Assembly (NCBI RefSeq): GCF_019665765.1
Contig: NZ_CP081150.1
Coordinates: 682,001-746,000, forward strand
Direction: 5' to 3'
From: Deefgea tanakiae
Lineage (GTDB): Bacteria > Pseudomonadota > Gammaproteobacteria > Burkholderiales > Chitinibacteraceae
DNA: 64,000 nt
The notes beneath the pieces are model-generated. The model was not told where the DNA came from, searched no databases, and worked only from the letters and a program-made list of their open reading frames with translations. The translations under genes were made by a program, and so were the position numbers. Shown here in pieces: positions 1 to 64,000 of the stretch; position 1 is the stretch's first letter, and each line of letters starts with the position of its first letter.

Positions 1-296
1 TTGGTCAAACCAATTATGCCGCTTCAAAGTTTGGTGTCATTGGCTTTGTAAAAACTTGGGCAAAAGAGCTTGGCAAAAAAGGCATTCGCGCCAATGCGGT
101 TTGCCCTGGTTTTGTGGCAACGCCGATGGTAACAGCCATGCCAGAAAAAGTGTTGCAAGGTATGGAAGAAAAGGTGCCTATGCGTCGTTTGGCCCAGCCA
201 TCAGAAATTGCGAGCGTGTATGCTTTCTTGGCTTCTGATGAAGCGAGCTATATTAATGGCGCGGCGATTGAAGTGACTGGTGGTTTGACTTTGTAA
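1..296 (+). CDS. SDR family oxidoreductase, FabG-like (3' part only)
   Basis: The window opens inside this gene; the frame runs from base 3 to the stop at 294-296. The visible 97 residues are the C-terminal half of a classical short-chain dehydrogenase. They hold the catalytic Tyr-x-x-x-Lys (YAASK), the [15 protein letters not shown] segment that follows the active site in FabG-type enzymes, and the conserved end [10 protein letters not shown]. Such enzymes reduce 3-oxoacyl-ACP or related ketones with NAD(P)H in the cytoplasm. The Rossmann N-terminus is outside the window, so cofactor choice and exact substrate cannot be judged. A terminator follows directly. Confidence 0.85.
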
Positions 297-310
297 TTTT
301 TTGATTTGCA

Positions 311-342
311 AGAAAAAACCCGCTTTCAGCGGGTTTTTTCTT
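311..342 (+). terminator. Rho-independent terminator after the SDR gene
   Basis: A perfect hairpin (AACCCGCT-TTC-AGCGGGTT) is followed by a T-rich run. Flanking A and T tracts make it usable on both strands, so it may also serve the L,D-transpeptidase gene that converges on it. Confidence 0.85.
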
Positions 343-392
343 GGGTATTTGTTTATACGCACTATTTAAATTAACGTTCAAAGATATACCCT

Positions 393-1670
393 TTAGATCG
401 CTGCCGCACCTTCCCAGATGATTTTCCAGCCCTGCTCGCTACGTTGCCAATACAGGCGCTTGCGCATTTGATTTTCTAAATTATTACTGCGGTAGTCTTG
501 CTTAAATGTGGTGACTAATTGCGTACTGTTTTCACCAGCGGCAAAAATTGAAATGTCGCTGAGTTGAATTTTTGTCCAAGTCTTACCAGTGTTAACCGTC
601 GTTTTTTGGTTGCGCCAAGCATCCAAGGTTTGTCCTTCAGCGCTACGAAACTCTGCGCCATAAAAATTTAGATAAGTATTCGCATCTAAGCTTTCCCATT
701 TACTTTTCCATTCTGACAAAAGGGCGAGCGCAGCCGTTTGTCGCTGGAGCCATTCACTTTCGGACAGCCACTCCACTTGTGGTGCAACGATCACCGGGGT
801 ATTACCAGGCTGCAAATAGCTGCTCACCTTGAGCATCTCTTCATTGGTTAGTACGACACAGCCATTAGAGGCTTGTGGTGCGCGAGCGTAGGTTGCAGCT
901 GGGCTCCCGTGTAGCCAGATGCCATAACCAGTACGTTTTTGACTGCGGTCGAGTTCGTTCGGATAAGAAATCGGCCAAGCACCAACACCGTAAAGGTCTG
1001 CTAAAGCGCCATAGGTTTTATCCAGTTGTGGGCGAGTTAGATGGCTAGTCACAAAGTAGACACCAAGCGGAGAGCGTTGGTCTCCTTCAAACTTTTTATC
1101 TACACCGAGTTTGCCAACAACGACATAGTGATCTTTGATCCGTTTGGGCTTCCCATTTTCATTCGCAAAGACATACAGGCGCGAAGTAGAAGCATCAACG
1201 AGGATGGCGTATTTTTGGTTCGGCGCGAAAACAACGATATTGGCTGGGAGTTTATTGGCGGTAGCTTGGTCTTCATTGCGGTGGGCAATTCGAACTAAGG
1301 CCTCTTTGCGCAGGTCATCTAGGGCGTCACCTGGAGCGCTCGCAACGCCACCACCGATCGTTTCAAGTGGCATTGCGCGCATGGCGTATAGATCAGCTCG
1401 CAGTAATTGTGCCAATCGATAATTGGGTTGCTCATCCAGTAGCGCATCTACAGTTGCACGGGCATCAGCCATATTACCGGAACGAATATCATCAATCGCG
1501 GCGAGTATGCGAGTTTCATTATTGCCTGTTTTAGCAGTTCCAGTTATTTCAGGAGTCAGCGAGAATGTGTTGTCGTTGAATTCGAATAAACGCGGTGTTG
1601 CTGCGGTTGCTAGACAAAGCAAAATGACCAAGCAAATAATTCGCTTGGTCCAAGGTGTTAAATGAGACAT
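393..1670 (-). CDS. L,D-transpeptidase (YkuD domain) with C-terminal NTF2-like domain
   Basis: The 425-residue protein begins with a hydrophobic signal or anchor segment (about residues 11-25), so it should act in the periplasm. The YkuD catalytic centre is visible as His254-Gly in IWLHGSP and the SNGC nucleophile Cys271. Enzymes of this family form 3-3 cross-links in peptidoglycan or attach proteins to it. The last ~120 residues look like an NTF2/SnoaL-type fold, as in the Cds6-type L,D-transpeptidases. A closely similar tail occurs in the upstream gene, whose stop is only 8 nt before this start, so the two are very probably co-transcribed. Assignment to the family is firm; the role in this species is inferred. 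Confidence 0.88.
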   Translation of the reverse strand: MSHLTPWTKRIICLVILLCLATAATPRLFEFNDNTFSLTPEITGTAKTGNNETRILAAIDDIRSGNMADARATVDALLDEQPNYRLAQLLRADLYAMRAMPLETIGGGVASAPGDALDDLRKEALVRIAHRNEDQATANKLPANIVVFAPNQKYAILVDASTSRLYVFANENGKPKRIKDHYVVVGKLGVDKKFEGDQRSPLGVYFVTSHLTRPQLDKTYGALADLYGVGAWPISYPNELDRSQKRTGYGIWLHGSPAATYARAPQASNGCVVLTNEEMLKVSSYLQPGNTPVIVAPQVEWLSESEWLQRQTAALALLSEWKSKWESLDANTYLNFYGAEFRSAEGQTLDAWRNQKTTVNTGKTWTKIQLSDISIFAAGENSTQLVTTFKQDYRSNNLENQMRKRLYWQRSEQGWKIIWEGAAAI

Positions 1671-1678
1671 GTATTTTA

Positions 1679-2809
1679 TTAACCACCAATCCGTTCTTCA
1701 AGAATCAACCAGCGGCTTCCAGATTTTTGTAGTACCAATGTTTTAACCGTACTACTAGACAGGCGATCTGATTTGTAATTTTGACGTAGTTTCACTTTGG
1801 CAGTGTCATCATCAATGAAGTCAACGTTGAGTACATTGACTTTCACATCAATAGATTTTGGCCCTGAAATTTTTAACTGACGATCTTTTTCCCATGCGCT
1901 ACGGCCACCGGGGGCTTTAAAGCCTTTGGCATAACTACCCACATAGCCAGCCACATTTTGTTTGCTCCACGCATTAGCCCAACTTTGAACGCTCGCGGTG
2001 ACTTGCTGGCGATCAGTGTTGCGCTCATCCACTTTGGGGGCTGATGTTGCAATCGGACTTGGTTTTGGCGCTTCCGTGGCCACAACAGGCTTGGCTGTAG
2101 CGAGCTTCGGCGCTTCAGTTGCAATCGGTTTGGTAGTCGTTGCCACTTTGCTGGTCGTAGTGGTTGCAGGGAGTAATGGCTTGGGCAAAATTAGAACGGG
2201 GGGGGTCGTTGCTTTAGCGGTAATTGCAGCCGTTACTGCCGGGGCCGTAGGAACTACTTTAGCTGGCTTAGCTGGCGCTACTGCCGCAGCCACTTTAATC
2301 GGAGCCTGATTGGGATTAAATAAAGTGCTAACAGATTTTAATTTTGTTTGAACTTGAGGATTATTGTTTTCAAGTTGCAACGCTTTGTCGTAGGCTTGTG
2401 AGGCTAGGCGTGCATACAAATCACCCATGTTCTCGTGTGCGATGGCATAGCTTGGATTAGTTTGAATCGCCATTTGTAAGGCTGCACGCGCTTTATCAAA
2501 TTGATTGTTGTTGGCGTATAGCACCGCTAAATTATTGTAAGGTTCTGGTAGATGTGGATAGTCTTCGGAAAGCTTAGTAAAGGCTTTAATTGCTTCATCA
2601 TTGCGGCCTGCCTCAGTGAGGGCAATAGCGCGTAAAAACCGAACTTGTGCGTCTTTTGGCGATTTAGTTAGAAAACTATCAGCTCGTTCAACCGCTTGTT
2701 GGTATTGTTTTGCTCGTATTAATTGCTGAATATCTTCAGCTTCACCAGCATAGGCCGCTATGGAAAGCGCAGAGAAAAGTGCGGTGAGAACAAAGCGGGT
2801 TACGAGCAT
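1679..2809 (-). CDS. TPR-repeat periplasmic protein with C-terminal NTF2-like domain
   Basis: 376 residues: a cleavable signal peptide (ending about AYA-GE), tetratricopeptide repeats over residues ~25-155, a long Ala/Pro/Lys/Thr-rich linker (~170-260), and a C-terminal domain of about 110 residues resembling the tail of the downstream L,D-transpeptidase (both contain W..W and R.NYKSD-type segments). It is the first gene of a two-gene unit. The shared tail suggests that the two proteins act at the same cell-wall site. The linker is low-complexity and likely spans periplasmic space. No enzymatic motif is visible. Confidence 0.75.
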   Translation of the reverse strand: MLVTRFVLTALFSALSIAAYAGEAEDIQQLIRAKQYQQAVERADSFLTKSPKDAQVRFLRAIALTEAGRNDEAIKAFTKLSEDYPHLPEPYNNLAVLYANNNQFDKARAALQMAIQTNPSYAIAHENMGDLYARLASQAYDKALQLENNNPQVQTKLKSVSTLFNPNQAPIKVAAAVAPAKPAKVVPTAPAVTAAITAKATTPPVLILPKPLLPATTTTSKVATTTKPIATEAPKLATAKPVVATEAPKPSPIATSAPKVDERNTDRQQVTASVQSWANAWSKQNVAGYVGSYAKGFKAPGGRSAWEKDRQLKISGPKSIDVKVNVLNVDFIDDDTAKVKLRQNYKSDRLSSSTVKTLVLQKSGSRWLILEERIGG

Positions 2810-2998
2810 TATGATTCCAAGCGATAAGAGGGGCGCAATTTAACTGACGCAATTCTAGCAAAATTTTAGGGATTTGACCCTGATGAACTGAGTTGCAGCA
2901 GCGTTGTGTATTTGTATATTAAATTTAAGTTGGTGTATTGGCATGCAAGTATTGGTAATAAAGGCATGCATGGCGATACCTAACGTTTTATTATTGTG

Positions 2999-3583
2999 CT
3001 ATCGATTGGATTTGCGCCAATCCCATGGTGCGGTTGGATTGTTGTCTTTCCATAAGCCTGTACGTTGGGATTTAGCGTTTGCTTGAGCTTGTTCATACTG
3101 TTGAAACTCACCTCTGCTTTGTGTTTTCTTGGCATATGTTGCGTAATGCCATGCAAATCCAGCGTCCACTTGTGCTAAATTAATATCTTGCTCGGCTTTG
3201 CTGATTCGAGCCACGCCACGTCCGTAGCGATCAACATCGTCAATGTGTGCAACGACATTTTGTTCAAAAACTAAATCAGACAAATTGCTTTTAGACGCTT
3301 GCCCAAAGGGCATGGCTTTTTCGGGTGCATCAATATACGCCAGGCGTAATTTGTATTGCTTTTTATCAGCATCAAGGACTGTTACGGTGTCGCCGTCGGC
3401 CACGCCGACCACACGACCTTCAATTTGACTTCCCTTTGTGAGTTGCCCTGGGCTGACTTGGCCTTGATTCCACCATGTAAAGGCTGCAATCGCTAAAACG
3501 ATAATCGCCGATATACGCGCAGGCCATGAGCGGGCGGTGAATAAACTGATTAAGGCGCGTTGTTGTTTTTGGCTAATTCTCAT
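2999..3583 (-). CDS. Thermonuclease (SNase-like) family protein
   Basis: 194 residues with an N-terminal membrane segment (about residues 25-40, IIVLAIAAFTWW) followed by a staphylococcal-nuclease fold. The VVGVADGDTVTVLD, LRLAYIDAPEK and VDRYGRGVARI segments match the calcium-binding Asp residues and catalytic Arg/Glu of the family. The protein is likely an exported or membrane-tethered nuclease. Its ATG overlaps the stop of the upstream hpnC-like gene by 4 nt (ATGA), implying translational coupling with an unrelated function. Confidence 0.85.
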   Translation of the reverse strand: MRISQKQQRALISLFTARSWPARISAIIVLAIAAFTWWNQGQVSPGQLTKGSQIEGRVVGVADGDTVTVLDADKKQYKLRLAYIDAPEKAMPFGQASKSNLSDLVFEQNVVAHIDDVDRYGRGVARISKAEQDINLAQVDAGFAWHYATYAKKTQSRGEFQQYEQAQANAKSQRTGLWKDNNPTAPWDWRKSNR

Positions 3584-4428
3584 ACTTTCTTAGTGATTCC
3601 TGCTTTTAATGCGTGCCATAAAATGGCGGGCCAATCGCTACGGGTTAAAGTGGGACGTGCATTAAACACATCGTATTCAGCCTGCTTGATTTTAGTTATG
3701 ACTCGATCTGCCGCTAAAACGATAGTGCGAATTTCTAAACCAATGCGTCCTGGTAGTTGCACGCCTAGTGGTGAACCTGCCCGCAGCATGCGGCGGGTTC
3801 GGTCGCATTGAAAAGACATCAGTTGTTTAAATGCGGGTGTTGCAATTGCTCGGTCTATATCGACTTCGGTAATTGAAAAACGTTCCATGTCGTCGAGTGG
3901 TAAATATACACGGTCTTTTTTCCAATCGATGGCGACGTCTTGCCAAAAGTTAACCAACTGCAATGCCGAGCAAATTCCGTCAGAAAGTGCCATTTGCCGT
4001 GCATCGGTTTGACCAAAAATGTGCAACAAAATACGCCCAACCGGATTCGCAGAGCGGCGGCAATAATCCATGACTTCACCAAAGTTTTGATACCGAGTTT
4101 TAACAACGTCTTGGCGAAATGCGGAAAACAAATCTTCAAATAAGGCGAGTGGGATTTGGTATTGGATCACGACTAGCGATAGTGCTTGGAATCGTGCCGT
4201 GAGCGGGGTTTCACCACGTTCAATGCGCTGTAGTTCGGCACTGCACTCGTTTAATGCAATCAGTCGCTCTGTGGCACTCGCATCGCCTTCATCAGCCAAA
4301 TCGTCAGCATAGCGCGCAACATGGTAGACCACGGCAATCGCGGGGCGAAATGGCTTGGGGAGTAAGAAGGAGCCGACCGGAAAATTTTCATAATGTTCAA
4401 CAGTCTGTTGTGGTGTGATGCCCTTCAT
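3580..4428 (-). CDS. hpnC: Squalene/phytoene synthase family protein, HpnC-like
   Basis: 282 residues. Both Asp-rich prenyl-diphosphate sites are present: YADDLADEGD near residue 45 and NFWQDVAIDWKKDR near residue 165. The N-terminal HYENFPVGSFLLP pattern is typical of HpnC, which with HpnD and HpnE makes squalene for hopanoids (HpnC converts presqualene diphosphate to hydroxysqualene). The start has an AAGGA Shine-Dalgarno site. No hpnD, hpnE or shc gene lies in the window, and the only partner is a nuclease gene, so the pathway cannot be confirmed here. HpnD or another presqualene synthase is the main alternative. Confidence 0.75.
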   Translation of the reverse strand: MKGITPQQTVEHYENFPVGSFLLPKPFRPAIAVVYHVARYADDLADEGDASATERLIALNECSAELQRIERGETPLTARFQALSLVVIQYQIPLALFEDLFSAFRQDVVKTRYQNFGEVMDYCRRSANPVGRILLHIFGQTDARQMALSDGICSALQLVNFWQDVAIDWKKDRVYLPLDDMERFSITEVDIDRAIATPAFKQLMSFQCDRTRRMLRAGSPLGVQLPGRIGLEIRTIVLAADRVITKIKQAEYDVFNARPTLTRSDWPAILWHALKAGITKKV

Positions 4429-4624
4429 ACGCTTTCCTTGAATAAAGCTGACAAATGATGGAAATAATGTGGCGTGCTGCTATAGTTGGCAATGCGTATC
4501 TTTTGATGCGGAGTAAATTTAAATTCGATAACAAAATTTCGTGGCGCCTCTTTTATTGGATGCGGAGCAAGATTTTTATCTGTCGAAGCTTAATCAAATT
4601 ATTATAAATTTTATGGGACTAATC

Positions 4625-4978
4625 ATGTTGAAAAAACTTTTTATTACTTTATTGGCTAGTTTTGCATTGATGACTGCTGCATTTGCTGCTGTTGATTTAA
4701 ACACCGCGAATCAAGCGCAATTGGAATCTTTGACTGGGATTGGTCCAGCTAAAGCCAAGGATATTATTGATTACCGTACTAAAAACGGTCCTTTCAAATC
4801 AGCTGAAGACATCATGAAAGTACCAGGCATCAAAGAAGGTACTTATGCAAAAATTAAAGGTGAAATTTCTGTTGGCGGTAAAGTAGCCGCTCCTGCTGCC
4901 CCAGCAAAAGCGGACAAAGCAGCCAAAGCAAGTGCTGCTGATAAAGCAGTAAAAGCAAGTGCACCCGCTAAAAAGTAA
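4625..4978 (+). CDS. ComEA-like helix-hairpin-helix DNA-binding protein
   Basis: The start at 4625 places a signal peptide (LFITLLASFALMTAAFA) at the N-terminus. An in-frame ATG exists at 4613, and the frame stays open to 4541. The mature protein opens with the ComEA signature VDLNTANQAQLESLTGIGPAKA and a second HhH segment (IMKVPGIKEGTYAKI), then a Lys/Ala/Pro-rich tail. ComEA-type proteins bind incoming double-stranded DNA in the periplasm during natural transformation. The basic tail could add DNA affinity. It is a single-gene unit closed by a terminator. Confidence 0.85.
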   Translation: MLKKLFITLLASFALMTAAFAAVDLNTANQAQLESLTGIGPAKAKDIIDYRTKNGPFKSAEDIMKVPGIKEGTYAKIKGEISVGGKVAAPAAPAKADKAAKASAADKAVKASAPAKK

Positions 4979-4991
4979 TTTGCTGAGGCGA

Positions 4992-5028
4992 TAAAAAAAC
5001 CGGATCACTGATGATCCGGTTTTTTTAT
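4992..5028. terminator. Bidirectional terminator between comEA-like and parvulin genes
   Basis: The hairpin ACCGGATCA-CTG-ATGATCCGGT is flanked by A7 and T7 tracts. It lies between two convergent genes and can serve both. Confidence 0.9.
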
Positions 5029-5038
5029 GTGATAAAGA

Positions 5039-5827
5039 TTATTCTACTTTGGCTTTTTTAACCAAAGCTTCAACCATCTCTTGCACTTGTTTGCCTTGCA
5101 TTTGCTGAGCGAGTTCTGCTTTCACCTCTTCAAAGCTTGGGCCTTTGGCTTCACGTACGTCATCTAATTTAATGACATGGAAACCAAATTGAGTTTTAAC
5201 TGGATCGCTTGTTTTGCCTTTTGGCAATGCAGCTAATGCGCCACCAAATTCTTTTACGAAGCTATTTGGATTCGCCCAGCCTAAATCGCCACCTTTTGCT
5301 GCGCTGCCTTTGTCGAGTGATTTAGCTTGCGCTAACTCATCAAACTTTTTGCCTTTTTTCAAGTCAGCAATAACCGCGTTAGCTTCTGCTTCTGTTGCTA
5401 CCAAAATGTGGCGTGCTTTGTATTCTTTGCCTGCAAAATTAGCTTTGATTTTGTCGTATTCTTTACGCAATTCAGAATCAGTAATTGGATTAGCTTTCAC
5501 GTAATTGCTTACGTATGCACCAATGATGACGCGCTGTTTCAACATTTCCAGTTGTGTTAGCACTTCTGGATTTTTGTCGGTGGCTTTTTTCAAAGCTTCT
5601 TGGTACACAACTTCATTTTTGATTAGTTCATCTTTGATTTGCGCGCGCAATTCAGGTGTGTCTTTTTGTTGGCCGCGTGCAGTCACTTCTTTAACAAATA
5701 AATCTGCTTTGGCAGCAGGGATCGCAACGCCGTTTACGGTAGCGAGCGTGCCAGCAGGTGCAGCAAAAGCAGCAGTTGAAAGTGTGGCTGCGGCAAGTGC
5801 TAAGGCCAAACGATTTGCTTTAAACAT
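5039..5827 (-). CDS. Periplasmic parvulin-type peptidyl-prolyl isomerase
   Basis: 262 residues with a clear signal peptide (cleavage near AFA-AP). An N-terminal SurA-like helical chaperone region precedes a PpiC/rotamase domain (about residues 130-230) with KARHILV, LAQAKSLDKGSAAKGGDLGW and KTQFGFHVIKLDDVR. Such proteins assist folding of outer-membrane and secreted proteins. The gene is last in the yciB-yciI-bolA-ppi series, 51 nt after bolA, with its own AAGGAA site. Confidence 0.9.
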   Translation of the reverse strand: MFKANRLALALAAATLSTAAFAAPAGTLATVNGVAIPAAKADLFVKEVTARGQQKDTPELRAQIKDELIKNEVVYQEALKKATDKNPEVLTQLEMLKQRVIIGAYVSNYVKANPITDSELRKEYDKIKANFAGKEYKARHILVATEAEANAVIADLKKGKKFDELAQAKSLDKGSAAKGGDLGWANPNSFVKEFGGALAALPKGKTSDPVKTQFGFHVIKLDDVREAKGPSFEEVKAELAQQMQGKQVQEMVEALVKKAKVE

Positions 5828-5878
5828 GTAGTGATTCCTTTCTGTGGTGCAGTTGGTTTTATTTAAAAATCATCTTAT

Positions 5879-6142
5879 TTAAAATTCATCCGGCGTTAAC
5901 GCACGAATACTGAGAGCATGTATCTGATTGGGAATCAAGTCTGCTAAGGGCTGGTACACCATACGGTGCCGCTCAAGCGATTTTTTTCCGGCAAATATAG
6001 CTGAAACAATAGTGACATCAAAGTGACCGCCACCACTGGCAGCACCTGCGTGACCAGCGTGAGCTGCACTGTCGTCAAAAATATCGATATTTTCTGGATT
6101 TAGTGAAGCTAAGCGCAGGCGTATTTCATCAGCAATGCTCAT
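5879..6142 (-). CDS. BolA family protein
   Basis: 87 residues with the BolA fold. It shows the GGHFDVTIVSAIFAGKKSLERHRMVY core and ends with the IHALSIRALTPDE segment conserved in the family. BolA proteins pair with monothiol glutaredoxins and affect Fe-S handling and cell shape. It is preceded at 12 nt by the YciI gene, so the two are co-transcribed. Confidence 0.88.
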   Translation of the reverse strand: MSIADEIRLRLASLNPENIDIFDDSAAHAGHAGAASGGGHFDVTIVSAIFAGKKSLERHRMVYQPLADLIPNQIHALSIRALTPDEF

Positions 6143-6154
6143 AATACCAGACTC

Positions 6155-6457
6155 TTATGGAAGTACATGACGGAAGGGTTTTACTTTTACATCGGTAAAA
6201 ATCCCGTTGATAACGTAAGGGTCATTTTTAGCCCAGACCTGAGCGTCGGCCAGTGAGGCAAACTCAGCGACGATGAGGCTGCCTGTAAAGCCTGCAGGAC
6301 CAGGATCGACGCTATCGATGGCTGGAAATGGCCCAGCTAACACGAGGCGGCCTTCGGCTTTGAGTAGTTCCATTCGTTCTAAATGGGCAGGGCGAACGGC
6401 AAGGCGGTCAGGTAAAGAATCCGCTTTATCAGTACCAATAATGGCGTACAAAGGCAT
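6155..6457 (-). CDS. YciI family protein
   Basis: I place the start at 6457 ([11 protein letters not shown]), which has an AAGGA site; the open frame extends further upstream but only into the yciB 3' end. The 100-residue product has the YciI/YCII dimeric alpha-beta barrel pattern, with [23 protein letters not shown] and the [14 protein letters not shown] segment. Its function is not well established in the family. It sits 11 nt after yciB, an arrangement common in betaproteobacteria. Confidence 0.85.
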
Positions 6458-6468
6458 ACTAAAAATCC

Positions 6469-7029
6469 TTATTGCGGTTCTGAAGGTTTTGTTTCTTCTT
6501 CTGGCAAAATGTGTTTTGAGAGGTAGAGGCTTTGTGCCACAACAAAAACCAAAGTCAGTGCCAAAGTGCCAAACACTTTGAATTTGACCCAAATTGCTTC
6601 ATCAAAATTTTGAAACACAAAGATATTAAGTAGGCCCATCGCGAGAAAAAACAAGGCCCATGCGTACATAACACGAGTCCAAATCGGGCGGGGCAAGTCC
6701 ATGGATGCGCCCATCAGTTTTTCAATCAGATTGTTTTGTTTGATATGCCATGCGCCAACAATCACGACACTGAATAACCAATACAGAACGGTCGGTTTCC
6801 ACATAATAAATTGTTTATTGTGGAAAATAATCGTTAAGCCGCCCATCACAGTGATGAGGACTAGGCTGATCCAGAGCATTTTGTCGACGTGACGATGGCG
6901 AAACCAGCAATAAGCAACTTGGGCAATGGTGGCGGCAATGGTCACGCCAGTGGCAAAGTAAATGTCATCGGTAATCGAATAAGCACCGAAAAACAGCAAA
7001 ATTGGGAACAGGTCAAACAGAAATTTCAT
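6469..7029 (-). CDS. yciB: Inner-membrane septation protein A (YciB/IspZ family)
   Basis: 186 residues starting at [14 protein letters not shown] (7029). Five hydrophobic segments are visible, along with the family hallmarks [19 protein letters not shown] and the N-terminal FDLFPI motif. YciB is an inner-membrane protein linked to envelope synthesis and septation. First gene of the yciB-yciI-bolA-ppi operon. Confidence 0.92.
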
Positions 7030-7089
7030 GGGGCACGCCAAAAAATGATTTGGGCGATTATGCAGGGGAGTGCGCTCGGATTCAAGGTG

Positions 7090-7125
7090 AAAAAAACGCC
7101 ATTCGACGGTTTACGAAGAATGGCG
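7090..7125 (-). terminator. Rho-independent terminator on the minus strand, upstream of yciB
   Basis: Read on the minus strand, CGCCATTC and GAATGGCG pair around a 13-nt loop and are followed by a run of seven T. It lies about 140 nt beyond the mature 3' end of the SRP RNA and likely ends that transcript. Confidence 0.7.
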
Positions 7126-7263
7126 CCCAATTACCACTGGAGATACACGAAGCATCAGCTTGCGAAACGCATCATGCGGGATTGGGCTGCGGTGCGCGTT
7201 GATGCGCATCAAGAATTTAGCCTACAGACAAAATAATGGTATTAATACAAGTCGAGAGGGGAG

Positions 7264-7361
7264 GTGGCGAGCCTGACCCCCGGCACTAGCATCAAAAGCT
7301 GTGGCTGCTTCCTTCCGGACCTGACCAAGTTCACCTTCTAGCTATGCGGGGAGGCCCGCCG
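7264..7361 (-). ncRNA. ffs: Small signal recognition particle RNA (4.5S RNA)
   Basis: Minus-strand bases 7326-7303 read GGTCAGGTCCGGAAGGAAGC plus AGCC, the invariant tip of the bacterial SRP RNA (helix 8 with its GGAA loop and symmetric internal loop). The ends GGCGGGCCTCCCCGCA and TGCCGGGGGTCAGGCTCGCC pair to form the rod, giving a length near 98 nt. The RNA binds Ffh and targets ribosomes making membrane proteins. Confidence 0.95.
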
Positions 7362-7411
7362 TCGAGTGCTTTGGCACGCTTTACAGCGCGCAAAACAACG
7401 ATAGGGCGCAA

Positions 7412-8389
7412 CTATACCACAAGCTGCGCCGATTGCCATGCCTTGGCGAGGCTATCTTGCGTTGAATCTGATTTGATCGCTGTATAGAGCCAAGTCGTTG
7501 CGGCTTCGATGCTCATTCTGCCTGCGGGCAAGGCATTGATTTGATGCATGAAGTCGCCCGCCGCATAATGTCCTTGGCGGACTTCGCCGCGGATACATTG
7601 AGTGCAGTTAATGAAGGTAGTGCCCTGTTCTGCTAGGTGCAATAATGTCGATTGTAGGTAGGTATGAGCTGGTGGATTACCGCTGCCATAGGTTTCCATG
7701 GCAATACCATCGATTGTTTGATTGGCAAGGCTTTGAACTAACCAGCTTTCTGTGCCGGGAAAGAGCTTAATCGGCAAAATTCTTAAACTGGGATCGACAG
7801 GCTGAAAAAAATAATTACTGGTGGGAGCACTTGGCCACGTTCCTTGCCAGTTTGGCGCAAAGAATGCTGCGTCCGCATCGGCATCCAGTTTTTTGACGAA
7901 AACTCCAGGCAATACTTGCCCGCCAAAGGCGACCAAGATCCCTGCTTGTTGAGCTGTCGCGGCGCGGATGGCTAATTCGACGTTCGCAGTGGCGTCGCTA
8001 CCAGATTCTAACCATGGGCGTTGAGATCCGGTAACCACCACGGGTTTGGCGATCTGCATGAGCTGCCAATGTAAGGCGGCTGCGGTCCAAGCTAACGTGT
8101 CTGTCCCGTGCAACACAATAAAGCCATCAAAATGATGATAGTTATCATGGATGTCTTGCGCGATGCGTAGCCAATCTTTGGGTTGCATGCTCGATGAATC
8201 GAGTAGTTGTGGATATTCGCGCAGGGTCAGTTCAATTTGATGGAGTTGTAAACGCGCTAATAATTTCTGCAAGGGTTCTTGCAGTACGCCCACAGCGGGT
8301 GCTAGCCCTTGCGTGGTGGGAATGCAGCCTATGGTGCCGCCGGTATAGAGGCAAAGTATGCGTTGAGCTGCTAGCTTAGGCGTTGGCAT
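7412..8389 (-). CDS. Asparaginase
   Basis: 325 residues. The first catalytic Thr motif TGGTIG is near residue 16 and the second, VLHGTDTLAWTAAAL, near residue 100, as in bacterial L-asparaginases (asparagine to aspartate plus ammonia). No signal peptide is visible, so it is probably the cytoplasmic type. The start has an AAGGA site and is divergent from smpB with only 32 nt between the two start codons, so the promoters must overlap the opposite leader. Confidence 0.9.
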   Translation of the reverse strand: MPTPKLAAQRILCLYTGGTIGCIPTTQGLAPAVGVLQEPLQKLLARLQLHQIELTLREYPQLLDSSSMQPKDWLRIAQDIHDNYHHFDGFIVLHGTDTLAWTAAALHWQLMQIAKPVVVTGSQRPWLESGSDATANVELAIRAATAQQAGILVAFGGQVLPGVFVKKLDADADAAFFAPNWQGTWPSAPTSNYFFQPVDPSLRILPIKLFPGTESWLVQSLANQTIDGIAMETYGSGNPPAHTYLQSTLLHLAEQGTTFINCTQCIRGEVRQGHYAAGDFMHQINALPAGRMSIEAATTWLYTAIKSDSTQDSLAKAWQSAQLVV

Positions 8390-8421
8390 GTTAGAATCCT
8401 TGTCTGTTCAGGAGGCATATC

Positions 8422-8877
8422 ATGGTTATCGTTGATAATCGCAAGGCGTTTCACGACTTCTTTATTGAAGAAAAGCTCGAAGCAGGGATTGTGTTAGAAG
8501 GTTGGGAAGTTAAATCCATCCGTGCTGGTCGCGTGCAAATTAAAGAAGCCTATGTGATTCATAAAGATGGCGATTTTTATCTGTTTGGCTGCCATATTTC
8601 TCCGTTGCTCAATGCGTCATCGCATGTGCTGCCCGATGTGGTTCGTACGCGCAAGCTATTACTTAAACAAAGTGAAATTGATAAGTTAGCGATTAAGGTC
8701 GACCGATCTGGCTATACCGTCGTGCCGGTCAATATGCATCTTAAAAATGGCTTTATTAAGCTTGAGATTGGTCTGGCTAAAGGTAAGAAGCAACACGATA
8801 AACGCCAAACAGAAAAAGATCGTGAATGGGTGCGTGAAAAAGCACGTATTGTGCGCGATGCCACAAAGCAAGGCTAA
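8422..8877 (+). CDS. smpB: SsrA-binding protein SmpB
   Basis: 151 residues with the full SmpB pattern: [33 protein letters not shown], the OB-fold core, and the basic C-terminal tail [15 protein letters not shown]. SmpB delivers tmRNA to stalled ribosomes for trans-translation. A strong AGGAGG precedes the ATG. The tmRNA gene itself is not seen in the window. Confidence 0.97.
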
Positions 8878-8897
8878 TAGCCCCGATTTACCCAAAG

Positions 8898-8928
8898 AAA
8901 AAGCCGAGCTGAGTTCGGCTTTTTTTAT
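8898..8928 (+). terminator. Terminator between smpB and plsY
   Basis: The hairpin AAAGCCGAGCT-GAG-TTCGGCTTT is followed by T7. It lies between convergent genes and is A-rich on the other side, so it can work both ways. Confidence 0.88.
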
Positions 8929-8936
8929 GTTTAAAA

Positions 8937-9581
8937 TTAAGGCTGATCGCCGATTTTTCCTTCTTTACCCTTCATTAAGCCAATGATGTTTTGTTTGTGG
9001 CGATGGATCAGCAAAACGGCAATGACCGTGACTGCTCCGAGATAAATTGGCTGATTCGGCATTAACCACGCCGTGAGTAGCGGCGAGAGTCCCGCTGCAA
9101 TTAAGGCTGAGAGTGATGAAATTTTGAGAACTTTGGCAACAAAAATCCAAATCGCTAAGGTCGCCAAGCCTAACCAGATATTGAGCGCTAATAAAATCCC
9201 AGCAGCAGTCGCAACCCCTTTTCCGCCTTTAAATTTAAAGAAAATGGGCCACATATGGCCCACGGTGACTGCAATAGCTACGGCTGCGATTGCATGTGTA
9301 TAGCTTTCTGAGCCGACCGCGCCCAATCCAATATGCGGTGCAATTTGCTGTGCAGCAAAAACGGCAACCCAGCCTTTGAGCGCATCGCCCAATAGCGTAA
9401 ATGCGGCAGCTTTTTTATTGCCTGAGCGCAGTACATTGGTTGCGCCGGGATTGTTGGAACCATAAGTGCGCGGGTCAGCCAAGCCCATTGTATTGGACAC
9501 AATGACGGCAAAAGAGAGGGAGCCTAATAAATAGGCGGCGAGAATCAGCAGTGACATTAGCAGCGACATCCATATTTCCAC
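8937..9581 (-). CDS. plsY: Glycerol-3-phosphate acyltransferase PlsY
   Basis: Up to 214 residues; an internal Met at residue 5 (9569) is an equally good start. Hydrophobic segments, GSLSFAVIVSN, the catalytic-loop motif YGSNNPGATNVLRSG, and FKGGKGVAT are the three conserved PlsY motifs. The enzyme uses acyl-phosphate to acylate glycerol-3-phosphate, the first step in phospholipid synthesis, in the inner membrane. Divergent from folB. Confidence 0.95.
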   Translation of the reverse strand: MEIWMSLLMSLLILAAYLLGSLSFAVIVSNTMGLADPRTYGSNNPGATNVLRSGNKKAAAFTLLGDALKGWVAVFAAQQIAPHIGLGAVGSESYTHAIAAVAIAVTVGHMWPIFFKFKGGKGVATAAGILLALNIWLGLATLAIWIFVAKVLKISSLSALIAAGLSPLLTAWLMPNQPIYLGAVTVIAVLLIHRHKQNIIGLMKGKEGKIGDQP

Positions 9582-9669
9582 TACAATCGAAGGCTTTCGA
9601 TTCTAAGCTAAACTGGCCTTGCCCTCAAATTGGATCTAATTGGGTGGATAAGCCGGTGGTAAAATATTC

Positions 9670-10026
9670 ATGGATATAATTTATTTGCAGCAAGTACGCG
9701 CCAGCACTGTATTGGGTTGGTATGACTGGGAGCGTGTTAAAGCACAAGTGGTTGAGCTGGATTTAGAAATCGGCTTGCCATCAAGCAGGGCGAGCGTTTC
9801 GGATCATTTGAACGATACGATTGATTACGACAAAGTCGTTACACAAATTCGCCAAGACCTCGCAGAGAAGCATTTTTTACTGCTTGAGGCCTTGGCTGAA
9901 CATATTGCGAAAATCGTCCTTCATGATTTTGGTGCGCCTTGGATTAAAGTTTCGGTGACCAAATTAGGTATTTTGCAAGATGTGGCGAAAGTAGGGGTCA
10001 CCATTGAGCGGGGCCGTCGTGGGTAG
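9670..10026 (+). CDS. folB: Dihydroneopterin aldolase
   Basis: 118 residues: IIYLQQVRASTVLGWYDWERV at the start, then DTIDYDKV and the HFLLLEALAEHIAKIVL helix, matching FolB. It converts 7,8-dihydroneopterin to 6-hydroxymethyl-dihydropterin in folate synthesis. The plsY/folB divergent pair is common in Neisseriales and related groups. Confidence 0.93.
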   Translation: MDIIYLQQVRASTVLGWYDWERVKAQVVELDLEIGLPSSRASVSDHLNDTIDYDKVVTQIRQDLAEKHFLLLEALAEHIAKIVLHDFGAPWIKVSVTKLGILQDVAKVGVTIERGRRG

Positions 10027-10192
10027 TATTGCATGGGTATTGGTTATAAGCCTTTAATTGATGATGCTTAGCGGTTGATACCCGTTGCAATGACTGTGTC
10101 ATTATTAATAATTATATTTGTCTGTGCTATTGAACTTTTATGCTTTCAACCCCACTAAGCTAATAACGTTAACGAATTAACAAGGACTCAGA

Positions 10193-11149
10193 ATGGCACG
10201 TTTTGCTAAAACTTTGATGGTTGTGATGATGAGCACTACTTTATTTGCGGCCAATATCGCGGAAGCAAAACGAGTTGGCGGTGGTCGTTCAGGCGGTATG
10301 CAACGTCAAGCGGCACCTGCTCCGCAACGTAATAACAACGTTCAGCAGCAACCACAACAACAGCCAATGGCACCCGCACAAAAATCGGGCGGTATGGGAA
10401 TGATGGGCGGTGTATTGGGTGGCTTAGCAGCAGGCTCATTACTCGGTTATATGTTTGGCTCGAATAATGCTTCAGGTGCAGCACAAGGTGAGAGCGGTGT
10501 GCCTTGGGGGACGCTATTGTTGCTTGGTGCTTTAACAGCGGGTGGTGTGATGTGGATGCGCCGTCGTAAACAAGCTCAAGTCGCGCAGCAAAGTAATGGT
10601 ATGGCCTATGCAGGAGCCTCAGCGGCGCCAGCGCCGTTGTTTCCACAGCCACAATCAGCGCAGCCTGCTCAGCAAGATCGAGTATTCCGGATTGGCGAAG
10701 GTGCAGGTAGTGCTGCTCCTGCTGCAACGGGTGGATTATTTGGTGGCGGTGCTGCTGCACAGCAACAGAGCTCGCCAATCACTCGTCTACCGGATGGCAC
10801 TGAAGTGGCAGCCTTTTTGCGCCAAGCACGTGCGAGCTTTATGCATATGCAATCGCTTAATTCGCCTTCACAAGCCGAGGAAATGCGCCGTTATATGACG
10901 CCAGAGTTGTTTGCTGATCTGAAAGATGAAATTGGCAGCAACACTGATGTGGCGGAGTTCCCAGAGTTGAACTTGAATGTGCTTGAAGCGGTGAACGAAA
11001 GCGGTCGTATGATTGCTAGCGTTGAATTTACCGGTCGTGTGAGCGAAAGTTTGCATGCGGCACCTGTTCCATTCCGTGAAATCTGGCACTTCGTGCGCCC
11101 GATCGGTAGCGATCCACGCTGGTTGTTGGCAGGGATTCAGCAAGCATAA
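10193..11149 (+). CDS. Tim44-like domain membrane protein
   Basis: 318 residues. A signal peptide (ending about AEA-KR) is followed by a Gly/Gln-rich region, a glycine-rich hydrophobic segment (GGVLGGLAAGSLLGYMFG), a second TM segment (about 105-122) with a basic RRRKQ stop, an Ala/Pro/Gln linker, and a C-terminal Tim44/MRP-L45-type domain (about 200-318; FLRQARASFMHMQ, EIWHFVRP...WLLAGIQQ). Bacterial Tim44-domain proteins sit in the inner membrane, but their role is not settled. An AAGGA site lies just before the ATG. Confidence 0.88.
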   Translation: MARFAKTLMVVMMSTTLFAANIAEAKRVGGGRSGGMQRQAAPAPQRNNNVQQQPQQQPMAPAQKSGGMGMMGGVLGGLAAGSLLGYMFGSNNASGAAQGESGVPWGTLLLLGALTAGGVMWMRRRKQAQVAQQSNGMAYAGASAAPAPLFPQPQSAQPAQQDRVFRIGEGAGSAAPAATGGLFGGGAAAQQQSSPITRLPDGTEVAAFLRQARASFMHMQSLNSPSQAEEMRRYMTPELFADLKDEIGSNTDVAEFPELNLNVLEAVNESGRMIASVEFTGRVSESLHAAPVPFREIWHFVRPIGSDPRWLLAGIQQA

Positions 11150-11183
11150 GCTTAAAGATGTTGAATTAAACACGATTAAATAC

Positions 11184-11221
11184 AAAAGCCCTTCAGGTCT
11201 TTGCGACTTGATGGGCTTTTT
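11184..11221 (+). terminator. Terminator after the Tim44-like gene
   Basis: AAAAGCCC and GGGCTTTTT pair around a longer imperfect stem (CAGGTC...GACTTG) and end in a T run. Confidence 0.75.
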
Positions 11222-11264
11222 CACATACAATTTAGTTTGACAAAATAATTATCGAGACTTGCCC

Positions 11265-11630
11265 GTGAAGTCAGTCAAAATTTTCGCTTTGCTATTGCCA
11301 CTGATGTTTGTGCTGAGTGGTTGCGATCAAGTATTAGAATTGGTGAATAAGCAAAAAGCCAACGGTAAAGCGGTGGGCGCATCGTGTCGTCATAGCGGTC
11401 GTTCATTAGAAGATTGCTATCGCCGTAATGCTAGGGTCGCTAAAGCCGATATTTATGCAGGCTGGAAAGAAATGAATGAATATATGCAGGCGAAAAAAAT
11501 CACCGAGGTCGCTCCGCCCCCCGATGTGAAAACGGGTTCATTATCGCCGATTGCGGAGATCGATTTAGACGCGAAAGCATCTGCTGTGGAAGAGGCCTCT
11601 GCGCCTGTTGCTGCCAAAACGGCAAAATAA
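11265..11630 (+). CDS. Small lipoprotein of unknown function
   Basis: The GTG at 11265 is the best start, with GAGAC about 7 nt upstream; a TTG two codons earlier is possible. The ~121-residue product has a lipoprotein signal peptide with lipobox LSGC, a short charged N-terminal region with two further Cys (SCRHSGRSLEDCYRR), and an Ala/Pro-rich tail. The paired cysteines suggest a disulphide in the periplasm. I recognise no family. The Crp/Fnr gene begins 24 nt downstream and may share its transcript. Confidence 0.7.
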   Translation: MKSVKIFALLLPLMFVLSGCDQVLELVNKQKANGKAVGASCRHSGRSLEDCYRRNARVAKADIYAGWKEMNEYMQAKKITEVAPPPDVKTGSLSPIAEIDLDAKASAVEEASAPVAAKTAK

Positions 11631-11654
11631 GAATAATTTTGGTATAGGTAAAAA

Positions 11655-12308
11655 ATGCGTCCATTATTGGCACAGACTCAATTATTTTCATCACTGAGTG
11701 ATGAAGAGTTACTTAAAGTCGAATCGGTTGGTAAACAACGTCAAATCGCTAAAGGTTCCGTCTTATTTTATGAAGATGATCCTGTCGAGTGCATGTATGT
11801 TTTGCTGGAAGGTCGTTTAAAACTCTATTCAAGTAATGACAGCGGTCGAGAGTTTGTTTATCACGTTGCAGATCCGGGTATTTCATTTGGTGAGTTGGCT
11901 TTATTTTGTGATGAGCGCCGCTCTATTTGCGCTGAAGCGGAGAGTGACTGCTTGGTGATGAGCATTTATAAAGCGGACTTTATGGCTTTATTGCAAAGTA
12001 ATCCTGAGCTTAAAGATCAGATGTTGATTGGTGCAATGACGGTGATCAATTCGCTAGCCGTAATGGTTCGTGATTTTGCATTGAAAGACGTTTATGGCCG
12101 TGTACGGGTGTTATTTGAGCGTTTAGCGCAACCGACTGATGAGGGTTTACTGATTGACGAGCAAATGAGTCAACAAGACATCGCAGATCGAGTGGGGGCA
12201 TCACGCGAGATGATTGCTAAAATCATGCGTGAATTAGTCGCTGGGGGCTACGTTGAAACAGGTCGAAAACGATTGTTGCTGTTAAAAAAATTACCAGAAC
12301 AGTTTTAA
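11655..12308 (+). CDS. Crp/Fnr family transcriptional regulator (first of a tandem pair)
   Basis: 217 residues: cyclic-nucleotide-binding fold over about 10-125 (MYVLLEGRLKLYSS, GISFGELALFCDERRS) and a C-terminal winged helix with MSQQDIADRVGASREMIAKIMREL as recognition region. No Fnr-type cysteine cluster is visible at the N-terminus. The effector is unknown. Its neighbour at 12373 is the same length and clearly paralogous, indicating tandem duplication and divergence. Confidence 0.9.
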   Translation: MRPLLAQTQLFSSLSDEELLKVESVGKQRQIAKGSVLFYEDDPVECMYVLLEGRLKLYSSNDSGREFVYHVADPGISFGELALFCDERRSICAEAESDCLVMSIYKADFMALLQSNPELKDQMLIGAMTVINSLAVMVRDFALKDVYGRVRVLFERLAQPTDEGLLIDEQMSQQDIADRVGASREMIAKIMRELVAGGYVETGRKRLLLLKKLPEQF

Positions 12309-12372
12309 TCCAGAACAGTATGCAGTAGAAAATAATATTAATCACGCTCAGCGTTAATTACAGGGTTTTTTT

Positions 12373-13026
12373 ATGCTATCGATTTTACAAAAAGTACCAT
12401 TGCTGGCTGGGTTTTCAGATGAGCAACTTGAATACATGGTGCAAGTTGGCGTGAAACGTACGATGCCAAAAGGTGCTTTTGTCTTTCGCGAGGGCGATCC
12501 AGCAGAAGGCATGTACGTACTGCTGGAAGGGCAAGCACGTTTTTTTAGTAGCGATAATCAAGGCAAAGAATTCGTGTTTATGCTGGCTGAACCGGGTGAT
12601 GCCATCGGTGAAATTTCTTTGCTCGATGATGAACCACGCGGTTGGTCAGTGCAATGTGAAGAAAACTGTGTGTTCTTGATGTTTACCAAGCATGAATTTC
12701 GTGAGGCATTAAACCGTGAGCCTCAAGTGAAAGACTTGGTGATTGCTAATTTAGCAAAAATGGTGCGTACGCTATCAACCACCATGAAAAATTTAGCTTT
12801 GCTTGATGTTTACGGGCGAGTTCGTGCTTTGTTTGAGTCGATGCTTGAAATGGTGGATGGGCAGGAAATGATTTCTCAGCCACTGACCCAACAAGCCATC
12901 GCTGATCGGGTTGGCTCATCACGTGAAATGATTGCGCGAATTTTGAAAGAGTTGGTGTTTGGTGGTTATATCCGTTTGGAAAATAAACGAATTATCATTG
13001 TGCAAAAATTGCCGGAACGATTCTAA
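12373..13026 (+). CDS. Crp/Fnr family transcriptional regulator (second of a tandem pair)
   Basis: 217 residues, collinear with the upstream regulator: MYVLLEGQARFFSS and DAIGEISLLDDEPRG in the sensory barrel, LTQQAIADRVGSSREMIARILKEL in the HTH. The HTHs are nearly alike while the sensory halves differ more, so the pair may read related operators in response to different inputs (inference). A 64-nt gap separates them and a terminator follows the second gene. Confidence 0.9.
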   Translation: MLSILQKVPLLAGFSDEQLEYMVQVGVKRTMPKGAFVFREGDPAEGMYVLLEGQARFFSSDNQGKEFVFMLAEPGDAIGEISLLDDEPRGWSVQCEENCVFLMFTKHEFREALNREPQVKDLVIANLAKMVRTLSTTMKNLALLDVYGRVRALFESMLEMVDGQEMISQPLTQQAIADRVGSSREMIARILKELVFGGYIRLENKRIIIVQKLPERF

Positions 13027-13043
13027 TTAATGGACCACTAATT

Positions 13044-13072
13044 AAAAAGGCGAGCGATGCTCGCCTTTTTTA
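13044..13072. terminator. Terminator downstream of the Crp/Fnr pair
   Basis: AAAAAGGCGAGC-GAT-GCTCGCCTTTTTT is a perfect hairpin with A and T tracts on either side, usable by the Crp/Fnr transcript and by the convergent lptM. Confidence 0.9.
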
Positions 13073-13166
13073 ATGCCAGCCCACCGCTGAACGACGCTGC
13101 TGAGTAAACCGCATTGATCAGCCAAAGAACTAAGAGATATTGAGATCTTAGCTTTAAAGCATGAGA

Positions 13167-13307
13167 TTATTTTGAAACAGCGCTAGCTGCCGCCGTCGGC
13201 TGGCTCGCTTTACTGGTTTCACTGGGCTTGGGTAAGTACAAGGGGCCTTTAAAGCCGCAGGCGCTAAGAGTGAAGGCAAACAATACAAAGGTCATTAGAG
13301 CGCGCAT
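13167..13307 (-). CDS. lptM: LptM-type (YifL) small lipoprotein
   Basis: A 46-codon gene read on the minus strand: MRALMTFVLFAFTLSACGFK followed by GPLYLPKPSET. The lipobox LSAC and the Cys-Gly-x-Lys-Gly-Pro-Leu-Tyr-x-Pro motif are diagnostic of LptM, which binds the LptDE translocon and promotes its maturation. It is divergent from cyaY (93 nt apart), the usual neighbourhood, but the lysA gene that normally follows lptM is absent and the gene stands alone. Confidence 0.85.
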   Translation of the reverse strand: MRALMTFVLFAFTLSACGFKGPLYLPKPSETSKASQPTAAASAVSK

Positions 13308-13400
13308 AAGGGCAGGGCTTGTCAGTGGTAGAATTGGTATTTTAGCATGGCAGATCAGCGCCGAGTGCTGTCAAAATGGCTTTAGCCACAAAGGATAGAA

Positions 13401-13712
13401 ATGACCGAATCTGAATTTTTAGATCTGAGCGACGCCGTATTTGCGCAAGTTGAAATGGCACTTGATGACGTTGACTTTGATGTTGATACCCTGCGTGCAG
13501 GCAATGTGTTGGAAATTGAGTTTGAAGACGGTAGCAAAGTGATTGTGAATCGTCATGCTGCCAATCAAGAAATTTGGTTGGCCGCGCGCTCAGGCGGTTA
13601 TCACTATCGCTTGATTGAAGGCCAGTGGATTAATACTCGCGGTGATGGCGAATTGTTTGCCGATGTGGCTACGGCAATTAGTGCGCATGCAGGCGAAGCA
13701 TTTAGTTTTTGA
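13401..13712 (+). CDS. cyaY: Iron donor protein CyaY (frataxin)
   Basis: 103 residues. The acidic helix 1 (MTESEFLDLSDAVFAQVEMALDDVDFDVD) and the sheet VIVNRHAANQEIWLAARSGGYHYR match frataxin. CyaY binds iron through the acidic ridge and modulates IscS in Fe-S assembly. Its TGA overlaps the start of the next gene. Confidence 0.95.
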   Translation: MTESEFLDLSDAVFAQVEMALDDVDFDVDTLRAGNVLEIEFEDGSKVIVNRHAANQEIWLAARSGGYHYRLIEGQWINTRGDGELFADVATAISAHAGEAFSF

Positions 13713-14107
13713 TGGATATTTTGCTGTGGCTGGTTGGGTTATTTGCATCGGCTTTTTTATCAGCTACCGTTTTACCCGGTAATTCAGAAGCCGCTTTATT
13801 AGCCGCTCTGCACTTTAAACCTAGTTTGGGCTTACTGGCGGTCACGGTGGCTTCGCTGGGTAATATTCTGGGTGGGCTGTTAACGGTCTGGATGGGGCGA
13901 AAATTACCGCCAGCCCCGCAAAAACCGTGGTTACAAAAGTTGCAAAAACTGGGGCCAATCAGCTTGCTGATGTCGTGGTTGCCGATTGTGGGTGATGCGG
14001 TTTGCGGTTTGGCAGGATGGTTGCGCTGGCCGTGGTGGTCGGTGACGCTCTATCTATCGATTGGCAAAATAGCCCGCTATTTAGCGATTTATGTTTTGTT
14101 TAATTAG
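13712..14107 (+). CDS. YqaA family membrane protein
   Basis: 131 residues starting at the ATG in TGATG that overlaps the cyaY stop; a TTG one codon earlier is also possible. Four hydrophobic segments and the PGNSEAALLAAL and ASLGNILGGLLTVWMGR motifs place it in the YqaA branch of the DedA/SNARE-associated superfamily, which includes lipid scramblase-like proteins. Function in this organism is unknown. Confidence 0.82.
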   Translation: MDILLWLVGLFASAFLSATVLPGNSEAALLAALHFKPSLGLLAVTVASLGNILGGLLTVWMGRKLPPAPQKPWLQKLQKLGPISLLMSWLPIVGDAVCGLAGWLRWPWWSVTLYLSIGKIARYLAIYVLFN

Positions 14108-14222
14108 TTGCTTACTTGCAAAAACGCTGTTCAGCCACGTCAGACTCTATGTGATCAATCGCGTGGATCATCATGAAACAACGAGCATGCCAACGTTTGT
14201 CTTGCGAAAGAGCGGAGATCTT

Positions 14223-15677
14223 GTGAAGCAAAAAATCATCACGATTATCTTGATGTTGAGTATGGCGATCATGCCAGTTCATGCCGCCGATATCCCCGAT
14301 TTTGGTGATGTATCACAACAGGGTTTGAGTACGCAGCAAGAGCGTGAAATCGGTGAGAATGCAATGCGCCAAATTCGGCGCAGTGGCGCGATGATGGATG
14401 ACCCAGAAATTGTGGCGTACCTAAGTCAGATGGGGCATCGCTTAACGGATGCTGCCGAAGTCAACGAGCAGCCATTTACTTTTTTCCCACTGCTTAATGA
14501 CAACGTGAATGCCTTTGCAATGCCAGGTGGATTTATTGGTGTGCATACGGGTTTGCTTGTGCAAGCTCAGCATGAGTCTGAAGTCGCCAGCGTATTAGCG
14601 CATGAAATTGCCCACGTCAGTCAGCGGCATATTGCGCGATTGATCGATGGGACTAAATCCGGTGTTTGGCTTTCATTAGGCTCAATTGCTTTGGCCTTGT
14701 TAGCCGCTCAAGCTGGGCATGGCGATGCAGCAGTGGCGGCTATTGCCGCAGGTACGGGTTTGGCTGTGCAAAAGCAATTGGATTTTACTTATTCATTTGA
14801 GCAAGAAGCAGATCGTATCGGAATGCAAACGCTAAAAAAAGCTGGCTATGACCCCAACGCCATGGTGACTTTTTTTGAGCGATTACAAAAACACAATCGT
14901 TTATACGAGAATAATGCGCCTGATTTTTTGCGTACCCATCCGGTGACGTATAAGCGCATTTCGGATGCGCAAGCTCGTTCTGGTGAATTTAAATTTAAAC
15001 CCGTTCCTGATAGCCTAGAGTTTTTATTTATTCGCGAAAAAAGTCGCGCCTTGCAAATGGGGGGGCGTGAAGGTGTACCGTATTACACGCATATTATTGC
15101 TGAAAAGCGTTTCGCCAATGAAACCGCCCAACGCTACGGTCTAGCGTATTCGCATTATTTATTGCGGCAGTACGATTTAGCATGGGCGGCGATGCTAGAG
15201 GCAAAAGCCAGCTTAGGAGTCGAGAAAGGAAAAAGCGGCAAAAGCCATCCGATGCTGGAGTTTTTAGCGGGGAACATTAAAATTGGCCAAGGACAATTTG
15301 CGCAGGCTGAACAACTTTTTCAAGAAGCCACACTCCGTTTTCCTGCGAGTCGCGCCTTGGTGTATGGCTTAATTGACGCACAAATTGCTGCTAACAATTT
15401 AAGTGCAGCACAGGCCAGCATTATGGATGCTTTAGAACTTTACCCATCCGATGCTTGGCTGTATCAGCGCATGGCAAAAATGTATGCTAAAAAAGGTGAC
15501 TTGATGCGACAGTATCAGGCGCAAGGCGAATATTATGTTAGGCTGCAGGAATATGCCCCTGCATTTGAACAGTTCGATTTAGCATTGAAACAGCCGGGCA
15601 ATGATTTTTATTTATTATCCAGTATCGAAGCGCGGATTCGCCAGTTGCGTGAATTGCAAAATTCGCCAGCTAAATAA
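14223..15677 (+). CDS. BepA-like M48 metallopeptidase with TPR domain
   Basis: I choose the GTG at 14223, which has GGAGA upstream and starts a clean signal peptide (VKQKIITIILMLSMAIMPVHA). The frame stays open to 14091, but those residues are not export-like. About 484 residues: an M48 protease domain with VLAHEIAHVSQRH (HExxH zinc site) and the third ligand in FEQEADRIGMQ, then TPR-like helices in the C-terminal half. BepA/YfgC proteins monitor outer-membrane protein assembly (LptD, BamA) in the periplasm. Confidence 0.9.
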   Translation: MKQKIITIILMLSMAIMPVHAADIPDFGDVSQQGLSTQQEREIGENAMRQIRRSGAMMDDPEIVAYLSQMGHRLTDAAEVNEQPFTFFPLLNDNVNAFAMPGGFIGVHTGLLVQAQHESEVASVLAHEIAHVSQRHIARLIDGTKSGVWLSLGSIALALLAAQAGHGDAAVAAIAAGTGLAVQKQLDFTYSFEQEADRIGMQTLKKAGYDPNAMVTFFERLQKHNRLYENNAPDFLRTHPVTYKRISDAQARSGEFKFKPVPDSLEFLFIREKSRALQMGGREGVPYYTHIIAEKRFANETAQRYGLAYSHYLLRQYDLAWAAMLEAKASLGVEKGKSGKSHPMLEFLAGNIKIGQGQFAQAEQLFQEATLRFPASRALVYGLIDAQIAANNLSAAQASIMDALELYPSDAWLYQRMAKMYAKKGDLMRQYQAQGEYYVRLQEYAPAFEQFDLALKQPGNDFYLLSSIEARIRQLRELQNSPAK

Positions 15678-15778
15678 GCTTGTCGATTCTGGCCGATTTT
15701 TAGATTTAAGTTATTATTCTCAGCAAAATGATCTAATCAGGTTCATTTTGCTGTTCTTTTATGCCAAAAGGAAGAACG

Positions 15779-16183
15779 ATGAAACATTTACTCTCCGCTG
15801 TAGTCCTAATGAGCTGTTCTCTTAGCGTCATCGCAGCGACTGCTGCAAAAGTTGAAACCACCGATACCGGTATTCAAATTACCACCTTGAAAGCCGGTAC
15901 GGGTGCTGCACCTAAAGCCACTGATACCGTGACTGTGCACTACCGCGGCACATTGGCTGATGGCAAAGAATTTGATAGCTCGTACAAACGTGGTCAGCCA
16001 GCAACATTTCCATTGAGTGGCGTGGTGCCTTGCTGGACTGAAGGTGTGCAAAAAATCAAAGTCGGCGGTAAAGCCAAACTGGTTTGCCCGCCGCAACTGG
16101 CTTACGGCAGTCGTGGTGTGCCCGGTGTAATTCCAGCCGATGCGACCTTGACGTTCGAAGTTGAAGTTTTAGCCACTAAATAA
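15779..16183 (+). CDS. Periplasmic FKBP-type peptidyl-prolyl isomerase
   Basis: The ATG at 15779 is preceded by AGGAAG. 134 residues: signal peptide (about 22), then one FKBP domain (VTVHYRGTLADGKEFDSSYKRG, GVVPCWTEGVQKIKVGGKAKLVCPPQLAYG, and the closing ADATLTFEVEVL). The aromatic pocket Trp is present. It should catalyse prolyl isomerisation in the periplasm. The lipoprotein gene downstream starts 38 nt after its stop. Confidence 0.92.
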   Translation: MKHLLSAVVLMSCSLSVIAATAAKVETTDTGIQITTLKAGTGAAPKATDTVTVHYRGTLADGKEFDSSYKRGQPATFPLSGVVPCWTEGVQKIKVGGKAKLVCPPQLAYGSRGVPGVIPADATLTFEVEVLATK

Positions 16184-16221
16184 TCATGTCGGCGGGAAGC
16201 CGGCATAAACAAGGAGTTATT

Positions 16222-16824
16222 ATGTTAAAGCTAGTCATTCCCGCCGCATTATTGTTGAGCTTGAGTGCTTGTGATCAAGGCGCTCAGCTAGCCCAACAAG
16301 CCGCCTCATCGGTCGCCGCCGTGGTTGGCCAAGAAGTCAAAAATCAAGCCAATGCGGTGATTGATGAAACCGTGGGGCAAGCCAACGAAGCGCTCGCACC
16401 ACTGGGTATTGACGCCAGCAAAGTGGGCAGTGCACTGAAAGACAAAACATCGGCCTTGGTTGCTCAAGCCATTAAACCGAATGCCAATTGGCAAGCACTC
16501 AGCGGCTTGACTGGAAAAACAGCAGCCGAGATCGGCTTGTTTACCGCAGTGAGCCCCATCGAAGCCGACTTGAATACGCTCTTAGGCACTGATGCCGCAG
16601 CGGTGAAAGCTGCGCTGGGTGGTGCGATTTTGAAACAAGAGCGTGTGATGTATTTGCTCAATGAGCAGAAAGGCAATGCGACGTGGTTGCTGATTGATGG
16701 CGACAATCGCAAGCTTGAAGTGGGGCAAATTGAAAACGGCAAGTTGAAAAACTTTGCCAGCCAAGGCGAAGCTTTGCACCGCCCGAGTGATATTCAAGCG
16801 TTGATTACCAAAAACGTAAAATAA
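16222..16824 (+). CDS. Lipoprotein of unknown function
   Basis: The start at 16222 has AAGGAG 6 nt upstream. 200 residues: lipoprotein signal with lipobox LSAC, an Ala/Gln/Val-rich helical region (about 20-90), and a mixed C-terminal part. No family is recognised. The stop of the FKBP gene lies 38 nt before, so co-expression is likely; both products should be periplasmic. Confidence 0.72.
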   Translation: MLKLVIPAALLLSLSACDQGAQLAQQAASSVAAVVGQEVKNQANAVIDETVGQANEALAPLGIDASKVGSALKDKTSALVAQAIKPNANWQALSGLTGKTAAEIGLFTAVSPIEADLNTLLGTDAAAVKAALGGAILKQERVMYLLNEQKGNATWLLIDGDNRKLEVGQIENGKLKNFASQGEALHRPSDIQALITKNVK

Positions 16825-16882
16825 TTTGCAAAGGGTATTTGGCTCTAGGTAATGATTTTGATTGCTTATAGCTCTATACCCT

Positions 16883-17308
16883 TTATTTTATTGAAATCGC
16901 GGTCAGCGGTGGTAAACCATTTGCCGCCCGTGCAGTTTGACAGGCGGGATTGGGTTGGCCCAATTCATCGTGCACATAAAATTCGCGACAAGTACTGGAG
17001 CGGTGATGGTAAATACTGCATCGGCTACTTTTACCGACTTCCCCTTCAAAGCACACACAACGCGGTTTTTCTTGATTCGTTCCGGCCATCGCAGCGTAAA
17101 ACGGCGTAATCGGAATGACTTTATCGGCAGGCACGCCAATCGCGTCTTCCGCTAAGCCGCCAGCAATTTCCCCGACATAAAACGACACGCGAAAGTGATT
17201 ACAGCAAGCGCCACAGCTCGCACAAACATGGTCGTCGCCATCGGGCATATCGACAAATACGCGGCCATCGTCTTGGATTAGTTTGATCTGTTGGTCTGAT
17301 GTATTCAT
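16883..17308 (-). CDS. YkgJ family cysteine-cluster protein
   Basis: 141 residues with the CxxCxxCC signature (CASCGACCNHF) near residue 30, further Cys in CVCFEG, SSRCSIYHHRSSTCREF, and a late Cys. This pattern defines the YkgJ/UPF0153 cysteine-cluster group, thought to bind zinc or an Fe-S cluster. No partner is evident; the gene stands alone. Confidence 0.88.
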   Translation of the reverse strand: MNTSDQQIKLIQDDGRVFVDMPDGDDHVCASCGACCNHFRVSFYVGEIAGGLAEDAIGVPADKVIPITPFYAAMAGTNQEKPRCVCFEGEVGKSSRCSIYHHRSSTCREFYVHDELGQPNPACQTARAANGLPPLTAISIK

Positions 17309-17426
17309 TTTTTTACTTATATGTATTGCCAGCTAAACTTTGTTTGTTAATGCCTAGCAGCCAATACCTTGTACACTTAGGTGGTGTTCAGATTTGCTGT
17401 TGATGCATTGCCGCGCTCGTTGAGCT

Positions 17427-17622
17427 GGGTCTTAAAATCCCGTCTAAGCGCACCGAGCGAGGGAGCGAGACAAGCGGTTTTATCGTTTGGCTCACGACAG
17501 ATCGAGGGCATCGGGGACCGATGCGCGCCCGGGTCGCCTTCTTTTGCTTACTTTTCTTGGCGAAGCAAGAAAAGTAAGTCCCCGTCGCGGATTGCGACTG
17601 TAAAACAGTGTGCCGCAGGCAC
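17427..17622 (+). repeat. Dispersed ~200-bp repeat, copy A
   Basis: Copy A of a family also found at 53402-53600 (inverted) and 54602-54797. Shared blocks: a TCGTTTGGCTCACGAC segment, CCCGGGTCGCCTTC, a perfect 13-bp hairpin at 17547-17578 with loop GCGAAG, the GTCCCCGTCGCGGATTGCGA block, and a terminal GTGCC-nnn-GGCAC hairpin (17610-17622). This copy is the most divergent in its middle. The gap 17309-17652 holds nothing else I can support; frames through the repeat look like translated repeat, not genes. Confidence 0.85.
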
Positions 17623-17652
17623 TATAAACATTCCTAATCTGAAAAATGTAAA

Positions 17653-18369
17653 TTAGGCAGCTAAAACCGCATTCTGTTTCACAATCAACTCGCCAATGCC
17701 TTTTTCCGCTAAATCCAGCAGCGCATTCATTTCGCTGCGGCTAAACGCTTCGCCTTCGGCTGTACCTTGGATTTCGATGAATTTACCGGCGGCGGTCATT
17801 ACGACATTCATATCGGTTTCGCAGGCTGAGTCTTCGATGTAATCCAAATCGAGTAGCGGTGTCGTGCCAACCACGCCCACTGAAACAGCCGCTACGGCTT
17901 CGCGAATCGGGCTCGATGCCAGTTTACCCGCCGCGATTAGGCCGTTTATGGCGTCGGTCAGCGCGACAAACGCGCCAGTAATACTCGCGGTACGCGTGCC
18001 GCCATCGGCTTGGATGACGTCGCAATCAATCGTAATTTGGCGCTCGCCCAGCGCTTTCATATCCACCACTGCGCGCAGTGAACGACCGATCAGGCGTTGG
18101 ATTTCTTGCGTGCGGCCCGATTGCTTGCCCGCAGCAGCTTCGCGTTTCATGCGGCTGCCCGTTGAGCGCGGCAACATGCCGTATTCTGCCGTCACCCAGC
18201 CTTCACCTTTGCCTTTCAAAAACGGAGGCACTTTCTCTTCGACGCTGGCGGTACACAATACTTTGGTGTTACCGAACTCAACCAGTACGCTGCCTTCTGC
18301 GTGGCAAGTGTAGTTGCGCGTTAAAGTGACGGTGCGAAGTTCGTTTGGCTCGCGTTGTGAAGGGCGCAT
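17653..18369 (-). CDS. rph: Ribonuclease PH
   Basis: 238 residues from [12 protein letters not shown] (18369), with AGGAA upstream; a longer frame to 18450 lacks family similarity. RNase PH hallmarks: the tRNA-binding region [29 protein letters not shown], and the phosphate-site segment [21 protein letters not shown]. It trims tRNA 3' ends phosphorolytically. Confidence 0.95.
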
Positions 18370-18527
18370 GGCAGTTCCTGAAAGCAAGATTGAATGCGCG
18401 CAGTATACCGCACGGCAAGCCGCACTGCTTTGCGGGATAAGATCGTGCATGCTGCGGTTATTTTATCTGGCTGATACTTACGCCTGTTTTGTTTTATGAT
18501 GTTGGCAAACTAAAAAGGATGCAAAAA

Positions 18528-18671
18528 ATGAAAAATGTGATCGGTGGATTTAGCCTCGGTACTCTCATTGCTGTTGCGCTGTCATGGAGTGCTAATCACT
18601 CCATTCTTTGGGCGATTATTCATGGATTTTTGAGCTGGTTTTATGTGATTTTTTATTTTCTATTTCGCTGA
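18528..18671 (+). CDS. Small membrane protein, 47 residues, unknown
   Basis: The start at 18528 has AAGG about 10 nt upstream. The product has two hydrophobic stretches (VIGGFSLGTLIAVALSWS and ILWAIIHGFLSWFYVIFYFLF) joined by a short polar turn, consistent with a two-pass small inner-membrane protein. I recognise no named family. The repeat hairpin at 18696 follows. Confidence 0.55.
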   Translation: MKNVIGGFSLGTLIAVALSWSANHSILWAIIHGFLSWFYVIFYFLFR

Positions 18672-18695
18672 GCGGGATGGTTTTTCAGGGTATCA

Positions 18696-18753
18696 ATAAG
18701 CGTTAGCGCATTGCACTTTCAGCTAGAGTGGCGGTGTAATGCGCTTCGCTTAT
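18696..18753. repeat. Extragenic palindrome
   Basis: ATAAGCGttAGCGCATTgCAC pairs with GTGtAATGCGCTtCGCTTAT across a 17-nt loop, giving about 18 bp of stem. The right arm and its flank (GCGGTGTAATGCGCTTCGCT... CTCTACGG) resemble a widespread type of bacterial intergenic repeat (recollection, not searched). No T tract, so it is not a normal terminator. Confidence 0.6.
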
Positions 18754-18893
18754 GACACTCTACGGGCTTTTTCAAACGACTTAATTTGATGAAACGGTAA
18801 TGATTTTTTGCATAGAACTGAGTTAACGTTGCATAGTGATGCAGCACAGGACGTCATCGTTATTTGGATTGCGCCCTGCGTCGAGTTATTGCT

Positions 18894-19829
18894 TTAGTTT
18901 GTTCGTTTATCTGTTGGTCTTTGTGGGGGTAGAACGACTTCGATGGCGCTTAAGTCTATATTTTGTTTGCTGACTAATTGATTAATCAGAGCAACTGTTT
19001 TTAATATCTGCTCATCAAAATCAAATTTATTATCTTGTGCCGTTGTTGCGTAGCTGCGGATATAGACTAGGCATTTTCCATCTTGGGCAAGTGGATCAAT
19101 TGTAAAATCAACACGATTTTTCTTATCGATTTTTATTTTAAACATCAGCGCTGATTTGTCTGTTAAACCAATTTTGCGTTCAACCATTCCATCGCCATAG
19201 CCGAAGTTAGGGATAGTTTTGCTGATATCGGATTGAAGTTGTTTGCAGTCATTATTTGCCACCGTGGTTTTATAAAAGACCGAAGTATTGGCAAAAAAAT
19301 GATCAACAATTTGTGGGCTTAATTCGGGTGTTACATACATTGCCAGTTTTTGATTCCAAGGACGAGTATCGACCATTCGTGAATCAGCGAAGCTAAAACG
19401 GTGAACCTTGCTGCCATTTTCCTCTGTCACTTTGTAATTAGTATCCAATTGAAGGTAGTGCTCAATGAGCATATTCGATGGACTGCCTAGCATGGGTTGA
19501 ATAATGAGCATATATTGATCATTATTTTTAACTAGATATTTGGTTTGATACTCAACATTAGCGCCACCCCCTGCAAGTATAGATAATGCGGCCAGTGCAT
19601 TTGCCGCTGATAACGGTGAATCCGCTGAAACAGGCGTGTGCAGCGAATCAAATTGCTCAATAGGTTTTTTTTCATTTTTAAGAGCGGAAATTGACGAATT
19701 AACATACCCGTTTTGGGGCGTGTAATTTGCTAGTTTTGATTCTTTAAATTGATATTCTGTTAATTTAACTGGGCTTTCGCTTGCCATGACACTGATTGAT
19801 ATCAATAAACTAAGTGCTGCCAATTTCAT
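18894..19829 (-). CDS. Secreted protein of unknown function
   Basis: 311 residues with a signal peptide (LAALSLLISISVMA-SE). The mature part is mixed alpha/beta, without Cys pairs except C205 and C255-like single positions, and no motif I recognise. It has an unusually acidic/Lys-rich composition and an isolated position between two long non-coding gaps. Calling it a gene rests on length, export signal and codon pattern. Confidence 0.65.
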   Translation of the reverse strand: MKLAALSLLISISVMASESPVKLTEYQFKESKLANYTPQNGYVNSSISALKNEKKPIEQFDSLHTPVSADSPLSAANALAALSILAGGGANVEYQTKYLVKNNDQYMLIIQPMLGSPSNMLIEHYLQLDTNYKVTEENGSKVHRFSFADSRMVDTRPWNQKLAMYVTPELSPQIVDHFFANTSVFYKTTVANNDCKQLQSDISKTIPNFGYGDGMVERKIGLTDKSALMFKIKIDKKNRVDFTIDPLAQDGKCLVYIRSYATTAQDNKFDFDEQILKTVALINQLVSKQNIDLSAIEVVLPPQRPTDKRTN

Positions 19830-20280
19830 TCTGCATATCCTTATCGTGAATAGGGTATTTATTTTATCGGAAATAGTAATCTGTATTTCGTATTAGATAA
19901 TCAGTGTATCGATGCTTCAGGTTTTTTTCAATTTACTTATTGCTTCTGTGACATTTATAAATCGATCAATATCAAATATTGCCATTTTCGCTCAATGTAT
20001 TTTCCGCGTACTTGCGACTCTTCTTTCGACGTTTACTGTTTCGCGTCGAGCTATGTTTCGTGGTTTTGGTGTATGTTGTTACAGTCATTAATTTATAATG
20101 GTTTGGTGGTGATACCTCAAGATTTTTTTAGTCTATTGATGTTTTCATGAGCGGAGGAAGTTGCCGTAGACATACTGTTTGATCGGCATAATGACGTGAA
20201 TAGACTGATTATTCTCGTCTCTGGCTTGCTAAAAGGTTACAACTTGTTAAATAATTTGTTTTTTTGATAGAGTCGCTAAC
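19830..20280. other. Intergenic region, 451 nt
   Basis: A/T-rich gap between two divergent genes. I see no open frame of note, no RNA gene and no convincing hairpin. It presumably holds the promoters for both neighbours. Confidence 0.6.
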
Positions 20281-21105
20281 GTGAAATCATTTCTGATCCT
20301 TTCTGTATTACTTTTGGCAACAGGCTGCAGCACTGTTGTGCCGCAATCGAATTTGCAAATGGAGTCAGTGGTAGAGCAACAATTGGCGCAAATTCCAGCA
20401 GGCGTTGCAGGCAAGAGAGAAGCATTTTTATTGGTGATTGCTGGCTACGATCAGCCTGCCGTGTTTAGTAATGAAATGAAACTAGCTGCCAAGCAGTTGG
20501 GCAAAGCGTTTAACGCAGAATCAAGAACTTTGATGTTGAGTAATTCAACGCAAGACGCTCAGTCCATTTCGCAAGTGACGCCGTTTCGATTACAGAAGAC
20601 TATTGAGCAGTTCTCGCAGAAAATGAATGCCGATGAAGACTTGTTCGTGGTGTATATCGTTTCGCACGGTAGCAAAGACGGCGCGGCCTTAAAACAAAGC
20701 GGCGTGCCGCTGGTTTTGCTCTCTCCTTATCAGTTGCAGCTTGCCTTGCTGGAAGCGCCGACACCGTGGAAAGCGGTCTTTATTTCTGCCTGCTATTCGG
20801 GGGTATTTATGGATACCTTAAAAACCAGTAAATCGATGGTGATGACGGCAGCAGATGCAACGCATCCCTCGTTTGGATGTAATTTTGGCCAAAAATATAC
20901 TTATTTTGGTAATGAGTTACTCAATGATCGTGATTTTACTGCCCCAGTTGATTGGTATTCTGTTTTTCAAGATACAGATAAGAAAGTAAAAGAAAGGGAG
21001 CGTGGGCTGCACGTTGACTATTCAAATCCACAGTTTTGGATGGGGCCTGAATTTTCAAAGTATTTGGCGAGTTTTAATGCTGAATCGATCGCGGGCTCAA
21101 AGTAA
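20281..21105 (+). CDS. C13 (legumain-like) peptidase family lipoprotein
   Basis: GTG start; 274 residues. Lipobox ATGC after a short signal peptide. The caspase/legumain-fold dyad is visible: His in YIVSHGSKDG (about residue 129) and Cys in FISACYSGVF (about 170), as in bacterial C13 peptidases. It would be membrane-anchored, probably in the outer membrane, facing the periplasm. Its substrate is unknown; no operon partner. Confidence 0.8.
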   Translation: MKSFLILSVLLLATGCSTVVPQSNLQMESVVEQQLAQIPAGVAGKREAFLLVIAGYDQPAVFSNEMKLAAKQLGKAFNAESRTLMLSNSTQDAQSISQVTPFRLQKTIEQFSQKMNADEDLFVVYIVSHGSKDGAALKQSGVPLVLLSPYQLQLALLEAPTPWKAVFISACYSGVFMDTLKTSKSMVMTAADATHPSFGCNFGQKYTYFGNELLNDRDFTAPVDWYSVFQDTDKKVKERERGLHVDYSNPQFWMGPEFSKYLASFNAESIAGSK

Positions 21106-21143
21106 GTCCGAATTGAGCCAGTCAATTTGAGAGTCAGCAAAAA

Positions 21144-21170
21144 TGCCGCCCTAGATTGGGCGGCTTTTTA
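21144..21170 (+). terminator. Terminator after the C13-peptidase gene
   Basis: GCCGCCCTA-GAT-TGGGCGGC followed by T5; clear hairpin and T tract. Confidence 0.85.
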
Positions 21171-21481
21171 TTGTGTGTAAATGAATGCCTAGCTTTGCTG
21201 AGTCAAGTCCAACATTAAACTGACGTTATGGCTGTCGAAGTTGGTGGATAAAACATGGGTTTTTCTTAAAATGATTGGTGCTAGCTAGGCGCATGGCATA
21301 TCACGCACAAGTAATTATTTACTTTATGCGATGTTAATTGTGTTGGCGGTGTAAAAGTACATGCTTGTTATACTTCGACGCGCAAATGGAGCCATTCTAT
21401 TGAGTGTGACGATTCGCAATTAATTTTGCTGCCAATTGCCAGCTTGCATAGGCAATTAATAAAGATAATGGATAAAATATA
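21171..21481. other. Intergenic region, about 310 nt
   Basis: No gene, repeat or structured element that I can support; likely promoter region for the lipoprotein gene at 21482. Confidence 0.5.
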
Positions 21482-22339
21482 ATGTTTAAGAATAGTGTAA
21501 GTTCTAAATGGTTCACTCGGACGGCTGCGCTGGTCATGACTACTTTGTTGGCCGCCTGTGGTGGTAGTGGTATTGAAATATCAGTCCGCCCTACACCGAC
21601 ACCGCCGCCTTTAGCTAAACCTTGGACTGGGCCAACTCGTTTTATTGTCACTCAGCCTGAAACTGGGCCACGCAGCACGACGGTCGACGTAGCGGCAGCA
21701 GATGGCTCGGTGGTTTTGGATGGTGTACGTCGTAATTTCCAAGCGGATGTGGGCCAAGTGGTTGGGGGGCAGCAGTTGGCCTTTAGTGCTGGCCAACCTT
21801 GGCAGGAAGATCCAACGAAACTCTCGCGAAGCACGTTGGTTTTCAATGGTCAACGACAACATTCATTTGATTATCCAGATGGTAAATCACAAAGCGTAGT
21901 GGGGGGCGGTACGGTTGAGCAAACGCTGGCCGTGCGCGATTTTATTGCCTTGTGCAGCCCTGAGAAGCGCTATTTCTTGGTGAACGCCAACGCGCAGAAT
22001 GTCAATGCCGAGATTTTGCCGCAGTTAGCTAATAAAACCTTGTACTCAAAAAACTTTAGCGCGCAAAGTTGTTTGGCTGAGTCAGGCAGTGTGATGGAAT
22101 TTAATGCGTTTGGTAATGTAACAGTGAGAAATACCAGCACTGGCGCGACGGAGAATATTAGCGCGAATAATATGCAAATACTGGCTAATCGCGGAAGTGT
22201 ACTGACTGCCGATCGGCAAGGCATACGTAGCTTGAGTATTTTTTCAATGAACGATGGCGCTAGCAGGCGCCTGCTGATTCAGGAATTTGTTGAATATCGT
22301 GCTGATCCAAGCAAAAACTATATCCGCATGTGGTATTGA
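21482..22339 (+). CDS. Lipoprotein of unknown function
   Basis: 285 residues. Lipoprotein signal with lipobox LAAC followed by GGSG and a Pro/Thr-rich stretch (RPTPTPPPLAKP), a typical outer-membrane lipoprotein linker. The rest is beta-rich with two Cys (about 148 and 193). No family recognised. Single-gene unit ended by a terminator. Confidence 0.65.
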   Translation: MFKNSVSSKWFTRTAALVMTTLLAACGGSGIEISVRPTPTPPPLAKPWTGPTRFIVTQPETGPRSTTVDVAAADGSVVLDGVRRNFQADVGQVVGGQQLAFSAGQPWQEDPTKLSRSTLVFNGQRQHSFDYPDGKSQSVVGGGTVEQTLAVRDFIALCSPEKRYFLVNANAQNVNAEILPQLANKTLYSKNFSAQSCLAESGSVMEFNAFGNVTVRNTSTGATENISANNMQILANRGSVLTADRQGIRSLSIFSMNDGASRRLLIQEFVEYRADPSKNYIRMWY

Positions 22340-22393
22340 TTGCTTTGAGTGAATCAATATTACAAAGTGTTTGTCTAAATGCTCGTTAGAAAT

Positions 22394-22428
22394 AAAAAAC
22401 CACTCCATTTTTGGAGTGGTTTTTTATT
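22394..22428 (+). terminator. Terminator after the 21.5-kb lipoprotein gene
   Basis: AAAAAACCACTCCA-TTTT-TGGAGTGGTTTTTT, perfect hairpin with A and T tracts. The rest of the gap to 22644 shows only a short unsupported frame. Confidence 0.88.
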
Positions 22429-22644
22429 TATAGAACGGAGCTTTTCTCTATTTAAAGAAAGTTATTGTGGTGTATTGGCTTCTATCTCTTAATTAATGAT
22501 GCTTGGCTGGCAATACATGCAAATATAATTTCAATCGTTGTGATGATTATGATCAATAGGCAAAGTAAGCTTTTATAACGCGAGGGGTAAAGCTTCTTGC
22601 TGGTCGATCTTTCCAATGTTCTGGCTGAATGTTGTTTTACTTGT

Positions 22645-23361
22645 TCAACGATATCGATTGTAGATTTTTTCTAGCGTTCGATTTTTATTGAGTTGCTCCA
22701 ACGCTTGATTGAGCTGCTCGATTTTAAGTGTACTTTTTTTCGAGAGGGCGCAACGCAGAGGAGCTTTGGGGCCAATTAATAAATAGTTGGGGTTGAGTAT
22801 TGCGCGTTGCGGGTGGGTTTTGAGTTGGTAGCGATAATAGGTTTCACTGAGTATAGCAAAATCATTGCGGCGATTGGTCAGGTTGATGAGGCTGATTTCC
22901 TCGCTCAGGCCATCGAAACGGACAAAATTCTCAGCTAGCACTTTTTCTATTTCAGGGTAGGTGTAACCCAATACGGTGTTGACCGCTTGATGCTTTAAGT
23001 CGGAAATTTGTTTGATCGCAGGCGTATTGCGGCGGGTGACTATGGCATCGGCATCCCACGCCATGGTGTCGCTCCAGTTCACATCGGCGGAAATCCACTC
23101 TGGCCGCATAAAACACAATAGATCCGCTTGCCCTGCATTGATTATGGCGGCTAGCCGCTTGCGCGGGTAAGCCTTCACTTTGGCTGTATAGCCCAGCTGC
23201 GCTGCGATGGCATCGGCACTGTCTTTGATAAAGCCTTGTGTGATCTGATCATTTTCAATTTTCATCCACGGTAGGCTGCGGGTGTTGGTATCAATAAAGA
23301 TCAACTCTTGCGCTGCACTCAAATTGCAGAGAAAAAAAGTAACAAAGGCGAGTCGATACAT
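22645..23361 (-). CDS. Extracellular solute-binding protein, family 3 type
   Basis: The start at 23361 begins a signal peptide (MYRLAFVTFFLCNLSAAQ); the frame stays open to 23418. About 238 residues with the periplasmic binding-protein type II pattern: FIDTNTRSLPWM, GFIKDSADAIAAQLG, RKRLAAIINAGQADLLCFM, and the hinge return. No permease or ATPase is nearby, so it may be an orphan receptor of the type seen in polar amino-acid or sensor systems. Ligand unknown. Confidence 0.78.
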   Translation of the reverse strand: MYRLAFVTFFLCNLSAAQELIFIDTNTRSLPWMKIENDQITQGFIKDSADAIAAQLGYTAKVKAYPRKRLAAIINAGQADLLCFMRPEWISADVNWSDTMAWDADAIVTRRNTPAIKQISDLKHQAVNTVLGYTYPEIEKVLAENFVRFDGLSEEISLINLTNRRNDFAILSETYYRYQLKTHPQRAILNPNYLLIGPKAPLRCALSKKSTLKIEQLNQALEQLNKNRTLEKIYNRYR

Positions 23362-23430
23362 TGCTTTTACCAGCCAGTAAGATGAAATCTCAGTGTAGCG
23401 TTTGCGCTGAAAATGCAAGGTTTGATTGTC

Positions 23431-23458
23431 ATAAAAAAACCGCCAGCGGCGGTTTTAA
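23431..23458 (-). terminator. Terminator downstream of yebC
   Basis: Minus-strand AAAACCGCC-GCT-GGCGGTTTT followed by further T; positioned 20 nt after the yebC stop. Confidence 0.85.
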
Positions 23459-23477
23459 TTGAGTTTAGTTTCAAGAA

Positions 23478-24206
23478 TTACTCTTCATCAAACACCGCAG
23501 TCGTGTAAACCTCTTGCACATCATCCAAGCTTTCTAGCGCGTCGATCAGTTTTTGCATTTTGATCGCGTCGTCGCCTTCAAGCTCGGTTTCACCTTGTGG
23601 CTTCATAGTTGACTCGCCCATTTCGGCTTTAAAACCTGCAGCTTCTAGCGTTTCTTTGATCGTCACAAAATCGTACGGTGGCGTGATCACTTCGATTGAA
23701 CCGTCGTCATTGGTGGTGACATCGTCCGCACCCGCTTCGAGCGCGGCTTCCATCAATGCGTCTTCATTGGTGCCCGGTGCAAAAATCAAATAACCGCAGT
23801 GTTTGAATTGGAACGAAACGCAGCCGTCCGAACCCATATTGCCGCCGTATTTGGCAAAAGCGTGGCGTACATCGGCCACGGTGCGCACTTTATTGTCGGT
23901 CAGGCAATCCACCATCACCGCCGCGCCGTTCAGGCCATAGCCTTCGTAACGGGTTTCGAGGTAATCGACGCCGTCGAGCGTGCCAGAGCCGCGTTTAACG
24001 GCGCTTTCGATATTGTCTTTTGGCATCGATTGCGCTTTGGCTTTATCAATCGCCAAACGCAAACGGGGATTCATCAATACATCGCCGCCGCCCATTTTGG
24101 CCGCTACGGTGATTTCTTTGATTAATTTGGTGAAAACTTGGCCGCGTTTGGCATCTTGACGGCCTTTACGGTGTTGAATGTTTGCCCACTTGCTATGACC
24201 TGCCAT
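23478..24206 (-). CDS. YebC/PmpR family transcriptional/translation regulator
   Basis: 242 residues from [22 protein letters not shown] (24206). The family core is complete: [56 protein letters not shown], and the acidic C-terminal part. YebC proteins were annotated as DNA-binding regulators and more recently linked to ribosome stalling relief. Cytoplasmic. The longer frame to 24263 lacks similarity. Confidence 0.93.
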
Positions 24207-24323
24207 GCTGCACCTGTATTTTTCAATGTGTCGATAGGGCGGTATTCTAGCACGCTGGCGCAAGTCGAAAAATATCCCCCATGCGCAGGGAGCACGATCT
24301 AGATTAAATTTAAGGTGAATTGA

Positions 24324-24740
24324 TTGGGTACTAAAGGAATGCGGCGTTTTCGCCTGTGGGGTATTTATCTGTGGGCATCACCAGCAAGCATCTGTGGGTT
24401 GATACTGGCACTGCCTTTATTAGTGTTAGGCGCAAAGCTGCAGCATTTTGATGGCGTGTTAGAAATTTGTGCGCCATCCTGCTGCGCGCAATGGATTCGC
24501 CGTTTCGGTGCTATTACGTTTGGCCATGTAGTGATTGCGAGAGATGCTAAGCAAATGGTGGCACTGCGCGCCCACGAGCGCGTGCATGTGCGGCAGTATG
24601 CGCGCTGGGGTATCTTGTTTTTTCCGCTGTATTTAGCGTCAAGTTGTTGGCAATTACTGAATGGCCGCCGTTTTTATCGTGATAATTGTTTTGAGCGTGA
24701 GGCCTATGGCGATGCGCCGAGCTCACGCTCAAAGCGTTGA
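24324..24740 (+). CDS. Small membrane protein with HExxH-like motif, unknown
   Basis: TTG start at 24324 with AAGGTG upstream; an ATG at 24339 is possible but has no spacing to a ribosome site. 138 residues: a hydrophobic segment ([15 protein letters not shown]), then [16 protein letters not shown] with an HE-x-x-H arrangement, a second hydrophobic helix, and [15 protein letters not shown] at the end. The His-Glu...Glu arrangement resembles a minimal zincin core. Similar short proteins are known to me only as hypothetical. Its 3' end overlaps the convergent GST gene by 12 nt. Confidence 0.65.
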
Positions 24741-25394
24741 TTTGTGTTGGCCAAAGTACCAAGTTGCCGCGCCAGCCTGCCACGCGGGGTATTTTCCCAT
24801 CACTGCAGCTAGTAATTCCGATTCGGTGAATTGGGTCAGCCAAACTTGTAAGGCTTGTGGTGCCTGTTGCTGGAACCATGACTGATCAACAGCCGCAAAC
24901 TGCCGAATAAACGGGGCAATTGCTGAATCACTCAAACGCAGTTGATTATCAATGAGGTGGGTATATTGCTCTAGCCTATGATTTATATTTTCTAGTAGCC
25001 AATACATCGCATTTTTTTGATGTTCGCTAGCGCTGAGTTCCTGATGACGCTCTGGATATTTGTATCGATCGAGTAATGGCTTGAATTCAAGATCGTGCTG
25101 CGAAATGAGCGCTAACTGCTCGGCGACGAGGGGAGCTGGATGCCAATGATGGGGATCGGATTGTGCGAGCGCCCATAGCATAATATCTAAACTTTGCTCG
25201 ATGACTTGGCCGTTGGGCAATAGTAAAACTGGTACCGTGCCTTTGGGCGAGGTGGTGAGCAATTCAGCGGGTTTTGCGCGCAATACCACTTCACGCAATT
25301 CAACGGTGACGCCACTTTGCCAAAGCGCCAGTCGTGCGCGCATCGCGTAAGGGCAGCGGCGAAATGAGTAGAGAATGGGGAGATTCAAGTTCAT
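24729..25394 (-). CDS. Glutathione S-transferase family protein
   Basis: 221 residues. The N-terminal thioredoxin-like domain shows LYSFRRCPYAMRARLALW (Cys-Pro-Tyr at the active-site turn), the cis-Pro segment GTVPVLLLPNG and the glutathione-binding IEQSLDIMLW. The rest is the all-alpha GST C-domain. The CPYA motif suggests an omega/Grx-like thiol-transferase. Downstream of the membrane protein gene by 10 nt. Confidence 0.85.
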   Translation of the reverse strand: MNLNLPILYSFRRCPYAMRARLALWQSGVTVELREVVLRAKPAELLTTSPKGTVPVLLLPNGQVIEQSLDIMLWALAQSDPHHWHPAPLVAEQLALISQHDLEFKPLLDRYKYPERHQELSASEHQKNAMYWLLENINHRLEQYTHLIDNQLRLSDSAIAPFIRQFAAVDQSWFQQQAPQALQVWLTQFTESELLAAVMGKYPAWQAGAATWYFGQHKSTL

Positions 25395-25404
25395 TGTGAT
25401 GCCA

Positions 25405-26256
25405 TTAAATATAATGCGTCAGTCGTGCGAGTAGGCCGCAAGCCAGCCAACTGATTGCCATTAATCCCACTGGTTTGATTGTGCGGTGTAGTCCCCAGCC
25501 TGCAGCTAGCATCAAGATCAATACGACACCGCCACCCCAAAATGCAGGAAACAAACCAATCAGCCAGCTACTCAATCCACCGATCGCCAGCCAAGGTGAG
25601 GCGCTGAGGATAATTTGTTGCGCTCGGGTGGGCTGTGGGTCGGGTGCCAAGCTAGGTAGGTTGACTAAGAGCGGCGCGAGAAATCCGGCAGGGTCTTGGG
25701 CAAGGCCTTTGACCAGTGCGATAGAAACAGCGGGTGTAGCGCCTGCCGCGAGCAACATGCCTTGCAAGCCAAGGCTAGACTCTGCGCCGGGCGTGGTTTC
25801 TTCATCCGGGTCTGGCAGGATGGGGGGCGTAAATTGGCGTGCTGTGCGCGACAATTTCCATAGCTGCCATGTCGCACCGCCAAGGCCTAAGCACCATGCG
25901 GCCAGTTGTTGGCTGGCGGGGAGGCGATTAAAGCCCATTAAAAGCGCCAATATGCAGCCAGAAAACAGCAGCGCATCATTGGTTTTATGCTGTGCCAGCG
26001 CCCAAAAATGTTGGCTTGCAGTTTGATAGAGATTGAGTCCTTTTATCCCATGTTTTTTAAGTATTGCTTCGCAGGCATTGATGCCAAATGTATTCAGAGC
26101 GATACCTAGTATTTTAGTTTTGTTGCTTTTGATCGAGGTCGGATATTTTTGTGCGATTTCAAGCCAATACCATTGCCGTGCCGAGCCTGATTCTAGATCA
26201 GAGAGATAACGCATTACTGCGCCATGTTCAGCTAAAGTTAGCGGCGTAATTTTCAT
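25405..26256 (-). CDS. Membrane protein of unknown function
   Basis: 283 residues. The soluble N-terminal ~85 residues are followed by about five hydrophobic segments (ALLFSGCILALLMG, LAAWCLGLGGATW, LAIGGLSSWLIGLFPAFW, GGGVVLILMLAAGW, LMAISWLACGLLA). The start overlaps the ubiA stop by 4 nt, so it is translated from the ubiC-ubiA transcript. No family recognised; a link to quinone synthesis is only positional. Confidence 0.65.
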   Translation of the reverse strand: MKITPLTLAEHGAVMRYLSDLESGSARQWYWLEIAQKYPTSIKSNKTKILGIALNTFGINACEAILKKHGIKGLNLYQTASQHFWALAQHKTNDALLFSGCILALLMGFNRLPASQQLAAWCLGLGGATWQLWKLSRTARQFTPPILPDPDEETTPGAESSLGLQGMLLAAGATPAVSIALVKGLAQDPAGFLAPLLVNLPSLAPDPQPTRAQQIILSASPWLAIGGLSSWLIGLFPAFWGGGVVLILMLAAGWGLHRTIKPVGLMAISWLACGLLARLTHYI

Positions 26257-27125
26257 AGTGGAAAAAGATAATCGAAGAGTAACGCAGCAAAAATCGTTTC
26301 ACCGATGCGGTTATTGGCCAAAAAAGCAGCAAAACACGCAGCCCGATCACGCGCACGAATCTGCCGATATTGACCGAATATCGCTACAGCCACTACGCCT
26401 AAACCCGCAAAATAAATGATGCCACGCTGAGTTAACACGCCAACCCAAACCATCAGCGCCAAAAAAACCACAAAACACAACATCACCGCCGCCACATCAA
26501 ACCGGCCAAAAGTAATCGCCGAGGTTCTGATGCCGATTTTCAGGTCATCGGGTTTATCGACCATGGCATATTCAGTGTCGTAGGCCACCGTCCACAGCAA
26601 ATTTGCCAGCATCAGCAACCATGCAATCATCGGTATTGAATTGGTTTGTGCTGCAAACGCCATCGGAATACCAAAGCTAAACGCGATCCCGAGATACGCC
26701 TGTGGTACTGGTAAAAATCGTTTGGTAAACGGATAACTCGCCGCCAAAAATAAAGCGGGAATCGTCAATGATAAAGCCAAGGTGTTAAGCGGCAGTGCAA
26801 TCACGAGCGCAAGTAGCGCTAAAGCGGCGGCAAAATACAGCGCATGTCGCGATTTGATTTCGCCGGTTGCAAGCGGTCGATTTTTGGTTCGCTCAACATG
26901 GCCGTCAAAATCCCGATCAGCCCAGTCATTGATCACGCAACCGGCCGAGCGCATCAGCCACGTACCAAGGCAAAAAATCAGCACTAAATGCCAATCAGGG
27001 CGTCCTTGGCCCGCAATCCACAGCCCCCAAAGCGTCGGCCACAGTAATAATAAAGTGCCGATGGGCTTATCCATGCGGGCGAGGCGGAAGTAGGGCGAAA
27101 GGCGTTGCTTGAAGGATTGGGTCAT
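26253..27125 (-). CDS. ubiA: 4-hydroxybenzoate octaprenyltransferase
   Basis: 290 residues with multiple TM helices. Both Asp-rich prenyl-diphosphate motifs are visible: NDWADRDFDGHVERTKNRPL near residue 70 and DTEYAMVDKPDD near 190. UbiA attaches the polyprenyl tail to 4-hydroxybenzoate in the inner membrane. Its start overlaps the ubiC stop by 4 nt. Confidence 0.96.
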   Translation of the reverse strand: MTQSFKQRLSPYFRLARMDKPIGTLLLLWPTLWGLWIAGQGRPDWHLVLIFCLGTWLMRSAGCVINDWADRDFDGHVERTKNRPLATGEIKSRHALYFAAALALLALVIALPLNTLALSLTIPALFLAASYPFTKRFLPVPQAYLGIAFSFGIPMAFAAQTNSIPMIAWLLMLANLLWTVAYDTEYAMVDKPDDLKIGIRTSAITFGRFDVAAVMLCFVVFLALMVWVGVLTQRGIIYFAGLGVVAVAIFGQYRQIRARDRAACFAAFLANNRIGETIFAALLFDYLFPL

Positions 27126-27688
27126 TTAGATGCGGAGGCTGCAGGCGTTAAAATTGAGGGGGTGAAAACGTCAGTCAAAAATACTTCGGTGACCAGTAAT
27201 TGATCATTGCCAGAAAAAAACACCGAACGTCGCGCCCATAGTGTGGCGGCTTGCGGACCCGCAGCCGCGACGGCTTTTTGCCACAGCGGATGGCGGCGAT
27301 TGAGTTTGCACCATGATAAATGCGAGCGGCGAATGGTCGGGTCGGCGAACAAAAGCGCCCCCAAGGGGCGGCTGCCCGAGCGGCCAAACAGATGAAAGCC
27401 GCCGCGTAAACTGCTGCGCATCGTGATGCTGTGGGCAAACACCAGCGGCTTCTCCTTAGAGCAGAGTAGAACTTCACGTGTGGCCACCCTCATTTGTCGG
27501 CGAGGTAAGTGCAAAACAGCGCGTTCATCCAAGTGCGGCGTTTGCCAGCCTTGCTGCAAAACGCGAACGTTAAATTGCGGAAAGTGGGCGATCAAGCATT
27601 GGGTTAGCGAGCCGCGCTCACTCAACCACGGGCGAAGGAATCGAGGTGCGGAAATTAATGGGGAGTGCCAAAAGGCGGTGTGCGGCAT
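27122..27688 (-). CDS. ubiC: Chorismate lyase
   Basis: 188 residues; WLSERGSLTQCLI, REVLLCSKEKPLVFAHSI and the glycine-rich LRPLG/GSRPLGALLF region match UbiC. It splits chorismate to 4-hydroxybenzoate and pyruvate, feeding the next gene ubiA. First gene of the ubiC-ubiA-membrane-protein operon. Confidence 0.93.
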   Translation of the reverse strand: MPHTAFWHSPLISAPRFLRPWLSERGSLTQCLIAHFPQFNVRVLQQGWQTPHLDERAVLHLPRRQMRVATREVLLCSKEKPLVFAHSITMRSSLRGGFHLFGRSGSRPLGALLFADPTIRRSHLSWCKLNRRHPLWQKAVAAAGPQAATLWARRSVFFSGNDQLLVTEVFLTDVFTPSILTPAASASK

Positions 27689-27871
27689 AAAAGTCAGACG
27701 AGCTAATCAATCCTACCTATTATGCCATAGCTGCAATACGACCTGCTGTGTAGTCTTTTTTGCTTCCCCCCACTTGGTTAATTTTGCATTAGTGCATTAA
27801 TTCTTGCTGAATTTACCAGTGAGTGTATATTGCTACTAATTGGTAGGTTTGTTTTTTTGGGAGTAATTTCA

Positions 27872-28744
27872 ATGCCTTATCTTTTCTTAATGATTGTTGT
27901 TTTACTTAGTGCATGTGGCGGTGGTGGCGGCGGGTCAGCTGTACCTTCATCAACAGAGACGCCTGTTATTGCTCCTACACTTCCAGCTTCCACTTTGAAT
28001 GTACGCTACGGGCCAGAGCTTCCCCAGACCGGCATATTAAAGCTACCGGCAGGGAACGGCCCACATCCTTTGGCGGTGATTATTCACGGTGGATGCTGGA
28101 ATCGTTTTATTGCATCAGCAAGCTTGATGCAGCCGATGGCTGATGCTTTGACTCGCGCAGGATGGGCAACTTTAAATTTAGAATATCGTGTTTCCAATGA
28201 TCCGGGCTATCAAGCCCCAATGACCTTCACTGATATTGCCTTGGCCATGGATTCCCTGCCGCAAATGGTGGGGAATTTGCCAGTCAATTTGAAGAGAACT
28301 GTACTTGTGGGGCATTCGGCGGGCGGACATTTGGCTTTGTGGGCCGCTGCACGCCCGAGCATTCCTGTCACGAGTGGCTTGTATAAAGCGAACCCTATTT
28401 TGCCACAAGCCGTTATAGGCCTTGCCGCGATTCCAGATTTGGTGGCTTACCAAGCTTCATTTGGATGTGGGAGTTATATTTCAAATTTGCGTGGGAATTT
28501 CAGTGATGCAGAAGTAAGCCCGCAAGCGATGCAGTCTAAAATACCAACATATTTATTTTCTGCCGTCTTTGACAACATTGTCAGCGCAAATTTTGCGGAT
28601 GCATATCAAAAGCTGCAAATGTCTCAGGGGCAGATCGCAACAGTGACCACGGTGAGCGGCGATCACTTTGTACTCATTCAATCCTATGGCATCGTTTTTG
28701 ATGAAATACTCAAGCAGATGAATGCAGTGCCTGCCGCACCTTAA
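27872..28744 (+). CDS. Alpha/beta-hydrolase lipoprotein (carboxylesterase-like)
   Basis: The ATG at 27872 has GGGAG upstream and starts a lipoprotein signal peptide (lipobox LSAC, then a GGGGGG run); a TTG-started longer form lacks support. About 290 residues. VIIHGGCW supplies the oxyanion hole, VLVGHSAGGHLALWAA the Ser nucleophile, and the C-terminal SGDHFVLI the likely catalytic His. It resembles the BD-FAE/esterase-lipase group. Outer-membrane or periplasmic esterase of unknown substrate. Confidence 0.82.
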   Translation: MPYLFLMIVVLLSACGGGGGGSAVPSSTETPVIAPTLPASTLNVRYGPELPQTGILKLPAGNGPHPLAVIIHGGCWNRFIASASLMQPMADALTRAGWATLNLEYRVSNDPGYQAPMTFTDIALAMDSLPQMVGNLPVNLKRTVLVGHSAGGHLALWAAARPSIPVTSGLYKANPILPQAVIGLAAIPDLVAYQASFGCGSYISNLRGNFSDAEVSPQAMQSKIPTYLFSAVFDNIVSANFADAYQKLQMSQGQIATVTTVSGDHFVLIQSYGIVFDEILKQMNAVPAAP

Positions 28745-29022
28745 GTTAATGCGATGTAGCCCGGATTGGTGAATGGTGACAAAGCTGTTTGCCAATCCAT
28801 ATAGGTATGCTCATACAAGCAAAATAATTTATGGCTTGTGCCAAAATACACTGATTTTTTCCGCATAGATTTGTGTGCTATCCCAGATTCAATAGTTATA
28901 CGATTTGTAAAATAATTGCATTTAAAAGCATATCGCTGAAGTCGTGAGACATATGGGCTCGCGCTTAAGGCCGTGGCACGGTAAAATGCGGCGTTTTCCC
29001 GCACACCCTTGGACAATTCGGT

Positions 29023-30597
29023 ATGGATAAAATTCTGATTCTTGATTTCGGCTCACAAGTCACGCAGCTGATTGCCCGTCGTGTGCGTGAAGCACATGTG
29101 TATTGCGAATTGCATTCGTTTGACGTGAGCATCGACTTCATCAAAGAATTTGCCCCTAAGGGCATTATCTTATCGGGCGGCCCAAACTCGGTGTACGAGT
29201 CGGACTATCAAGCCGATCCAGCTCTATTTGAACTAGGCATCCCAGTGATGGGTATTTGCTACGGCATGCAGTGGATGGCACAAAGCTTGGGCGGTAAAGT
29301 CGAAGCGGGCACCGTGCGCGAATTCGGCTTTGCTGAAATCGAAGTGAACGCCGCCAATCCATTATTCAAAGGCCTATCTGACCGCGTTCATGGCGATAAA
29401 ACTTGCCTTGAAGTGTGGATGAGCCATGGCGACAAAGTGACTGCGATGCCAGCAGGCTTTGAAGTCATCGCTAGCAACGCTTCTTGCCCAATCGCGGCAA
29501 TGGCCGACGTTCAACGTGGTTTTTACGCGGTGCAATATCACCCTGAAGTGACGCATACGCTGAAAGGCCGCGAAATGATTAATCATTTCGTGCTGGATAT
29601 TTGTGGCTCTGAACCAAGCTGGACAATGCCTAACTACATTGATCAAGCCGTGGCGAAAATCCGTGAACAAGTTGGTACTGATGAAGTGATCCTCGGTTTG
29701 TCAGGTGGTGTGGATTCATCAGTTGCTGCGGCGTTGATTCACCGCGCGATTGGCGATCAACTCACTTGCGTATTTGTTGATAACGGTTTACTGCGTCTGA
29801 ACGAAGGCAAACAAGTCATGGAAACCTTCGCCGAGCATTTGGGCGTTCGTGTGATTCACGTTGATGCGACTGCGCAATTTATGGGCCATTTGGCGGGTGT
29901 GTCTGACCCAGAAGCCAAACGCAAAATCATCGGCCGCGAATTTGTTGAAGTATTCCAAGCCGAATCAGCTAAATTGCCAAGCGCAAAATGGCTGGCGCAA
30001 GGCACGATTTATCCTGATGTGATCGAATCGGCTGGCGCAAAAACCGGCAAAGCCCACGCGATCAAGAGCCACCACAATGTGGGCGGCTTGCCAGAAACGA
30101 TGAAATTGAGCTTGCTTGAGCCATTGCGTGAATTGTTTAAAGACGAAGTACGCGAACTCGGCGTGGCGCTCGGCCTCGCGCCAGAGCTGGTTTACCGTCA
30201 CCCATTCCCAGGCCCAGGTCTTGGCGTCCGTATCCTTGGTGAAGTGAAGCAAGAATACTGCGAACTCCTCAAACGCGCCGATGCAATCTTTATCGAAGAA
30301 TTGCGCTCTGCTGTGGATGAGAAAAGCGGTAAAAACTGGTACCAACTCACCAGCCAAGCGTTTGTGGTGTTCTTGCCAGTGAAATCAGTCGGCGTAATGG
30401 GCGATGGCCGCACCTATGACTACGTGGTGGCACTTCGTGCCGTTGTGACCAGCGACTTTATGACAGCCAAATGGGCAGAGCTGCCGTATGACTTACTCGG
30501 CAAAGTCTCAAACCGCATCATCAACGAAGTACGCGGGATTAACCGCGTCGTTTACGATGTATCCGGCAAACCACCTGCGACGATTGAGTGGGAATGA
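29023..30597 (+). CDS. guaA: GMP synthase (glutamine-hydrolysing)
   Basis: 524 residues. GATase domain with [11 protein letters not shown] (Cys nucleophile) and YHPEVTHT (His/Glu); ATP-pyrophosphatase P-loop [14 protein letters not shown]-terminal dimerisation domain ending TIEWE. It converts XMP to GMP. The last codons (GAG TGG GAA TGA) form the left attachment site of the element that follows, so the final few bases before the stop are probably element-derived, while the encoded end Glu-Trp-Glu is preserved. Confidence 0.98.
30585..30595 (+). other. Left attachment site (attL core)
   Basis: TGAGTGGGAAT inside the last guaA codons; identical to 45276-45286. One base further the copies differ (G here, A on the right) and then both read AT. 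Confidence 0.75.
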
Positions 30598-30644
30598 TCC
30601 CACGTCTGGCATCGCCTAGCACCAAGTAGCAGCAAACACCCCTC

Positions 30645-30670
30645 AAGCCCGCATTCCTGCGGGCTTTTTT
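30645..30670 (+). terminator. Terminator downstream of guaA, inside the element
   Basis: AGCCCGC-ATTCCT-GCGGGCT followed by a T run. It lies to the right of attL, so it was brought by the element and now ends guaA transcription. Confidence 0.85.
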
Positions 30671-30734
30671 ACGTCTTGGCTTGGCATTGACTGGCAAGAT
30701 TTAGCACCACCAAGCATTAGTTTTTCATGGCACG

Positions 30735-30880
30735 GCTAATGGTATTCTTTTTTTCAAGGCCATGATCCACTGCCAATACCATGCCAAGTCCTATTTGTTG
30801 CTCATGGTATCAAAATCGCTGAAACCCTTTGTTTATAAGGCTTTCAGCGCATAAAAAGCAGGCTTTTTGATCATGGTATT
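30735..30880. promoter_or_regulatory. Repeated CATGGTATT sites upstream of the integrase (candidate arm sites)
   Basis: The motif occurs as TAATGGTATT (30737-30746), inverted AATACCATG (30775-30783), TCATGGTAT (30802-30810) and TCATGGTATT (30871-30880). Repeats between the core site and the integrase gene are what integrase or excisionase arm-binding sites look like. Function is inferred. Confidence 0.45.
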
Positions 30881-30904
30881 TTCAACCTTAAATTGAATGA
30901 AACC

Positions 30905-32107
30905 ATGCTCACTGATACCAAAATTCGCAGCCTCAAGCCACAAGACAAAATCTACAAGGTCAATGACCGCGACGGTCTTTATGTGGCGGTCACACCAGCA
31001 GGATCAATCTCGTTTCGTTACAACTATTCAATCAATGGCCGACAGGAAACCATCACCTTCGGACGCTATGGTGTTGGGGGGATCACATTGGCAGAAGCTC
31101 GCGAGCAGTTGGGCGAGGCGAAGAAGCTAGTTGCAGCAGGTAAGTCGCCAGCCAAAGAAAAAGCACGAAGCAAAGCCCGAGTCAAAGATGCTGAGACATT
31201 CGGTGCATGGGCGGAAAAATGGCTGCGTGGCTATCAGATGGCCGATTCCACCCGCGATATGCGCCGGGCTGTTTATGAGCGTGAGCTAAAGCCAAAGTTT
31301 GGCAATCAGAAGCTGGCAGAAATCACCCACGAGGATTTGCGGGCGTTGACTGATTCTATTGTTGAGCGTGGTGCTCCAGCTACGGCGGTGCATGTGCGCG
31401 AATTGGTTATGCAGGTGTTTAGGTGGGCAGTCGAGCGCGGACAGAAGGTAGAAAATCCAGCTGATTTAGTGCGGCCAAGCGCGATAGCGACATTTGAGCC
31501 ACGCGACCGGGCATTAACTCCCGATGAAATCGGCTTGATGTATCAATACATCGAGCGCATCGGTACAGCGCCATCTATCCGGGCTGCGGCCAAGCTGCTG
31601 TTGCTAACGATGGTGAGGAAAAGCGAACTGACGAATGCAACGTGGAGTGAGATTAATTTTAGTGAAGCGCTTTGGACGATTCCCAAAGAGAGAATGAAAC
31701 GGCGCAACCCGCATCTGGTTTTTTTGCCCCGGCAGGCATTGGATATTTTCATTGCACTGAAAATTTTCGCTGGTGGCTCTGATTATATTCTGCCATCGCG
31801 TTATGACTCAGATTCACCAATGAGTAGCGCAACACTGAATCAGGTGCTAACGCTGACGTATAAACTGGCGCAGAAGGAGGGCAAGCCGCTTGCCAAATTC
31901 GGCCCGCATGATCTGCGGAGAACCGCCAGTACCCTGTTGCATGAAGCGGGGTACAACACGGACTGGATCGAGAAAGCGCTAGCGCATGAACAGCGAGGTG
32001 TGAGAGCGGTTTACAACAAGGCCGAGTACCGGGAACAGCGCACGGCCATGTTGCAGGATTGGGCGAACATGATTGACGAGTGGACGATTAAGCGGCCACA
32101 ACTATAG
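30905..32107 (+). CDS. Tyrosine integrase, P4 type (DUF4102 N-terminus)
   Basis: I take the ATG at 30905 (MLTDTKIRSLKP, the usual family start); a TTG four codons earlier also fits. 400 residues: N-terminal DUF4102 arm-binding domain (1-90), SAM-like core-binding domain (95-180), catalytic domain with Arg238 (TMVRKSEL), His335-x-x-Arg338 (HDLRRT), His361 and Tyr370 (VRAVYNKAEY). It should catalyse integration at the guaA core site. Its 3' end overlaps the convergent alpA-like gene by 20 nt. Confidence 0.95.
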   Translation: MLTDTKIRSLKPQDKIYKVNDRDGLYVAVTPAGSISFRYNYSINGRQETITFGRYGVGGITLAEAREQLGEAKKLVAAGKSPAKEKARSKARVKDAETFGAWAEKWLRGYQMADSTRDMRRAVYERELKPKFGNQKLAEITHEDLRALTDSIVERGAPATAVHVRELVMQVFRWAVERGQKVENPADLVRPSAIATFEPRDRALTPDEIGLMYQYIERIGTAPSIRAAAKLLLLTMVRKSELTNATWSEINFSEALWTIPKERMKRRNPHLVFLPRQALDIFIALKIFAGGSDYILPSRYDSDSPMSSATLNQVLTLTYKLAQKEGKPLAKFGPHDLRRTASTLLHEAGYNTDWIEKALAHEQRGVRAVYNKAEYREQRTAMLQDWANMIDEWTIKRPQL

Positions 32108-32318
32108 GAACAAAGCACGGGCGCAGAGGATGAGCGCCCGATAATTTACGCTCTGCGATCCAGCTTTCGATCTCGGCCAAATCCCATGCCACATTCCGGC
32201 TGGTGAGCGCTATACGGCGTGGAAATTCCCCACGCTGTTCCATGTTAAAAATCGTGCGCTCGGATAGTGGAATAATTTCCAGTAGCCGCTTGCGGTTGAT
32301 GAGTTTATTTATTGCCAT
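32088..32318 (-). CDS. AlpA family phage regulator / excisionase-like
   Basis: 76 residues: LINRKRLLEIIPLSERTIFNMEQRGEFPRRIALTSRNVAWDLAEIESWIAERK is a winged MerR-like HTH typical of AlpA proteins, which control integrase expression or act as excisionases. Position next to the integrase supports that role. Confidence 0.85.
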   Translation of the reverse strand: MAINKLINRKRLLEIIPLSERTIFNMEQRGEFPRRIALTSRNVAWDLAEIESWIAERKLSGAHPLRPCFVPIVVAA

Positions 32319-32333
32319 TATTGTTTCCCTATC

Positions 32334-32561
32334 TTAAAAGTAATCCAGTCCGTAGCCACATTCATCACACTCAGACGCCGCATCGCCAAATTTCAGCGTG
32401 GTGTCTGGTGGCTCAATCCAAATTCCTTTTTCACCGCAATCAGGGCAGATCAGTACAACTTTTTTCATTGGCCGTCCGTCACGAAACGGCGGTACATCAA
32501 GTGCATCCATTGCCGGAGAGCCAAAGGGAACGTCAAATTCTTCGATATGATCCATCGCCAT
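32334..32561 (-). CDS. Small zinc-ribbon protein
   Basis: 75 residues with two Cys-x-x-Cys knuckles (ICPDCGEKG and ECDECGYG) in the C-terminal half, suggesting a zinc ribbon. The N-terminal part is acidic. Between the alpA-like gene (15 nt) and the small membrane protein gene (6 nt), co-directional with the phage genes. Function unknown. Confidence 0.65.
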   Translation of the reverse strand: MAMDHIEEFDVPFGSPAMDALDVPPFRDGRPMKKVVLICPDCGEKGIWIEPPDTTLKFGDAASECDECGYGLDYF

Positions 32562-32567
32562 TTCGTA

Positions 32568-32789
32568 TTACTCCGAGTCAATATTGCGAACATTCAATTC
32601 ATTGATGACAAGCTGTGCAATCAGGTACAAGCCTCCACACAGAACAAAAATCCACGGCATTGCGGACCATGAAATTGAAATGCTCAATAGCTGGCAGGCC
32701 ATCGCATACAGAGCTACACCGCTCAATCCGCCAAGCGATCCATCAAACAAAAACCAGCGGTGAAATTGCGAAATTGTCATTTTATTCAT
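32568..32789 (-). CDS. Small membrane protein of the prophage
   Basis: The start at 32789 has GGAG upstream. 73 residues with two hydrophobic segments (GGLSGVALYAMACQLLSISI and MPWIFVLCGGLYLIAQLVI). No family recognised. Located between the secretin gene and the zinc-ribbon gene; may be a minor phage or accessory protein. Confidence 0.6.
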   Translation of the reverse strand: MNKMTISQFHRWFLFDGSLGGLSGVALYAMACQLLSISISWSAMPWIFVLCGGLYLIAQLVINELNVRNIDSE

Positions 32790-32817
32790 GGTGTATTTCT
32801 CCTCTAAATAGTCGGTT

Positions 32818-34065
32818 TCAAACTCGATCAACTTGTAGCAGCACAAGAATTTCGGTTTGGTTCAGGTCTTTGCCTTCGCCAAGTGGCAGGCTAAAAAATG
32901 GCAGGTGTGATTTTTCGGTAGTGGATTTGGCGCTGGTTAAGCCGCCGATCACATACACTTCACCGGACTTGGCCAGCAGGTTTGTTTTGATTTCGCGCTT
33001 AATCAGCGTGGGCGATGCACTAACGCCAGTTTTGGTTGCCGCAAAGTTTGAGATTTGCTGGGTAATTGCCAAATCAACAATTTCATCGCGGATATTCGGC
33101 GCAACATCGAGAATGACCCCTGATGATTTGTATTCAACGGATTGAATGGGGTTGCCGTTCTTATCTAGCACGGCAGCGCCTAGCACAGGCACATCATCGC
33201 CTGACATAAAGCGTGCCGCCGCAGCGTCTTTCACACGCACATGTGGCCGCGAAATGACTTTGAAGCGGGTATCGGTTGATACCAGTGATGCCACTAAATC
33301 CAAGCTGCCCGTTGCTAGTGTCATGACATTGCCAGTGGCCGCTGCAGGCGACATACCCAGCGATACTCTCAGCTTGCCATCAAACAACTTGAGCAATGCA
33401 CCTACGCCCCATGAGTCGGTGTCTGTCGTCGAGAACTCATAAACCACCGCTGAAATCTGCACCTGTGCTTCTGGCAAATCGATTTGCTGGATCAGGCCGC
33501 GCAATTGGCTGACTTCTTGTGCGGGGCCGCTAAAGATTAATAGATCGTGATGCTTATTGATTTGCGAATAAGCCGAGCTGCCACCGTCCTGAATTGGTGC
33601 TTGACCCGGTATGGCCGTAGTTGATGCTTGCACTGCTCGCTGAAAGGTAAATCGACCTTTCTGAAAAAGACTGGATAACAAGTCAGAAAAATAAGTGATG
33701 TCGCGAAATTTTGGGCGATACACAAATATTTCATTCGGTTCAGCAGGAGTGGCCGCTTTAGTGCTCAAGCGCAAATAATCCGTGCCATTCTGAGTTTCGA
33801 CCCCAAGACCAGACATGGCCAACACACTGAGGAACAAGGCGCGGTATTGTTTCGGTTCTTTCGCATCAAACGAGACCGTCACTTTGTCGGCAATTTGCTG
33901 CGCTTTGGGATCAATGACGAAATTCTTGTGTTCAATTTCGGTGTAATACAGCTTGGCCAACTCAAGGACTGGCAGCGCATCAAAGAACAGGCGTGACTTA
34001 GGCGGCTGATCTGTAGCCAGCGCCATTGATGTGAAAAACAGTAAAATCAATGCAAGGCGTTTCAT
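32818..34065 (-). CDS. Secretin (pIV-like, type II/III secretion family)
   Basis: 415 residues: signal peptide (LALILLFFTSMALA), N-domains, and a secretin C-domain with VISRPHVRVKDAAAARFMSGDDVPV, the SSGVILDVAPNI strand and GEVYVIGGLTSAK, the secretin signature. It should form the outer-membrane pore for filamentous phage export. Many inoviruses borrow host secretins; this one carries its own. Its ATG overlaps the Zot gene stop by 4 nt. Confidence 0.92.
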   Translation of the reverse strand: MKRLALILLFFTSMALATDQPPKSRLFFDALPVLELAKLYYTEIEHKNFVIDPKAQQIADKVTVSFDAKEPKQYRALFLSVLAMSGLGVETQNGTDYLRLSTKAATPAEPNEIFVYRPKFRDITYFSDLLSSLFQKGRFTFQRAVQASTTAIPGQAPIQDGGSSAYSQINKHHDLLIFSGPAQEVSQLRGLIQQIDLPEAQVQISAVVYEFSTTDTDSWGVGALLKLFDGKLRVSLGMSPAAATGNVMTLATGSLDLVASLVSTDTRFKVISRPHVRVKDAAAARFMSGDDVPVLGAAVLDKNGNPIQSVEYKSSGVILDVAPNIRDEIVDLAITQQISNFAATKTGVSASPTLIKREIKTNLLAKSGEVYVIGGLTSAKSTTEKSHLPFFSLPLGEGKDLNQTEILVLLQVDRV

Positions 34066-35141
34066 TGCTTGGACTCCGTGGCAATCGGCAATGCCGCGCC
34101 AAATGGCGTTGTTTCAAGTTCGCTCCCCGACCAAAAGGCAACCATTTCACCATCGACATAGCCCGATGTAGTCAGGCCATCAATGGCAAAGCTGGTCGCT
34201 TTTATCATCCGAAAATGTTTCCCATCGTGCAGGCTGACCAGCAACGTGCCATCTGGCTTTTGCAAATATCCGTTCAAGCGCCAGCGTGACATACCTTCGG
34301 GCTGACTTTGCGCTTTACCGCCGCTGTTTTGATTTTGCTGAGTCGCAGTAGGCAATGCCTTCGCTGAGTCCTTCGCCCCCGGTGTTACAGGTTCCGGGTG
34401 AAAGAATTTCCACATGTTGTAAAAGCCAACGGCGAAAACAATGATCGTGCCGATGACCAAAGCCCACAGACGCCAATCTTTGAGCAGGTTTTGGCGATCA
34501 TCAATTTGATGTTCTTTCCCTGTTCCTCCGGTGTATGACGAATACAGCGGAAAAATGGCTTTGTCGTATTTTTTGGGGAAGGTGTTCACCCGGGTTTTAG
34601 CGTTGAGCTTGTAACCCTCATAGACCTCGACTCGGTAGGCTTTGCTCAAGCCGAGTGATTTGAGCTTGACGGTTCGAAAGGTCATTTCAACGACAACGCG
34701 CAAAATGCGATGCAGGTCGGTAATGTCTTGAACCATCAGCACCAAGTCACAGCAAACCTTGGTGACCGGGCTGACGTAATGCCGATGCTCGCGGAAAAAT
34801 ATCTTATGCTCTTGGGCGATCTTGCAATCGCAGCCCCAAAAGCGCCAAGCCTCGTCAATACAAACTAAATCGCCCGGCTGCACCGTCGTTTCGGCCTCTG
34901 TTCCGTGGCAGAAAAATTCCGGGCTTGATACCGTGTCATTCGAAACGTGAACAACATGGCCCAGTTTTTCCAGTTCATCGCCGTGCTTGTCATGCAGGTA
35001 AGCGCGGATTGCATCGCTATCAATATCGGCCACGTTGGTAATCACGCGCCGACCTCGGCGAACAGCCTCAAGAATAACGCTACTCACGCATTCATAAGAT
35101 TTACCCGACCCCATTAGGCCAGTGTATGCATTAATTGGCAT
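34062..35141 (-). CDS. Zot-domain (pI-like) phage assembly ATPase
   Basis: 359 residues: Walker A GLMGSGKSYE at residues ~9-16, Walker B DLVCIDEAWRFW near 93-100, and one TM helix (LWALVIGTIIVFAVGF) near 235, after which the chain is periplasmic. This is the inovirus hallmark pI/Zot protein that drives virion extrusion through the inner membrane. The Zot name does not imply toxicity here. Three nt separate it from the upstream DUF2523 gene. Confidence 0.94.
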   Translation of the reverse strand: MPINAYTGLMGSGKSYECVSSVILEAVRRGRRVITNVADIDSDAIRAYLHDKHGDELEKLGHVVHVSNDTVSSPEFFCHGTEAETTVQPGDLVCIDEAWRFWGCDCKIAQEHKIFFREHRHYVSPVTKVCCDLVLMVQDITDLHRILRVVVEMTFRTVKLKSLGLSKAYRVEVYEGYKLNAKTRVNTFPKKYDKAIFPLYSSYTGGTGKEHQIDDRQNLLKDWRLWALVIGTIIVFAVGFYNMWKFFHPEPVTPGAKDSAKALPTATQQNQNSGGKAQSQPEGMSRWRLNGYLQKPDGTLLVSLHDGKHFRMIKATSFAIDGLTTSGYVDGEMVAFWSGSELETTPFGAALPIATESKQ

Positions 35142-35144
35142 GGC

Positions 35145-35432
35145 TTACCCAATGACCGGAATACGACGAATTAGAAAGCGAGTGACATAGGCAGCGATCA
35201 CCATCTGAATGCCAGCGGCAATTTCAAACGCATCCAGATACCACCACACTGTTGGCGCTACACCGCCAAATGCAGAATTCAGCCCATCAACACCGGGTAG
35301 CAAATCAATCAAGTTTTCGGCCATCAGTTGCACCAGATAAAACACCGCGAACGCGACGACGAACTTCACAATCAGCGTGCGAAAAACCCAACCAATCACG
35401 GCATTGAATGCCGAAAGCAAAATACCAAACAT
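35145..35432 (-). CDS. DUF2523 family minor coat protein (pVI-like)
   Basis: 95 residues, three hydrophobic segments and the FEIAAGIQMVIAAYVTRFLIRRIP end typical of DUF2523 proteins, which lie between the adhesin and Zot genes in many filamentous phages and are thought to be virion end proteins. Confidence 0.85.
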   Translation of the reverse strand: MFGILLSAFNAVIGWVFRTLIVKFVVAFAVFYLVQLMAENLIDLLPGVDGLNSAFGGVAPTVWWYLDAFEIAAGIQMVIAAYVTRFLIRRIPVIG

Positions 35433-35440
35433 GATTTACC

Positions 35441-36898
35441 TCATGCCGCCAAGACGATGAAAAGAGCAGCCAAAGCCCACATCAACAGTGCTGCCGATGA
35501 CATCACTTCTTTGTGCTGCTCGAACAGTTGGCAGTGCGCGTCAAATGCACCTGAAAATGGGTGGCCCATCAGCGAAAAATTGAACTCGCCAGTCGGGCAT
35601 TGAGCGCTATGACTCGGTACTTGAAATCCTTTTAATGGCTCAAGTGCATCATTGATTGGCGCAAAAATTTCTTTGCCTGTGGGCGTTTGTTCCAGTTCTG
35701 GTGATCCGATGACTGGATCAGGCCCCAAATCAATTTTTGTTGCACCCGCAGGCGGATTAATGGGCTGCGTGCCGGGATTCGTTACGGCTGTCACGGGTGG
35801 AATCGGTAGTTGCGGTGTTGATTTAGGATTAATCGCTGGCGATACAAAATCGCGCACTTTTGGATATGAATTGGGGTTCTTTACGCGCCAGTCTTCAACA
35901 TCACCTTCGGTAATCGGATCCGCTGCGTCATAAGGCAAACCACGATAATCAGGTTGTAATGCCGCATTACGCCAAAGCGCATTGGCTGCTGCCGCCAACT
36001 GCTGCGGATGAACTTGAGTGTCTAATGCAGCTTCCGGCAATCTGCTGATTGCGTCAGCCGGGGTGAGTCCTGTGCCAGTACCGGGAATTGCAGGGAGAGG
36101 TTTAAAATCATAAGCAACACATTCTTTATCACGTAACCACTTTCCCTTTGGACAAGCGGTGTGCGCGGGAGGGCTAGCAACGTACTCGACGGTCAAGCTA
36201 GATGCTGTCGTTAATTCATCACCCGTTTGGCTTGGCTGGCGATACACGGCATTAAAGGCGCATTTGTAGATGATGTTGCTTGTTTTGGTGCAAGAGACAT
36301 CGCGGTAACCTTTGTATGCAGCGTTATTTTCTGGTGAAAACCGAATTGAAATTGCTTGTTGGCCAACGGCTTCTGGATCAGCACCAATGACCGCAGGACC
36401 GACTTGCGTATATGCGCGCCAGTATGGGCCATTCAAGGGCAAGCCTGTTGAATTGTCGATTGGCACAAACTCAGTCATTGAACCAACTTCAATCGTGCCA
36501 TCAGGTTTCCAAAACCATGAAATAACTTTGTCGATTAAAAATGGGAGTGCAACGCTAGCAACCACTGAAATTCCTGCTGCAGCCAAAATCACAGGCCATG
36601 TTGCCCCGGCAACAACCCCGCCAGCAATGGTCACTACTGCTGCACTTACACCATTCACTGTTGCGCCATAACGCGGATCATTAGCGGCCACATAGTTGTA
36701 ATTTGGATCGTTCGCTGCACGCCCCGGGGTGATACGCTTGGCCGCTTTTTGAGCGACCAACTCACCAACTGCCCGCCCCATATTGGGGTTATATGCAGGA
36801 ACGGCAGCAGCCATAACCCGGATGCTCAATATCAGTAGCAATAAAACCAGCGTCAAATTCTTCACGATTGAAATCCACGGATAAAAGACCAGCCGCAT
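35441..36898 (-). CDS. TspB-like phage attachment protein (pIII position)
   Basis: The ATG at 36898 starts a signal peptide (LTLVLLLLILSIRVMAA); an in-frame ATG at 36931 exists. About 485 residues: N-terminal region with a glycine/alanine-rich hydrophobic stretch (about 100-130), a Cys-bearing domain (SCTKTSN, YKCAFN, HTACPKGKWLRDKECVAYDF), a Pro-rich linker, and a C-terminal membrane anchor (ALLMWALAALFIVLAA). Position and layout match pIII/TspB of Neisseria-type filamentous phages, which bind the host pilus or surface ligand. Confidence 0.82.
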   Translation of the reverse strand: MRLVFYPWISIVKNLTLVLLLLILSIRVMAAAVPAYNPNMGRAVGELVAQKAAKRITPGRAANDPNYNYVAANDPRYGATVNGVSAAVVTIAGGVVAGATWPVILAAAGISVVASVALPFLIDKVISWFWKPDGTIEVGSMTEFVPIDNSTGLPLNGPYWRAYTQVGPAVIGADPEAVGQQAISIRFSPENNAAYKGYRDVSCTKTSNIIYKCAFNAVYRQPSQTGDELTTASSLTVEYVASPPAHTACPKGKWLRDKECVAYDFKPLPAIPGTGTGLTPADAISRLPEAALDTQVHPQQLAAAANALWRNAALQPDYRGLPYDAADPITEGDVEDWRVKNPNSYPKVRDFVSPAINPKSTPQLPIPPVTAVTNPGTQPINPPAGATKIDLGPDPVIGSPELEQTPTGKEIFAPINDALEPLKGFQVPSHSAQCPTGEFNFSLMGHPFSGAFDAHCQLFEQHKEVMSSAALLMWALAALFIVLAA

Positions 36899-36977
36899 AA
36901 CGCACCAAGACAAAACATTGCTAGATACCAAAACTCTGCAGCCATAACGCCCCCAATTAGTCCAACCCGCTTTCTAT

Positions 36978-37024
36978 TGGGAAAATGACTTCTCCCAAGA
37001 GGAAACGGGCGGGAAAACCCGCCC
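36978..37024 (-). terminator. Hairpins after the major coat gene (partial terminator)
   Basis: GGGCGGG-AAAA-CCCGCCC (37007-37024) and TTGGGA...TCTCCCAA (36978-36999) follow the coat protein stop on the minus strand. There is no strong T tract. Such a leaky terminator is typical after the highly expressed coat gene of filamentous phages. Confidence 0.6.
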
Positions 37025-37033
37025 AAACTTCGA

Positions 37034-37255
37034 TTAGGCGCCTTTCACTTTTTTCAAAATGAATTCAGCAGCTTTAATAGCCAAATACACGCCAAGAATG
37101 ACGGCAGACACGGAAAGCAAACCTGTTTTCACATCATCGAAATTCACAGCTGCAACAAGGCCGTTTACATCAGTAATCGGCGCTGCGGCCGCGAAAGCGC
37201 CTGCAGATGCAAAAGTAGTAGCGGAAACCGCTGCAATTTTTTTCATCAAGTTCAT
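37034..37255 (-). CDS. Major coat protein (pVIII-like)
   Basis: 73 residues from MNLMKKIAA (37255), where AGGAG is 7 nt upstream; an ATG two codons earlier is too close to it. A signal peptide (to about AFAAA) is followed by a short amphipathic region with acidic residues, one TM helix (LLSVSAVILGVYLAIKAAEFI) and a basic end KKVKGA that would face the DNA. This is the classic filamentous phage coat plan. Confidence 0.9.
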   Translation of the reverse strand: MNLMKKIAAVSATTFASAGAFAAAAPITDVNGLVAAVNFDDVKTGLLSVSAVILGVYLAIKAAEFILKKVKGA

Positions 37256-37290
37256 GGTCATACTCCTAGTTAAAAACGGGAAAGCGCCCG

Positions 37291-37554
37291 TTACGCTCTT
37301 TTCACTAAATTGACGATGGAACCCATCGCAATTCCGAGAAGCCATACCGCCAGCACCGTGCAAAGGCCAAATGAAAAATATTGGCCTGCCGTTGCTGCTG
37401 AAAATGCTTGATTTGCAGTCTCAAAGTGAGCTGCATTTGCTGGATCAATCACATAAGCCTGCACAACCTTCGTGGTTTGCCCTGCAGGACAGGGAACACG
37501 AGTCGGCATACCCGGCATGCACACGATCACATTGACTACTTGCCCGAGTGCCAT
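37291..37554 (-). CDS. Phage membrane protein, likely minor coat protein
   Basis: 87 residues, with Cys-containing N-terminal half (IVCMPGMPTRVPCPAG) and one TM segment (FSFGLCTVLAVWLLGIAMGSIV). Located between rep (2 nt) and the major coat gene (35 nt). Position fits pVII/pIX-type minor coat proteins; no specific family recognised. Confidence 0.72.
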   Translation of the reverse strand: MALGQVVNVIVCMPGMPTRVPCPAGQTTKVVQAYVIDPANAAHFETANQAFSAATAGQYFSFGLCTVLAVWLLGIAMGSIVNLVKRA

Positions 37555-37556
37555 GC

Positions 37557-39296
37557 TTATCCCCCAAGCCGTAAAGGTGGACTGGAATTACGCCGATTAG
37601 ATTTAGAATCGCATGATTGCAGTGGCACTAATAACGGCTGTTTTTTTTCAGATGCATCGAAATGAAGCAGAGGAGAAAGAGATTGCTGCCCTAATGAATC
37701 GACCTGATTTTCTAATCTACAGTTATTTAAAATATTCCGAGGAAGGTCAAAACCCTTAAAAACCAATTCCCATTCACGTTCTCGAGTAATAATCGTACTC
37801 CCTGAGTTTGTATCAATAAGCCCTTTGATTTTTTGTACTGGCTCACGATACCGATTCAGTCCCGCATCCCGCTTTAATAAGACCTTTCGATCTAATTTCA
37901 TTAAATGGGTGAACTCTGCCCAATCACCACGATCTGCTGCATCTGCTGCCGCAGAGAATTCATCATTAGTCAGGCCATCAATTCTTCTTAGTTCTCGCCA
38001 AATACCAACCGGTGCTGAACCAATAAACTGGAATTGGCGAATGCCCCAGCAGCTAGCCCACGCTTTTACTCGTGTCGCAGAGCTAACAACATCAAGGCCG
38101 GAATCAAAGTCTTTATCAATAAGACCTTGTGAATCAAACATTCCTTGCCCATTCATGTTTTTACATAGATATTTAATTAAATAGCCTGCAGCACTGCCTT
38201 TGTGATAATCAATATCTTTAACATTGAAACGGTGTTTCCATGCCATTGGTTCGTATTTATCCATTTTCCGAAAATACTTGCGAAATAAACGGACAACTAA
38301 GCCACGTTGTTTTCGAGGTACGAATATAAGTAAATGCCAGTGTGGACATGCATTGCCATGCGGTTCTGCAACACGCATACCAAATAGATCAATACCATAA
38401 TCAGAAAAAGCAGCTCGTAAAAGGACCCAGACAGCGCATAGATAGTCGTTGGCATCTCTCGGATTAGATCCATCAAAGTTTGGATTATTAAATGAATAAG
38501 CGCCTGTTTTATCTAGCTTTTGCGCGTGAAATTTTGAAGGACATGTAACAGTAATAAACAAACCTACATACCCTAAACTAGAGCCTATTCCCTCTAATCC
38601 AATTAAACGGCACATAGTTTCAGCTAGTTTTCTCTCGTTATTTGCAACAAAATCAGCTAACGTTACTTCATTACCAAGATCATTTATTACAACAGCATTT
38701 TGAAGCATTTCTTCATTTCGCTGATTGCGTGCTTGGAAACGTTTTACTTGTTCATTAGATACATAACATTCAGAAAATTTATTAATAATTCCGTTGAGGA
38801 TGTGCTCGTGCTCTAATGCTCTTTCTTGATTAGATGATAATTTCCGTTTCCAAAATTTTTCATTTTTTAATCGTAAAGCTGACCCTTCAATATGTTTTGA
38901 TTTAACTGTTGCTGAATATTTCTCTAAAGCATAATTAATAAGAAGTGCTGATGATTCTTCTTCTGAATTTCCGAAATTTCGCTGCATTCCACAATACTGC
39001 GTCATTTCATTAGCACGAGCTTTGGCCAGCTTCTGCAGATCGTCATAGTCAGCTGCTAAATCAGGGGCAAATGGGGTTTGTTTCCACTTAGTTGCTTGCT
39101 GCCGCAACCAAGTGTTTGCAAAACGGAGCCCCGCAGCATCATTACCTCGTAACGCTTGCCATTTTTGACGCAATATTTGATGAAGCGAGGTATGAATTTT
39201 CGCCAAAATGCCATCAACAAATGCCAATTCACTCGCGATTTGGCGCTGGCGGACCGCCTCAGGACTAAATGACAGGTTTAGGCTGCGGGACTTCAT
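37557..39296 (-). CDS. Replication initiation endonuclease (phage gpA-type HUH)
   Basis: 579 residues. LGYVGLFITVTCPSKFHAQ (motif I) and CPHWHLLIFVP (the H-x-H metal motif II) lie mid-protein, followed by YHKGSAAGYLIKYLCKN with the candidate catalytic Tyr. This is the pattern of phage replication gene A-type rolling-circle initiators. It should nick the phage origin. It has a much lower GC content than the structural genes. Confidence 0.88.
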   Translation of the reverse strand: MKSRSLNLSFSPEAVRQRQIASELAFVDGILAKIHTSLHQILRQKWQALRGNDAAGLRFANTWLRQQATKWKQTPFAPDLAADYDDLQKLAKARANEMTQYCGMQRNFGNSEEESSALLINYALEKYSATVKSKHIEGSALRLKNEKFWKRKLSSNQERALEHEHILNGIINKFSECYVSNEQVKRFQARNQRNEEMLQNAVVINDLGNEVTLADFVANNERKLAETMCRLIGLEGIGSSLGYVGLFITVTCPSKFHAQKLDKTGAYSFNNPNFDGSNPRDANDYLCAVWVLLRAAFSDYGIDLFGMRVAEPHGNACPHWHLLIFVPRKQRGLVVRLFRKYFRKMDKYEPMAWKHRFNVKDIDYHKGSAAGYLIKYLCKNMNGQGMFDSQGLIDKDFDSGLDVVSSATRVKAWASCWGIRQFQFIGSAPVGIWRELRRIDGLTNDEFSAAADAADRGDWAEFTHLMKLDRKVLLKRDAGLNRYREPVQKIKGLIDTNSGSTIITREREWELVFKGFDLPRNILNNCRLENQVDSLGQQSLSPLLHFDASEKKQPLLVPLQSCDSKSNRRNSSPPLRLGG

Positions 39297-39301
39297 GGCG
39301 A

Positions 39302-39619
39302 TTAATCTTCGATCGCAGAATAGACATTCACAACAGGTTTGCGAGTTACTTTTTCTCCCGTTTCTTTGTCTAAATATTGGAAACTTTTTGCGCGATACCC
39401 ACCGCAGCTAACAAGAATTTCAACGGTATCGCCGGATTGGCCAAGACGTTTTTTTGAGCGAACTTCAACAGAGTGTGGTGGGGTGTATTGATCAACGGCA
39501 GGTAGTGTAATTTCAGAATAGGTGTACTCATCAGCGCGACGCACAGAATTTACGCGGCCAAAGAGCAAGGCTTGGTTTGGTTTCAGTGATAACTTTTGAT
39601 TTTCTTGGGCAGTGCTCAT
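39302..39619 (-). CDS. Probable phage single-stranded DNA-binding protein
   Basis: The start at 39619 (MSTAQENQKLSL) has GGATCAC upstream; 105 residues, mostly beta, with VRSKKRLGQSGDTVEILVSCGGYRAKSF resembling an OB-type fold. Directly upstream of rep (5 nt). In filamentous phages this position holds the pV-type protein that coats ssDNA before packaging. Similarity is by position and fold pattern. Confidence 0.68.
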   Translation of the reverse strand: MSTAQENQKLSLKPNQALLFGRVNSVRRADEYTYSEITLPAVDQYTPPHSVEVRSKKRLGQSGDTVEILVSCGGYRAKSFQYLDKETGEKVTRKPVVNVYSAIED

Positions 39620-39803
39620 TTTTGTGATCCTTGTAAAAATATTGGGGCTACGTTTGTGATTCAGATTTCCTGTGTTCATCGCTTCGCATTGCCGTCCGTC
39701 CTCGCAGGCTGCGGGCGGGGCGGCAAGCCAACACGCGCTGAACAGGAGAATTGCTTATAAAACTGTCCAGATGGGTTAACATTACGCATAATTGGAATGC
39801 ATG

Positions 39804-39853
39804 ATCACGATAAACTGTGATTATGTATCACGTATATTGTGATAAATGTTCAC
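39804..39853. promoter_or_regulatory. Operator array between the phage early genes and the divergent regulator
   Basis: Alternating half-sites: ATCAC 39804-39808, GTGAT 39817-39821, ATCAC 39827-39831, GTGAT 39839-39843, TTCAC 39849-39853. They form palindromes ATCAC-n8-GTGAT and ATCAC-n7-GTGAT. The array lies in the divergent promoter region, so it is the likely binding site of the regulator at 39890 (inference). Confidence 0.65.
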
Positions 39854-39889
39854 GATTGTGTCAAAGAAAATTTGTGGGGGAGTTTGAGA

Positions 39890-40579
39890 ATGTCAACCAT
39901 AGAGCAGAGGTTAAATTCAGTAATTGCATATAAAACAAAGGCGTATGGTCGATTTTCGGTTCTCGAAAATGACACAGGTGTAGGGTCGGATACATGGAAA
40001 GCGTGCTGGCATGGCCGTCAAAGAGCGACATCACAGATGATTGAACAAGTTGCCCGGTTTTGGCCTCAATATGCTTTTTGGGTTGCGACAGGGATTACAG
40101 ATCCAGACCGTGGACATGTCGCTCCGCCCACTTCAGAAGTGTTTTTTCCAATTATTAGAGGTAAAGAAATAATCGAGGCAACTGATTATTTTAAATATCT
40201 AATAAAGTTAGATAATGAAGAAGGTACGGATGAGGATAAAAAGATAAGGACACTAGAACGAGAAACAGCTTTTGCTAGCATTGAAAATGCAATTGGTGAA
40301 AATAAAGCACTGTCAACAATTAACAAGCCAATAGAAAATTTGGAAGAAGCAGCTAGAAAAGATTTATATGAGTTATTTATCGATCAGGATTTTAAAGATA
40401 AATTAAAAGTAAGGAATAAGATAGAAGCTAAAGTTCAGGCTGAATTTATTAAGTGGGCCGACAACATCAAAGTGCACATAAAAATTGTAAGTGCAATTAT
40501 GAATATTCCGGGAATTCCTAAGAGGTTCAAAAAAAGCGTAGTTGAGAAATATGCCGATAGTGCGAAAGACGATAAATAG
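39890..40579 (+). CDS. Putative phage repressor / transcriptional regulator
   Basis: The ATG at 39890 has GGGGGAG upstream; an alternative ATG at 39839 lies inside the operator array. 229 residues. The N-terminal ~70 (MSTIEQRLNSVIAYK ... WKACWHGRQRATSQMIEQVARFWPQYAFWVATG) look like an HTH domain seen in regulators of betaproteobacterial filamentous phages; the rest is charged, helical and Lys/Glu-rich. Divergent from the replication genes, the usual place of the immunity repressor. Role inferred. Confidence 0.68.
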   Translation: MSTIEQRLNSVIAYKTKAYGRFSVLENDTGVGSDTWKACWHGRQRATSQMIEQVARFWPQYAFWVATGITDPDRGHVAPPTSEVFFPIIRGKEIIEATDYFKYLIKLDNEEGTDEDKKIRTLERETAFASIENAIGENKALSTINKPIENLEEAARKDLYELFIDQDFKDKLKVRNKIEAKVQAEFIKWADNIKVHIKIVSAIMNIPGIPKRFKKSVVEKYADSAKDDK

Positions 40580-40888
40580 CTGAAATAAGTAATAATATTG
40601 GGTGTTTTCTAAAAACCTTGGGGCTAGCCCCAAACCCTACTCTAGCTTGCGAGGCGGCGGAGTCAGGGGGTTAAAAGCCCCCCCTAACTCTGCTTTAAGC
40701 TTGTGGTCGCTACGTGAGCATCAAGGGGCTTTCGCGGCATAAAACGCGGCAAAAATCCGCCACTTTTATTCCACGTCCCCTTGACCCTCACTCTACTTAG
40801 AATATATTTCTTGATGGGGTGCCGCTTGTGTTTTCTTAAGTACGAGGCTCATTGCTACCAATCAGTACACACTGTAAATTTATAATTT
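40580..40888. other. Hairpin-rich intergenic region, candidate phage origin or packaging signal
   Basis: 309 nt without a gene. GC-rich in an AT-rich setting: TTGGGGC-TA-GCCCCAA (40618-40633), GAGTCAGGGGG-n7-CCCCCCCTAACTC (40660-40692) and further short inverted repeats. In filamentous phages such a region holds the rolling-circle origin and packaging hairpin. It could also contain a terminator for the regulator. Confidence 0.45.
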
Positions 40889-42220
40889 TTAGTTTTGCTT
40901 AGTTAAAAACGTTTTCAAAAAATTAATCAATGGAATTAAATCATTTTTGTACTTGTTGTAAAAATGGTCGAAGATTATATTTTCTGATTTGTGTTCTTTG
41001 TATTTTCTGAATAACGTTTTTGGATTTGTATAGCGCTCAGCTTGTTGCAATCTCTGTAGTTGACTTCCTTGAATATGATAATCATCATAAAACACTTCTT
41101 CAAAATTTTTGAAGGGAGTGCAGAATGCCTGCGGTTTTGTTCCGTGGCTAGTGCCAGATTGGTCTCCATCATATACTACATAAACATTTCTAGGTTCGCC
41201 AAAAAAATTCTGGCGTGCATTTCTTTTTATTAGGTCGTAAACATTGGTTGCGCCTGCAATATATATTATTATATATCCATAATAAGTGTTTATATTCTCT
41301 TTTACAATTAAGTACTTCAAGAAGTTTTGTAGCACTATGTCTTCAGTTAGGATGTATTTGTCCCATCCTGAAAATCCAAATAAAATACTTTTTACATAGC
41401 TGTATGGGACTTCTTTGATTGAAATGATATTCTCATTTTCTTCCATGTAAAATAATTCTTTGTCAAGTAAAGTTCGCATTAGCGCTAAGGAGTGCGTGGT
41501 AAATAAGATGCAAATATTATTTGATTGGCAAAATTCTCTTAGCCATTTTATTAGCTTTACTTGTGCTGCTGCATCAAGAGATATTTCTATTTCGTCAATG
41601 ATTATTATCTTTACTTTTGATGCTACTTTTTTAAATAAGCTTATCAAGAAGTACTCGCCTGAGGATAAATAATCCTCACGAATATATCTGCCATTGTCGA
41701 GTAAAATGCAATAATAGGGTTCGTTTTTTATTTGAATTTCTATTAAGTTGTTGAATTTGCTTGTTTCATAGATCTGAGATAAGAAGCTAATTAATTCAGT
41801 AGGCTTGTTGTACTCATTTATACCGATTTTGTGTCTTATATCCGAGTCGAATTTCCCTATGCGTTGAAAAAAATCAAATCTTTGCCCGTATGGAATGGGT
41901 AACTCAACATCAAAATGCTTGCTAATTTCAACTTTCGGTGGATTTTTGCATTCTAAGGTGGAGACTGCTGAGTCATACTTGTACTCATGATCTGAGCCTT
42001 CAATAGTATAAGTAATTGAACTTTCTTCATTGAAAATTGAGGCTGGTGATGTGTTTAAAAATGTGTCACTTCTTGAAATATTTTTTAATGCTTTAATTAA
42101 TGTTGTTTTTCCTACTCCATTTTTACCAACTAAACATTGTAAGCTTCCTGGTGTTAGTTTTAAGTCGTAATTTAGTTCTGAGATGTGCTGAACATTTTTT
42201 ATTTTTATAGATACTTCCAT
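40889..42220 (-). CDS. ABC-type ATPase with C-terminal TOPRIM domain (OLD-like effector)
   Basis: 443 residues. N-terminal ABC-type ATPase: Walker A GKNGVGKT (32-39), signature LSSGE (185-189), Walker B IIIIDEIE (Asp209-Glu210) and H-loop TTHS (241-244). The C-terminal part has the TOPRIM acidic set: ILTEDIVLQNF (Glu293) and YVVYDGDQSG (Asp351, Asp353). This is the OLD-nuclease layout, as in the Retron-Eco8 effector. The start is 2 nt after the RT stop, with its AGAGG site inside the last RT codons, implying translational coupling. Likely a nuclease effector controlled by the RT/ncRNA. AT-rich. Confidence 0.82.
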   Translation of the reverse strand: MEVSIKIKNVQHISELNYDLKLTPGSLQCLVGKNGVGKTTLIKALKNISRSDTFLNTSPASIFNEESSITYTIEGSDHEYKYDSAVSTLECKNPPKVEISKHFDVELPIPYGQRFDFFQRIGKFDSDIRHKIGINEYNKPTELISFLSQIYETSKFNNLIEIQIKNEPYYCILLDNGRYIREDYLSSGEYFLISLFKKVASKVKIIIIDEIEISLDAAAQVKLIKWLREFCQSNNICILFTTHSLALMRTLLDKELFYMEENENIISIKEVPYSYVKSILFGFSGWDKYILTEDIVLQNFLKYLIVKENINTYYGYIIIYIAGATNVYDLIKRNARQNFFGEPRNVYVVYDGDQSGTSHGTKPQAFCTPFKNFEEVFYDDYHIQGSQLQRLQQAERYTNPKTLFRKYKEHKSENIIFDHFYNKYKNDLIPLINFLKTFLTKQN

Positions 42221-42222
42221 TA

Positions 42223-43173
42223 TTAACCTCTTGTTTTGTGAATGAAGAAATCAATAGTCGTTGCCCCGTATTTCTTCTTGAGTTTGTATAGATATGGTTT
42301 GTCAACGGCATTTATATAATTTAAAAGACTGCCTAAATTTAATATACTCTTCTCCAATTCATTTTCTGATATTTTTTTGAATTTTTCTTTGTCAGTTCTG
42401 TAATGGTGCAAAAGAATCTCTGTCTTGTTTTTTATTTTTGAATCTACTGTTAACTCCCCGTTCGGCATTATAACCATGCCTAGTATTTTTACTTGTTCAC
42501 CGATGCTTTTGATCTTGCTTTTTTTTGTATTTATATGAAACGCATTACCGGATGTTTTGAGTAATGTTTCTTCTGTAATTTTTTCAATGTCATCAAGTAG
42601 ATTAAGGCTGTTTGCAGAAAAAATAATGTCATCAGAGTACCGGGAGTATTTAATGTCGTTTAATGTGCAGTGTTGTTTTATTATTTTGTCAAAATCAAAG
42701 AGGACTGAATTGCTTATTGGTGGTGATGTAGAGAATCCGATTGGTAGCTTTCCATCGATTAGAATTAAATTTTTAACTTGCATTGCATATTTTTCAATGT
42801 CAGATACTGGAATGGAACTTAAGCTTATTTTTAATGAATGGTCTATGTGTTGTTCGTTGATGCAACTGAAGAAGTCAATAATGTCAGACTGGTAAAAGTA
42901 CTTTCCCTTTGCGTGTATTTTTACGGCATCAACTACATTGTGACCCTTTCTGTAGGAGAATACCACTTCTTCATTTATGCGAAGGTATTCAAATACAAAT
43001 AGATTTAAGAATTTATGGAAGTCTTTGAGCTTCTTTGTTGTAGAGTAAACTATTCTGTTGTTGTGTTGAATAATTGTATATTCATCTATGGTATTTAAAT
43101 TTATAAACTCTGAAAATTTATATTTGCCATGGAACATTGAATTAAATGCAGACTCAAGGTCTGGTTTTTTCAT
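42223..43173 (-). CDS. Reverse transcriptase, retron-like
   Basis: 316 residues, the usual retron RT size. RT motifs in order: DIIDFFSCI (98-105, first catalytic Asp), LPIGFSTSPPISN (143-155), RYSDDIIFS (YSDD 179-182), then KILGMVIMPNGELTV in the position of the retron VTG motif. Upstream, VVDAVKIH stands where retron RTs have NAxxH. An AAAGGGG site precedes the ATG. AT-rich. It is translationally coupled to the ATPase/TOPRIM gene and preceded by 770 nt without a gene that contain strong hairpins. Retron type I-B is the best fit; another abortive-infection RT class is possible because the signature motifs deviate. Confidence 0.85.
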   Translation of the reverse strand: MKKPDLESAFNSMFHGKYKFSEFINLNTIDEYTIIQHNNRIVYSTTKKLKDFHKFLNLFVFEYLRINEEVVFSYRKGHNVVDAVKIHAKGKYFYQSDIIDFFSCINEQHIDHSLKISLSSIPVSDIEKYAMQVKNLILIDGKLPIGFSTSPPISNSVLFDFDKIIKQHCTLNDIKYSRYSDDIIFSANSLNLLDDIEKITEETLLKTSGNAFHINTKKSKIKSIGEQVKILGMVIMPNGELTVDSKIKNKTEILLHHYRTDKEKFKKISENELEKSILNLGSLLNYINAVDKPYLYKLKKKYGATTIDFFIHKTRG

Positions 43174-43223
43174 ATTAATGGCCCCTTTATGATTTTGTTG
43201 TACTCAAACTTGTCTTGAATTTA

Positions 43224-43300
43224 TTTTCAAATGATTGCTTAAAGTTTTGAAAAGGTCTACCTATTATCTAATTATGCATCATTGGATAAGGATACGGTAG
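43224..43300 (-). other. Two hairpins just upstream of the RT gene
   Basis: TTTTCAAA (43224-43231) pairs with TTTGAAAA (43246-43253); CTACC/GGTAG plus TTATC/GATAA pair between 43257 and 43300. They lie 51-127 nt before the RT start, the classical place for a retron msr-msd RNA or its 3' part. No convincing a1/a2 pair was found by eye. Confidence 0.4.
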
Positions 43301-43320
43301 CAGTCTTGGGCAGTAGTTGT

Positions 43321-43500
43321 GCAATAGATGGACTTTTTTACATAACCTCACGTGGGCGAGTTTCCCCTTTCCTCTGACGGTTTAGGCCATAGCAGGTACT
43401 GTTTTGGGCGTGCCCATAGCGGTGAAACGATTCAGCAACACGGCCCAATAGATGCTGTGTTCCACACAATTTAATCAGCAACATGCAGGATGTTGAAAAT
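43321..43500 (-). other. Possible degenerate insertion remnant upstream of the RT gene
   Basis: Minus-strand frames in this stretch give protein-like fragments (VEHSIYWAVLLNRFTAMGTP in one frame, LNRQRKGETRPREVM ending at a stop in another) and the base composition is more GC-rich than its surroundings. It may be a decayed transposase end. I cannot name a family. Confidence 0.25.
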
Positions 43501-43685
43501 GAACTTATTTGAGTGAATCTAAGAAAGAGGGCAGGATGATGTCATTCTCAATAGAGGAAAAATGCAAAACATGTTGATTCAATTTATGCTGAAATGTTAT
43601 GGAGACTTACAAAATCAGTGGGTCAGTTGAGGATTTGGCGTTAAGTGAAAAAACAGTATAGAAAGTTTTAGCTTGGCATGCTCAT

Positions 43686-43704
43686 TAGTTTGCTAAGCAA
43701 ACTA
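43686..43704. other. Perfect short hairpin
   Basis: TAGTTTGC-TAA-GCAAACTA; no T tract. Part of the structured non-coding region upstream of the RT gene. Confidence 0.5.
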
Positions 43705-43770
43705 GTCTCAGCAGAAACGTTTTTTCGGGAGTTGTAGCTAGGAATTTGATAGGGGAAGTGGCATTGAGTT

Positions 43771-43893
43771 TTTACGTATCTGGTGTGTGTTACCAGTGAT
43801 GAAAGATCATTGATAACACACACCTGACGTAAACTAACTATAGCGCAGTAGAGGCCAAGACTAACGACTGGAGATGCTCCTAGTCCTTGGCAT
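43771..43893 (-). ncRNA. Candidate structured RNA (msr-msd-like) upstream of the RT
   Basis: Directly downstream of a consensus promoter. Stem-loop 1 (43891-43854): GCCAAG-ACTA pairs with TAGT-CTTGGC around one bulged G, enclosing GGAG-CAT-CTCC. Stem-loop 2 (43833-43771): about 25 bp, TTTACGT/ACGTAAA, an internal loop, GGTGTGTGTTA/TAACACACACC, then CAgTGAT/ATCAtTG with a 5-nt loop. A short stem-loop followed by one long hairpin is the plan of retron msr and msd. Against this: it ends ~600 nt from the RT start and I found no a1/a2 complement. It could instead be an RNA tied to the HEPN gene. Confidence 0.45.
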
Positions 43894-43899
43894 AGTGCA

Positions 43900-43928
43900 A
43901 TAATAGAAAGTCTTGTCGTAAATGTCAA
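43900..43928 (-). promoter_or_regulatory. Consensus sigma-70 promoter
   Basis: TTGACA (43928-43923), a 17-nt spacer, and TATTAT (43905-43900). It begins 17 nt after the HEPN gene stop and points at the structured region and the RT operon, so it is the obvious promoter for a non-coding RNA here. Confidence 0.7.
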
Positions 43929-43944
43929 GTGAACCTGGGGTCAT

Positions 43945-44931
43945 TCAACTCCGCCCAGCATACTCTGGTTCTTCGGAGTTCCTATGTGGCTCCATCTCAG
44001 CTTCAACCAACTTCAAAGCCATTACATATGCCTCACCAGCAGCCTTGTAGATCTGTGTCTCGCGCTCCTCTTCGCCCTTGAATGGCTCATTGATTTCACC
44101 CAAATGGACCAGCTTTGAACGGTAGTTATACAGTTCGTTAAAAGCCTCCGCCTGATTCTTGCCGAGTTTCTGACGAACAAATTTTCTACATGACTTTCCG
44201 ATGGAGTATTTTTTACATCCTCCCACAGCAAGTGCCAAGGACTCTTTTTGGTCCTTACTCAGCGACGACTCTTGAATTTTCTGCACGAGTTCATCGACAA
44301 CCTCTTGCTCTTCATTGCTTCTGCGTCCTCCCGATCCCGCCAGCATTTCAATCACTGTCATGGAAAGGATTAACCGCACCATGCTTGAATATTCAAAGTG
44401 AATTGCACCTAGCATGTCGATGACCGATAACATCGGGGATGCGACATGGTAACCTGCGTAGTATTTCGCGATTCCTGAAGAAAACTTTGAATAATCAACG
44501 CTCTCGAATTCATGGGAAGGTTCTGGGTCCCACACTATCATGCTTGCAGGGTATGCTCGGCGGGATGCGAGTTGCTTAAAAATGAAACCTTTAAGAATAT
44601 AGTTGTGTTCCATTTCTCTCAGCACAACATTGAGGGGATACTCGTCATGCCCACTATTGGCAGTACAAATGCCGAAATGCTGCTCCAGCGCAGCCAGCTT
44701 CATCGCCTGCTCGAGCTTGAGCATCTCGAGACTTGCGGCGCGGTAGGTATCGAATCCTTCGCCCTCTATCGCTAACTGGTTGGACTGGGAGATTAAAGCT
44801 CCCGTGGTCGAGGCAGTGAGGAAAATATCCCTGCCATCAAAAATTCGAACCTTCTCCTGATCCACATTAATGTTGCTACCAGAAAGCTTGAACGAGATCC
44901 GGAAGTTGAATGTTTTTGCCTCACTCTGCAT
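43945..44931 (-). CDS. HEPN-domain (Apea-like) protein
   Basis: 328 residues, soluble. The C-terminal third is helical and carries LYNYRSKLVHLGE, an R-x4-H motif (Arg271, His276) in the context usual for Apea-like HEPN RNases. The N-terminal two thirds are mixed alpha/beta and unrecognised. HEPN proteins of this type act as RNases in defence or toxin systems. No antitoxin-like partner is clear: upstream 340 nt to attR hold no solid gene. The position as last gene before attR marks it as cargo. Confidence 0.65.
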   Translation of the reverse strand: MQSEAKTFNFRISFKLSGSNINVDQEKVRIFDGRDIFLTASTTGALISQSNQLAIEGEGFDTYRAASLEMLKLEQAMKLAALEQHFGICTANSGHDEYPLNVVLREMEHNYILKGFIFKQLASRRAYPASMIVWDPEPSHEFESVDYSKFSSGIAKYYAGYHVASPMLSVIDMLGAIHFEYSSMVRLILSMTVIEMLAGSGGRRSNEEQEVVDELVQKIQESSLSKDQKESLALAVGGCKKYSIGKSCRKFVRQKLGKNQAEAFNELYNYRSKLVHLGEINEPFKGEEERETQIYKAAGEAYVMALKLVEAEMEPHRNSEEPEYAGRS

Positions 44932-45275
44932 ACTGCTTCTACTCCTGTTTTAGTGCGAACGACGTTCTCTTTCGTAACAATAGCATCTGCATAACGGATC
45001 TTAGTAAATTTGCATCCATCTTCTGGCTCATTTCCCAATAGTCCAGCGTTGTATTTGATTATGAGTGATGCGAAGAGTTCTCGAGCAGCATAGGGAGCGC
45101 TTCTCTGTGTGGGTCGCAATCTCGCCGAATGCGGATTGCGTACCATGCGACTAGAGCTTAGTGGTTTACAGTCGTGTAACAATATAGCCGCTGAACATGG
45201 CATTTTTCATGGCATCGAGTTCAGTTTACTTTGCAAGCTTTTGTGAAATAAAGGCTCCTTCTGCTTGTTGATGAC
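44932..45275. other. Region between the HEPN gene and attR, 344 nt
   Basis: No well-supported gene. A minus-strand frame (to 45203) overlaps the HEPN 5' end and has an Arg/Ser-rich, partly protein-like product, but no ribosome site or family support. It presumably contains the HEPN promoter and the right arm of the attachment site. Confidence 0.4.
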
Positions 45276-45286
45276 TGAGTGGGAAT
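45276..45286 (+). other. Right attachment site (attR core)
   Basis: TGAGTGGGAAT, identical to the core inside guaA; with the next bases it reads GAG TGG GAA TAA, the expected original guaA ending. Confidence 0.75.
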
Positions 45287-45318
45287 AATATCGAAGTGAC
45301 TGCTTCCTAGTGAGATTC

Positions 45319-45350
45319 AAAAAGCCCAATGCTAGTTGGGCTTTTTTTAT
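45319..45350. terminator. Terminator right of attR, likely the original guaA terminator
   Basis: AAAAAGCCCAA-TGCTAG-TTGGGCTTTTTTT; A and T tracts on both sides. It now serves the convergent LysR gene. Confidence 0.88.
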
Positions 45351-45372
45351 TGTGCTTTAAGATTCAAATCAA

Positions 45373-46236
45373 TTACCCAGTTTGGCTAATATGATCGATG
45401 AGCCAACTACACGCAGGCCCTAATATTGCGTGACGTGACCAAATTACATCGACTTGAACGTTGCGTGGCCAGTTGGGGAGTTTGAGTTGGACAAGCTGAT
45501 TTTGTCCAAAATATTCCGCTTGCCATGTAGGCAGCGCCGCCCAGCCAAAACCGCGCAAAGTCATTTCTAGTAGCATTAAATAGCTGGGCGCTAGCCAGCA
45601 GCGCGGGCTGTATTGCGCATTACTGTTTTCCATATAGCTGCTAAGCACCAATTCGCGGTGCTCGGCCAGCATGGCGACGCTGGGATTCTCGATTTTGGCT
45701 AAGGGATGCTGCTGGCTAACGTAGATCGCCATTTCGCGTCGACCAGGAATCGGCAGCGCTGAAAAATCTGCGCCATAGGAGGCTTGCGCACGGATCAAAC
45801 CCAGATGCGCCCGGCCAGTGTGTAGTAGATGCAGCACGTCTTGATCTTCATCGGCTAAACATTCTAAACGGAGTAGCGGAAAGCGCTCGGCAAATTCGCT
45901 GAGTAGCGATTCAAATTCACGTGATTGAAAGGTATCAGACATCACAATGCTCAGTTGCGCTTCAAGCCCTGCGTGCAAAGCGCTGGCTTGGCGCTTGAGC
46001 GCATCGTGACTATTGAGTACTTGCCTTGCATGATTTAGTAATTGCACGCCCGCTGGCGTGAGCTTAATTTGGCGCGCAGTTCGATCAAATAGCGCCAATC
46101 CTGCATCGACTTCTAAATTACTAATCGCTTCGCTGATTGTCGATTGGCTTTTACCTAAATGCCGCGCCGCAGCGGAAAATGAGCCGAGTTCTGCGGCTTG
46201 TACAAAGGCGCTGAGCGCGTCGATTGAATTAAACAT
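45373..46236 (-). CDS. LysR family regulator, divergent from a PACE efflux gene
   Basis: 287 residues: N-terminal HTH (FVQAAELGSFSAAARHLGKSQSTISEAISNLEVD) and a periplasmic-binding-like effector domain. It is divergent from the PACE transporter gene with 89 nt between starts, a layout typical for a regulator controlling its neighbour. Confidence 0.9.
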   Translation of the reverse strand: MFNSIDALSAFVQAAELGSFSAAARHLGKSQSTISEAISNLEVDAGLALFDRTARQIKLTPAGVQLLNHARQVLNSHDALKRQASALHAGLEAQLSIVMSDTFQSREFESLLSEFAERFPLLRLECLADEDQDVLHLLHTGRAHLGLIRAQASYGADFSALPIPGRREMAIYVSQQHPLAKIENPSVAMLAEHRELVLSSYMENSNAQYSPRCWLAPSYLMLLEMTLRGFGWAALPTWQAEYFGQNQLVQLKLPNWPRNVQVDVIWSRHAILGPACSWLIDHISQTG

Positions 46237-46325
46237 ATCGGAAATCCCGATGGTTGTTGATTTTTATATAACGGTAAAGTCGCTGATAATCGCTGTCACT
46301 GTCAAGGAAAAATGAAGGGAAACAG

Positions 46326-46784
46326 ATGAAATCAGCAACGAACACGCTGCCAGCAAAAACATTGAAAGAGCGTTTTATGCATGCGCTACTATTTGAAATC
46401 GGCGGTATTGCACTTGCCACACCATTGGCTGCTTGGGCGATGGGCTCATCAGTCAGCCACGTTGGGGTTCTGGCTGCGATGTTGGCTACGACGGCCATGC
46501 TATGGAATATGGTGTTTAATTTTGGCTTTGAAATCATCGAGCGCCGTCGCCAATGGCAACGTACACCGCGCATTCGTGCCTTGCATGCGGTGTCTTTTGA
46601 GACGGGATTTATCGCTTTTGCCTTACCGCTGACTATGTGGTGGATGGGAATCGGGATCTGGGAGGCACTGTTACTGGATCTTGGATTTTTCTTATTCTTT
46701 TTGCCGTATACCTACGTGTACAACTGGGCGTATGACGCTGCACGGGCTTACTACTTCCGTCGATTGCAGCTCGCTTCAGTTTAA
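46326..46784 (+). CDS. PACE family efflux transporter
   Basis: 152 residues made of two repeated bacterial-transmembrane-pair units: RFMHALLFEIGGIALATPLAAWAMG...WNMVFNFGFEIIERRR and RALHAVSFETGFIAFALPLTMWW...YTYVYNWAYDAAR. The Glu in the first helix of each unit and the WNxxFN/YNWxYD motifs are PACE hallmarks (AceI-like proton-coupled chlorhexidine and polyamine export). Likely regulated by the divergent LysR protein. Confidence 0.9.
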   Translation: MKSATNTLPAKTLKERFMHALLFEIGGIALATPLAAWAMGSSVSHVGVLAAMLATTAMLWNMVFNFGFEIIERRRQWQRTPRIRALHAVSFETGFIAFALPLTMWWMGIGIWEALLLDLGFFLFFLPYTYVYNWAYDAARAYYFRRLQLASV

Positions 46785-46841
46785 TCATGCTATGCATGCC
46801 TGATTTCAGGTAAAACCGACTATGATTGCAGAACTTTTTAT

Positions 46842-48347
46842 ATGACTCCGAGTTTGATCATGCAGCCAACGGCTTACCAGCAATTAGTCTCTGTGTTTAC
46901 CCGCATTTACCGCTTTGAGCATTTAGCGGCGATGGTGGGCTGGGATCAAGCGGCGATGATGCCGCCAGAAGGGAATGACGCGCGCGGTGCGGCCTTGGCT
47001 GAGTTGGATGTGTTAATTCATCACAGTTTGACCGATCCTGCTTTGGCTGCGACCATTGCCGCAGCCAGTAGCGAAGATTTAAATGAAGCAGAGCAGGCCA
47101 GTTTGCGAGAAATGAAACGCCAATGGGAGCACGCCAATTTATTACCAGCCAGTTTGGTTGAGGCGAAAACTTTGGCGGGTTCAAAGTGTTCACATGAATG
47201 GCGCACACAGCGTGCCAATAACGATTGGGATGGCTTTTTGGCCAATTTCCGCGAAGTGGTGCGCTTGTCGCGTGAAGAAGCACAGCTACTCAGCCAACAC
47301 AGCGGCTTGTCGCCCTATGAAGCTTTAATGAATAAGTATGAGCCGGGCATGACCTGCGCCGAATTGGATCGTATTTTTGGCGATGTGAAGCAGTGGTTGC
47401 CTGAATTAATCCAACAAGCGATGACTAAACAGAGCAAGGAACCGGTGATTGCCGCGCAAGGGCCGTTTGCGATTGAATCTCAGCGCGCCTTGGGGCTGGA
47501 GGTGATGAAGTTACTTGGCTTTAATTTTGCAGCAGGTCGTTTGGATGTCTCGCATCATCCATTTTGCGGCGGTGTGGCAGAAGATGTGCGGATCACCACG
47601 CGCTATACCGAGGATGATTTCACGCAAAGCATGATGGGCATCGTGCACGAAACGGGCCACGCGCGTTACGAGCAAAACTTGCCGCGAGATTTAGTGCATC
47701 TGCCTGTAGGGCGCGCGCGATCGATGGCGGTGCATGAAAGCCAAAGCTTGTCGTTTGAAATGCAATTGGGTCGTAGCCCCGCCTTTTTGGCTTTGATTCA
47801 GCCTTTGGTGCAGCAGCATTTGGGTGAGCAAGCCGCTTTTTCTGCCAGTAATCTGGCCAAAATTTATACCCGCGTGAAACCTGATTTCATTCGGGTTGAT
47901 GCCGACGAGCTGACTTATCCGGCCCACGTCATTTTGCGCTATGAAATTGAGCGGGCGCTGATTGATGGCGACATCGAACCCGATGAAATTCCAGCTTTGT
48001 GGAATCAAAAAATGCTGGCGTATTTGGGCGTGGATACCCAAGGCAATTTCAAAAATGGCTGCCTGCAAGATATTCACTGGACCGATGGCAGCTTTGGTTA
48101 TTTCCCAAGTTACACACTCGGTGCGATGTACGCCGCGCAATTTTTTGCGACGATTCGCAGTCAGTTTCCTGATTTGGATCAGCGGATTGCGGCGGGTGAT
48201 TTAGCGCCTATTTTTGACTGGCTGAAAACGCATATTTGGACGCCTGCCAGCCGTTGGGAAACCGCTGAACTGATTCAGCGCGCTACGGGTGAGTCGCTCA
48301 ATCCGGCACATTTTCGCCAGCATTTAGAGCAACGCTATTTAGGCTGA
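46842..48347 (+). CDS. Carboxypeptidase M32 (Taq type)
   Basis: 501 residues; a second ATG at 46860 is possible. The zinc site GIVHETGHARYEQ (HExxH) and the downstream VHESQSLSFE (third ligand Glu) match M32 metallocarboxypeptidases, as do DEIPALWNQKM and FGYFPSYTLGAMYAAQFF. Cytoplasmic enzyme removing C-terminal residues from peptides. Confidence 0.95.
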   Translation: MTPSLIMQPTAYQQLVSVFTRIYRFEHLAAMVGWDQAAMMPPEGNDARGAALAELDVLIHHSLTDPALAATIAAASSEDLNEAEQASLREMKRQWEHANLLPASLVEAKTLAGSKCSHEWRTQRANNDWDGFLANFREVVRLSREEAQLLSQHSGLSPYEALMNKYEPGMTCAELDRIFGDVKQWLPELIQQAMTKQSKEPVIAAQGPFAIESQRALGLEVMKLLGFNFAAGRLDVSHHPFCGGVAEDVRITTRYTEDDFTQSMMGIVHETGHARYEQNLPRDLVHLPVGRARSMAVHESQSLSFEMQLGRSPAFLALIQPLVQQHLGEQAAFSASNLAKIYTRVKPDFIRVDADELTYPAHVILRYEIERALIDGDIEPDEIPALWNQKMLAYLGVDTQGNFKNGCLQDIHWTDGSFGYFPSYTLGAMYAAQFFATIRSQFPDLDQRIAAGDLAPIFDWLKTHIWTPASRWETAELIQRATGESLNPAHFRQHLEQRYLG

Positions 48348-48515
48348 AGCGTTTGATTGCCGCGCTGTGCGCTATTTGCTGCAGCCTTGGCGAAGCGATA
48401 GATGATTTTTTTGTGGGTATGTTTCTCTGGTCTATTTAAAATAATGCCCAGATGAATATACCTATTGATAATTAAAAATGCCTCGATTGCTCAAAGCTTG
48501 CGTTATTATGTTTGA

Positions 48516-49100
48516 ATGATGACGATAGAAATTTTACCGCCGTATTGCGGCGTGGCAATGAGTGATGTGGTGTTGGTGCAAACGCCCGTTGATTTTGCGC
48601 GGGCTTTGGCCGTGTTAAGCGCTACTGACGTTTTGGGTTTTGATACCGAATCCAAACCTGTATTTCACAAAGGTCAAGCCTCGAACGGCCCGCATTTGAT
48701 TCAATTGGCGACCGATCAACAGGTTTTTTTGATTCCGATCGGTCGTGGCGTGCAAACCGCAGAGCTTAAAGCCATTTTGGAATCGACCACGATTCTGAAA
48801 GTGGGTTTTGGCCTCAGCGATGATAAGCAACGTTTGCAAGCCAAATTGGGTATTTCAACCGAAAACGTCCTCGATTTGGCCCGTGCTTTACGTACCGATT
48901 CTCGCAGCGATATGGGCGCCAAAACCGCGGTTGCGCAGTTTTTTGGCCAAAGATTGCAAAAATCGAAAAAAATATCAACGTCAAACTGGGCATTTTCGCC
49001 CTTATCAGAAAAGCAAATGCAGTACGCCGCTGATGATGCGCAAGTTGCACTGCGTGTGTATCGAGCATGGTTGCGTCAGCAAGCGCCTGCAATCGAATAA
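48516..49100 (+). CDS. RNase D-like 3'-5' exonuclease
   Basis: 194 residues. DEDDy exonuclease motifs: Exo I VLGFDTESKP, Exo II HLIQLATDQQVFLI to KVGFGLSDDKQ, Exo III MQYAADDAQVALRVY. Only the exonuclease domain is present (no HRDC), so it is shorter than RNase D. The ATG at 48516 is preferred because homologues have a similar short leader; 48558 is an alternative. Confidence 0.87.
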   Translation: MMTIEILPPYCGVAMSDVVLVQTPVDFARALAVLSATDVLGFDTESKPVFHKGQASNGPHLIQLATDQQVFLIPIGRGVQTAELKAILESTTILKVGFGLSDDKQRLQAKLGISTENVLDLARALRTDSRSDMGAKTAVAQFFGQRLQKSKKISTSNWAFSPLSEKQMQYAADDAQVALRVYRAWLRQQAPAIE

Positions 49101-49123
49101 GTAAGATCCACGTTACTCATTTT

Positions 49124-50053
49124 TCAGTACTTGCACTTAAGTACATGCTCGTTCGGCAACACAAACCATTCTTTCAAAAAGTCGATCATCGCTCTGACCT
49201 TGGCGGGCTGGGGCGTGCGGGGTGGATACACCAAGTAAAACGCATTTTGATTGGCGCGGGCATTCTCAATTAAGCGAACTAATCTTTGCTGCATAATATC
49301 TGCGGCCACCAAATAGCTGGGAAGGCGAGCAATCCCTGCACCAGCCAATGCCAGATTGCGGATCAGCTGATGATCGTTGATCTGCAATGGGCTTTGTATG
49401 CTGACGATATCTGCGCCGTCATTAAATATCCATTCCAACGGATTTTTAAAGTGGCTATTGGCAATGCACGGCCATTCTTTGAGTTCGCTTAGCTGTTGTG
49501 GCGCTGCCTTTTCGGTGAATAAAGCGGGAGAGGCAACCAGCCAATCATCGGCATTCATAATGGGTATCGCGATGACGCGCTCGTGTGCTGCTGGCTTGCT
49601 ACGTATCGCTAAGTCAAATCCATCCGTTTCTAAATCACGCATTTCACGCGATAAATCGAGCTCCACTTGCACCGCAGGATAGCGTCGCCGAAACGCAATC
49701 AGGGCTTCGGCCATAAACGTGCCACCAAAACTAGTTGGCACGGTGATTCTGATTTTGCCACTGATTTGTCCGCTTGCTTCATGCACTGCTTGTTCTGCTT
49801 GGGCGATCCATTGCGGCCATTGCTGGCAATGAGCCAGATAAACGCGGCCTGCTTCGGTCAGGCTGAGTTTGCGTGTGGTACGAAACAAGAGCTGTACGCC
49901 AAGCTGTTTTTCTAATTGGGCCACGCGGCGACTGGCAAGCCCTTTGGTGTAGCCCAGTTTCTCGGCGGCGGCGGTAAAACTGCCGTATTCGATCACTGCG
50001 GCGAAAGTGATCGCAGCCAGTAATTGCTGATTCAATGGTTCTATTGGGTTCAT
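49124..50053 (-). CDS. LysR family regulator, divergent from an SDR gene
   Basis: 309 residues: HTH (VIEYGSFTAAAEKLGYTKGLASRRVAQLEKQLGVQL) and a LysR substrate domain with ITVPTSFGGTFMAEAL. Divergent from the SDR gene (102 nt between starts), which it probably controls. Confidence 0.9.
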   Translation of the reverse strand: MNPIEPLNQQLLAAITFAAVIEYGSFTAAAEKLGYTKGLASRRVAQLEKQLGVQLLFRTTRKLSLTEAGRVYLAHCQQWPQWIAQAEQAVHEASGQISGKIRITVPTSFGGTFMAEALIAFRRRYPAVQVELDLSREMRDLETDGFDLAIRSKPAAHERVIAIPIMNADDWLVASPALFTEKAAPQQLSELKEWPCIANSHFKNPLEWIFNDGADIVSIQSPLQINDHQLIRNLALAGAGIARLPSYLVAADIMQQRLVRLIENARANQNAFYLVYPPRTPQPAKVRAMIDFLKEWFVLPNEHVLKCKY

Positions 50054-50155
50054 AAAGTAAACAATCAGTTTATATTTTTCTAGATTATCAATTATTAGCG
50101 ATTTGATAAGATGTAATCAAGCTTAATTTCAAGCATTTACATTGAGGGGTACAAA

Positions 50156-50755
50156 ATGAAAATCATCGTTATCGGCGCGGCAGGAACTATTGGTCAAGCG
50201 CTTGTTAAAGAACTGGCTTCAAGGCATGAAATCATCAGCGCTGGGCGCAATAGTGGCGACATTCAGGTTGATCTCACTGATGCAGCCAGTATTGAAAAAA
50301 TGTATCAGCAAGTCGGCCCTGTTGATGCAGTGATTTCTGCTGCCGGCAATGTGCATTTTGGCGCATTGAATGAAATGACCGCTGCAGAATATGCGATAGG
50401 GATTAACGACAAATTGATGGGACAAGTCCAGCTGGTGCTGATCGGGCAGAAATATCTGAACGATGGCGGCAGTTTTACCTTGATCAGCGGCGCTTTAACG
50501 AATGATCCTATTGTTTACGGCAGCAGCGTCAGTATGGTCAACGGCGGTTTGGAAGCCTTTGCTCGCGCCGCCGCGATTGAGTTGGCGCGTGGTTTGCGTA
50601 TTAATGTGGTGAGTCCGACGCTTTTGACCGAATCACAGGAAAGTTATGGCGCTTACTTTCGCGGTTTTGAAACTGTTCCTGCCGCCAAAGTAGCTCGCGC
50701 ATTCAGTAAAAGCGTCGAGGGCGCACAAACTGGGCAGATTTATCAGGTACTGTAA
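50156..50755 (+). CDS. Short-chain dehydrogenase
   Basis: 199 residues. Rossmann start IVIGAAGTIGQALVKELA, ISAAGNVHFG, SGALTNDPIVYGSSVSMVNGG and INVVSPTLLTES. The SDR fold is clear, but the usual Tyr-x-x-x-Lys is not in standard form (YGSSVSMVNGG), as in the small SDRs of the YbjT/short-type group. NAD(P)-binding; substrate unknown. Confidence 0.85.
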   Translation: MKIIVIGAAGTIGQALVKELASRHEIISAGRNSGDIQVDLTDAASIEKMYQQVGPVDAVISAAGNVHFGALNEMTAAEYAIGINDKLMGQVQLVLIGQKYLNDGGSFTLISGALTNDPIVYGSSVSMVNGGLEAFARAAAIELARGLRINVVSPTLLTESQESYGAYFRGFETVPAAKVARAFSKSVEGAQTGQIYQVL

Positions 50756-50769
50756 TTCTTGATCTTGAT

Positions 50770-50802
50770 AAAAAAACCAGCCTGGCGGCTGGTGGGCTTT
50801 AT
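50770..50802 (-). terminator. Terminator between SDR and TIGR01777 genes
   Basis: CCAGCC-TGGC-GGCTGG with T7 on the minus strand. It overlaps the end of the TIGR01777 gene and mainly fits minus-strand transcription. Confidence 0.7.
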
Positions 50803-51746
50803 TTTCCTAGGTAGGCTTTGAGTGCACTGTCTAATGTGGGGTATTTAAATACATACCCTGCATCAAGGAGTTTTTTCGGTACCACGCGCTGCCCCTTGGT
50901 AAAGAGCGCGCCCATTTCGCCAGCCAAGGTGTCAATGACGCAAGCCGGTGTGGCGATAAAAGTAGGGCGGTGCAGTGCTTGGCCGACTGCTTTGGCAAAC
51001 TGTGCTTGGGTAGGGGCTTCAGGAGCGGTCATATTCACTGCGCCGCTGAGGCTGCTGTCGTGTAGAGCTCGCAAAATCACCGCAATCACATCATCGCGAT
51101 GCACCCAGCTCATCACTTGTTGGCCATCGCCCATTTTGCCGCCAACGCCAAAATAATACGGCGCGATCAGCTTCGGCAGTGCGCCGCCTTTATCATCGTG
51201 CGAGCAAAACACCAAACCCAGACGCAGTCGCACAACACGCAGGCCGAAATCTTCGGCTTTTAATGCTGCCGCTTCCCACTTTTGGCACAGCTCAGACATA
51301 AATTCGTCTTGTGGTGGAGCGGATTCATCCAGCGCTTCATCGCCGCGGCAGCCATAATAGCCAATCGCAGAACCATTCACCAAGACGCTTGGCTTGACGC
51401 TGGCTCTCGCAATCCACGACACGAGCCCTTCGGTTGTGCCAACGCGGCTATCGAGCAAAACTTGCTTGCGCGCCGCCGACCAGCGCGGACCAACGACTGG
51501 GGTGCCTGCCAAATTCACCACGGCATCAAATTGCGCGTCGTCTGGCAACTCGCTCCAATTCGAAAATGCACTGACCTTGCCCTTGGCCCCATCAGTCCCA
51601 TTAAATTTGGCCATCGCTGCCGCAGGCTGACGACTAAACAAACTCACACGATGGCCAGCGGCCAGCAGTTGCTTAAGCAATTGAGCACCAATAAAGCCAG
51701 TACCACCCGTCACTAAAATATGTTGACCTGCTTCTGTTGCGTTCAT
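50799..51746 (-). CDS. TIGR01777 family oxidoreductase (epimerase-like)
   Basis: 315 residues: ILVTGGTGFIGAQLLKQLLAAGH, NLAGTPVVGPRWSAARKQVLLDSRV, VNGSAIGYYG, LRLGLVF, and the DUF1731-type end KGQRVVPKKLLDAGYVFKYPTLDSALKAYL. All are specific to the TIGR01777/YfcH group of NAD(P)-dependent sugar epimerase-like proteins. Physiological substrate unknown. Confidence 0.93.
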   Translation of the reverse strand: MNATEAGQHILVTGGTGFIGAQLLKQLLAAGHRVSLFSRQPAAAMAKFNGTDGAKGKVSAFSNWSELPDDAQFDAVVNLAGTPVVGPRWSAARKQVLLDSRVGTTEGLVSWIARASVKPSVLVNGSAIGYYGCRGDEALDESAPPQDEFMSELCQKWEAAALKAEDFGLRVVRLRLGLVFCSHDDKGGALPKLIAPYYFGVGGKMGDGQQVMSWVHRDDVIAVILRALHDSSLSGAVNMTAPEAPTQAQFAKAVGQALHRPTFIATPACVIDTLAGEMGALFTKGQRVVPKKLLDAGYVFKYPTLDSALKAYLGK

Positions 51747-52159
51747 GGTGTGTGATCCTGAAGGATTAAAAAACGAAGCGATAAGTGATTAAAGCATGCT
51801 TAAGTAAGTGTGAGACTGTAAAACAGTGCTAAAAGAAGTTGCACAGGCCAAAATGGTCTGAATAAGCAGGCAAGAGCAGCAGTAGCATCCGTCTCGATTG
51901 AGTCATAAACTCAATCGCCCTGTGTTTTCTTAACACTATCAATTCGTTTGAAATGCAGCTTTTTATACTTTACGGGTGATCGCTCATTATTGAAACATTG
52001 ACCTCAATTTTTTGAGACTTTCGATACTAAATTGAGTAGTACTTCATGGCTTATCTCATTGGCCTGTCGCATTCGAAATTCGCGCTAATTGATGGCAACT
52101 GAAACTCATTGCTAAGTCGATTGCTTTTCGGCTTAGCTAGCGCAATCAACAGCTGGCGT
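51747..52159. other. Intergenic region, 413 nt
   Basis: No gene supported. One perfect hairpin, GATTGAG-TCATAAA-CTCAATC at 51896-51916, without T tract. The stretch separates the TIGR01777 gene from arsJ and may hold the arsJ transcript end. Confidence 0.5.
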
Positions 52160-53392
52160 TTACTCGTTGTTTGCGTGTCGAGGCAGTCCCAATGAAATCA
52201 GCGCTGCTAAGGCAATAAAAGCTGCTGAAATCCACAGACAAGCCGCCAAGCCTGCCGTTTGGTAGACCCAGCCTGACAACACCGTACCGATCAGTCGCCC
52301 CATCGCATTGGCCATATAGTAAAAACCCACATCGAGCGATGCGCCGTCTTCTTTGGCGTAACTGACGATCAAATAGCTATGTAATGAAGAATTAATCGCA
52401 AACAGCACACCAAATAGCAAGAGCCCACCAACTAGTATTGCCTCCAAGCCATTTTCTAAATTGATCCCTATGGCAATACCCGCAGTTAATACGGCAAGCG
52501 GAATTGCCCACAGCATCGCGGCGCGGCCATCAGGGACTTTGCCCGATTTTTTGCCGGTTAAATACGGAGCGAGCGATTGCACGATGCCGTAGCCAATCAC
52601 CCAGCAGGCAAAAAACGTGCCGACCGCCCAATCGGCCCAACCCAAAGTCGTCGCCATAAACACGGGTAGCGCCACGACAAACCACACATCACGCGCGCCA
52701 AAGAGAAACATTCGCGCTGCCGACAAAATATTCACCGCACGGCTACTAGAAAAAATCTCACCAAACTTAGGCTTGTTTTTCGCCTTGCCCAAATCTGATT
52801 TCAGACTCAGCAGGCTAGCAATCCACACCAAGAGCAACACACCCGCCATCGCCCACATTGCGCCCGCAAAACCTAAAGTCGCCAGCAATACGCCGCCCAA
52901 GAAAAACCCGACGCCTTTGAGCGCATTTTTAGAACCCGTTAATACCGCCACCCACTGAAAGAGTTTCCCTTCCGCGCCAGCGGGTACCAGCGTCTTGATA
53001 CTACTTTTGGCGCTCATTTTATTCAGATCTTTGGCAATCCCCGACAGTGCCTGCGCCGCCATCACCCATGGCACCGTCAACATCGCAGTTGGCACGGTCA
53101 GCGCCAGCAGCGCGATCACTTGCAGGCCAAGGCCGATATTCATCGTCTTATTCAAGCCAATCCGCGCGCCCAGCCAGCCACCGACGAGGTTAGTAACAAC
53201 ACCAAAAATCTCGTAAAACAAAAACAGCAACGCAATATTGAGTGGCGAAAAGCCAAGCTGATGAAAATGCAGCACGACCAACATCCGCAAAGCGCCATCG
53301 GTTAGCGTAAATGCCCAATAGTTGCCGGTGATGATCAAATATTGGCGGATTTGGGGGGAGAGGGTGGAGAGCATCGGCGATCTCGTATTCAT
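52160..53392 (-). CDS. arsJ: ArsJ, organoarsenical (1-arseno-3-phosphoglycerate) efflux MFS transporter
   Basis: 410 residues, about 12 TM helices. NYWAFTLTDGALRMLVVLHF, LFYEIFGVVTNLVGGWLGAR and ALSGIAKDLNKMSAKSSIK are characteristic of ArsJ rather than general MFS members. ArsJ exports the unstable product made from arsenate by its partner GAPDH, which is encoded at 54894. The two are usually adjacent; here 1.5 kb with two genes and two repeat copies separate them. Repeat B ends 9 nt before the ATG, so the repeat forms the arsJ leader; the start lacks a clear ribosome site (an ATG at 53371 is an alternative). Confidence 0.9.
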   Translation of the reverse strand: MNTRSPMLSTLSPQIRQYLIITGNYWAFTLTDGALRMLVVLHFHQLGFSPLNIALLFLFYEIFGVVTNLVGGWLGARIGLNKTMNIGLGLQVIALLALTVPTAMLTVPWVMAAQALSGIAKDLNKMSAKSSIKTLVPAGAEGKLFQWVAVLTGSKNALKGVGFFLGGVLLATLGFAGAMWAMAGVLLLVWIASLLSLKSDLGKAKNKPKFGEIFSSSRAVNILSAARMFLFGARDVWFVVALPVFMATTLGWADWAVGTFFACWVIGYGIVQSLAPYLTGKKSGKVPDGRAAMLWAIPLAVLTAGIAIGINLENGLEAILVGGLLLFGVLFAINSSLHSYLIVSYAKEDGASLDVGFYYMANAMGRLIGTVLSGWVYQTAGLAACLWISAAFIALAALISLGLPRHANNE

Positions 53393-53401
53393 ATTTTTAA
53401 A

Positions 53402-53600
53402 GTGCCTGTGGCACGATGTTTTGCAGTCGCAATCCGCGACGGGGACTTACTTCTCTTGCTTCGCCAAGAGAAGTAAGCAAGAGAAGGCGACCCGGGCGAA
53501 AAGCGCTCCGCGCTGCCCTTGCTTCGTCGTGAGCCAAACGATAATACTGTTTGTCTCCCTCCTCGCAGCGGTTTTCGCTACACGGGAACTCAAGCCTCAG
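53402..53600 (-). repeat. Dispersed ~200-bp repeat, copy B (inverted)
   Basis: Copy B, inverted relative to A and C. Hairpin CTTACTTCTCTTG/CAAGAGAAGTAAG at 53446-53477 and GTGCC-TGT-GGCAC at 53402-53414. It starts 9 nt upstream of arsJ. Frames through it (with its Leu/Arg-rich product) are translated repeat. The remainder of the gap to 53731 shows no gene. Confidence 0.88.
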
Positions 53601-53731
53601 ACCTGCCATCGTGCTTTGAATTAATACAAAGTTGAGCAACCTCACCAAGCCAAGCCAAGCCATAAGACTGGAATCATTTTTTTAGAGTACGTCACTTTGC
53701 CGGGTAGTTTTTAAGCCTAATCTTGAAAGGT

Positions 53732-54157
53732 TCAATAAAAACGCCCCCAATGAGGAATAAATAGAAGCTGTAAATCCGTACTTCTTTTCAACGCCCGCAT
53801 TGCATCACAAATCTTAGTTTTGATAATGTCGGGATTAACGATGCAATCTTCAGCAAGCTTAATAACTACAACGAAATCGGGCGCAGAATCCTCGGGCGAC
53901 AACCATCCTTCTACATGTCTTCGAGCATATTGCATCGCCAAAACTTCAAAAAAATAACTCACTTTCCGATCTTTGTTCAAAAGCACAAAATGACTCGGAA
54001 CGGTCGGATCGAGATAATCTCGGCCGGAGAACAGAAGGCAATCAGATGATTCTGGATCGATGACCCATTTTCCTGCATATGAAACAAAATGTTCCATGAA
54101 CTTCTCTTTGACCATTGGTAAATCATCTGCCGAAATTTCTATCAACTCAAACGCCAT
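53732..54157 (-). CDS. Protein of unknown function in the ars cassette
   Basis: The start at 54157 (MAFELIEISADDLPMV); 141 residues, soluble, mixed alpha/beta, without a recognised motif. It lies between repeats B and C, tandem with the ABM-domain gene (72 nt after it). A longer start at 54199 is possible. Confidence 0.65.
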   Translation of the reverse strand: MAFELIEISADDLPMVKEKFMEHFVSYAGKWVIDPESSDCLLFSGRDYLDPTVPSHFVLLNKDRKVSYFFEVLAMQYARRHVEGWLSPEDSAPDFVVVIKLAEDCIVNPDIIKTKICDAMRALKRSTDLQLLFIPHWGRFY

Positions 54158-54229
54158 AATCCATTCCCAAGTTATCAGTCCATTTTCAACCATTAGCACA
54201 GCGCAATCCGAGACCTCGCGCTACACCAA

Positions 54230-54529
54230 CTACGACTCGCCCATCGAATATGCAGTGAATTTTCTATCCAGCAAGCCACAGGCGCGAGCCGCTGTACGCC
54301 ATGGATCGATATGTGGCGCAACGAGGTGTTGTTGCAAAGCTTCGGCACTAGGCCACAGCTCGGAAACGCGGATTAAGCCAGCATCAAATAAGTCTTCTGC
54401 CACGTCATAGGCGATGCACCCATCGTGCAGGTAAGTTGCATCCACCAAGGTTTTCAAATGGGGGCGAATCGCATCCAACTGATCAGGTGGGAACCGCAAA
54501 AAACCGAATACTGCAACCGAGGGATTCAT
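54230..54529 (-). CDS. Antibiotic biosynthesis monooxygenase (ABM)-domain protein
   Basis: The start at 54529 has GGAG upstream; the frame runs on to 54670 only because it passes into repeat C. 99 residues with the dimeric ferredoxin-like ABM pattern: FLRFPPDQLDAIRPHLKTLVDATYLHDGCIAYDVAEDLFDAGLIRVSELWPSAEALQQHL. Likely quinol monooxygenase-type or small stress protein. Co-directional with the unknown gene in the repeat-bracketed cassette. Confidence 0.8.
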   Translation of the reverse strand: MNPSVAVFGFLRFPPDQLDAIRPHLKTLVDATYLHDGCIAYDVAEDLFDAGLIRVSELWPSAEALQQHLVAPHIDPWRTAARACGLLDRKFTAYSMGES

Positions 54530-54601
54530 TGCTTCTCCAGATGGATGAATTTTTATGGTAATACTCTCATTTTGCGTGGATAAGAGCCCGATGATTGGTC
54601 T

Positions 54602-54797
54602 GGGGCTTAAATCCCGTGTAGCGAAAACCGCAGCGAGAAGGGAGACAAACAGTTTGATCGTTTGGCTCACGACGAAGCAAGGGCAGCGCGGAGCGCTTTT
54701 CGCCCGGGTCGCCTTCCTTTGCTTACTTTCCTTGGCGAAGCAAGGAAAGTAAGTCCCCGTCGCGGATTGCGACTGTAAAACACGGTGCCGAAGGCAC
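54602..54797 (+). repeat. Dispersed ~200-bp repeat, copy C
   Basis: Copy C: hairpin CTTACTTTCCTTG/CAAGGAAAGTAAG at 54722-54753 with loop GCGAAG, terminal GTGCC-GAA-GGCAC at 54785-54797. Very similar to copy B over its whole length. It lies between the ABM gene and the GAPDH gene; the rest of 54530-54893 is otherwise empty. Confidence 0.88.
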
Positions 54798-54893
54798 TAA
54801 ATCAACACGTATTGAGAACATTACCATTTAAAAAGAGTATTTTCATACAAACCATGTTTTATAGAGCGTGCTTGGCAATACCCTTGCTCATAT

Positions 54894-55901
54894 TTACTGA
54901 TCTGCCAAACCGACTTGTCTCACCAATTCAGCCGTGCGATTCACATAACCCCATTCATTGTCATACCACGCGTACAGTTTCAACTGTGTACCGTTGATGA
55001 CCATTGTCGATAGCGCATCGATGATCGACGAGCGTGCATCGCCGCGATAGTCGATTGATACCAGTGGGCGTTCTTCATAACCCAAAAGGTCTTTCAAATA
55101 CGTTTCTGATGCCGCTTTCAGTAGTCCATTCACTTCTTCCACCGTCGTCGCGCGTTCTAGCTCGAATACGCAATCGGTGAGCGAAGCGTTGGTCAGCGGC
55201 ACGCGAACGGCGTGGCCGTTCAGGCGGCCTTTCAGCTCAGGGAAGATTTCGGTAATCGCGGTGGCCGAGCCAGTCGACGTCGGGATCAAACTCGTGCCGC
55301 ACGAACGCGCACGGCGCAGGTCTTTGTGTGGTGCGTCGATGATGGTTTGCGTATTGGTCAAATCATGAATCGTCGTCATGCTGCCGTGGCGAATACCTAG
55401 CTGTTCGTGGATGACTTTCACAACGGGAGCGAGGCAGTTGGTCGTGCAACTGGCGGCGGTGACAATGCGGTGAATAGCGGGATCGAACAGGTGATCGTTC
55501 ACACCGACGACGACATTCAGTACACCAGCTTCTTTTACCTGCGCGGTAACGACCACGCGTTTTACGCCTTGGTCGAGATAGGCTTGCAGTAGCGCGGTGG
55601 TTCGCATTTTGCCTGAGGCTTCGATCACCACATCGCAGCCCGACCAATCAGTGTCGCTGATGGCTTTGTTGCGCGTGGTTTTGATGCGCTGATTGCCGAT
55701 GATGATGTCATCACCCTCAGTCGTCGCTTCATGCGCCCAACGGCCATGCACCGAGTCAAAATTGAGCAAATGCGCCAAGGTTGCTGCGTCGCCCGCCGGA
55801 TCGTTGATTTGCACAAACTCAATCTCTGGCCAGCCCCAAGCCGCGCGCAGTGTTAAACGTCCCATACGGCCAAAGCCGTTAATCCCTACTTTGATGCTCA
55901 T
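54894..55901 (-). CDS. ArsJ-associated glyceraldehyde-3-phosphate dehydrogenase
   Basis: The start at 55901 ([16 protein letters not shown]) has GAGGAC upstream. 335 residues. NAD site INGFGRMGR, catalytic Cys in [12 protein letters not shown], His in IHDLTNTQ. The [26 protein letters not shown] segment is that of the arsenic-linked GAPDH type. With arsenate in place of phosphate it forms 1-arseno-3-phosphoglycerate for export by ArsJ. It is divergent from arsR across a 78-nt operator region. Confidence 0.92.
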
Positions 55902-55928
55902 TTGTGCTGTCCTCAGACTGAAATTGAT

Positions 55929-55965
55929 ATTGTTGATAATAACAATACAATATTTCAAACATTGT
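55929..55965. promoter_or_regulatory. Divergent ars operator region (candidate ArsR sites)
   Basis: Two palindromes: ATTGTT-GATAAT-AACAAT (55929-55946) and ACAAT-n9-ATTGT (55947-55965), between the GAPDH and arsR starts. AT-rich inverted repeats here are the expected ArsR binding sites, giving joint arsenic control of both directions. Confidence 0.65.
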
Positions 55966-55979
55966 TGTATAGTTGAATT

Positions 55980-56354
55980 ATGGAAAAATTAATCGCTACG
56001 ACTATTTTTGAGTCGCTTTCATCGGGTATCCGTTTGGATGCTTATCGTTTATTAGTTCGCCAAGGTCATACTGGTATGGTGGCAGGAGAAATTGCAACTG
56101 CACTCGGCTTACCGCCAACCAATATGTCGTTTCACCTCAAAGCCATGGCGCAGGCCAATATAGTGACGGTCGAACAAGAAGGCCGTTATATGCGCTATCG
56201 AGCCAATCTGAGCTTGATGCTGGATCTAATCGCCTATCTGACCGAGGAATGTTGCGAAGGGCATCCCGAACAATGTGCTGACTTACGCAACCAGTCGAGC
56301 TGCTCGCCCGCTGTTTTGCCACCACTGTGCTGCCCCGCTCCTAAGACGGAGTAG
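55980..56354 (+). CDS. arsR: ArsR family As(III)-responsive repressor
   Basis: 124 residues. Winged HTH ([27 protein letters not shown]) and a C-terminal Cys-rich segment ([11 protein letters not shown] ... CCP) that would supply As(III) ligands, as in the ArsR type with C-terminal vicinal cysteines. First gene of arsR-arsD-arsA-acr3. Confidence 0.92.
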
Positions 56355-56394
56355 TCCATCGGCGGCGTTTCACAAATGCTGTTAGGAGAAAATC

Positions 56395-56748
56395 ATGAGC
56401 AAGATACAAATTTTTGACCCCGCCCTGTGCTGTAGCTCTGGCGTGTGCGGTGAAGATGTAGACCAAGCTTTGGTGAATGCCTCAGCCGATATCGATTGGG
56501 CCAAGCAACAAGGTGCGCAGATTGAACGCTTTAATTTGGCGCAGCAGCCGATGGCGTTTGCAGAAAATGAGCTTGTGAAAGCATTTCTAGTGCGCTCTGG
56601 CGCTGAAGCGCTCCCTGTCGTTCTGGTGGATAGCGAAATGGCTTTGGCGGGACGGTATCCGACTCGGGCAGAATTGGCGCGTTGGGCTGTAATCACAAAA
56701 GTGCTGCCTGAGAAAAATAACTGTTGCTCTGGAAATCGTTGCGGCTAA
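56395..56748 (+). CDS. arsD: Arsenite metallochaperone ArsD
   Basis: 117 residues. The FDPALCCSSGVCG start carries the Cys12-Cys13-Cys18 metal-binding triad; a second pair and single Cys (NCCSGNRC) closes the protein. ArsD hands As(III) to the ArsA ATPase. It lies 40 nt before the arsA start codon. Confidence 0.93.
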   Translation: MSKIQIFDPALCCSSGVCGEDVDQALVNASADIDWAKQQGAQIERFNLAQQPMAFAENELVKAFLVRSGAEALPVVLVDSEMALAGRYPTRAELARWAVITKVLPEKNNCCSGNRCG

Positions 56749-56788
56749 TTCCTGAAGTTCAATGCTGTTTAGTTGGTGGAGTCATATC

Positions 56789-56803
56789 ATGAAATTCCTT
56801 ACC
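56789..56803 (+). pseudogene. arsA: arsA 5' fragment (first five codons)
   Basis: ATG AAA TTC CTT ACC. Joined to 59382 (dropping the duplicated CCTTACC) it reads MKFLTQAPRFLFFTGKGG, a normal ArsA start. The IS element cuts directly after the fifth codon. Confidence 0.88.
56797..56803 (+). repeat. 7-bp target site duplication, left copy
   Basis: CCTTACC, repeated at 59375-59381 immediately outside the other IS end. Confidence 0.85.
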
Positions 56804-56946
56804 TGTTCGCGCCGATTGAAATTTGACCCACCCTGCCGATCGAATTTTGACCCAGGGCTGAGCGTTGCTTTTTAACGGAGCAACTGTGGGTAAGTCTAGC
56901 AATTAGCGGGCAGTTCGCCCGCTATTTTTACACCTTCATTTTCAAC

Positions 56947-57747
56947 TTAGAACGGTTCCGCTTCCCTACTCAGTTCATCTTTCTTACTTTGCTCCCGCTG
57001 TTTGATCTTCGATTTCGCCGCCATACTGCTGTGCTGGAAACGATAGGAATCATTCCCTGTTTCAACAATATGACAATGATGGGTGAGTCGATCCAATAGC
57101 GCCGTTGTCATCTTGGCATCACCAAAGACACTCGACCATTCCGAGAAGTTCAGATTGGTCGTGATGATCACGCTGGTGTGTTCGTACAGCTTCGACAGCA
57201 AGTGAAACAGCAATGCGCCACCGGCTTGGCTGAAGGGCAAGTAGCCCAGTTCATCCAGAATCACCACATCCACTCGCATTAGCGCCAGTGCGGTTCGCCC
57301 AGCTTTACCTTCTCGATTTTCTTTTTCCAGTAGATTGACCAGATCAACCGTTGAGTAAAAACGCACCCGCTTGCCATGCCGTGTAATCCCCCCAATCCCC
57401 ATCGCAGTGGCCAGATGTGTTTTTCCAGTGCCCGGACCACCAATCAACACGGCGTTTTGTGCGGTTTCCGTAAAAGCCAGCGTCGCCAGTTGCCCAACGA
57501 GGGCTTGATCCACTTTCGACACACTAAAGTCGAAACCCGCCAAGTCTCGATGTACAGGGAATCTAGCCGCAGCCATTTGATGATGAATCGAACGCAGACC
57601 ACGGTCGGTGTTTTCTGCTTGGAGTAAATGTTCAATCAGCCAGCCCGAGGTATCTATAGCCAAACCACTTTGAGCTTTTAAATCAACCCAAGCGCCCGCC
57701 ATACCGTGCAAGCGCAAGGCTTTGAGTTCCGCGGTAATGTCACGCAT
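56947..57747 (-). CDS. istB: IS21 helper ATPase IstB
   Basis: 266 residues from [15 protein letters not shown] (57747), with GGGAG upstream and an 8-nt overlap with istA. AAA+ features: Walker [12 protein letters not shown], Walker [13 protein letters not shown], sensor region [11 protein letters not shown]. IstB directs target choice and stimulates IstA. Confidence 0.95.
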
Positions 57748-59269
57748 GATTGGCTCCCTCACTCGCAGCGGTAGGCTCGGAAGCTTCACGCAGACGGTCA
57801 TAGCGCTCCGTATTCGCTTGCGGTGCATCCCCTAACTGCAAAGCAGTTTCGGCACTGGCTGTAGCAGGTGGATCATTCAAGCGCGCGACCACATTCAGAA
57901 TGTGTTCAATGCTGATGACTCCTGATTCTAAGACCAACTCAACTGCAACGAGCACGGCATCCAATCCGGCCACCGGAACGGTGGCCAACACTTGTGCCAT
58001 TACTTTGTCACCACCGTTGCGCCTTAACAATCCTTGTTTCAGCCGCAACAACGCCGTTGGCATCTCTGTAAATGGCGCACCATTGCGTAATGCACCAGGC
58101 TTGCGACTGATCAGTGGAATGTAATGCTGCCAATCGAAACTGACCTGATGTTTTGCCGGCAGACGATGATGGCAAGCCACGATTTCATCGTTCACCACAA
58201 TCGCCACTTGTGTTGAGTACAACCGAACACTTACGCGCTGACGCGCCCATTCACAAGGAACTGAATATCGATTGCACGCTACGCTGATCAAACACGTACT
58301 GGAAACTCGAGCCAGATGCTCAACGTAACCATCAAACGGGGTCGGCATCGGCATCATTGCCAGTCGCTCTTGCTCCAACATTTCAGCAATGCTTAACCCT
58401 TTGAACTCAGGATGTTTGAGTTCGTCCCACAAGGCACGACAACGTTCGGCCAGCCAGGCATTCAGCGCTTCAAAGTGACTGAATTTAATGCTTTGCGCTT
58501 CAAGCCAAATGCGTCGCCGACTATCTTGCACATTCTTTTCAACGACGCCTTTTTCCCAACCAGAGGCGACATTGCAGAAGTCGGGATCAAACAAGTAGTG
58601 CGCGCACATCACAGAGAAACGGGCATTCACAATACGCCCTTTGCCCTTGAGTACCTTATCAACAGCGGTCTTCATATTGTCGTAAATGCCGCGTCGTGGC
58701 ACGCCACCTAGAGCGACAAAGGAGCGGGCATGCGCATCAAATAACATTTCATGACCTTGGCTGGGATAAGCGACCAGCCAGAAAGCGCGACTGGCACACA
58801 ACTTCATATGGGAAACTTGAATGCGGCGATAAATGCCACCGATAAGGAGATTCTCTTCGCTCCAATCAAATTGAAAGGCTTCACCCAAAGCAAACTGCAA
58901 GGGCACAAAGCCTTGCGGGGCTTTACCAGCTTTGCCACGCCAAGCACGAACGAAATCGGTGACGCCGCTATAACCCCCCGAATAGCCCTCAGCTTGGATC
59001 TGCTCGAACAACGCTTTGGCGGTGCGACGATTCTGTTTGGCACGGAATGAATCGGCAGTGAGCGCACGTTCTAAAGTGGCGTGAAATGGAGTGAGTTTGC
59101 CGGGCTTATGCTGCCGGATATATTGCGGTTCAGACTTCGAGGTTGGCTTACGAATCCAAGTCCGGATGGTGTTGCGCGCCAGACCGGTGCGCTTGGTGAT
59201 TTCGTGCAGCGATAGATTATCGCGAAAATACATCCTGCGGATTTTGCCAATCATTTCCATGGTGATCAC
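57740..59269 (-). CDS. istA: IS21 family transposase IstA
   Basis: 509 residues. N-terminal HTH ([23 protein letters not shown]), DDE catalytic core with FQFDWSEE (Asp), [10 protein letters not shown] (Asp) and [12 protein letters not shown] (Glu), then the C-terminal beta-barrel region. Full length and apparently functional. Confidence 0.95.
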
Positions 59270-59374
59270 CTTTTATCCTCTGCTCAAGAATTAAGCAGAA
59301 TAAGTAGAGCACCTGGGTCAATTTTGGATCGGTATAACTAGCTGTAGTGGGTCAATTTTCGGTCGGCGTCAACA

Positions 59375-59381
59375 CCTTACC
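59375..59381 (+). repeat. 7-bp target site duplication, right copy
   Basis: CCTTACC, matching 56797-56803. Confidence 0.85.
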
Positions 59382-61130
59382 CAAGCCCCGCGTTTTCTGT
59401 TCTTCACCGGCAAAGGTGGCGTTGGTAAAACATCGATTGCTTGCGCAACGGCCATTCAATTGGCGGCCTCTGGGAAGCGAATTTTATTGGTGAGCACCGA
59501 TCCGGCATCCAATGTCGGCCAAGTATTCGGCATTACGATTGGCAATCAAATCACCGACATTCCTGCGGTTGCCAATTTATCCGCGCTCGAAATCGATCCC
59601 CAAGCGGCGGCGCAAGTCTATCGCAATCGGATCGTTGATCCGGTGCGTGGTGTGTTGCCCGATGACGTCGTTCGCGGCATTGAGGAGCAGCTCTCGGGCG
59701 CGTGCACGACGGAAATTGCGGCGTTTGATGAGTTCACCGCGCTACTCATCGACTCGAAACAAACCGCTGATTTTGATCACATTATTTTTGATACCGCGCC
59801 GACCGGCCACACGATACGCTTGCTGCAATTGCCGGGCGCGTGGAGTGGCTTTTTGGCCGAAGGCAAAGGTGATGCGTCTTGCCTTGGCCCATTGTACGGG
59901 CTGGAAAAACAGCGCGCACAGTACAAAGCCGCAGTGGATGCCTTGGCCGACCCGATTCGTACTCGCCTGATTTTAGTGGCCCGCGCCCAGCAAGCGACCT
60001 TGCGCGAAGTGGCACGAACGCATGAAGAGCTGGCCGATATTGGCTTGGCACAGCAATATTTAGTGATTAATGGCGTGCTGCCCGAATCAGAAGCTAGCCA
60101 AGACCCGCTCGCAGCAGCAATCGCGCAACGCGAACACGCAGCGCTGGCGAATATTCCGGATTTTTTGAAAGACTTGCCAACGGATTTGTTAGCACTAAAA
60201 CCCTTTAATCTGGTCGGTTTGCCTGCTTTGCAGCAATTGTTTACTGATGTCCAAAGTGCTGCGCCGAGTATTGATTCCAACGCAATCGACTTTGCTGCGC
60301 CCAATTTATCGACGCTGGTCGATCAAATTGCCGCCGACGGCCATGGTTTGGTGATGCTAATGGGTAAAGGCGGAGTCGGCAAAACGACGATTGCCGCCGC
60401 AGTCGCGGTCGAGCTCGCGCATCGCGGCCTGCCAGTGCATTTAACCACTTCTGATCCTGCGGCGCATCTAAGCGAAACACTCGTCGGCAGTTTAGACAAT
60501 CTGACTGTGAGTCGTATCGATCCACATGAAGTGACTGAGCAGTATCGACAGCAAGTTATTGCTAGTAAAGGCGCACAACTTGATACCCAAGGCAGAGCTT
60601 TACTGGAAGAAGACTTGCGCTCGCCGTGTACCGAGGAAATCGCCGTATTTCAGGCTTTTTCGCGGATTATTCGCGAAGCGGGCAAGAAGTTTGTTGTGAT
60701 GGATACCGCACCAACTGGCCACACGCTATTGCTGCTCGATGCCACGGGCGCGTATCACCGTGAAGTCGCAAAAAAAATGGATCAGGCCAAGCTGCATTAC
60801 CTAACGCCGATGATGCAATTGCAAGACCCGAAGCAAACCAAAGTGCTGCTCGTGACTTTGGCCGAAACCACGCCCGTGCTGGAAGCGGCCAATCTGCAAA
60901 CCGATTTGCAACGCGCAGGCATTACTCCGTGGGCGTGGGTGATTAATAACAGCATCGCGCTGGCTGGCGCAAAATCGCCGTTGCTTCAGCAACGCGCCCA
61001 GAATGAATTGCGTGAGATCGACCTAGTGGTGAATCAGCACGCACAGCGCTATGCCGTCGTGCCCTTGCTGAAAGACGAGCCAATTGGCGTGACGCGACTT
61101 TTAGAGCTGGCAGAGCACGGCCAAAAGTAA
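59382..61130 (+). pseudogene. arsA: Arsenical pump-driving ATPase ArsA, split by the IS element
   Basis: The 582 codons after the insertion carry both halves of ArsA: A1 P-loop GKGGVGKT (59409-59432), the A1 signal DTAPTGHTIRLLQLPG, and A2 P-loop MGKGGVGKTTIAAAVAV (60358 on) with DTAPTGHTLLLLDATG. The start codon lies 2.6 kb upstream beyond the IS. Reading back into the IS end the frame is open to 59304 but has no ATG, GTG or TTG; the first usable TTG (59460) is past the A1 P-loop. A normal protein is therefore not expected, though a truncated form starting at 59460 is possible. Confidence 0.88.
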
Positions 61131-61166
61131 ATATTTTTTAAAATTCAAACCATTTGAGTATTCAGC

Positions 61167-62237
61167 ATGAATGTTAAAGCCTGCGCCGATGAATCGACGT
61201 CGCACAAGATGAGTTTTTTGGATCGCAATCTGACGCTATGGATTTTTCTGGCCATGGCTGTTGGTGTTGGGATCGGCGTGGTTTTTCCGCAAATGGCACA
61301 GCTCAATGAAGCGATGTCGGTTGGCACGACCAATATTCCGCTGGCAATTGGCCTGATTTTGATGATGTATCCGCCGCTGGCAAAAGTGAATTACAGCCTG
61401 CTCGGTGAAGTCACCCGCGATCAGCGAGCGATTACGCTTTCTTTGATCATGAACTGGATTGTTGGCCCGATTTTGATGTTTTTGCTGGCAATTATTTTCT
61501 TGCGCGATCAGCCTGGCTATATGGTCGGCTTGATTTTGATTGGGTTGGCGCGTTGTATCGCGATGGTGCTCGTCTGGAACGACATTAGCGGTGGTAGCAA
61601 AGAATACGGTGCGGCCTTAGTGGCACTCAATAGTGTGTTCCAAATTATTACTTATAGCTTTATGGCGTGGCTATTTATCACCGTGCTGCCGCCGCTGTTT
61701 GGCTTACAAGGTTTTGCGCTGGATATTACGATTTTCGATATTGCACAAAGCGTATTGATTTATCTGGGCATTCCATTTTTGGCGGGGTTTCTCAGCCGAA
61801 AATGGCTGGTCGCTGCGAAGGGCGAAGCTTGGTACAACACCGTGTTTATCCCGCGCATTTCGCCGATCACGCTGATTGCCTTGCTCGCAACCATCGTGCT
61901 GATGTTCAGCTTGAAAGGTGAAATGATTGTCGAGCTGCCGCTGGACGTAATCCAAATCGCCATTCCGCTGGTCATCTATTTTATGGTGATGTTTTTCGCT
62001 AGCTTTTTTATCGGCAAGAAAATGGGCTTACCGTACGATCAAAATGCGTCGATTGCGTTTACATCGACCGGCAATAATTTTGAGCTGGCGATTGCGGTGT
62101 CGATTGCTGTGTTTGGCTTGAGTTCTGATCAAGCCTTTGCTGGCGTAATTGGCCCCTTGGTTGAGGTGCCGGTGTTGATAGCCTTAGTGAATGTCGCACT
62201 GAGAATGAAGCGTAAATATTACGGAAAATCTGTTTAG
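61167..62237 (+). CDS. acr3: ACR3 family arsenite efflux transporter
   Basis: 356 residues with ten hydrophobic segments. [33 protein letters not shown] (the conserved Cys of ACR3) and [19 protein letters not shown] are ACR3 signatures. It exports As(OH)3 or antimonite. It lies 36 nt after arsA, last gene of the operon. Polar effects of the IS may reduce its expression unless the IS end supplies a promoter. Confidence 0.95.
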
Positions 62238-62919
62238 CTAAGAGTCAATAAACTCTGTGCTACTTCAAAATAAATTTCTAAAGCACTGAAAGTATTAATT
62301 AATTTTTTTATGTGGGCATCCTCATCGAAGCTTATAAGCTATAACTGCACAAAGTATTATTCATTCAATTTGTAAGTGGATAAGTCATCTGAACTTTCGG
62401 AGGACTTATTCACTTGCTGCGTCATGGCAACGTGTTGCTTGAAGCGATCTCAGATTGCAACTTGTAACGATATCATTTGACGATCTAAGTCTCCTGACAT
62501 CACTCGCTTACACTGCATTACTCCTTCTTCATTACGCATATTTTCTCGAAATAATGATTGCTACACCACGCTTAAATGACAAAGTGGCAATGATTAGCAC
62601 CCTGTCTTAAACCAGCTCCCCCTCAATATTTCTAATATTTTTAGCTTGAGTCTGCGATTGTCCTCACACTATTGATGCCATGAAAGTAATTCATTGTTTT
62701 TGAAAATAGTCTCATTGGTGTTCATGTTTGGAGTCCGGTATAAATCACAATCATTGACGCAAGCTAGGCAATATGAATACCACTTTAATGGTGCTATTTA
62801 TAAAAATTAGAAAAGACTGGAATTATGATGGACTGTGCGTATTCGAAAAATTGAGAACACCCACACAGCGCATGAAATAAATTCAAGTTTTATCGCAGAA
62901 ATTAGGATACCAGATCAAA
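62238..62919. other. Intergenic region, 682 nt
   Basis: No gene supported in six frames. One imperfect inverted repeat: AAGTGGATAAGTC (62374-62386) with GACTTATTCACTT (62403-62415), 12 of 13 paired over a 16-nt loop. The 3' part is AT-rich and should hold the mesX promoter. Whether a methionine-responsive element exists here cannot be told. Confidence 0.5.
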
Positions 62920-63903
62920 ATGAACAACGAGTTTACATTTACGATTAATAGCATTAGTTTCGATGAGAACTATTTGCCAGCAGAAAATACGCGTATCACC
63001 ACCAACTTTGCGAATCTGGCTCGAGGAGAGCGTCGCCAAGAGAATCTGCGCAATACTTTACAGATGATTAATAATCGTTTTAATGAGTTGGCGCATTGGG
63101 ACAATCCTAAGTCAGATCGCTATTCTGTAGAACTTGAAATTATTTCTGTTGAGTTAAATCTGGATGCTGAAAAAAGCACTAAGGGCTTGCCTTTAATTGA
63201 GATATTAAAAACGAATATTGTTGACCATAAAACTAATGAAAGAACTGAAGGTATTGTAGGAAATAATTTTTCCTCGTATGTACGTGACTATGATTTTAGC
63301 GTGCTACTGCTGGAACATAATAAGCAGAAAAACCATTTCAGTACGCCAGAAAATTACGGTGAGCTGCACGGAAAATTATTTAAGAGTTTCATTAACTCAA
63401 ATACATATCAAGAAAACTTTAAAAAACAGCCTGTGATTTGTTTGAGTGTTTCTAGTAGTCGAACTTATGAAAGGACTGAAAATCAGCATCCTGTATTAGG
63501 TGTCGAGTATATTCAAGATGAATATTCGTTGACTGACGAATACTTTAATAAAATGGGTCTACAGGTTCGCTATTTTATGCCAGCAAATAGCGTAGCGCCG
63601 TTGGCGTTTTACTTTGCGGGTAATTTGCTGGCGGATTATACAAATCTTGAGTTGATTAGCACAATTAGCACCATGAGTGCTTTTCAAAAGATATATCGCC
63701 CTGAAATTTATAATGCCAATTCGGTTGCAGGAAAAATATATCAGCCTAGTTTACAGCACCAAGATTATTCATTAACTCGAATTGTCTATGATCGAGAAGA
63801 GCGTAGCCGACTCGCAGTTGAGCAAGGGAAGTTTGTTGAAGAACATTTTATTAAACCATACCAAACCATTCTAAATCACTGGGCTGCTAATTGCGCGCTC
63901 TAA
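62920..63903 (+). CDS. mesX: MesX (DUF1852), partner of a folate-independent methionine synthase
   Basis: 327 residues. The start FTFTINSISFDENYLPAENTRITTNFANLARG and the end EHFIKPYQTILNHWA are DUF1852. In other bacteria this family (MesX) is encoded next to, and required by, the core-type methionine synthase MesD. The next gene begins 26 nt downstream with exactly such a sequence. Cytoplasmic. Family assignment is from memory of the conserved N-terminus. Confidence 0.85.
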   Translation: MNNEFTFTINSISFDENYLPAENTRITTNFANLARGERRQENLRNTLQMINNRFNELAHWDNPKSDRYSVELEIISVELNLDAEKSTKGLPLIEILKTNIVDHKTNERTEGIVGNNFSSYVRDYDFSVLLLEHNKQKNHFSTPENYGELHGKLFKSFINSNTYQENFKKQPVICLSVSSSRTYERTENQHPVLGVEYIQDEYSLTDEYFNKMGLQVRYFMPANSVAPLAFYFAGNLLADYTNLELISTISTMSAFQKIYRPEIYNANSVAGKIYQPSLQHQDYSLTRIVYDREERSRLAVEQGKFVEEHFIKPYQTILNHWAANCAL

Positions 63904-63929
63904 TCCAATAATAAAAACTGAGATTCACG

Positions 63930-64000
63930 ATGAAAATACTATTACCTACTTCAACCGCGGGCAGTTTACCTAAACCGTCTTGGCTTGCCGAGCCAGAAAA
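63930..64000 (+). CDS. mesD: MesD-type methionine synthase (5' end only)
   Basis: The window ends 24 codons in: MKILLPTSTAGSLPKPSWLA then EPE. The STAGSLPKPSWLAE motif is the N-terminus of cobalamin-independent, core MetE-type methionine synthases. These use an alternative methyl source rather than methyl-folate. It forms an operon with mesX. Confidence 0.8.
   Translation, partial: MKILLPTSTAGSLPKPSWLAEPE

Follow-up and report, generated by a model that had tools for sequence, protein, structure and literature searches.

The classification of retrons reportedly goes back to Mestre 2020. Two kinds of type I-B retron differ in gene order, the OLD gene being downstream of the reverse transcriptase (RT) gene in type I-B1 (class 3B) and upstream of it in type I-B2 (class 3A), for example Retron-Eco8 (PMC10568477, in the part available). 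For Eco8, the accessible parts of PMC12887533 and PMC13158370 describe a phage single-stranded DNA-binding protein (SSB) that disturbs the DNA and releases the nuclease. Type I-B1 is a recognised but little-studied kind of retron. A "RetronI-B" annotated in P. aeruginosa PAO1 is listed without study in the accessible text of PMC11878078, and in the accessible parts of the literature searched no characterised I-B1 retron and no description of the I-B1 RNA architecture was found; an earlier description is possible, and the architecture may be new. The RTs closest by sequence to those of type I-B1 among solved structures belong to the type I-A retrons Ec83 and Ec78, whose effector is the pair PtuA/PtuB and not a single OLD protein.

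The locus described here is from Deefgea tanakiae. The window, that is, the whole stretch of DNA that was analysed, comprises 64,000 nt and corresponds to positions 682,001-746,000 of the forward strand of NZ_CP081150.1 (GCF_019665765.1). A preliminary description of this DNA had reported a retron-like module of RT, OLD, and upstream RNA, and this observation was confirmed. At the level of sequence, the promoter, the RNA fold, the RT, and the OLD effector, as well as their linkage and conservation, are established. The module has the RT clade, the directly downstream OLD gene, and the conserved upstream hairpin RNA of type I-B1 retrons, and we estimate at roughly 0.8 the probability that it is a type I-B1 retron that serves as an abortive-infection immune module and is cargo of an integrated filamentous phage. 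Table 1 lists the features of the locus and of the phage.

Table 1. Features of the D. tanakiae retron and its carrier prophage, with positions counted from the first nucleotide of the window.
Feature	Position	Strand	Evidence
att-like repeat, presumed left border, 3' end of guaA	30579-30598	+	17/20 identical to 45270-45289
Tyrosine integrase	30893-32107	+	phrog_1 3.6e-82
AlpA-like excisionase/regulator	32088-32318	-	phrog_2790 2.5e-12
Filamentous phage core: pIV secretin, Zot-like pI, pVI-like, pIII-like, coat, replication protein, ssDNA-binding protein	32818-39679	-	PHROGs, Pfam Phage_GPA 1.1e-62
Phage ssDNA-binding protein	39302-39679		
Divergent phage transcription regulator	39839-40579	+	phrog_147 1.6e-8
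OLD-type ATPase-TOPRIM effector, 443 aa	40889-42220	-	PADLOC ATPase-Toprim_I-B PDLC02914 2.1e-166, structure models
Retron type I-B1 RT, 316 aa	42223-43173	-	PADLOC RT_I-B PDLC02937 4e-115, tree
Spacer between ncRNA and RT, ~590 nt	43174-43765	-	
Whole ncRNA, ~128 nt, presumed ends	43766-43893	-	5' end from promoter, 3' end from hairpin foot
Second, long ncRNA hairpin (msd-like, presumed cDNA template)	43771-43833	-	Fold z-scores
First ncRNA hairpin (msr-like)	43854-43891	-	Model R1 and compensatory changes
Sigma-70 type promoter of ncRNA, TTGACA-17-TATTAT	43900-43928	-	11/12 consensus positions
att-like repeat, presumed right border	45270-45289	+	

The I-B1 family and its upstream RNA

The family was gathered by profile scans and protein searches, which, own copies excluded, yielded 79 loci whose RT match reaches at least 150 bits. 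In 76 of these, an OLD match lies downstream of the RT, and for L070, L085, and L125 the record ends at or shortly past the RT. Loci with a weaker RT match have an OLD match after the RT in two cases out of 96 (L094 and L132), both of them cut I-B1 copies. The gap between the RT and OLD genes ranges from -17 to +7 nt across 68 loci. One I-B1 retron (L090) is on a contig binned as Streptococcus and has an RT that groups with enterobacterial RTs, pointing to transfer or misbinning. L030 (NZ_OL790811.1, Proteus, 4.08 Mb) is filed as a plasmid; both its size and the genes that flank the retron point to a chromosome.

A conserved element with the consensus start AUGCCAGCGACUAGGAGUAUCUCCAGUC was found upstream of many I-B1 RTs. 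It stands at the far end of the leader in the window, where the covariance model R1, built from 40 rows including the window itself, matches positions 43835-43894 on the minus strand (64.9 bits, E 3.6e-17). The RNA search covered 78 I-B1 loci and omitted L032 (near-copy of L029, RT annotated in two pieces) as well as L035, L094, and L132 (weaker, broken, or cut). R1 matches 74 of the 78, comprising 39 loci that built the model and 35 of the 39 outside it, among which L057, L065, L066, and L067 nearly duplicate rows of the model and L081, L089, and L128 have scores identical to those of sister loci. Among the 79 loci with other RTs that formed the control (L171-L195 not among them), R1 has no match. 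For L074 (E 0.0019) and L076 (E 0.033), the match is restricted to the inner hairpin, and L082, L088, L090, and L130 gave none, L130 having just 33 nt of upstream sequence. The preliminary description had proposed a covariance model of the leaders as a check on its upstream structured RNA, and the conserved structured leader is present. Rfam has no matching family for the D. tanakiae retron ncRNA; for the retron RNA models of PADLOC, see PMC9252829 (accessible part).

The first hairpin consists of an outer stem (GCCAAG/CUUGGC) and an inner stem (GACU.GGAG/CUCC.AGUC). Across 39 distinct sequences, all six pairs of the outer stem have compensatory changes on both sides; 85% of the outer-stem cells pair, and the innermost pair fails in 17 of the 39. 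For R1, 93.6% of cells pair compared with 87.5% in shuffles of the same 39 distinct sequences, none of 500 shuffles reaching the observed value, and at most 48% pair once the partner strand is slid. The region of the second, long hairpin has a median z-score of -4.3 and a z-score below -2 in 66 of 69 loci, compared with 4/69 for the control, the next 110 nt past the hairpin; the 69-locus sets used for the promoter, the long hairpin, the distance, and the foot omit L074, L076, L081, L089, L118, and L128. The window has z-scores of -6.6 for the long-hairpin region and -6.1 for the whole RNA, and the presumed single-stranded DNA copy of its long hairpin also folds (z -6.9). Loci differ in the sequence of the long hairpin but retain its fold, the pattern expected of an msd.

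The promoter directly precedes the RNA element, and the consensus promoter that had been claimed for the leader is indeed near-consensus. Among the 69 aligned loci, the T, T, and G of the -35 box at -34 to -32 occur in 57, 53, and 43, and the T, A, and T of the -10 box at -11, -10, and -6 occur in 51, 60, and 62. Because the promoter stands directly before the element and its boxes are conserved, we infer that the RNA starts at 43893.

Priming, position of the RNA, and spacer

A closing a1/a2 duplex is expected of retron RNAs. Complementarity of at least 8 bp between the 5' part of the RNA and the 3' flank of the long hairpin, a test that misses a shorter or more distant duplex, was found in 2/68 I-B1 loci, which is the chance level (3.8% in shuffles), whereas the same test found it in 11 of 31 sister-type loci, a mixed and uncurated set (4% in shuffles), five of the 11 with the strand GCTCTTTA. 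Three further placements of a1/a2 in I-B1 gave nothing clear, and the best run in the window is 6 bp. At the foot of the long hairpin, TTAC and GTAA occur together in 34/69 loci compared with 2/69 control stretches, and this foot might replace a1/a2. Six loci (L044, L049, L050, L063, L083, and L120) carry the RNA on the strand opposite to the RT, at a distance of 41-186 nt upstream of it, and have both hairpins in their predicted folds as well. The I-B1 RNA is probably its own transcription unit, which would explain the variable distance between RNA and RT.

We tentatively propose that the I-B1 RNA is non-canonical or permuted, in that it would start at the msr-like hairpin, place the msr before the priming duplex, use the foot TTAC/GTAA for a1/a2, and act from a distance or from the opposite strand. 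With transcription starting at the msr-like hairpin, there would be no a1 strand ahead of that hairpin. The 5' end of such a permuted RNA would pair within the first hairpin, and the RNA would be an independent unit. A 2'-5' linked branch G, if the I-B1 RNA has one, is perhaps in GACUAGGAG.

A somewhat unlikely alternative is a non-canonical retron in which the RNA serves for binding or as a guide, or in which the DNA is unbranched or differently primed, with OLD still the effector. It would accord with the chance-level frequency of a terminal a1/a2 duplex in 68 loci, with an RNA that by its promoter starts directly at the first hairpin, with the opposite-strand RNA in six loci, and with the relaxed retron motifs of the RT (see below), but the RT is within the retron clade beside types I-A and II-A, the long hairpin resembles an msd in its free sequence and kept structure, and the conserved foot could act as a short a1/a2. 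The alternative overlaps with the type I-B1 retron reading, which leaves priming open, and the odds given to the readings do not sum to 1. Since an a1/a2 duplex, which the strict definition includes, was not found, its assignment to I-B1 is based on RT, effector, and RNA family, and the locus does not count as a proven producer of msDNA.

The long leader of the window is made up of the ncRNA and a spacer of ~590 nt, and the distance of 721 nt between RNA and RT sets the window apart from other I-B1 loci as the longest in 63 same-strand loci (range 103 to 721 nt, next 516 nt). The preliminary description had read this leader as one sign of a divergent subtype; this reading is partly borne out, the RNA in the leader being ordinary for the clade and its distance from the RT exceptional. 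The spacer is unstructured except for two marginal windows near its upstream (RNA) end (z -1.8 and -2.1), and no second copy of it was found in its own genome and no match among plasmids. Because 721 nt exceeds the other 62 same-strand distances, the D. tanakiae copy could be uncoupled. A decaying or silent copy, with the spacer being foreign DNA that parts the RNA from RT and OLD, would explain this distance and a mostly unstructured spacer that is without relatives where searched, but we consider it improbable, as the RT and OLD frames are open with their catalytic residues kept, the RNA is intact, as are its pairing and promoter, no insertion-element remnant was identified, and the family distances of 103-516 nt, even with inverted RNAs, are as expected of a separate transcription unit.

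Reverse transcriptase, OLD effector, and subtype

The D. tanakiae RT matches PADLOC RT_I-B (PDLC02937) at 382 bits and the other I-B RT model (PDLC02938) at just 108 bits. The effector gene begins 2 nt downstream of the RT gene, with which it makes up a two-gene unit, and its product matches PADLOC ATPase-Toprim_I-B (PDLC02914) at 552 bits and the other I-B effector model (PDLC02915) at only 43 bits, this model being 623 positions long compared with the 443 aa of the window protein. We take PDLC02938 and PDLC02915 to be the Eco8-side models. Residues K38, D209, E210, E293, D351, and D353 of the effector are invariant in 61/61 proteins, and structure models support the predicted OLD/TOPRIM fold. 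The coupled OLD ATPase/TOPRIM protein of the preliminary description was retained, as was its retron RT.

A maximum likelihood tree built from 38 RTs groups the 27 I-B1 rows in a single clade (support 100/100) that adjoins one I-A row and three II-A rows (97/94), with the group II row outside. The tree has long branches and is without Eco8, DRT, or Abi rows, so that it supports the retron placement without testing every alternative; in this tree, which the preliminary description had also suggested as a check, the RT does not fall outside the retrons. When a profile built from 19 I-B1 RTs was compared with PDB, the matches were to I-A type RTs (Ec83, Ec78, and their kin) at 3e-45 to 5e-42, Ec86 at 6e-34, the Eco8 RT at 2e-27, and Drt2 at 6e-10.

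Retron RTs have the motifs NAxxH and VTG. At these positions the window RT has AVKIH and ILG, and in 78 RTs the H and the G are kept throughout (78/78), AVxxH is found in 61 and xLG in 75. The YxDD motif is YSDD in 51/78 and YADD in 27/78 (window included). Since the deviating motifs are clade-wide, they are a trait of the I-B1 clade and not of the D. tanakiae copy, and they no longer speak for the divergent subtype that had been read from them.

The OLD gene downstream of the RT and the PADLOC scores place the locus, by sequence, in subtype I-B1 and not in I-B2, the subtype of Eco8. The kinship with Eco8 that had been suggested was not supported. The two share the effector plan of an ABC ATPase with TOPRIM, a probable nuclease effector, whereas the OLD gene is upstream in Eco8 and downstream in the window, the RT lineages are separate by score, and the Eco8 OLD protein is larger than the compact effector of the window. 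That the locus is nevertheless an Eco8 subtype (I-B2), as the shared domain plan of RT plus OLD ATPase/TOPRIM might suggest, is highly improbable given the gene order, the HMM scores, the ranking of the RT profile matches, and the lengths of effector and model. A defence RT of the DRT/Abi kind, outside the retrons, has the defence-like setting of the RT in its favour and is the least probable reading of all, as the RT scores 161 bits to the NCBIfam St85 retron RT model (below the cut-off of 235) compared with 35 bits to Drt2, and its profile matches retron RTs in PDB at 3e-45 to 2e-27 compared with 6e-10 for Drt2.

Carrier prophage, proposed mechanism, and significance

The prophage that carries the retron is filamentous, measures 14.7 kb, and is flanked by att-like repeats at guaA. 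Its filamentous phage gene set looks complete: the genes for Zot-like pI, coat, replication, and ssDNA binding are clustered, and the pIII-like protein is called by position and matches families of unknown function only. Together with the integrase and the repeats, these genes bear out the filamentous prophage of the preliminary description. Within the same genus, one genome (G003) has an integrase 91% identical, also at guaA, and two others (G001 and G004) have other inserts bordered by a second copy of the guaA site. The guaA site is an integration hotspot in the genus (L219 in G004, L220 in G001, and L221 in G003), and the G004 insert between the two site copies contains an AAA ATPase beside a DUF3226 protein, plus a Fic-like protein. 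Elsewhere in the window, an ordinary small SRP RNA gene (Rfam RF00169) was found at 7263-7360 on the minus strand.

Carriage by a filamentous phage, a further difference from other I-B1 loci, is shared with L125, a viral contig of 7.75 kb that represents a second filamentous phage with an I-B1 retron. Its Zot-like and secretin genes adjoin the RT, and in the part at 1-4250 the ncRNA at 3326-3384 is followed by the RT, which is cut by the contig end. A retron in a filamentous phage has already been published for the Pf phage PfAC01 (PMC11878078, accessible text), and for Vibrio prophages the available part of PMC11630473 lists retrons among the systems of the tailless and filamentous kinds, leaving unstated there which of the two carries them. 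The Vibrio filamentous phage PQ189325 (L034) has a type I-A retron (RT, ATPase, and PtuB) downstream of its assembly genes; the cargo is thus type I-A in PQ189325 and I-B1 in the window, and the other reports state no subtype in the parts available.

A 328-aa ORF (43945-44931, minus strand) lies directly upstream of the retron promoter. It has RSKLVH near its C-terminus, which we take to be a HEPN-like motif. No significant Pfam, PADLOC, or NCBIfam family was found for it, and neither 42 other genomes of the bacterial family, nor plasmids, nor viral contigs (searched by pattern) contained a relative. It may be another defence gene carried by the prophage.

As a type I-B1 retron, the D. tanakiae module would make msDNA and defend against phages. 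The RT would bind the ncRNA and, with the long hairpin as template, make a DNA hairpin that is retained in the complex, and, by analogy with Eco8, the complex of RT, RNA, and DNA would keep the OLD nuclease inactive. An infecting phage that disturbs the DNA, or another trigger, would then release the TOPRIM nuclease, which would cut DNA, and the resulting cell death or growth stop would protect sister lysogens and the prophage. Eco8 has an RT of another lineage and a larger effector, so that the transfer of its mechanism is an analogy and the trigger and the stoichiometry may differ.

The carrier phage encodes its own ssDNA-binding protein alongside the OLD retron. If the module is triggered by a phage SSB like Eco8, a testable question is whether it ignores the protein of its own carrier. 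The RNA was traced through dozens of relatives, and its architecture is worth testing, for which the conserved I-B1 RNA is a ready construct for msDNA isolation. If type I-B1 is truly without a1/a2, the rules of retron cDNA priming, by which retron gene editors are guided as well, would have to be broadened.
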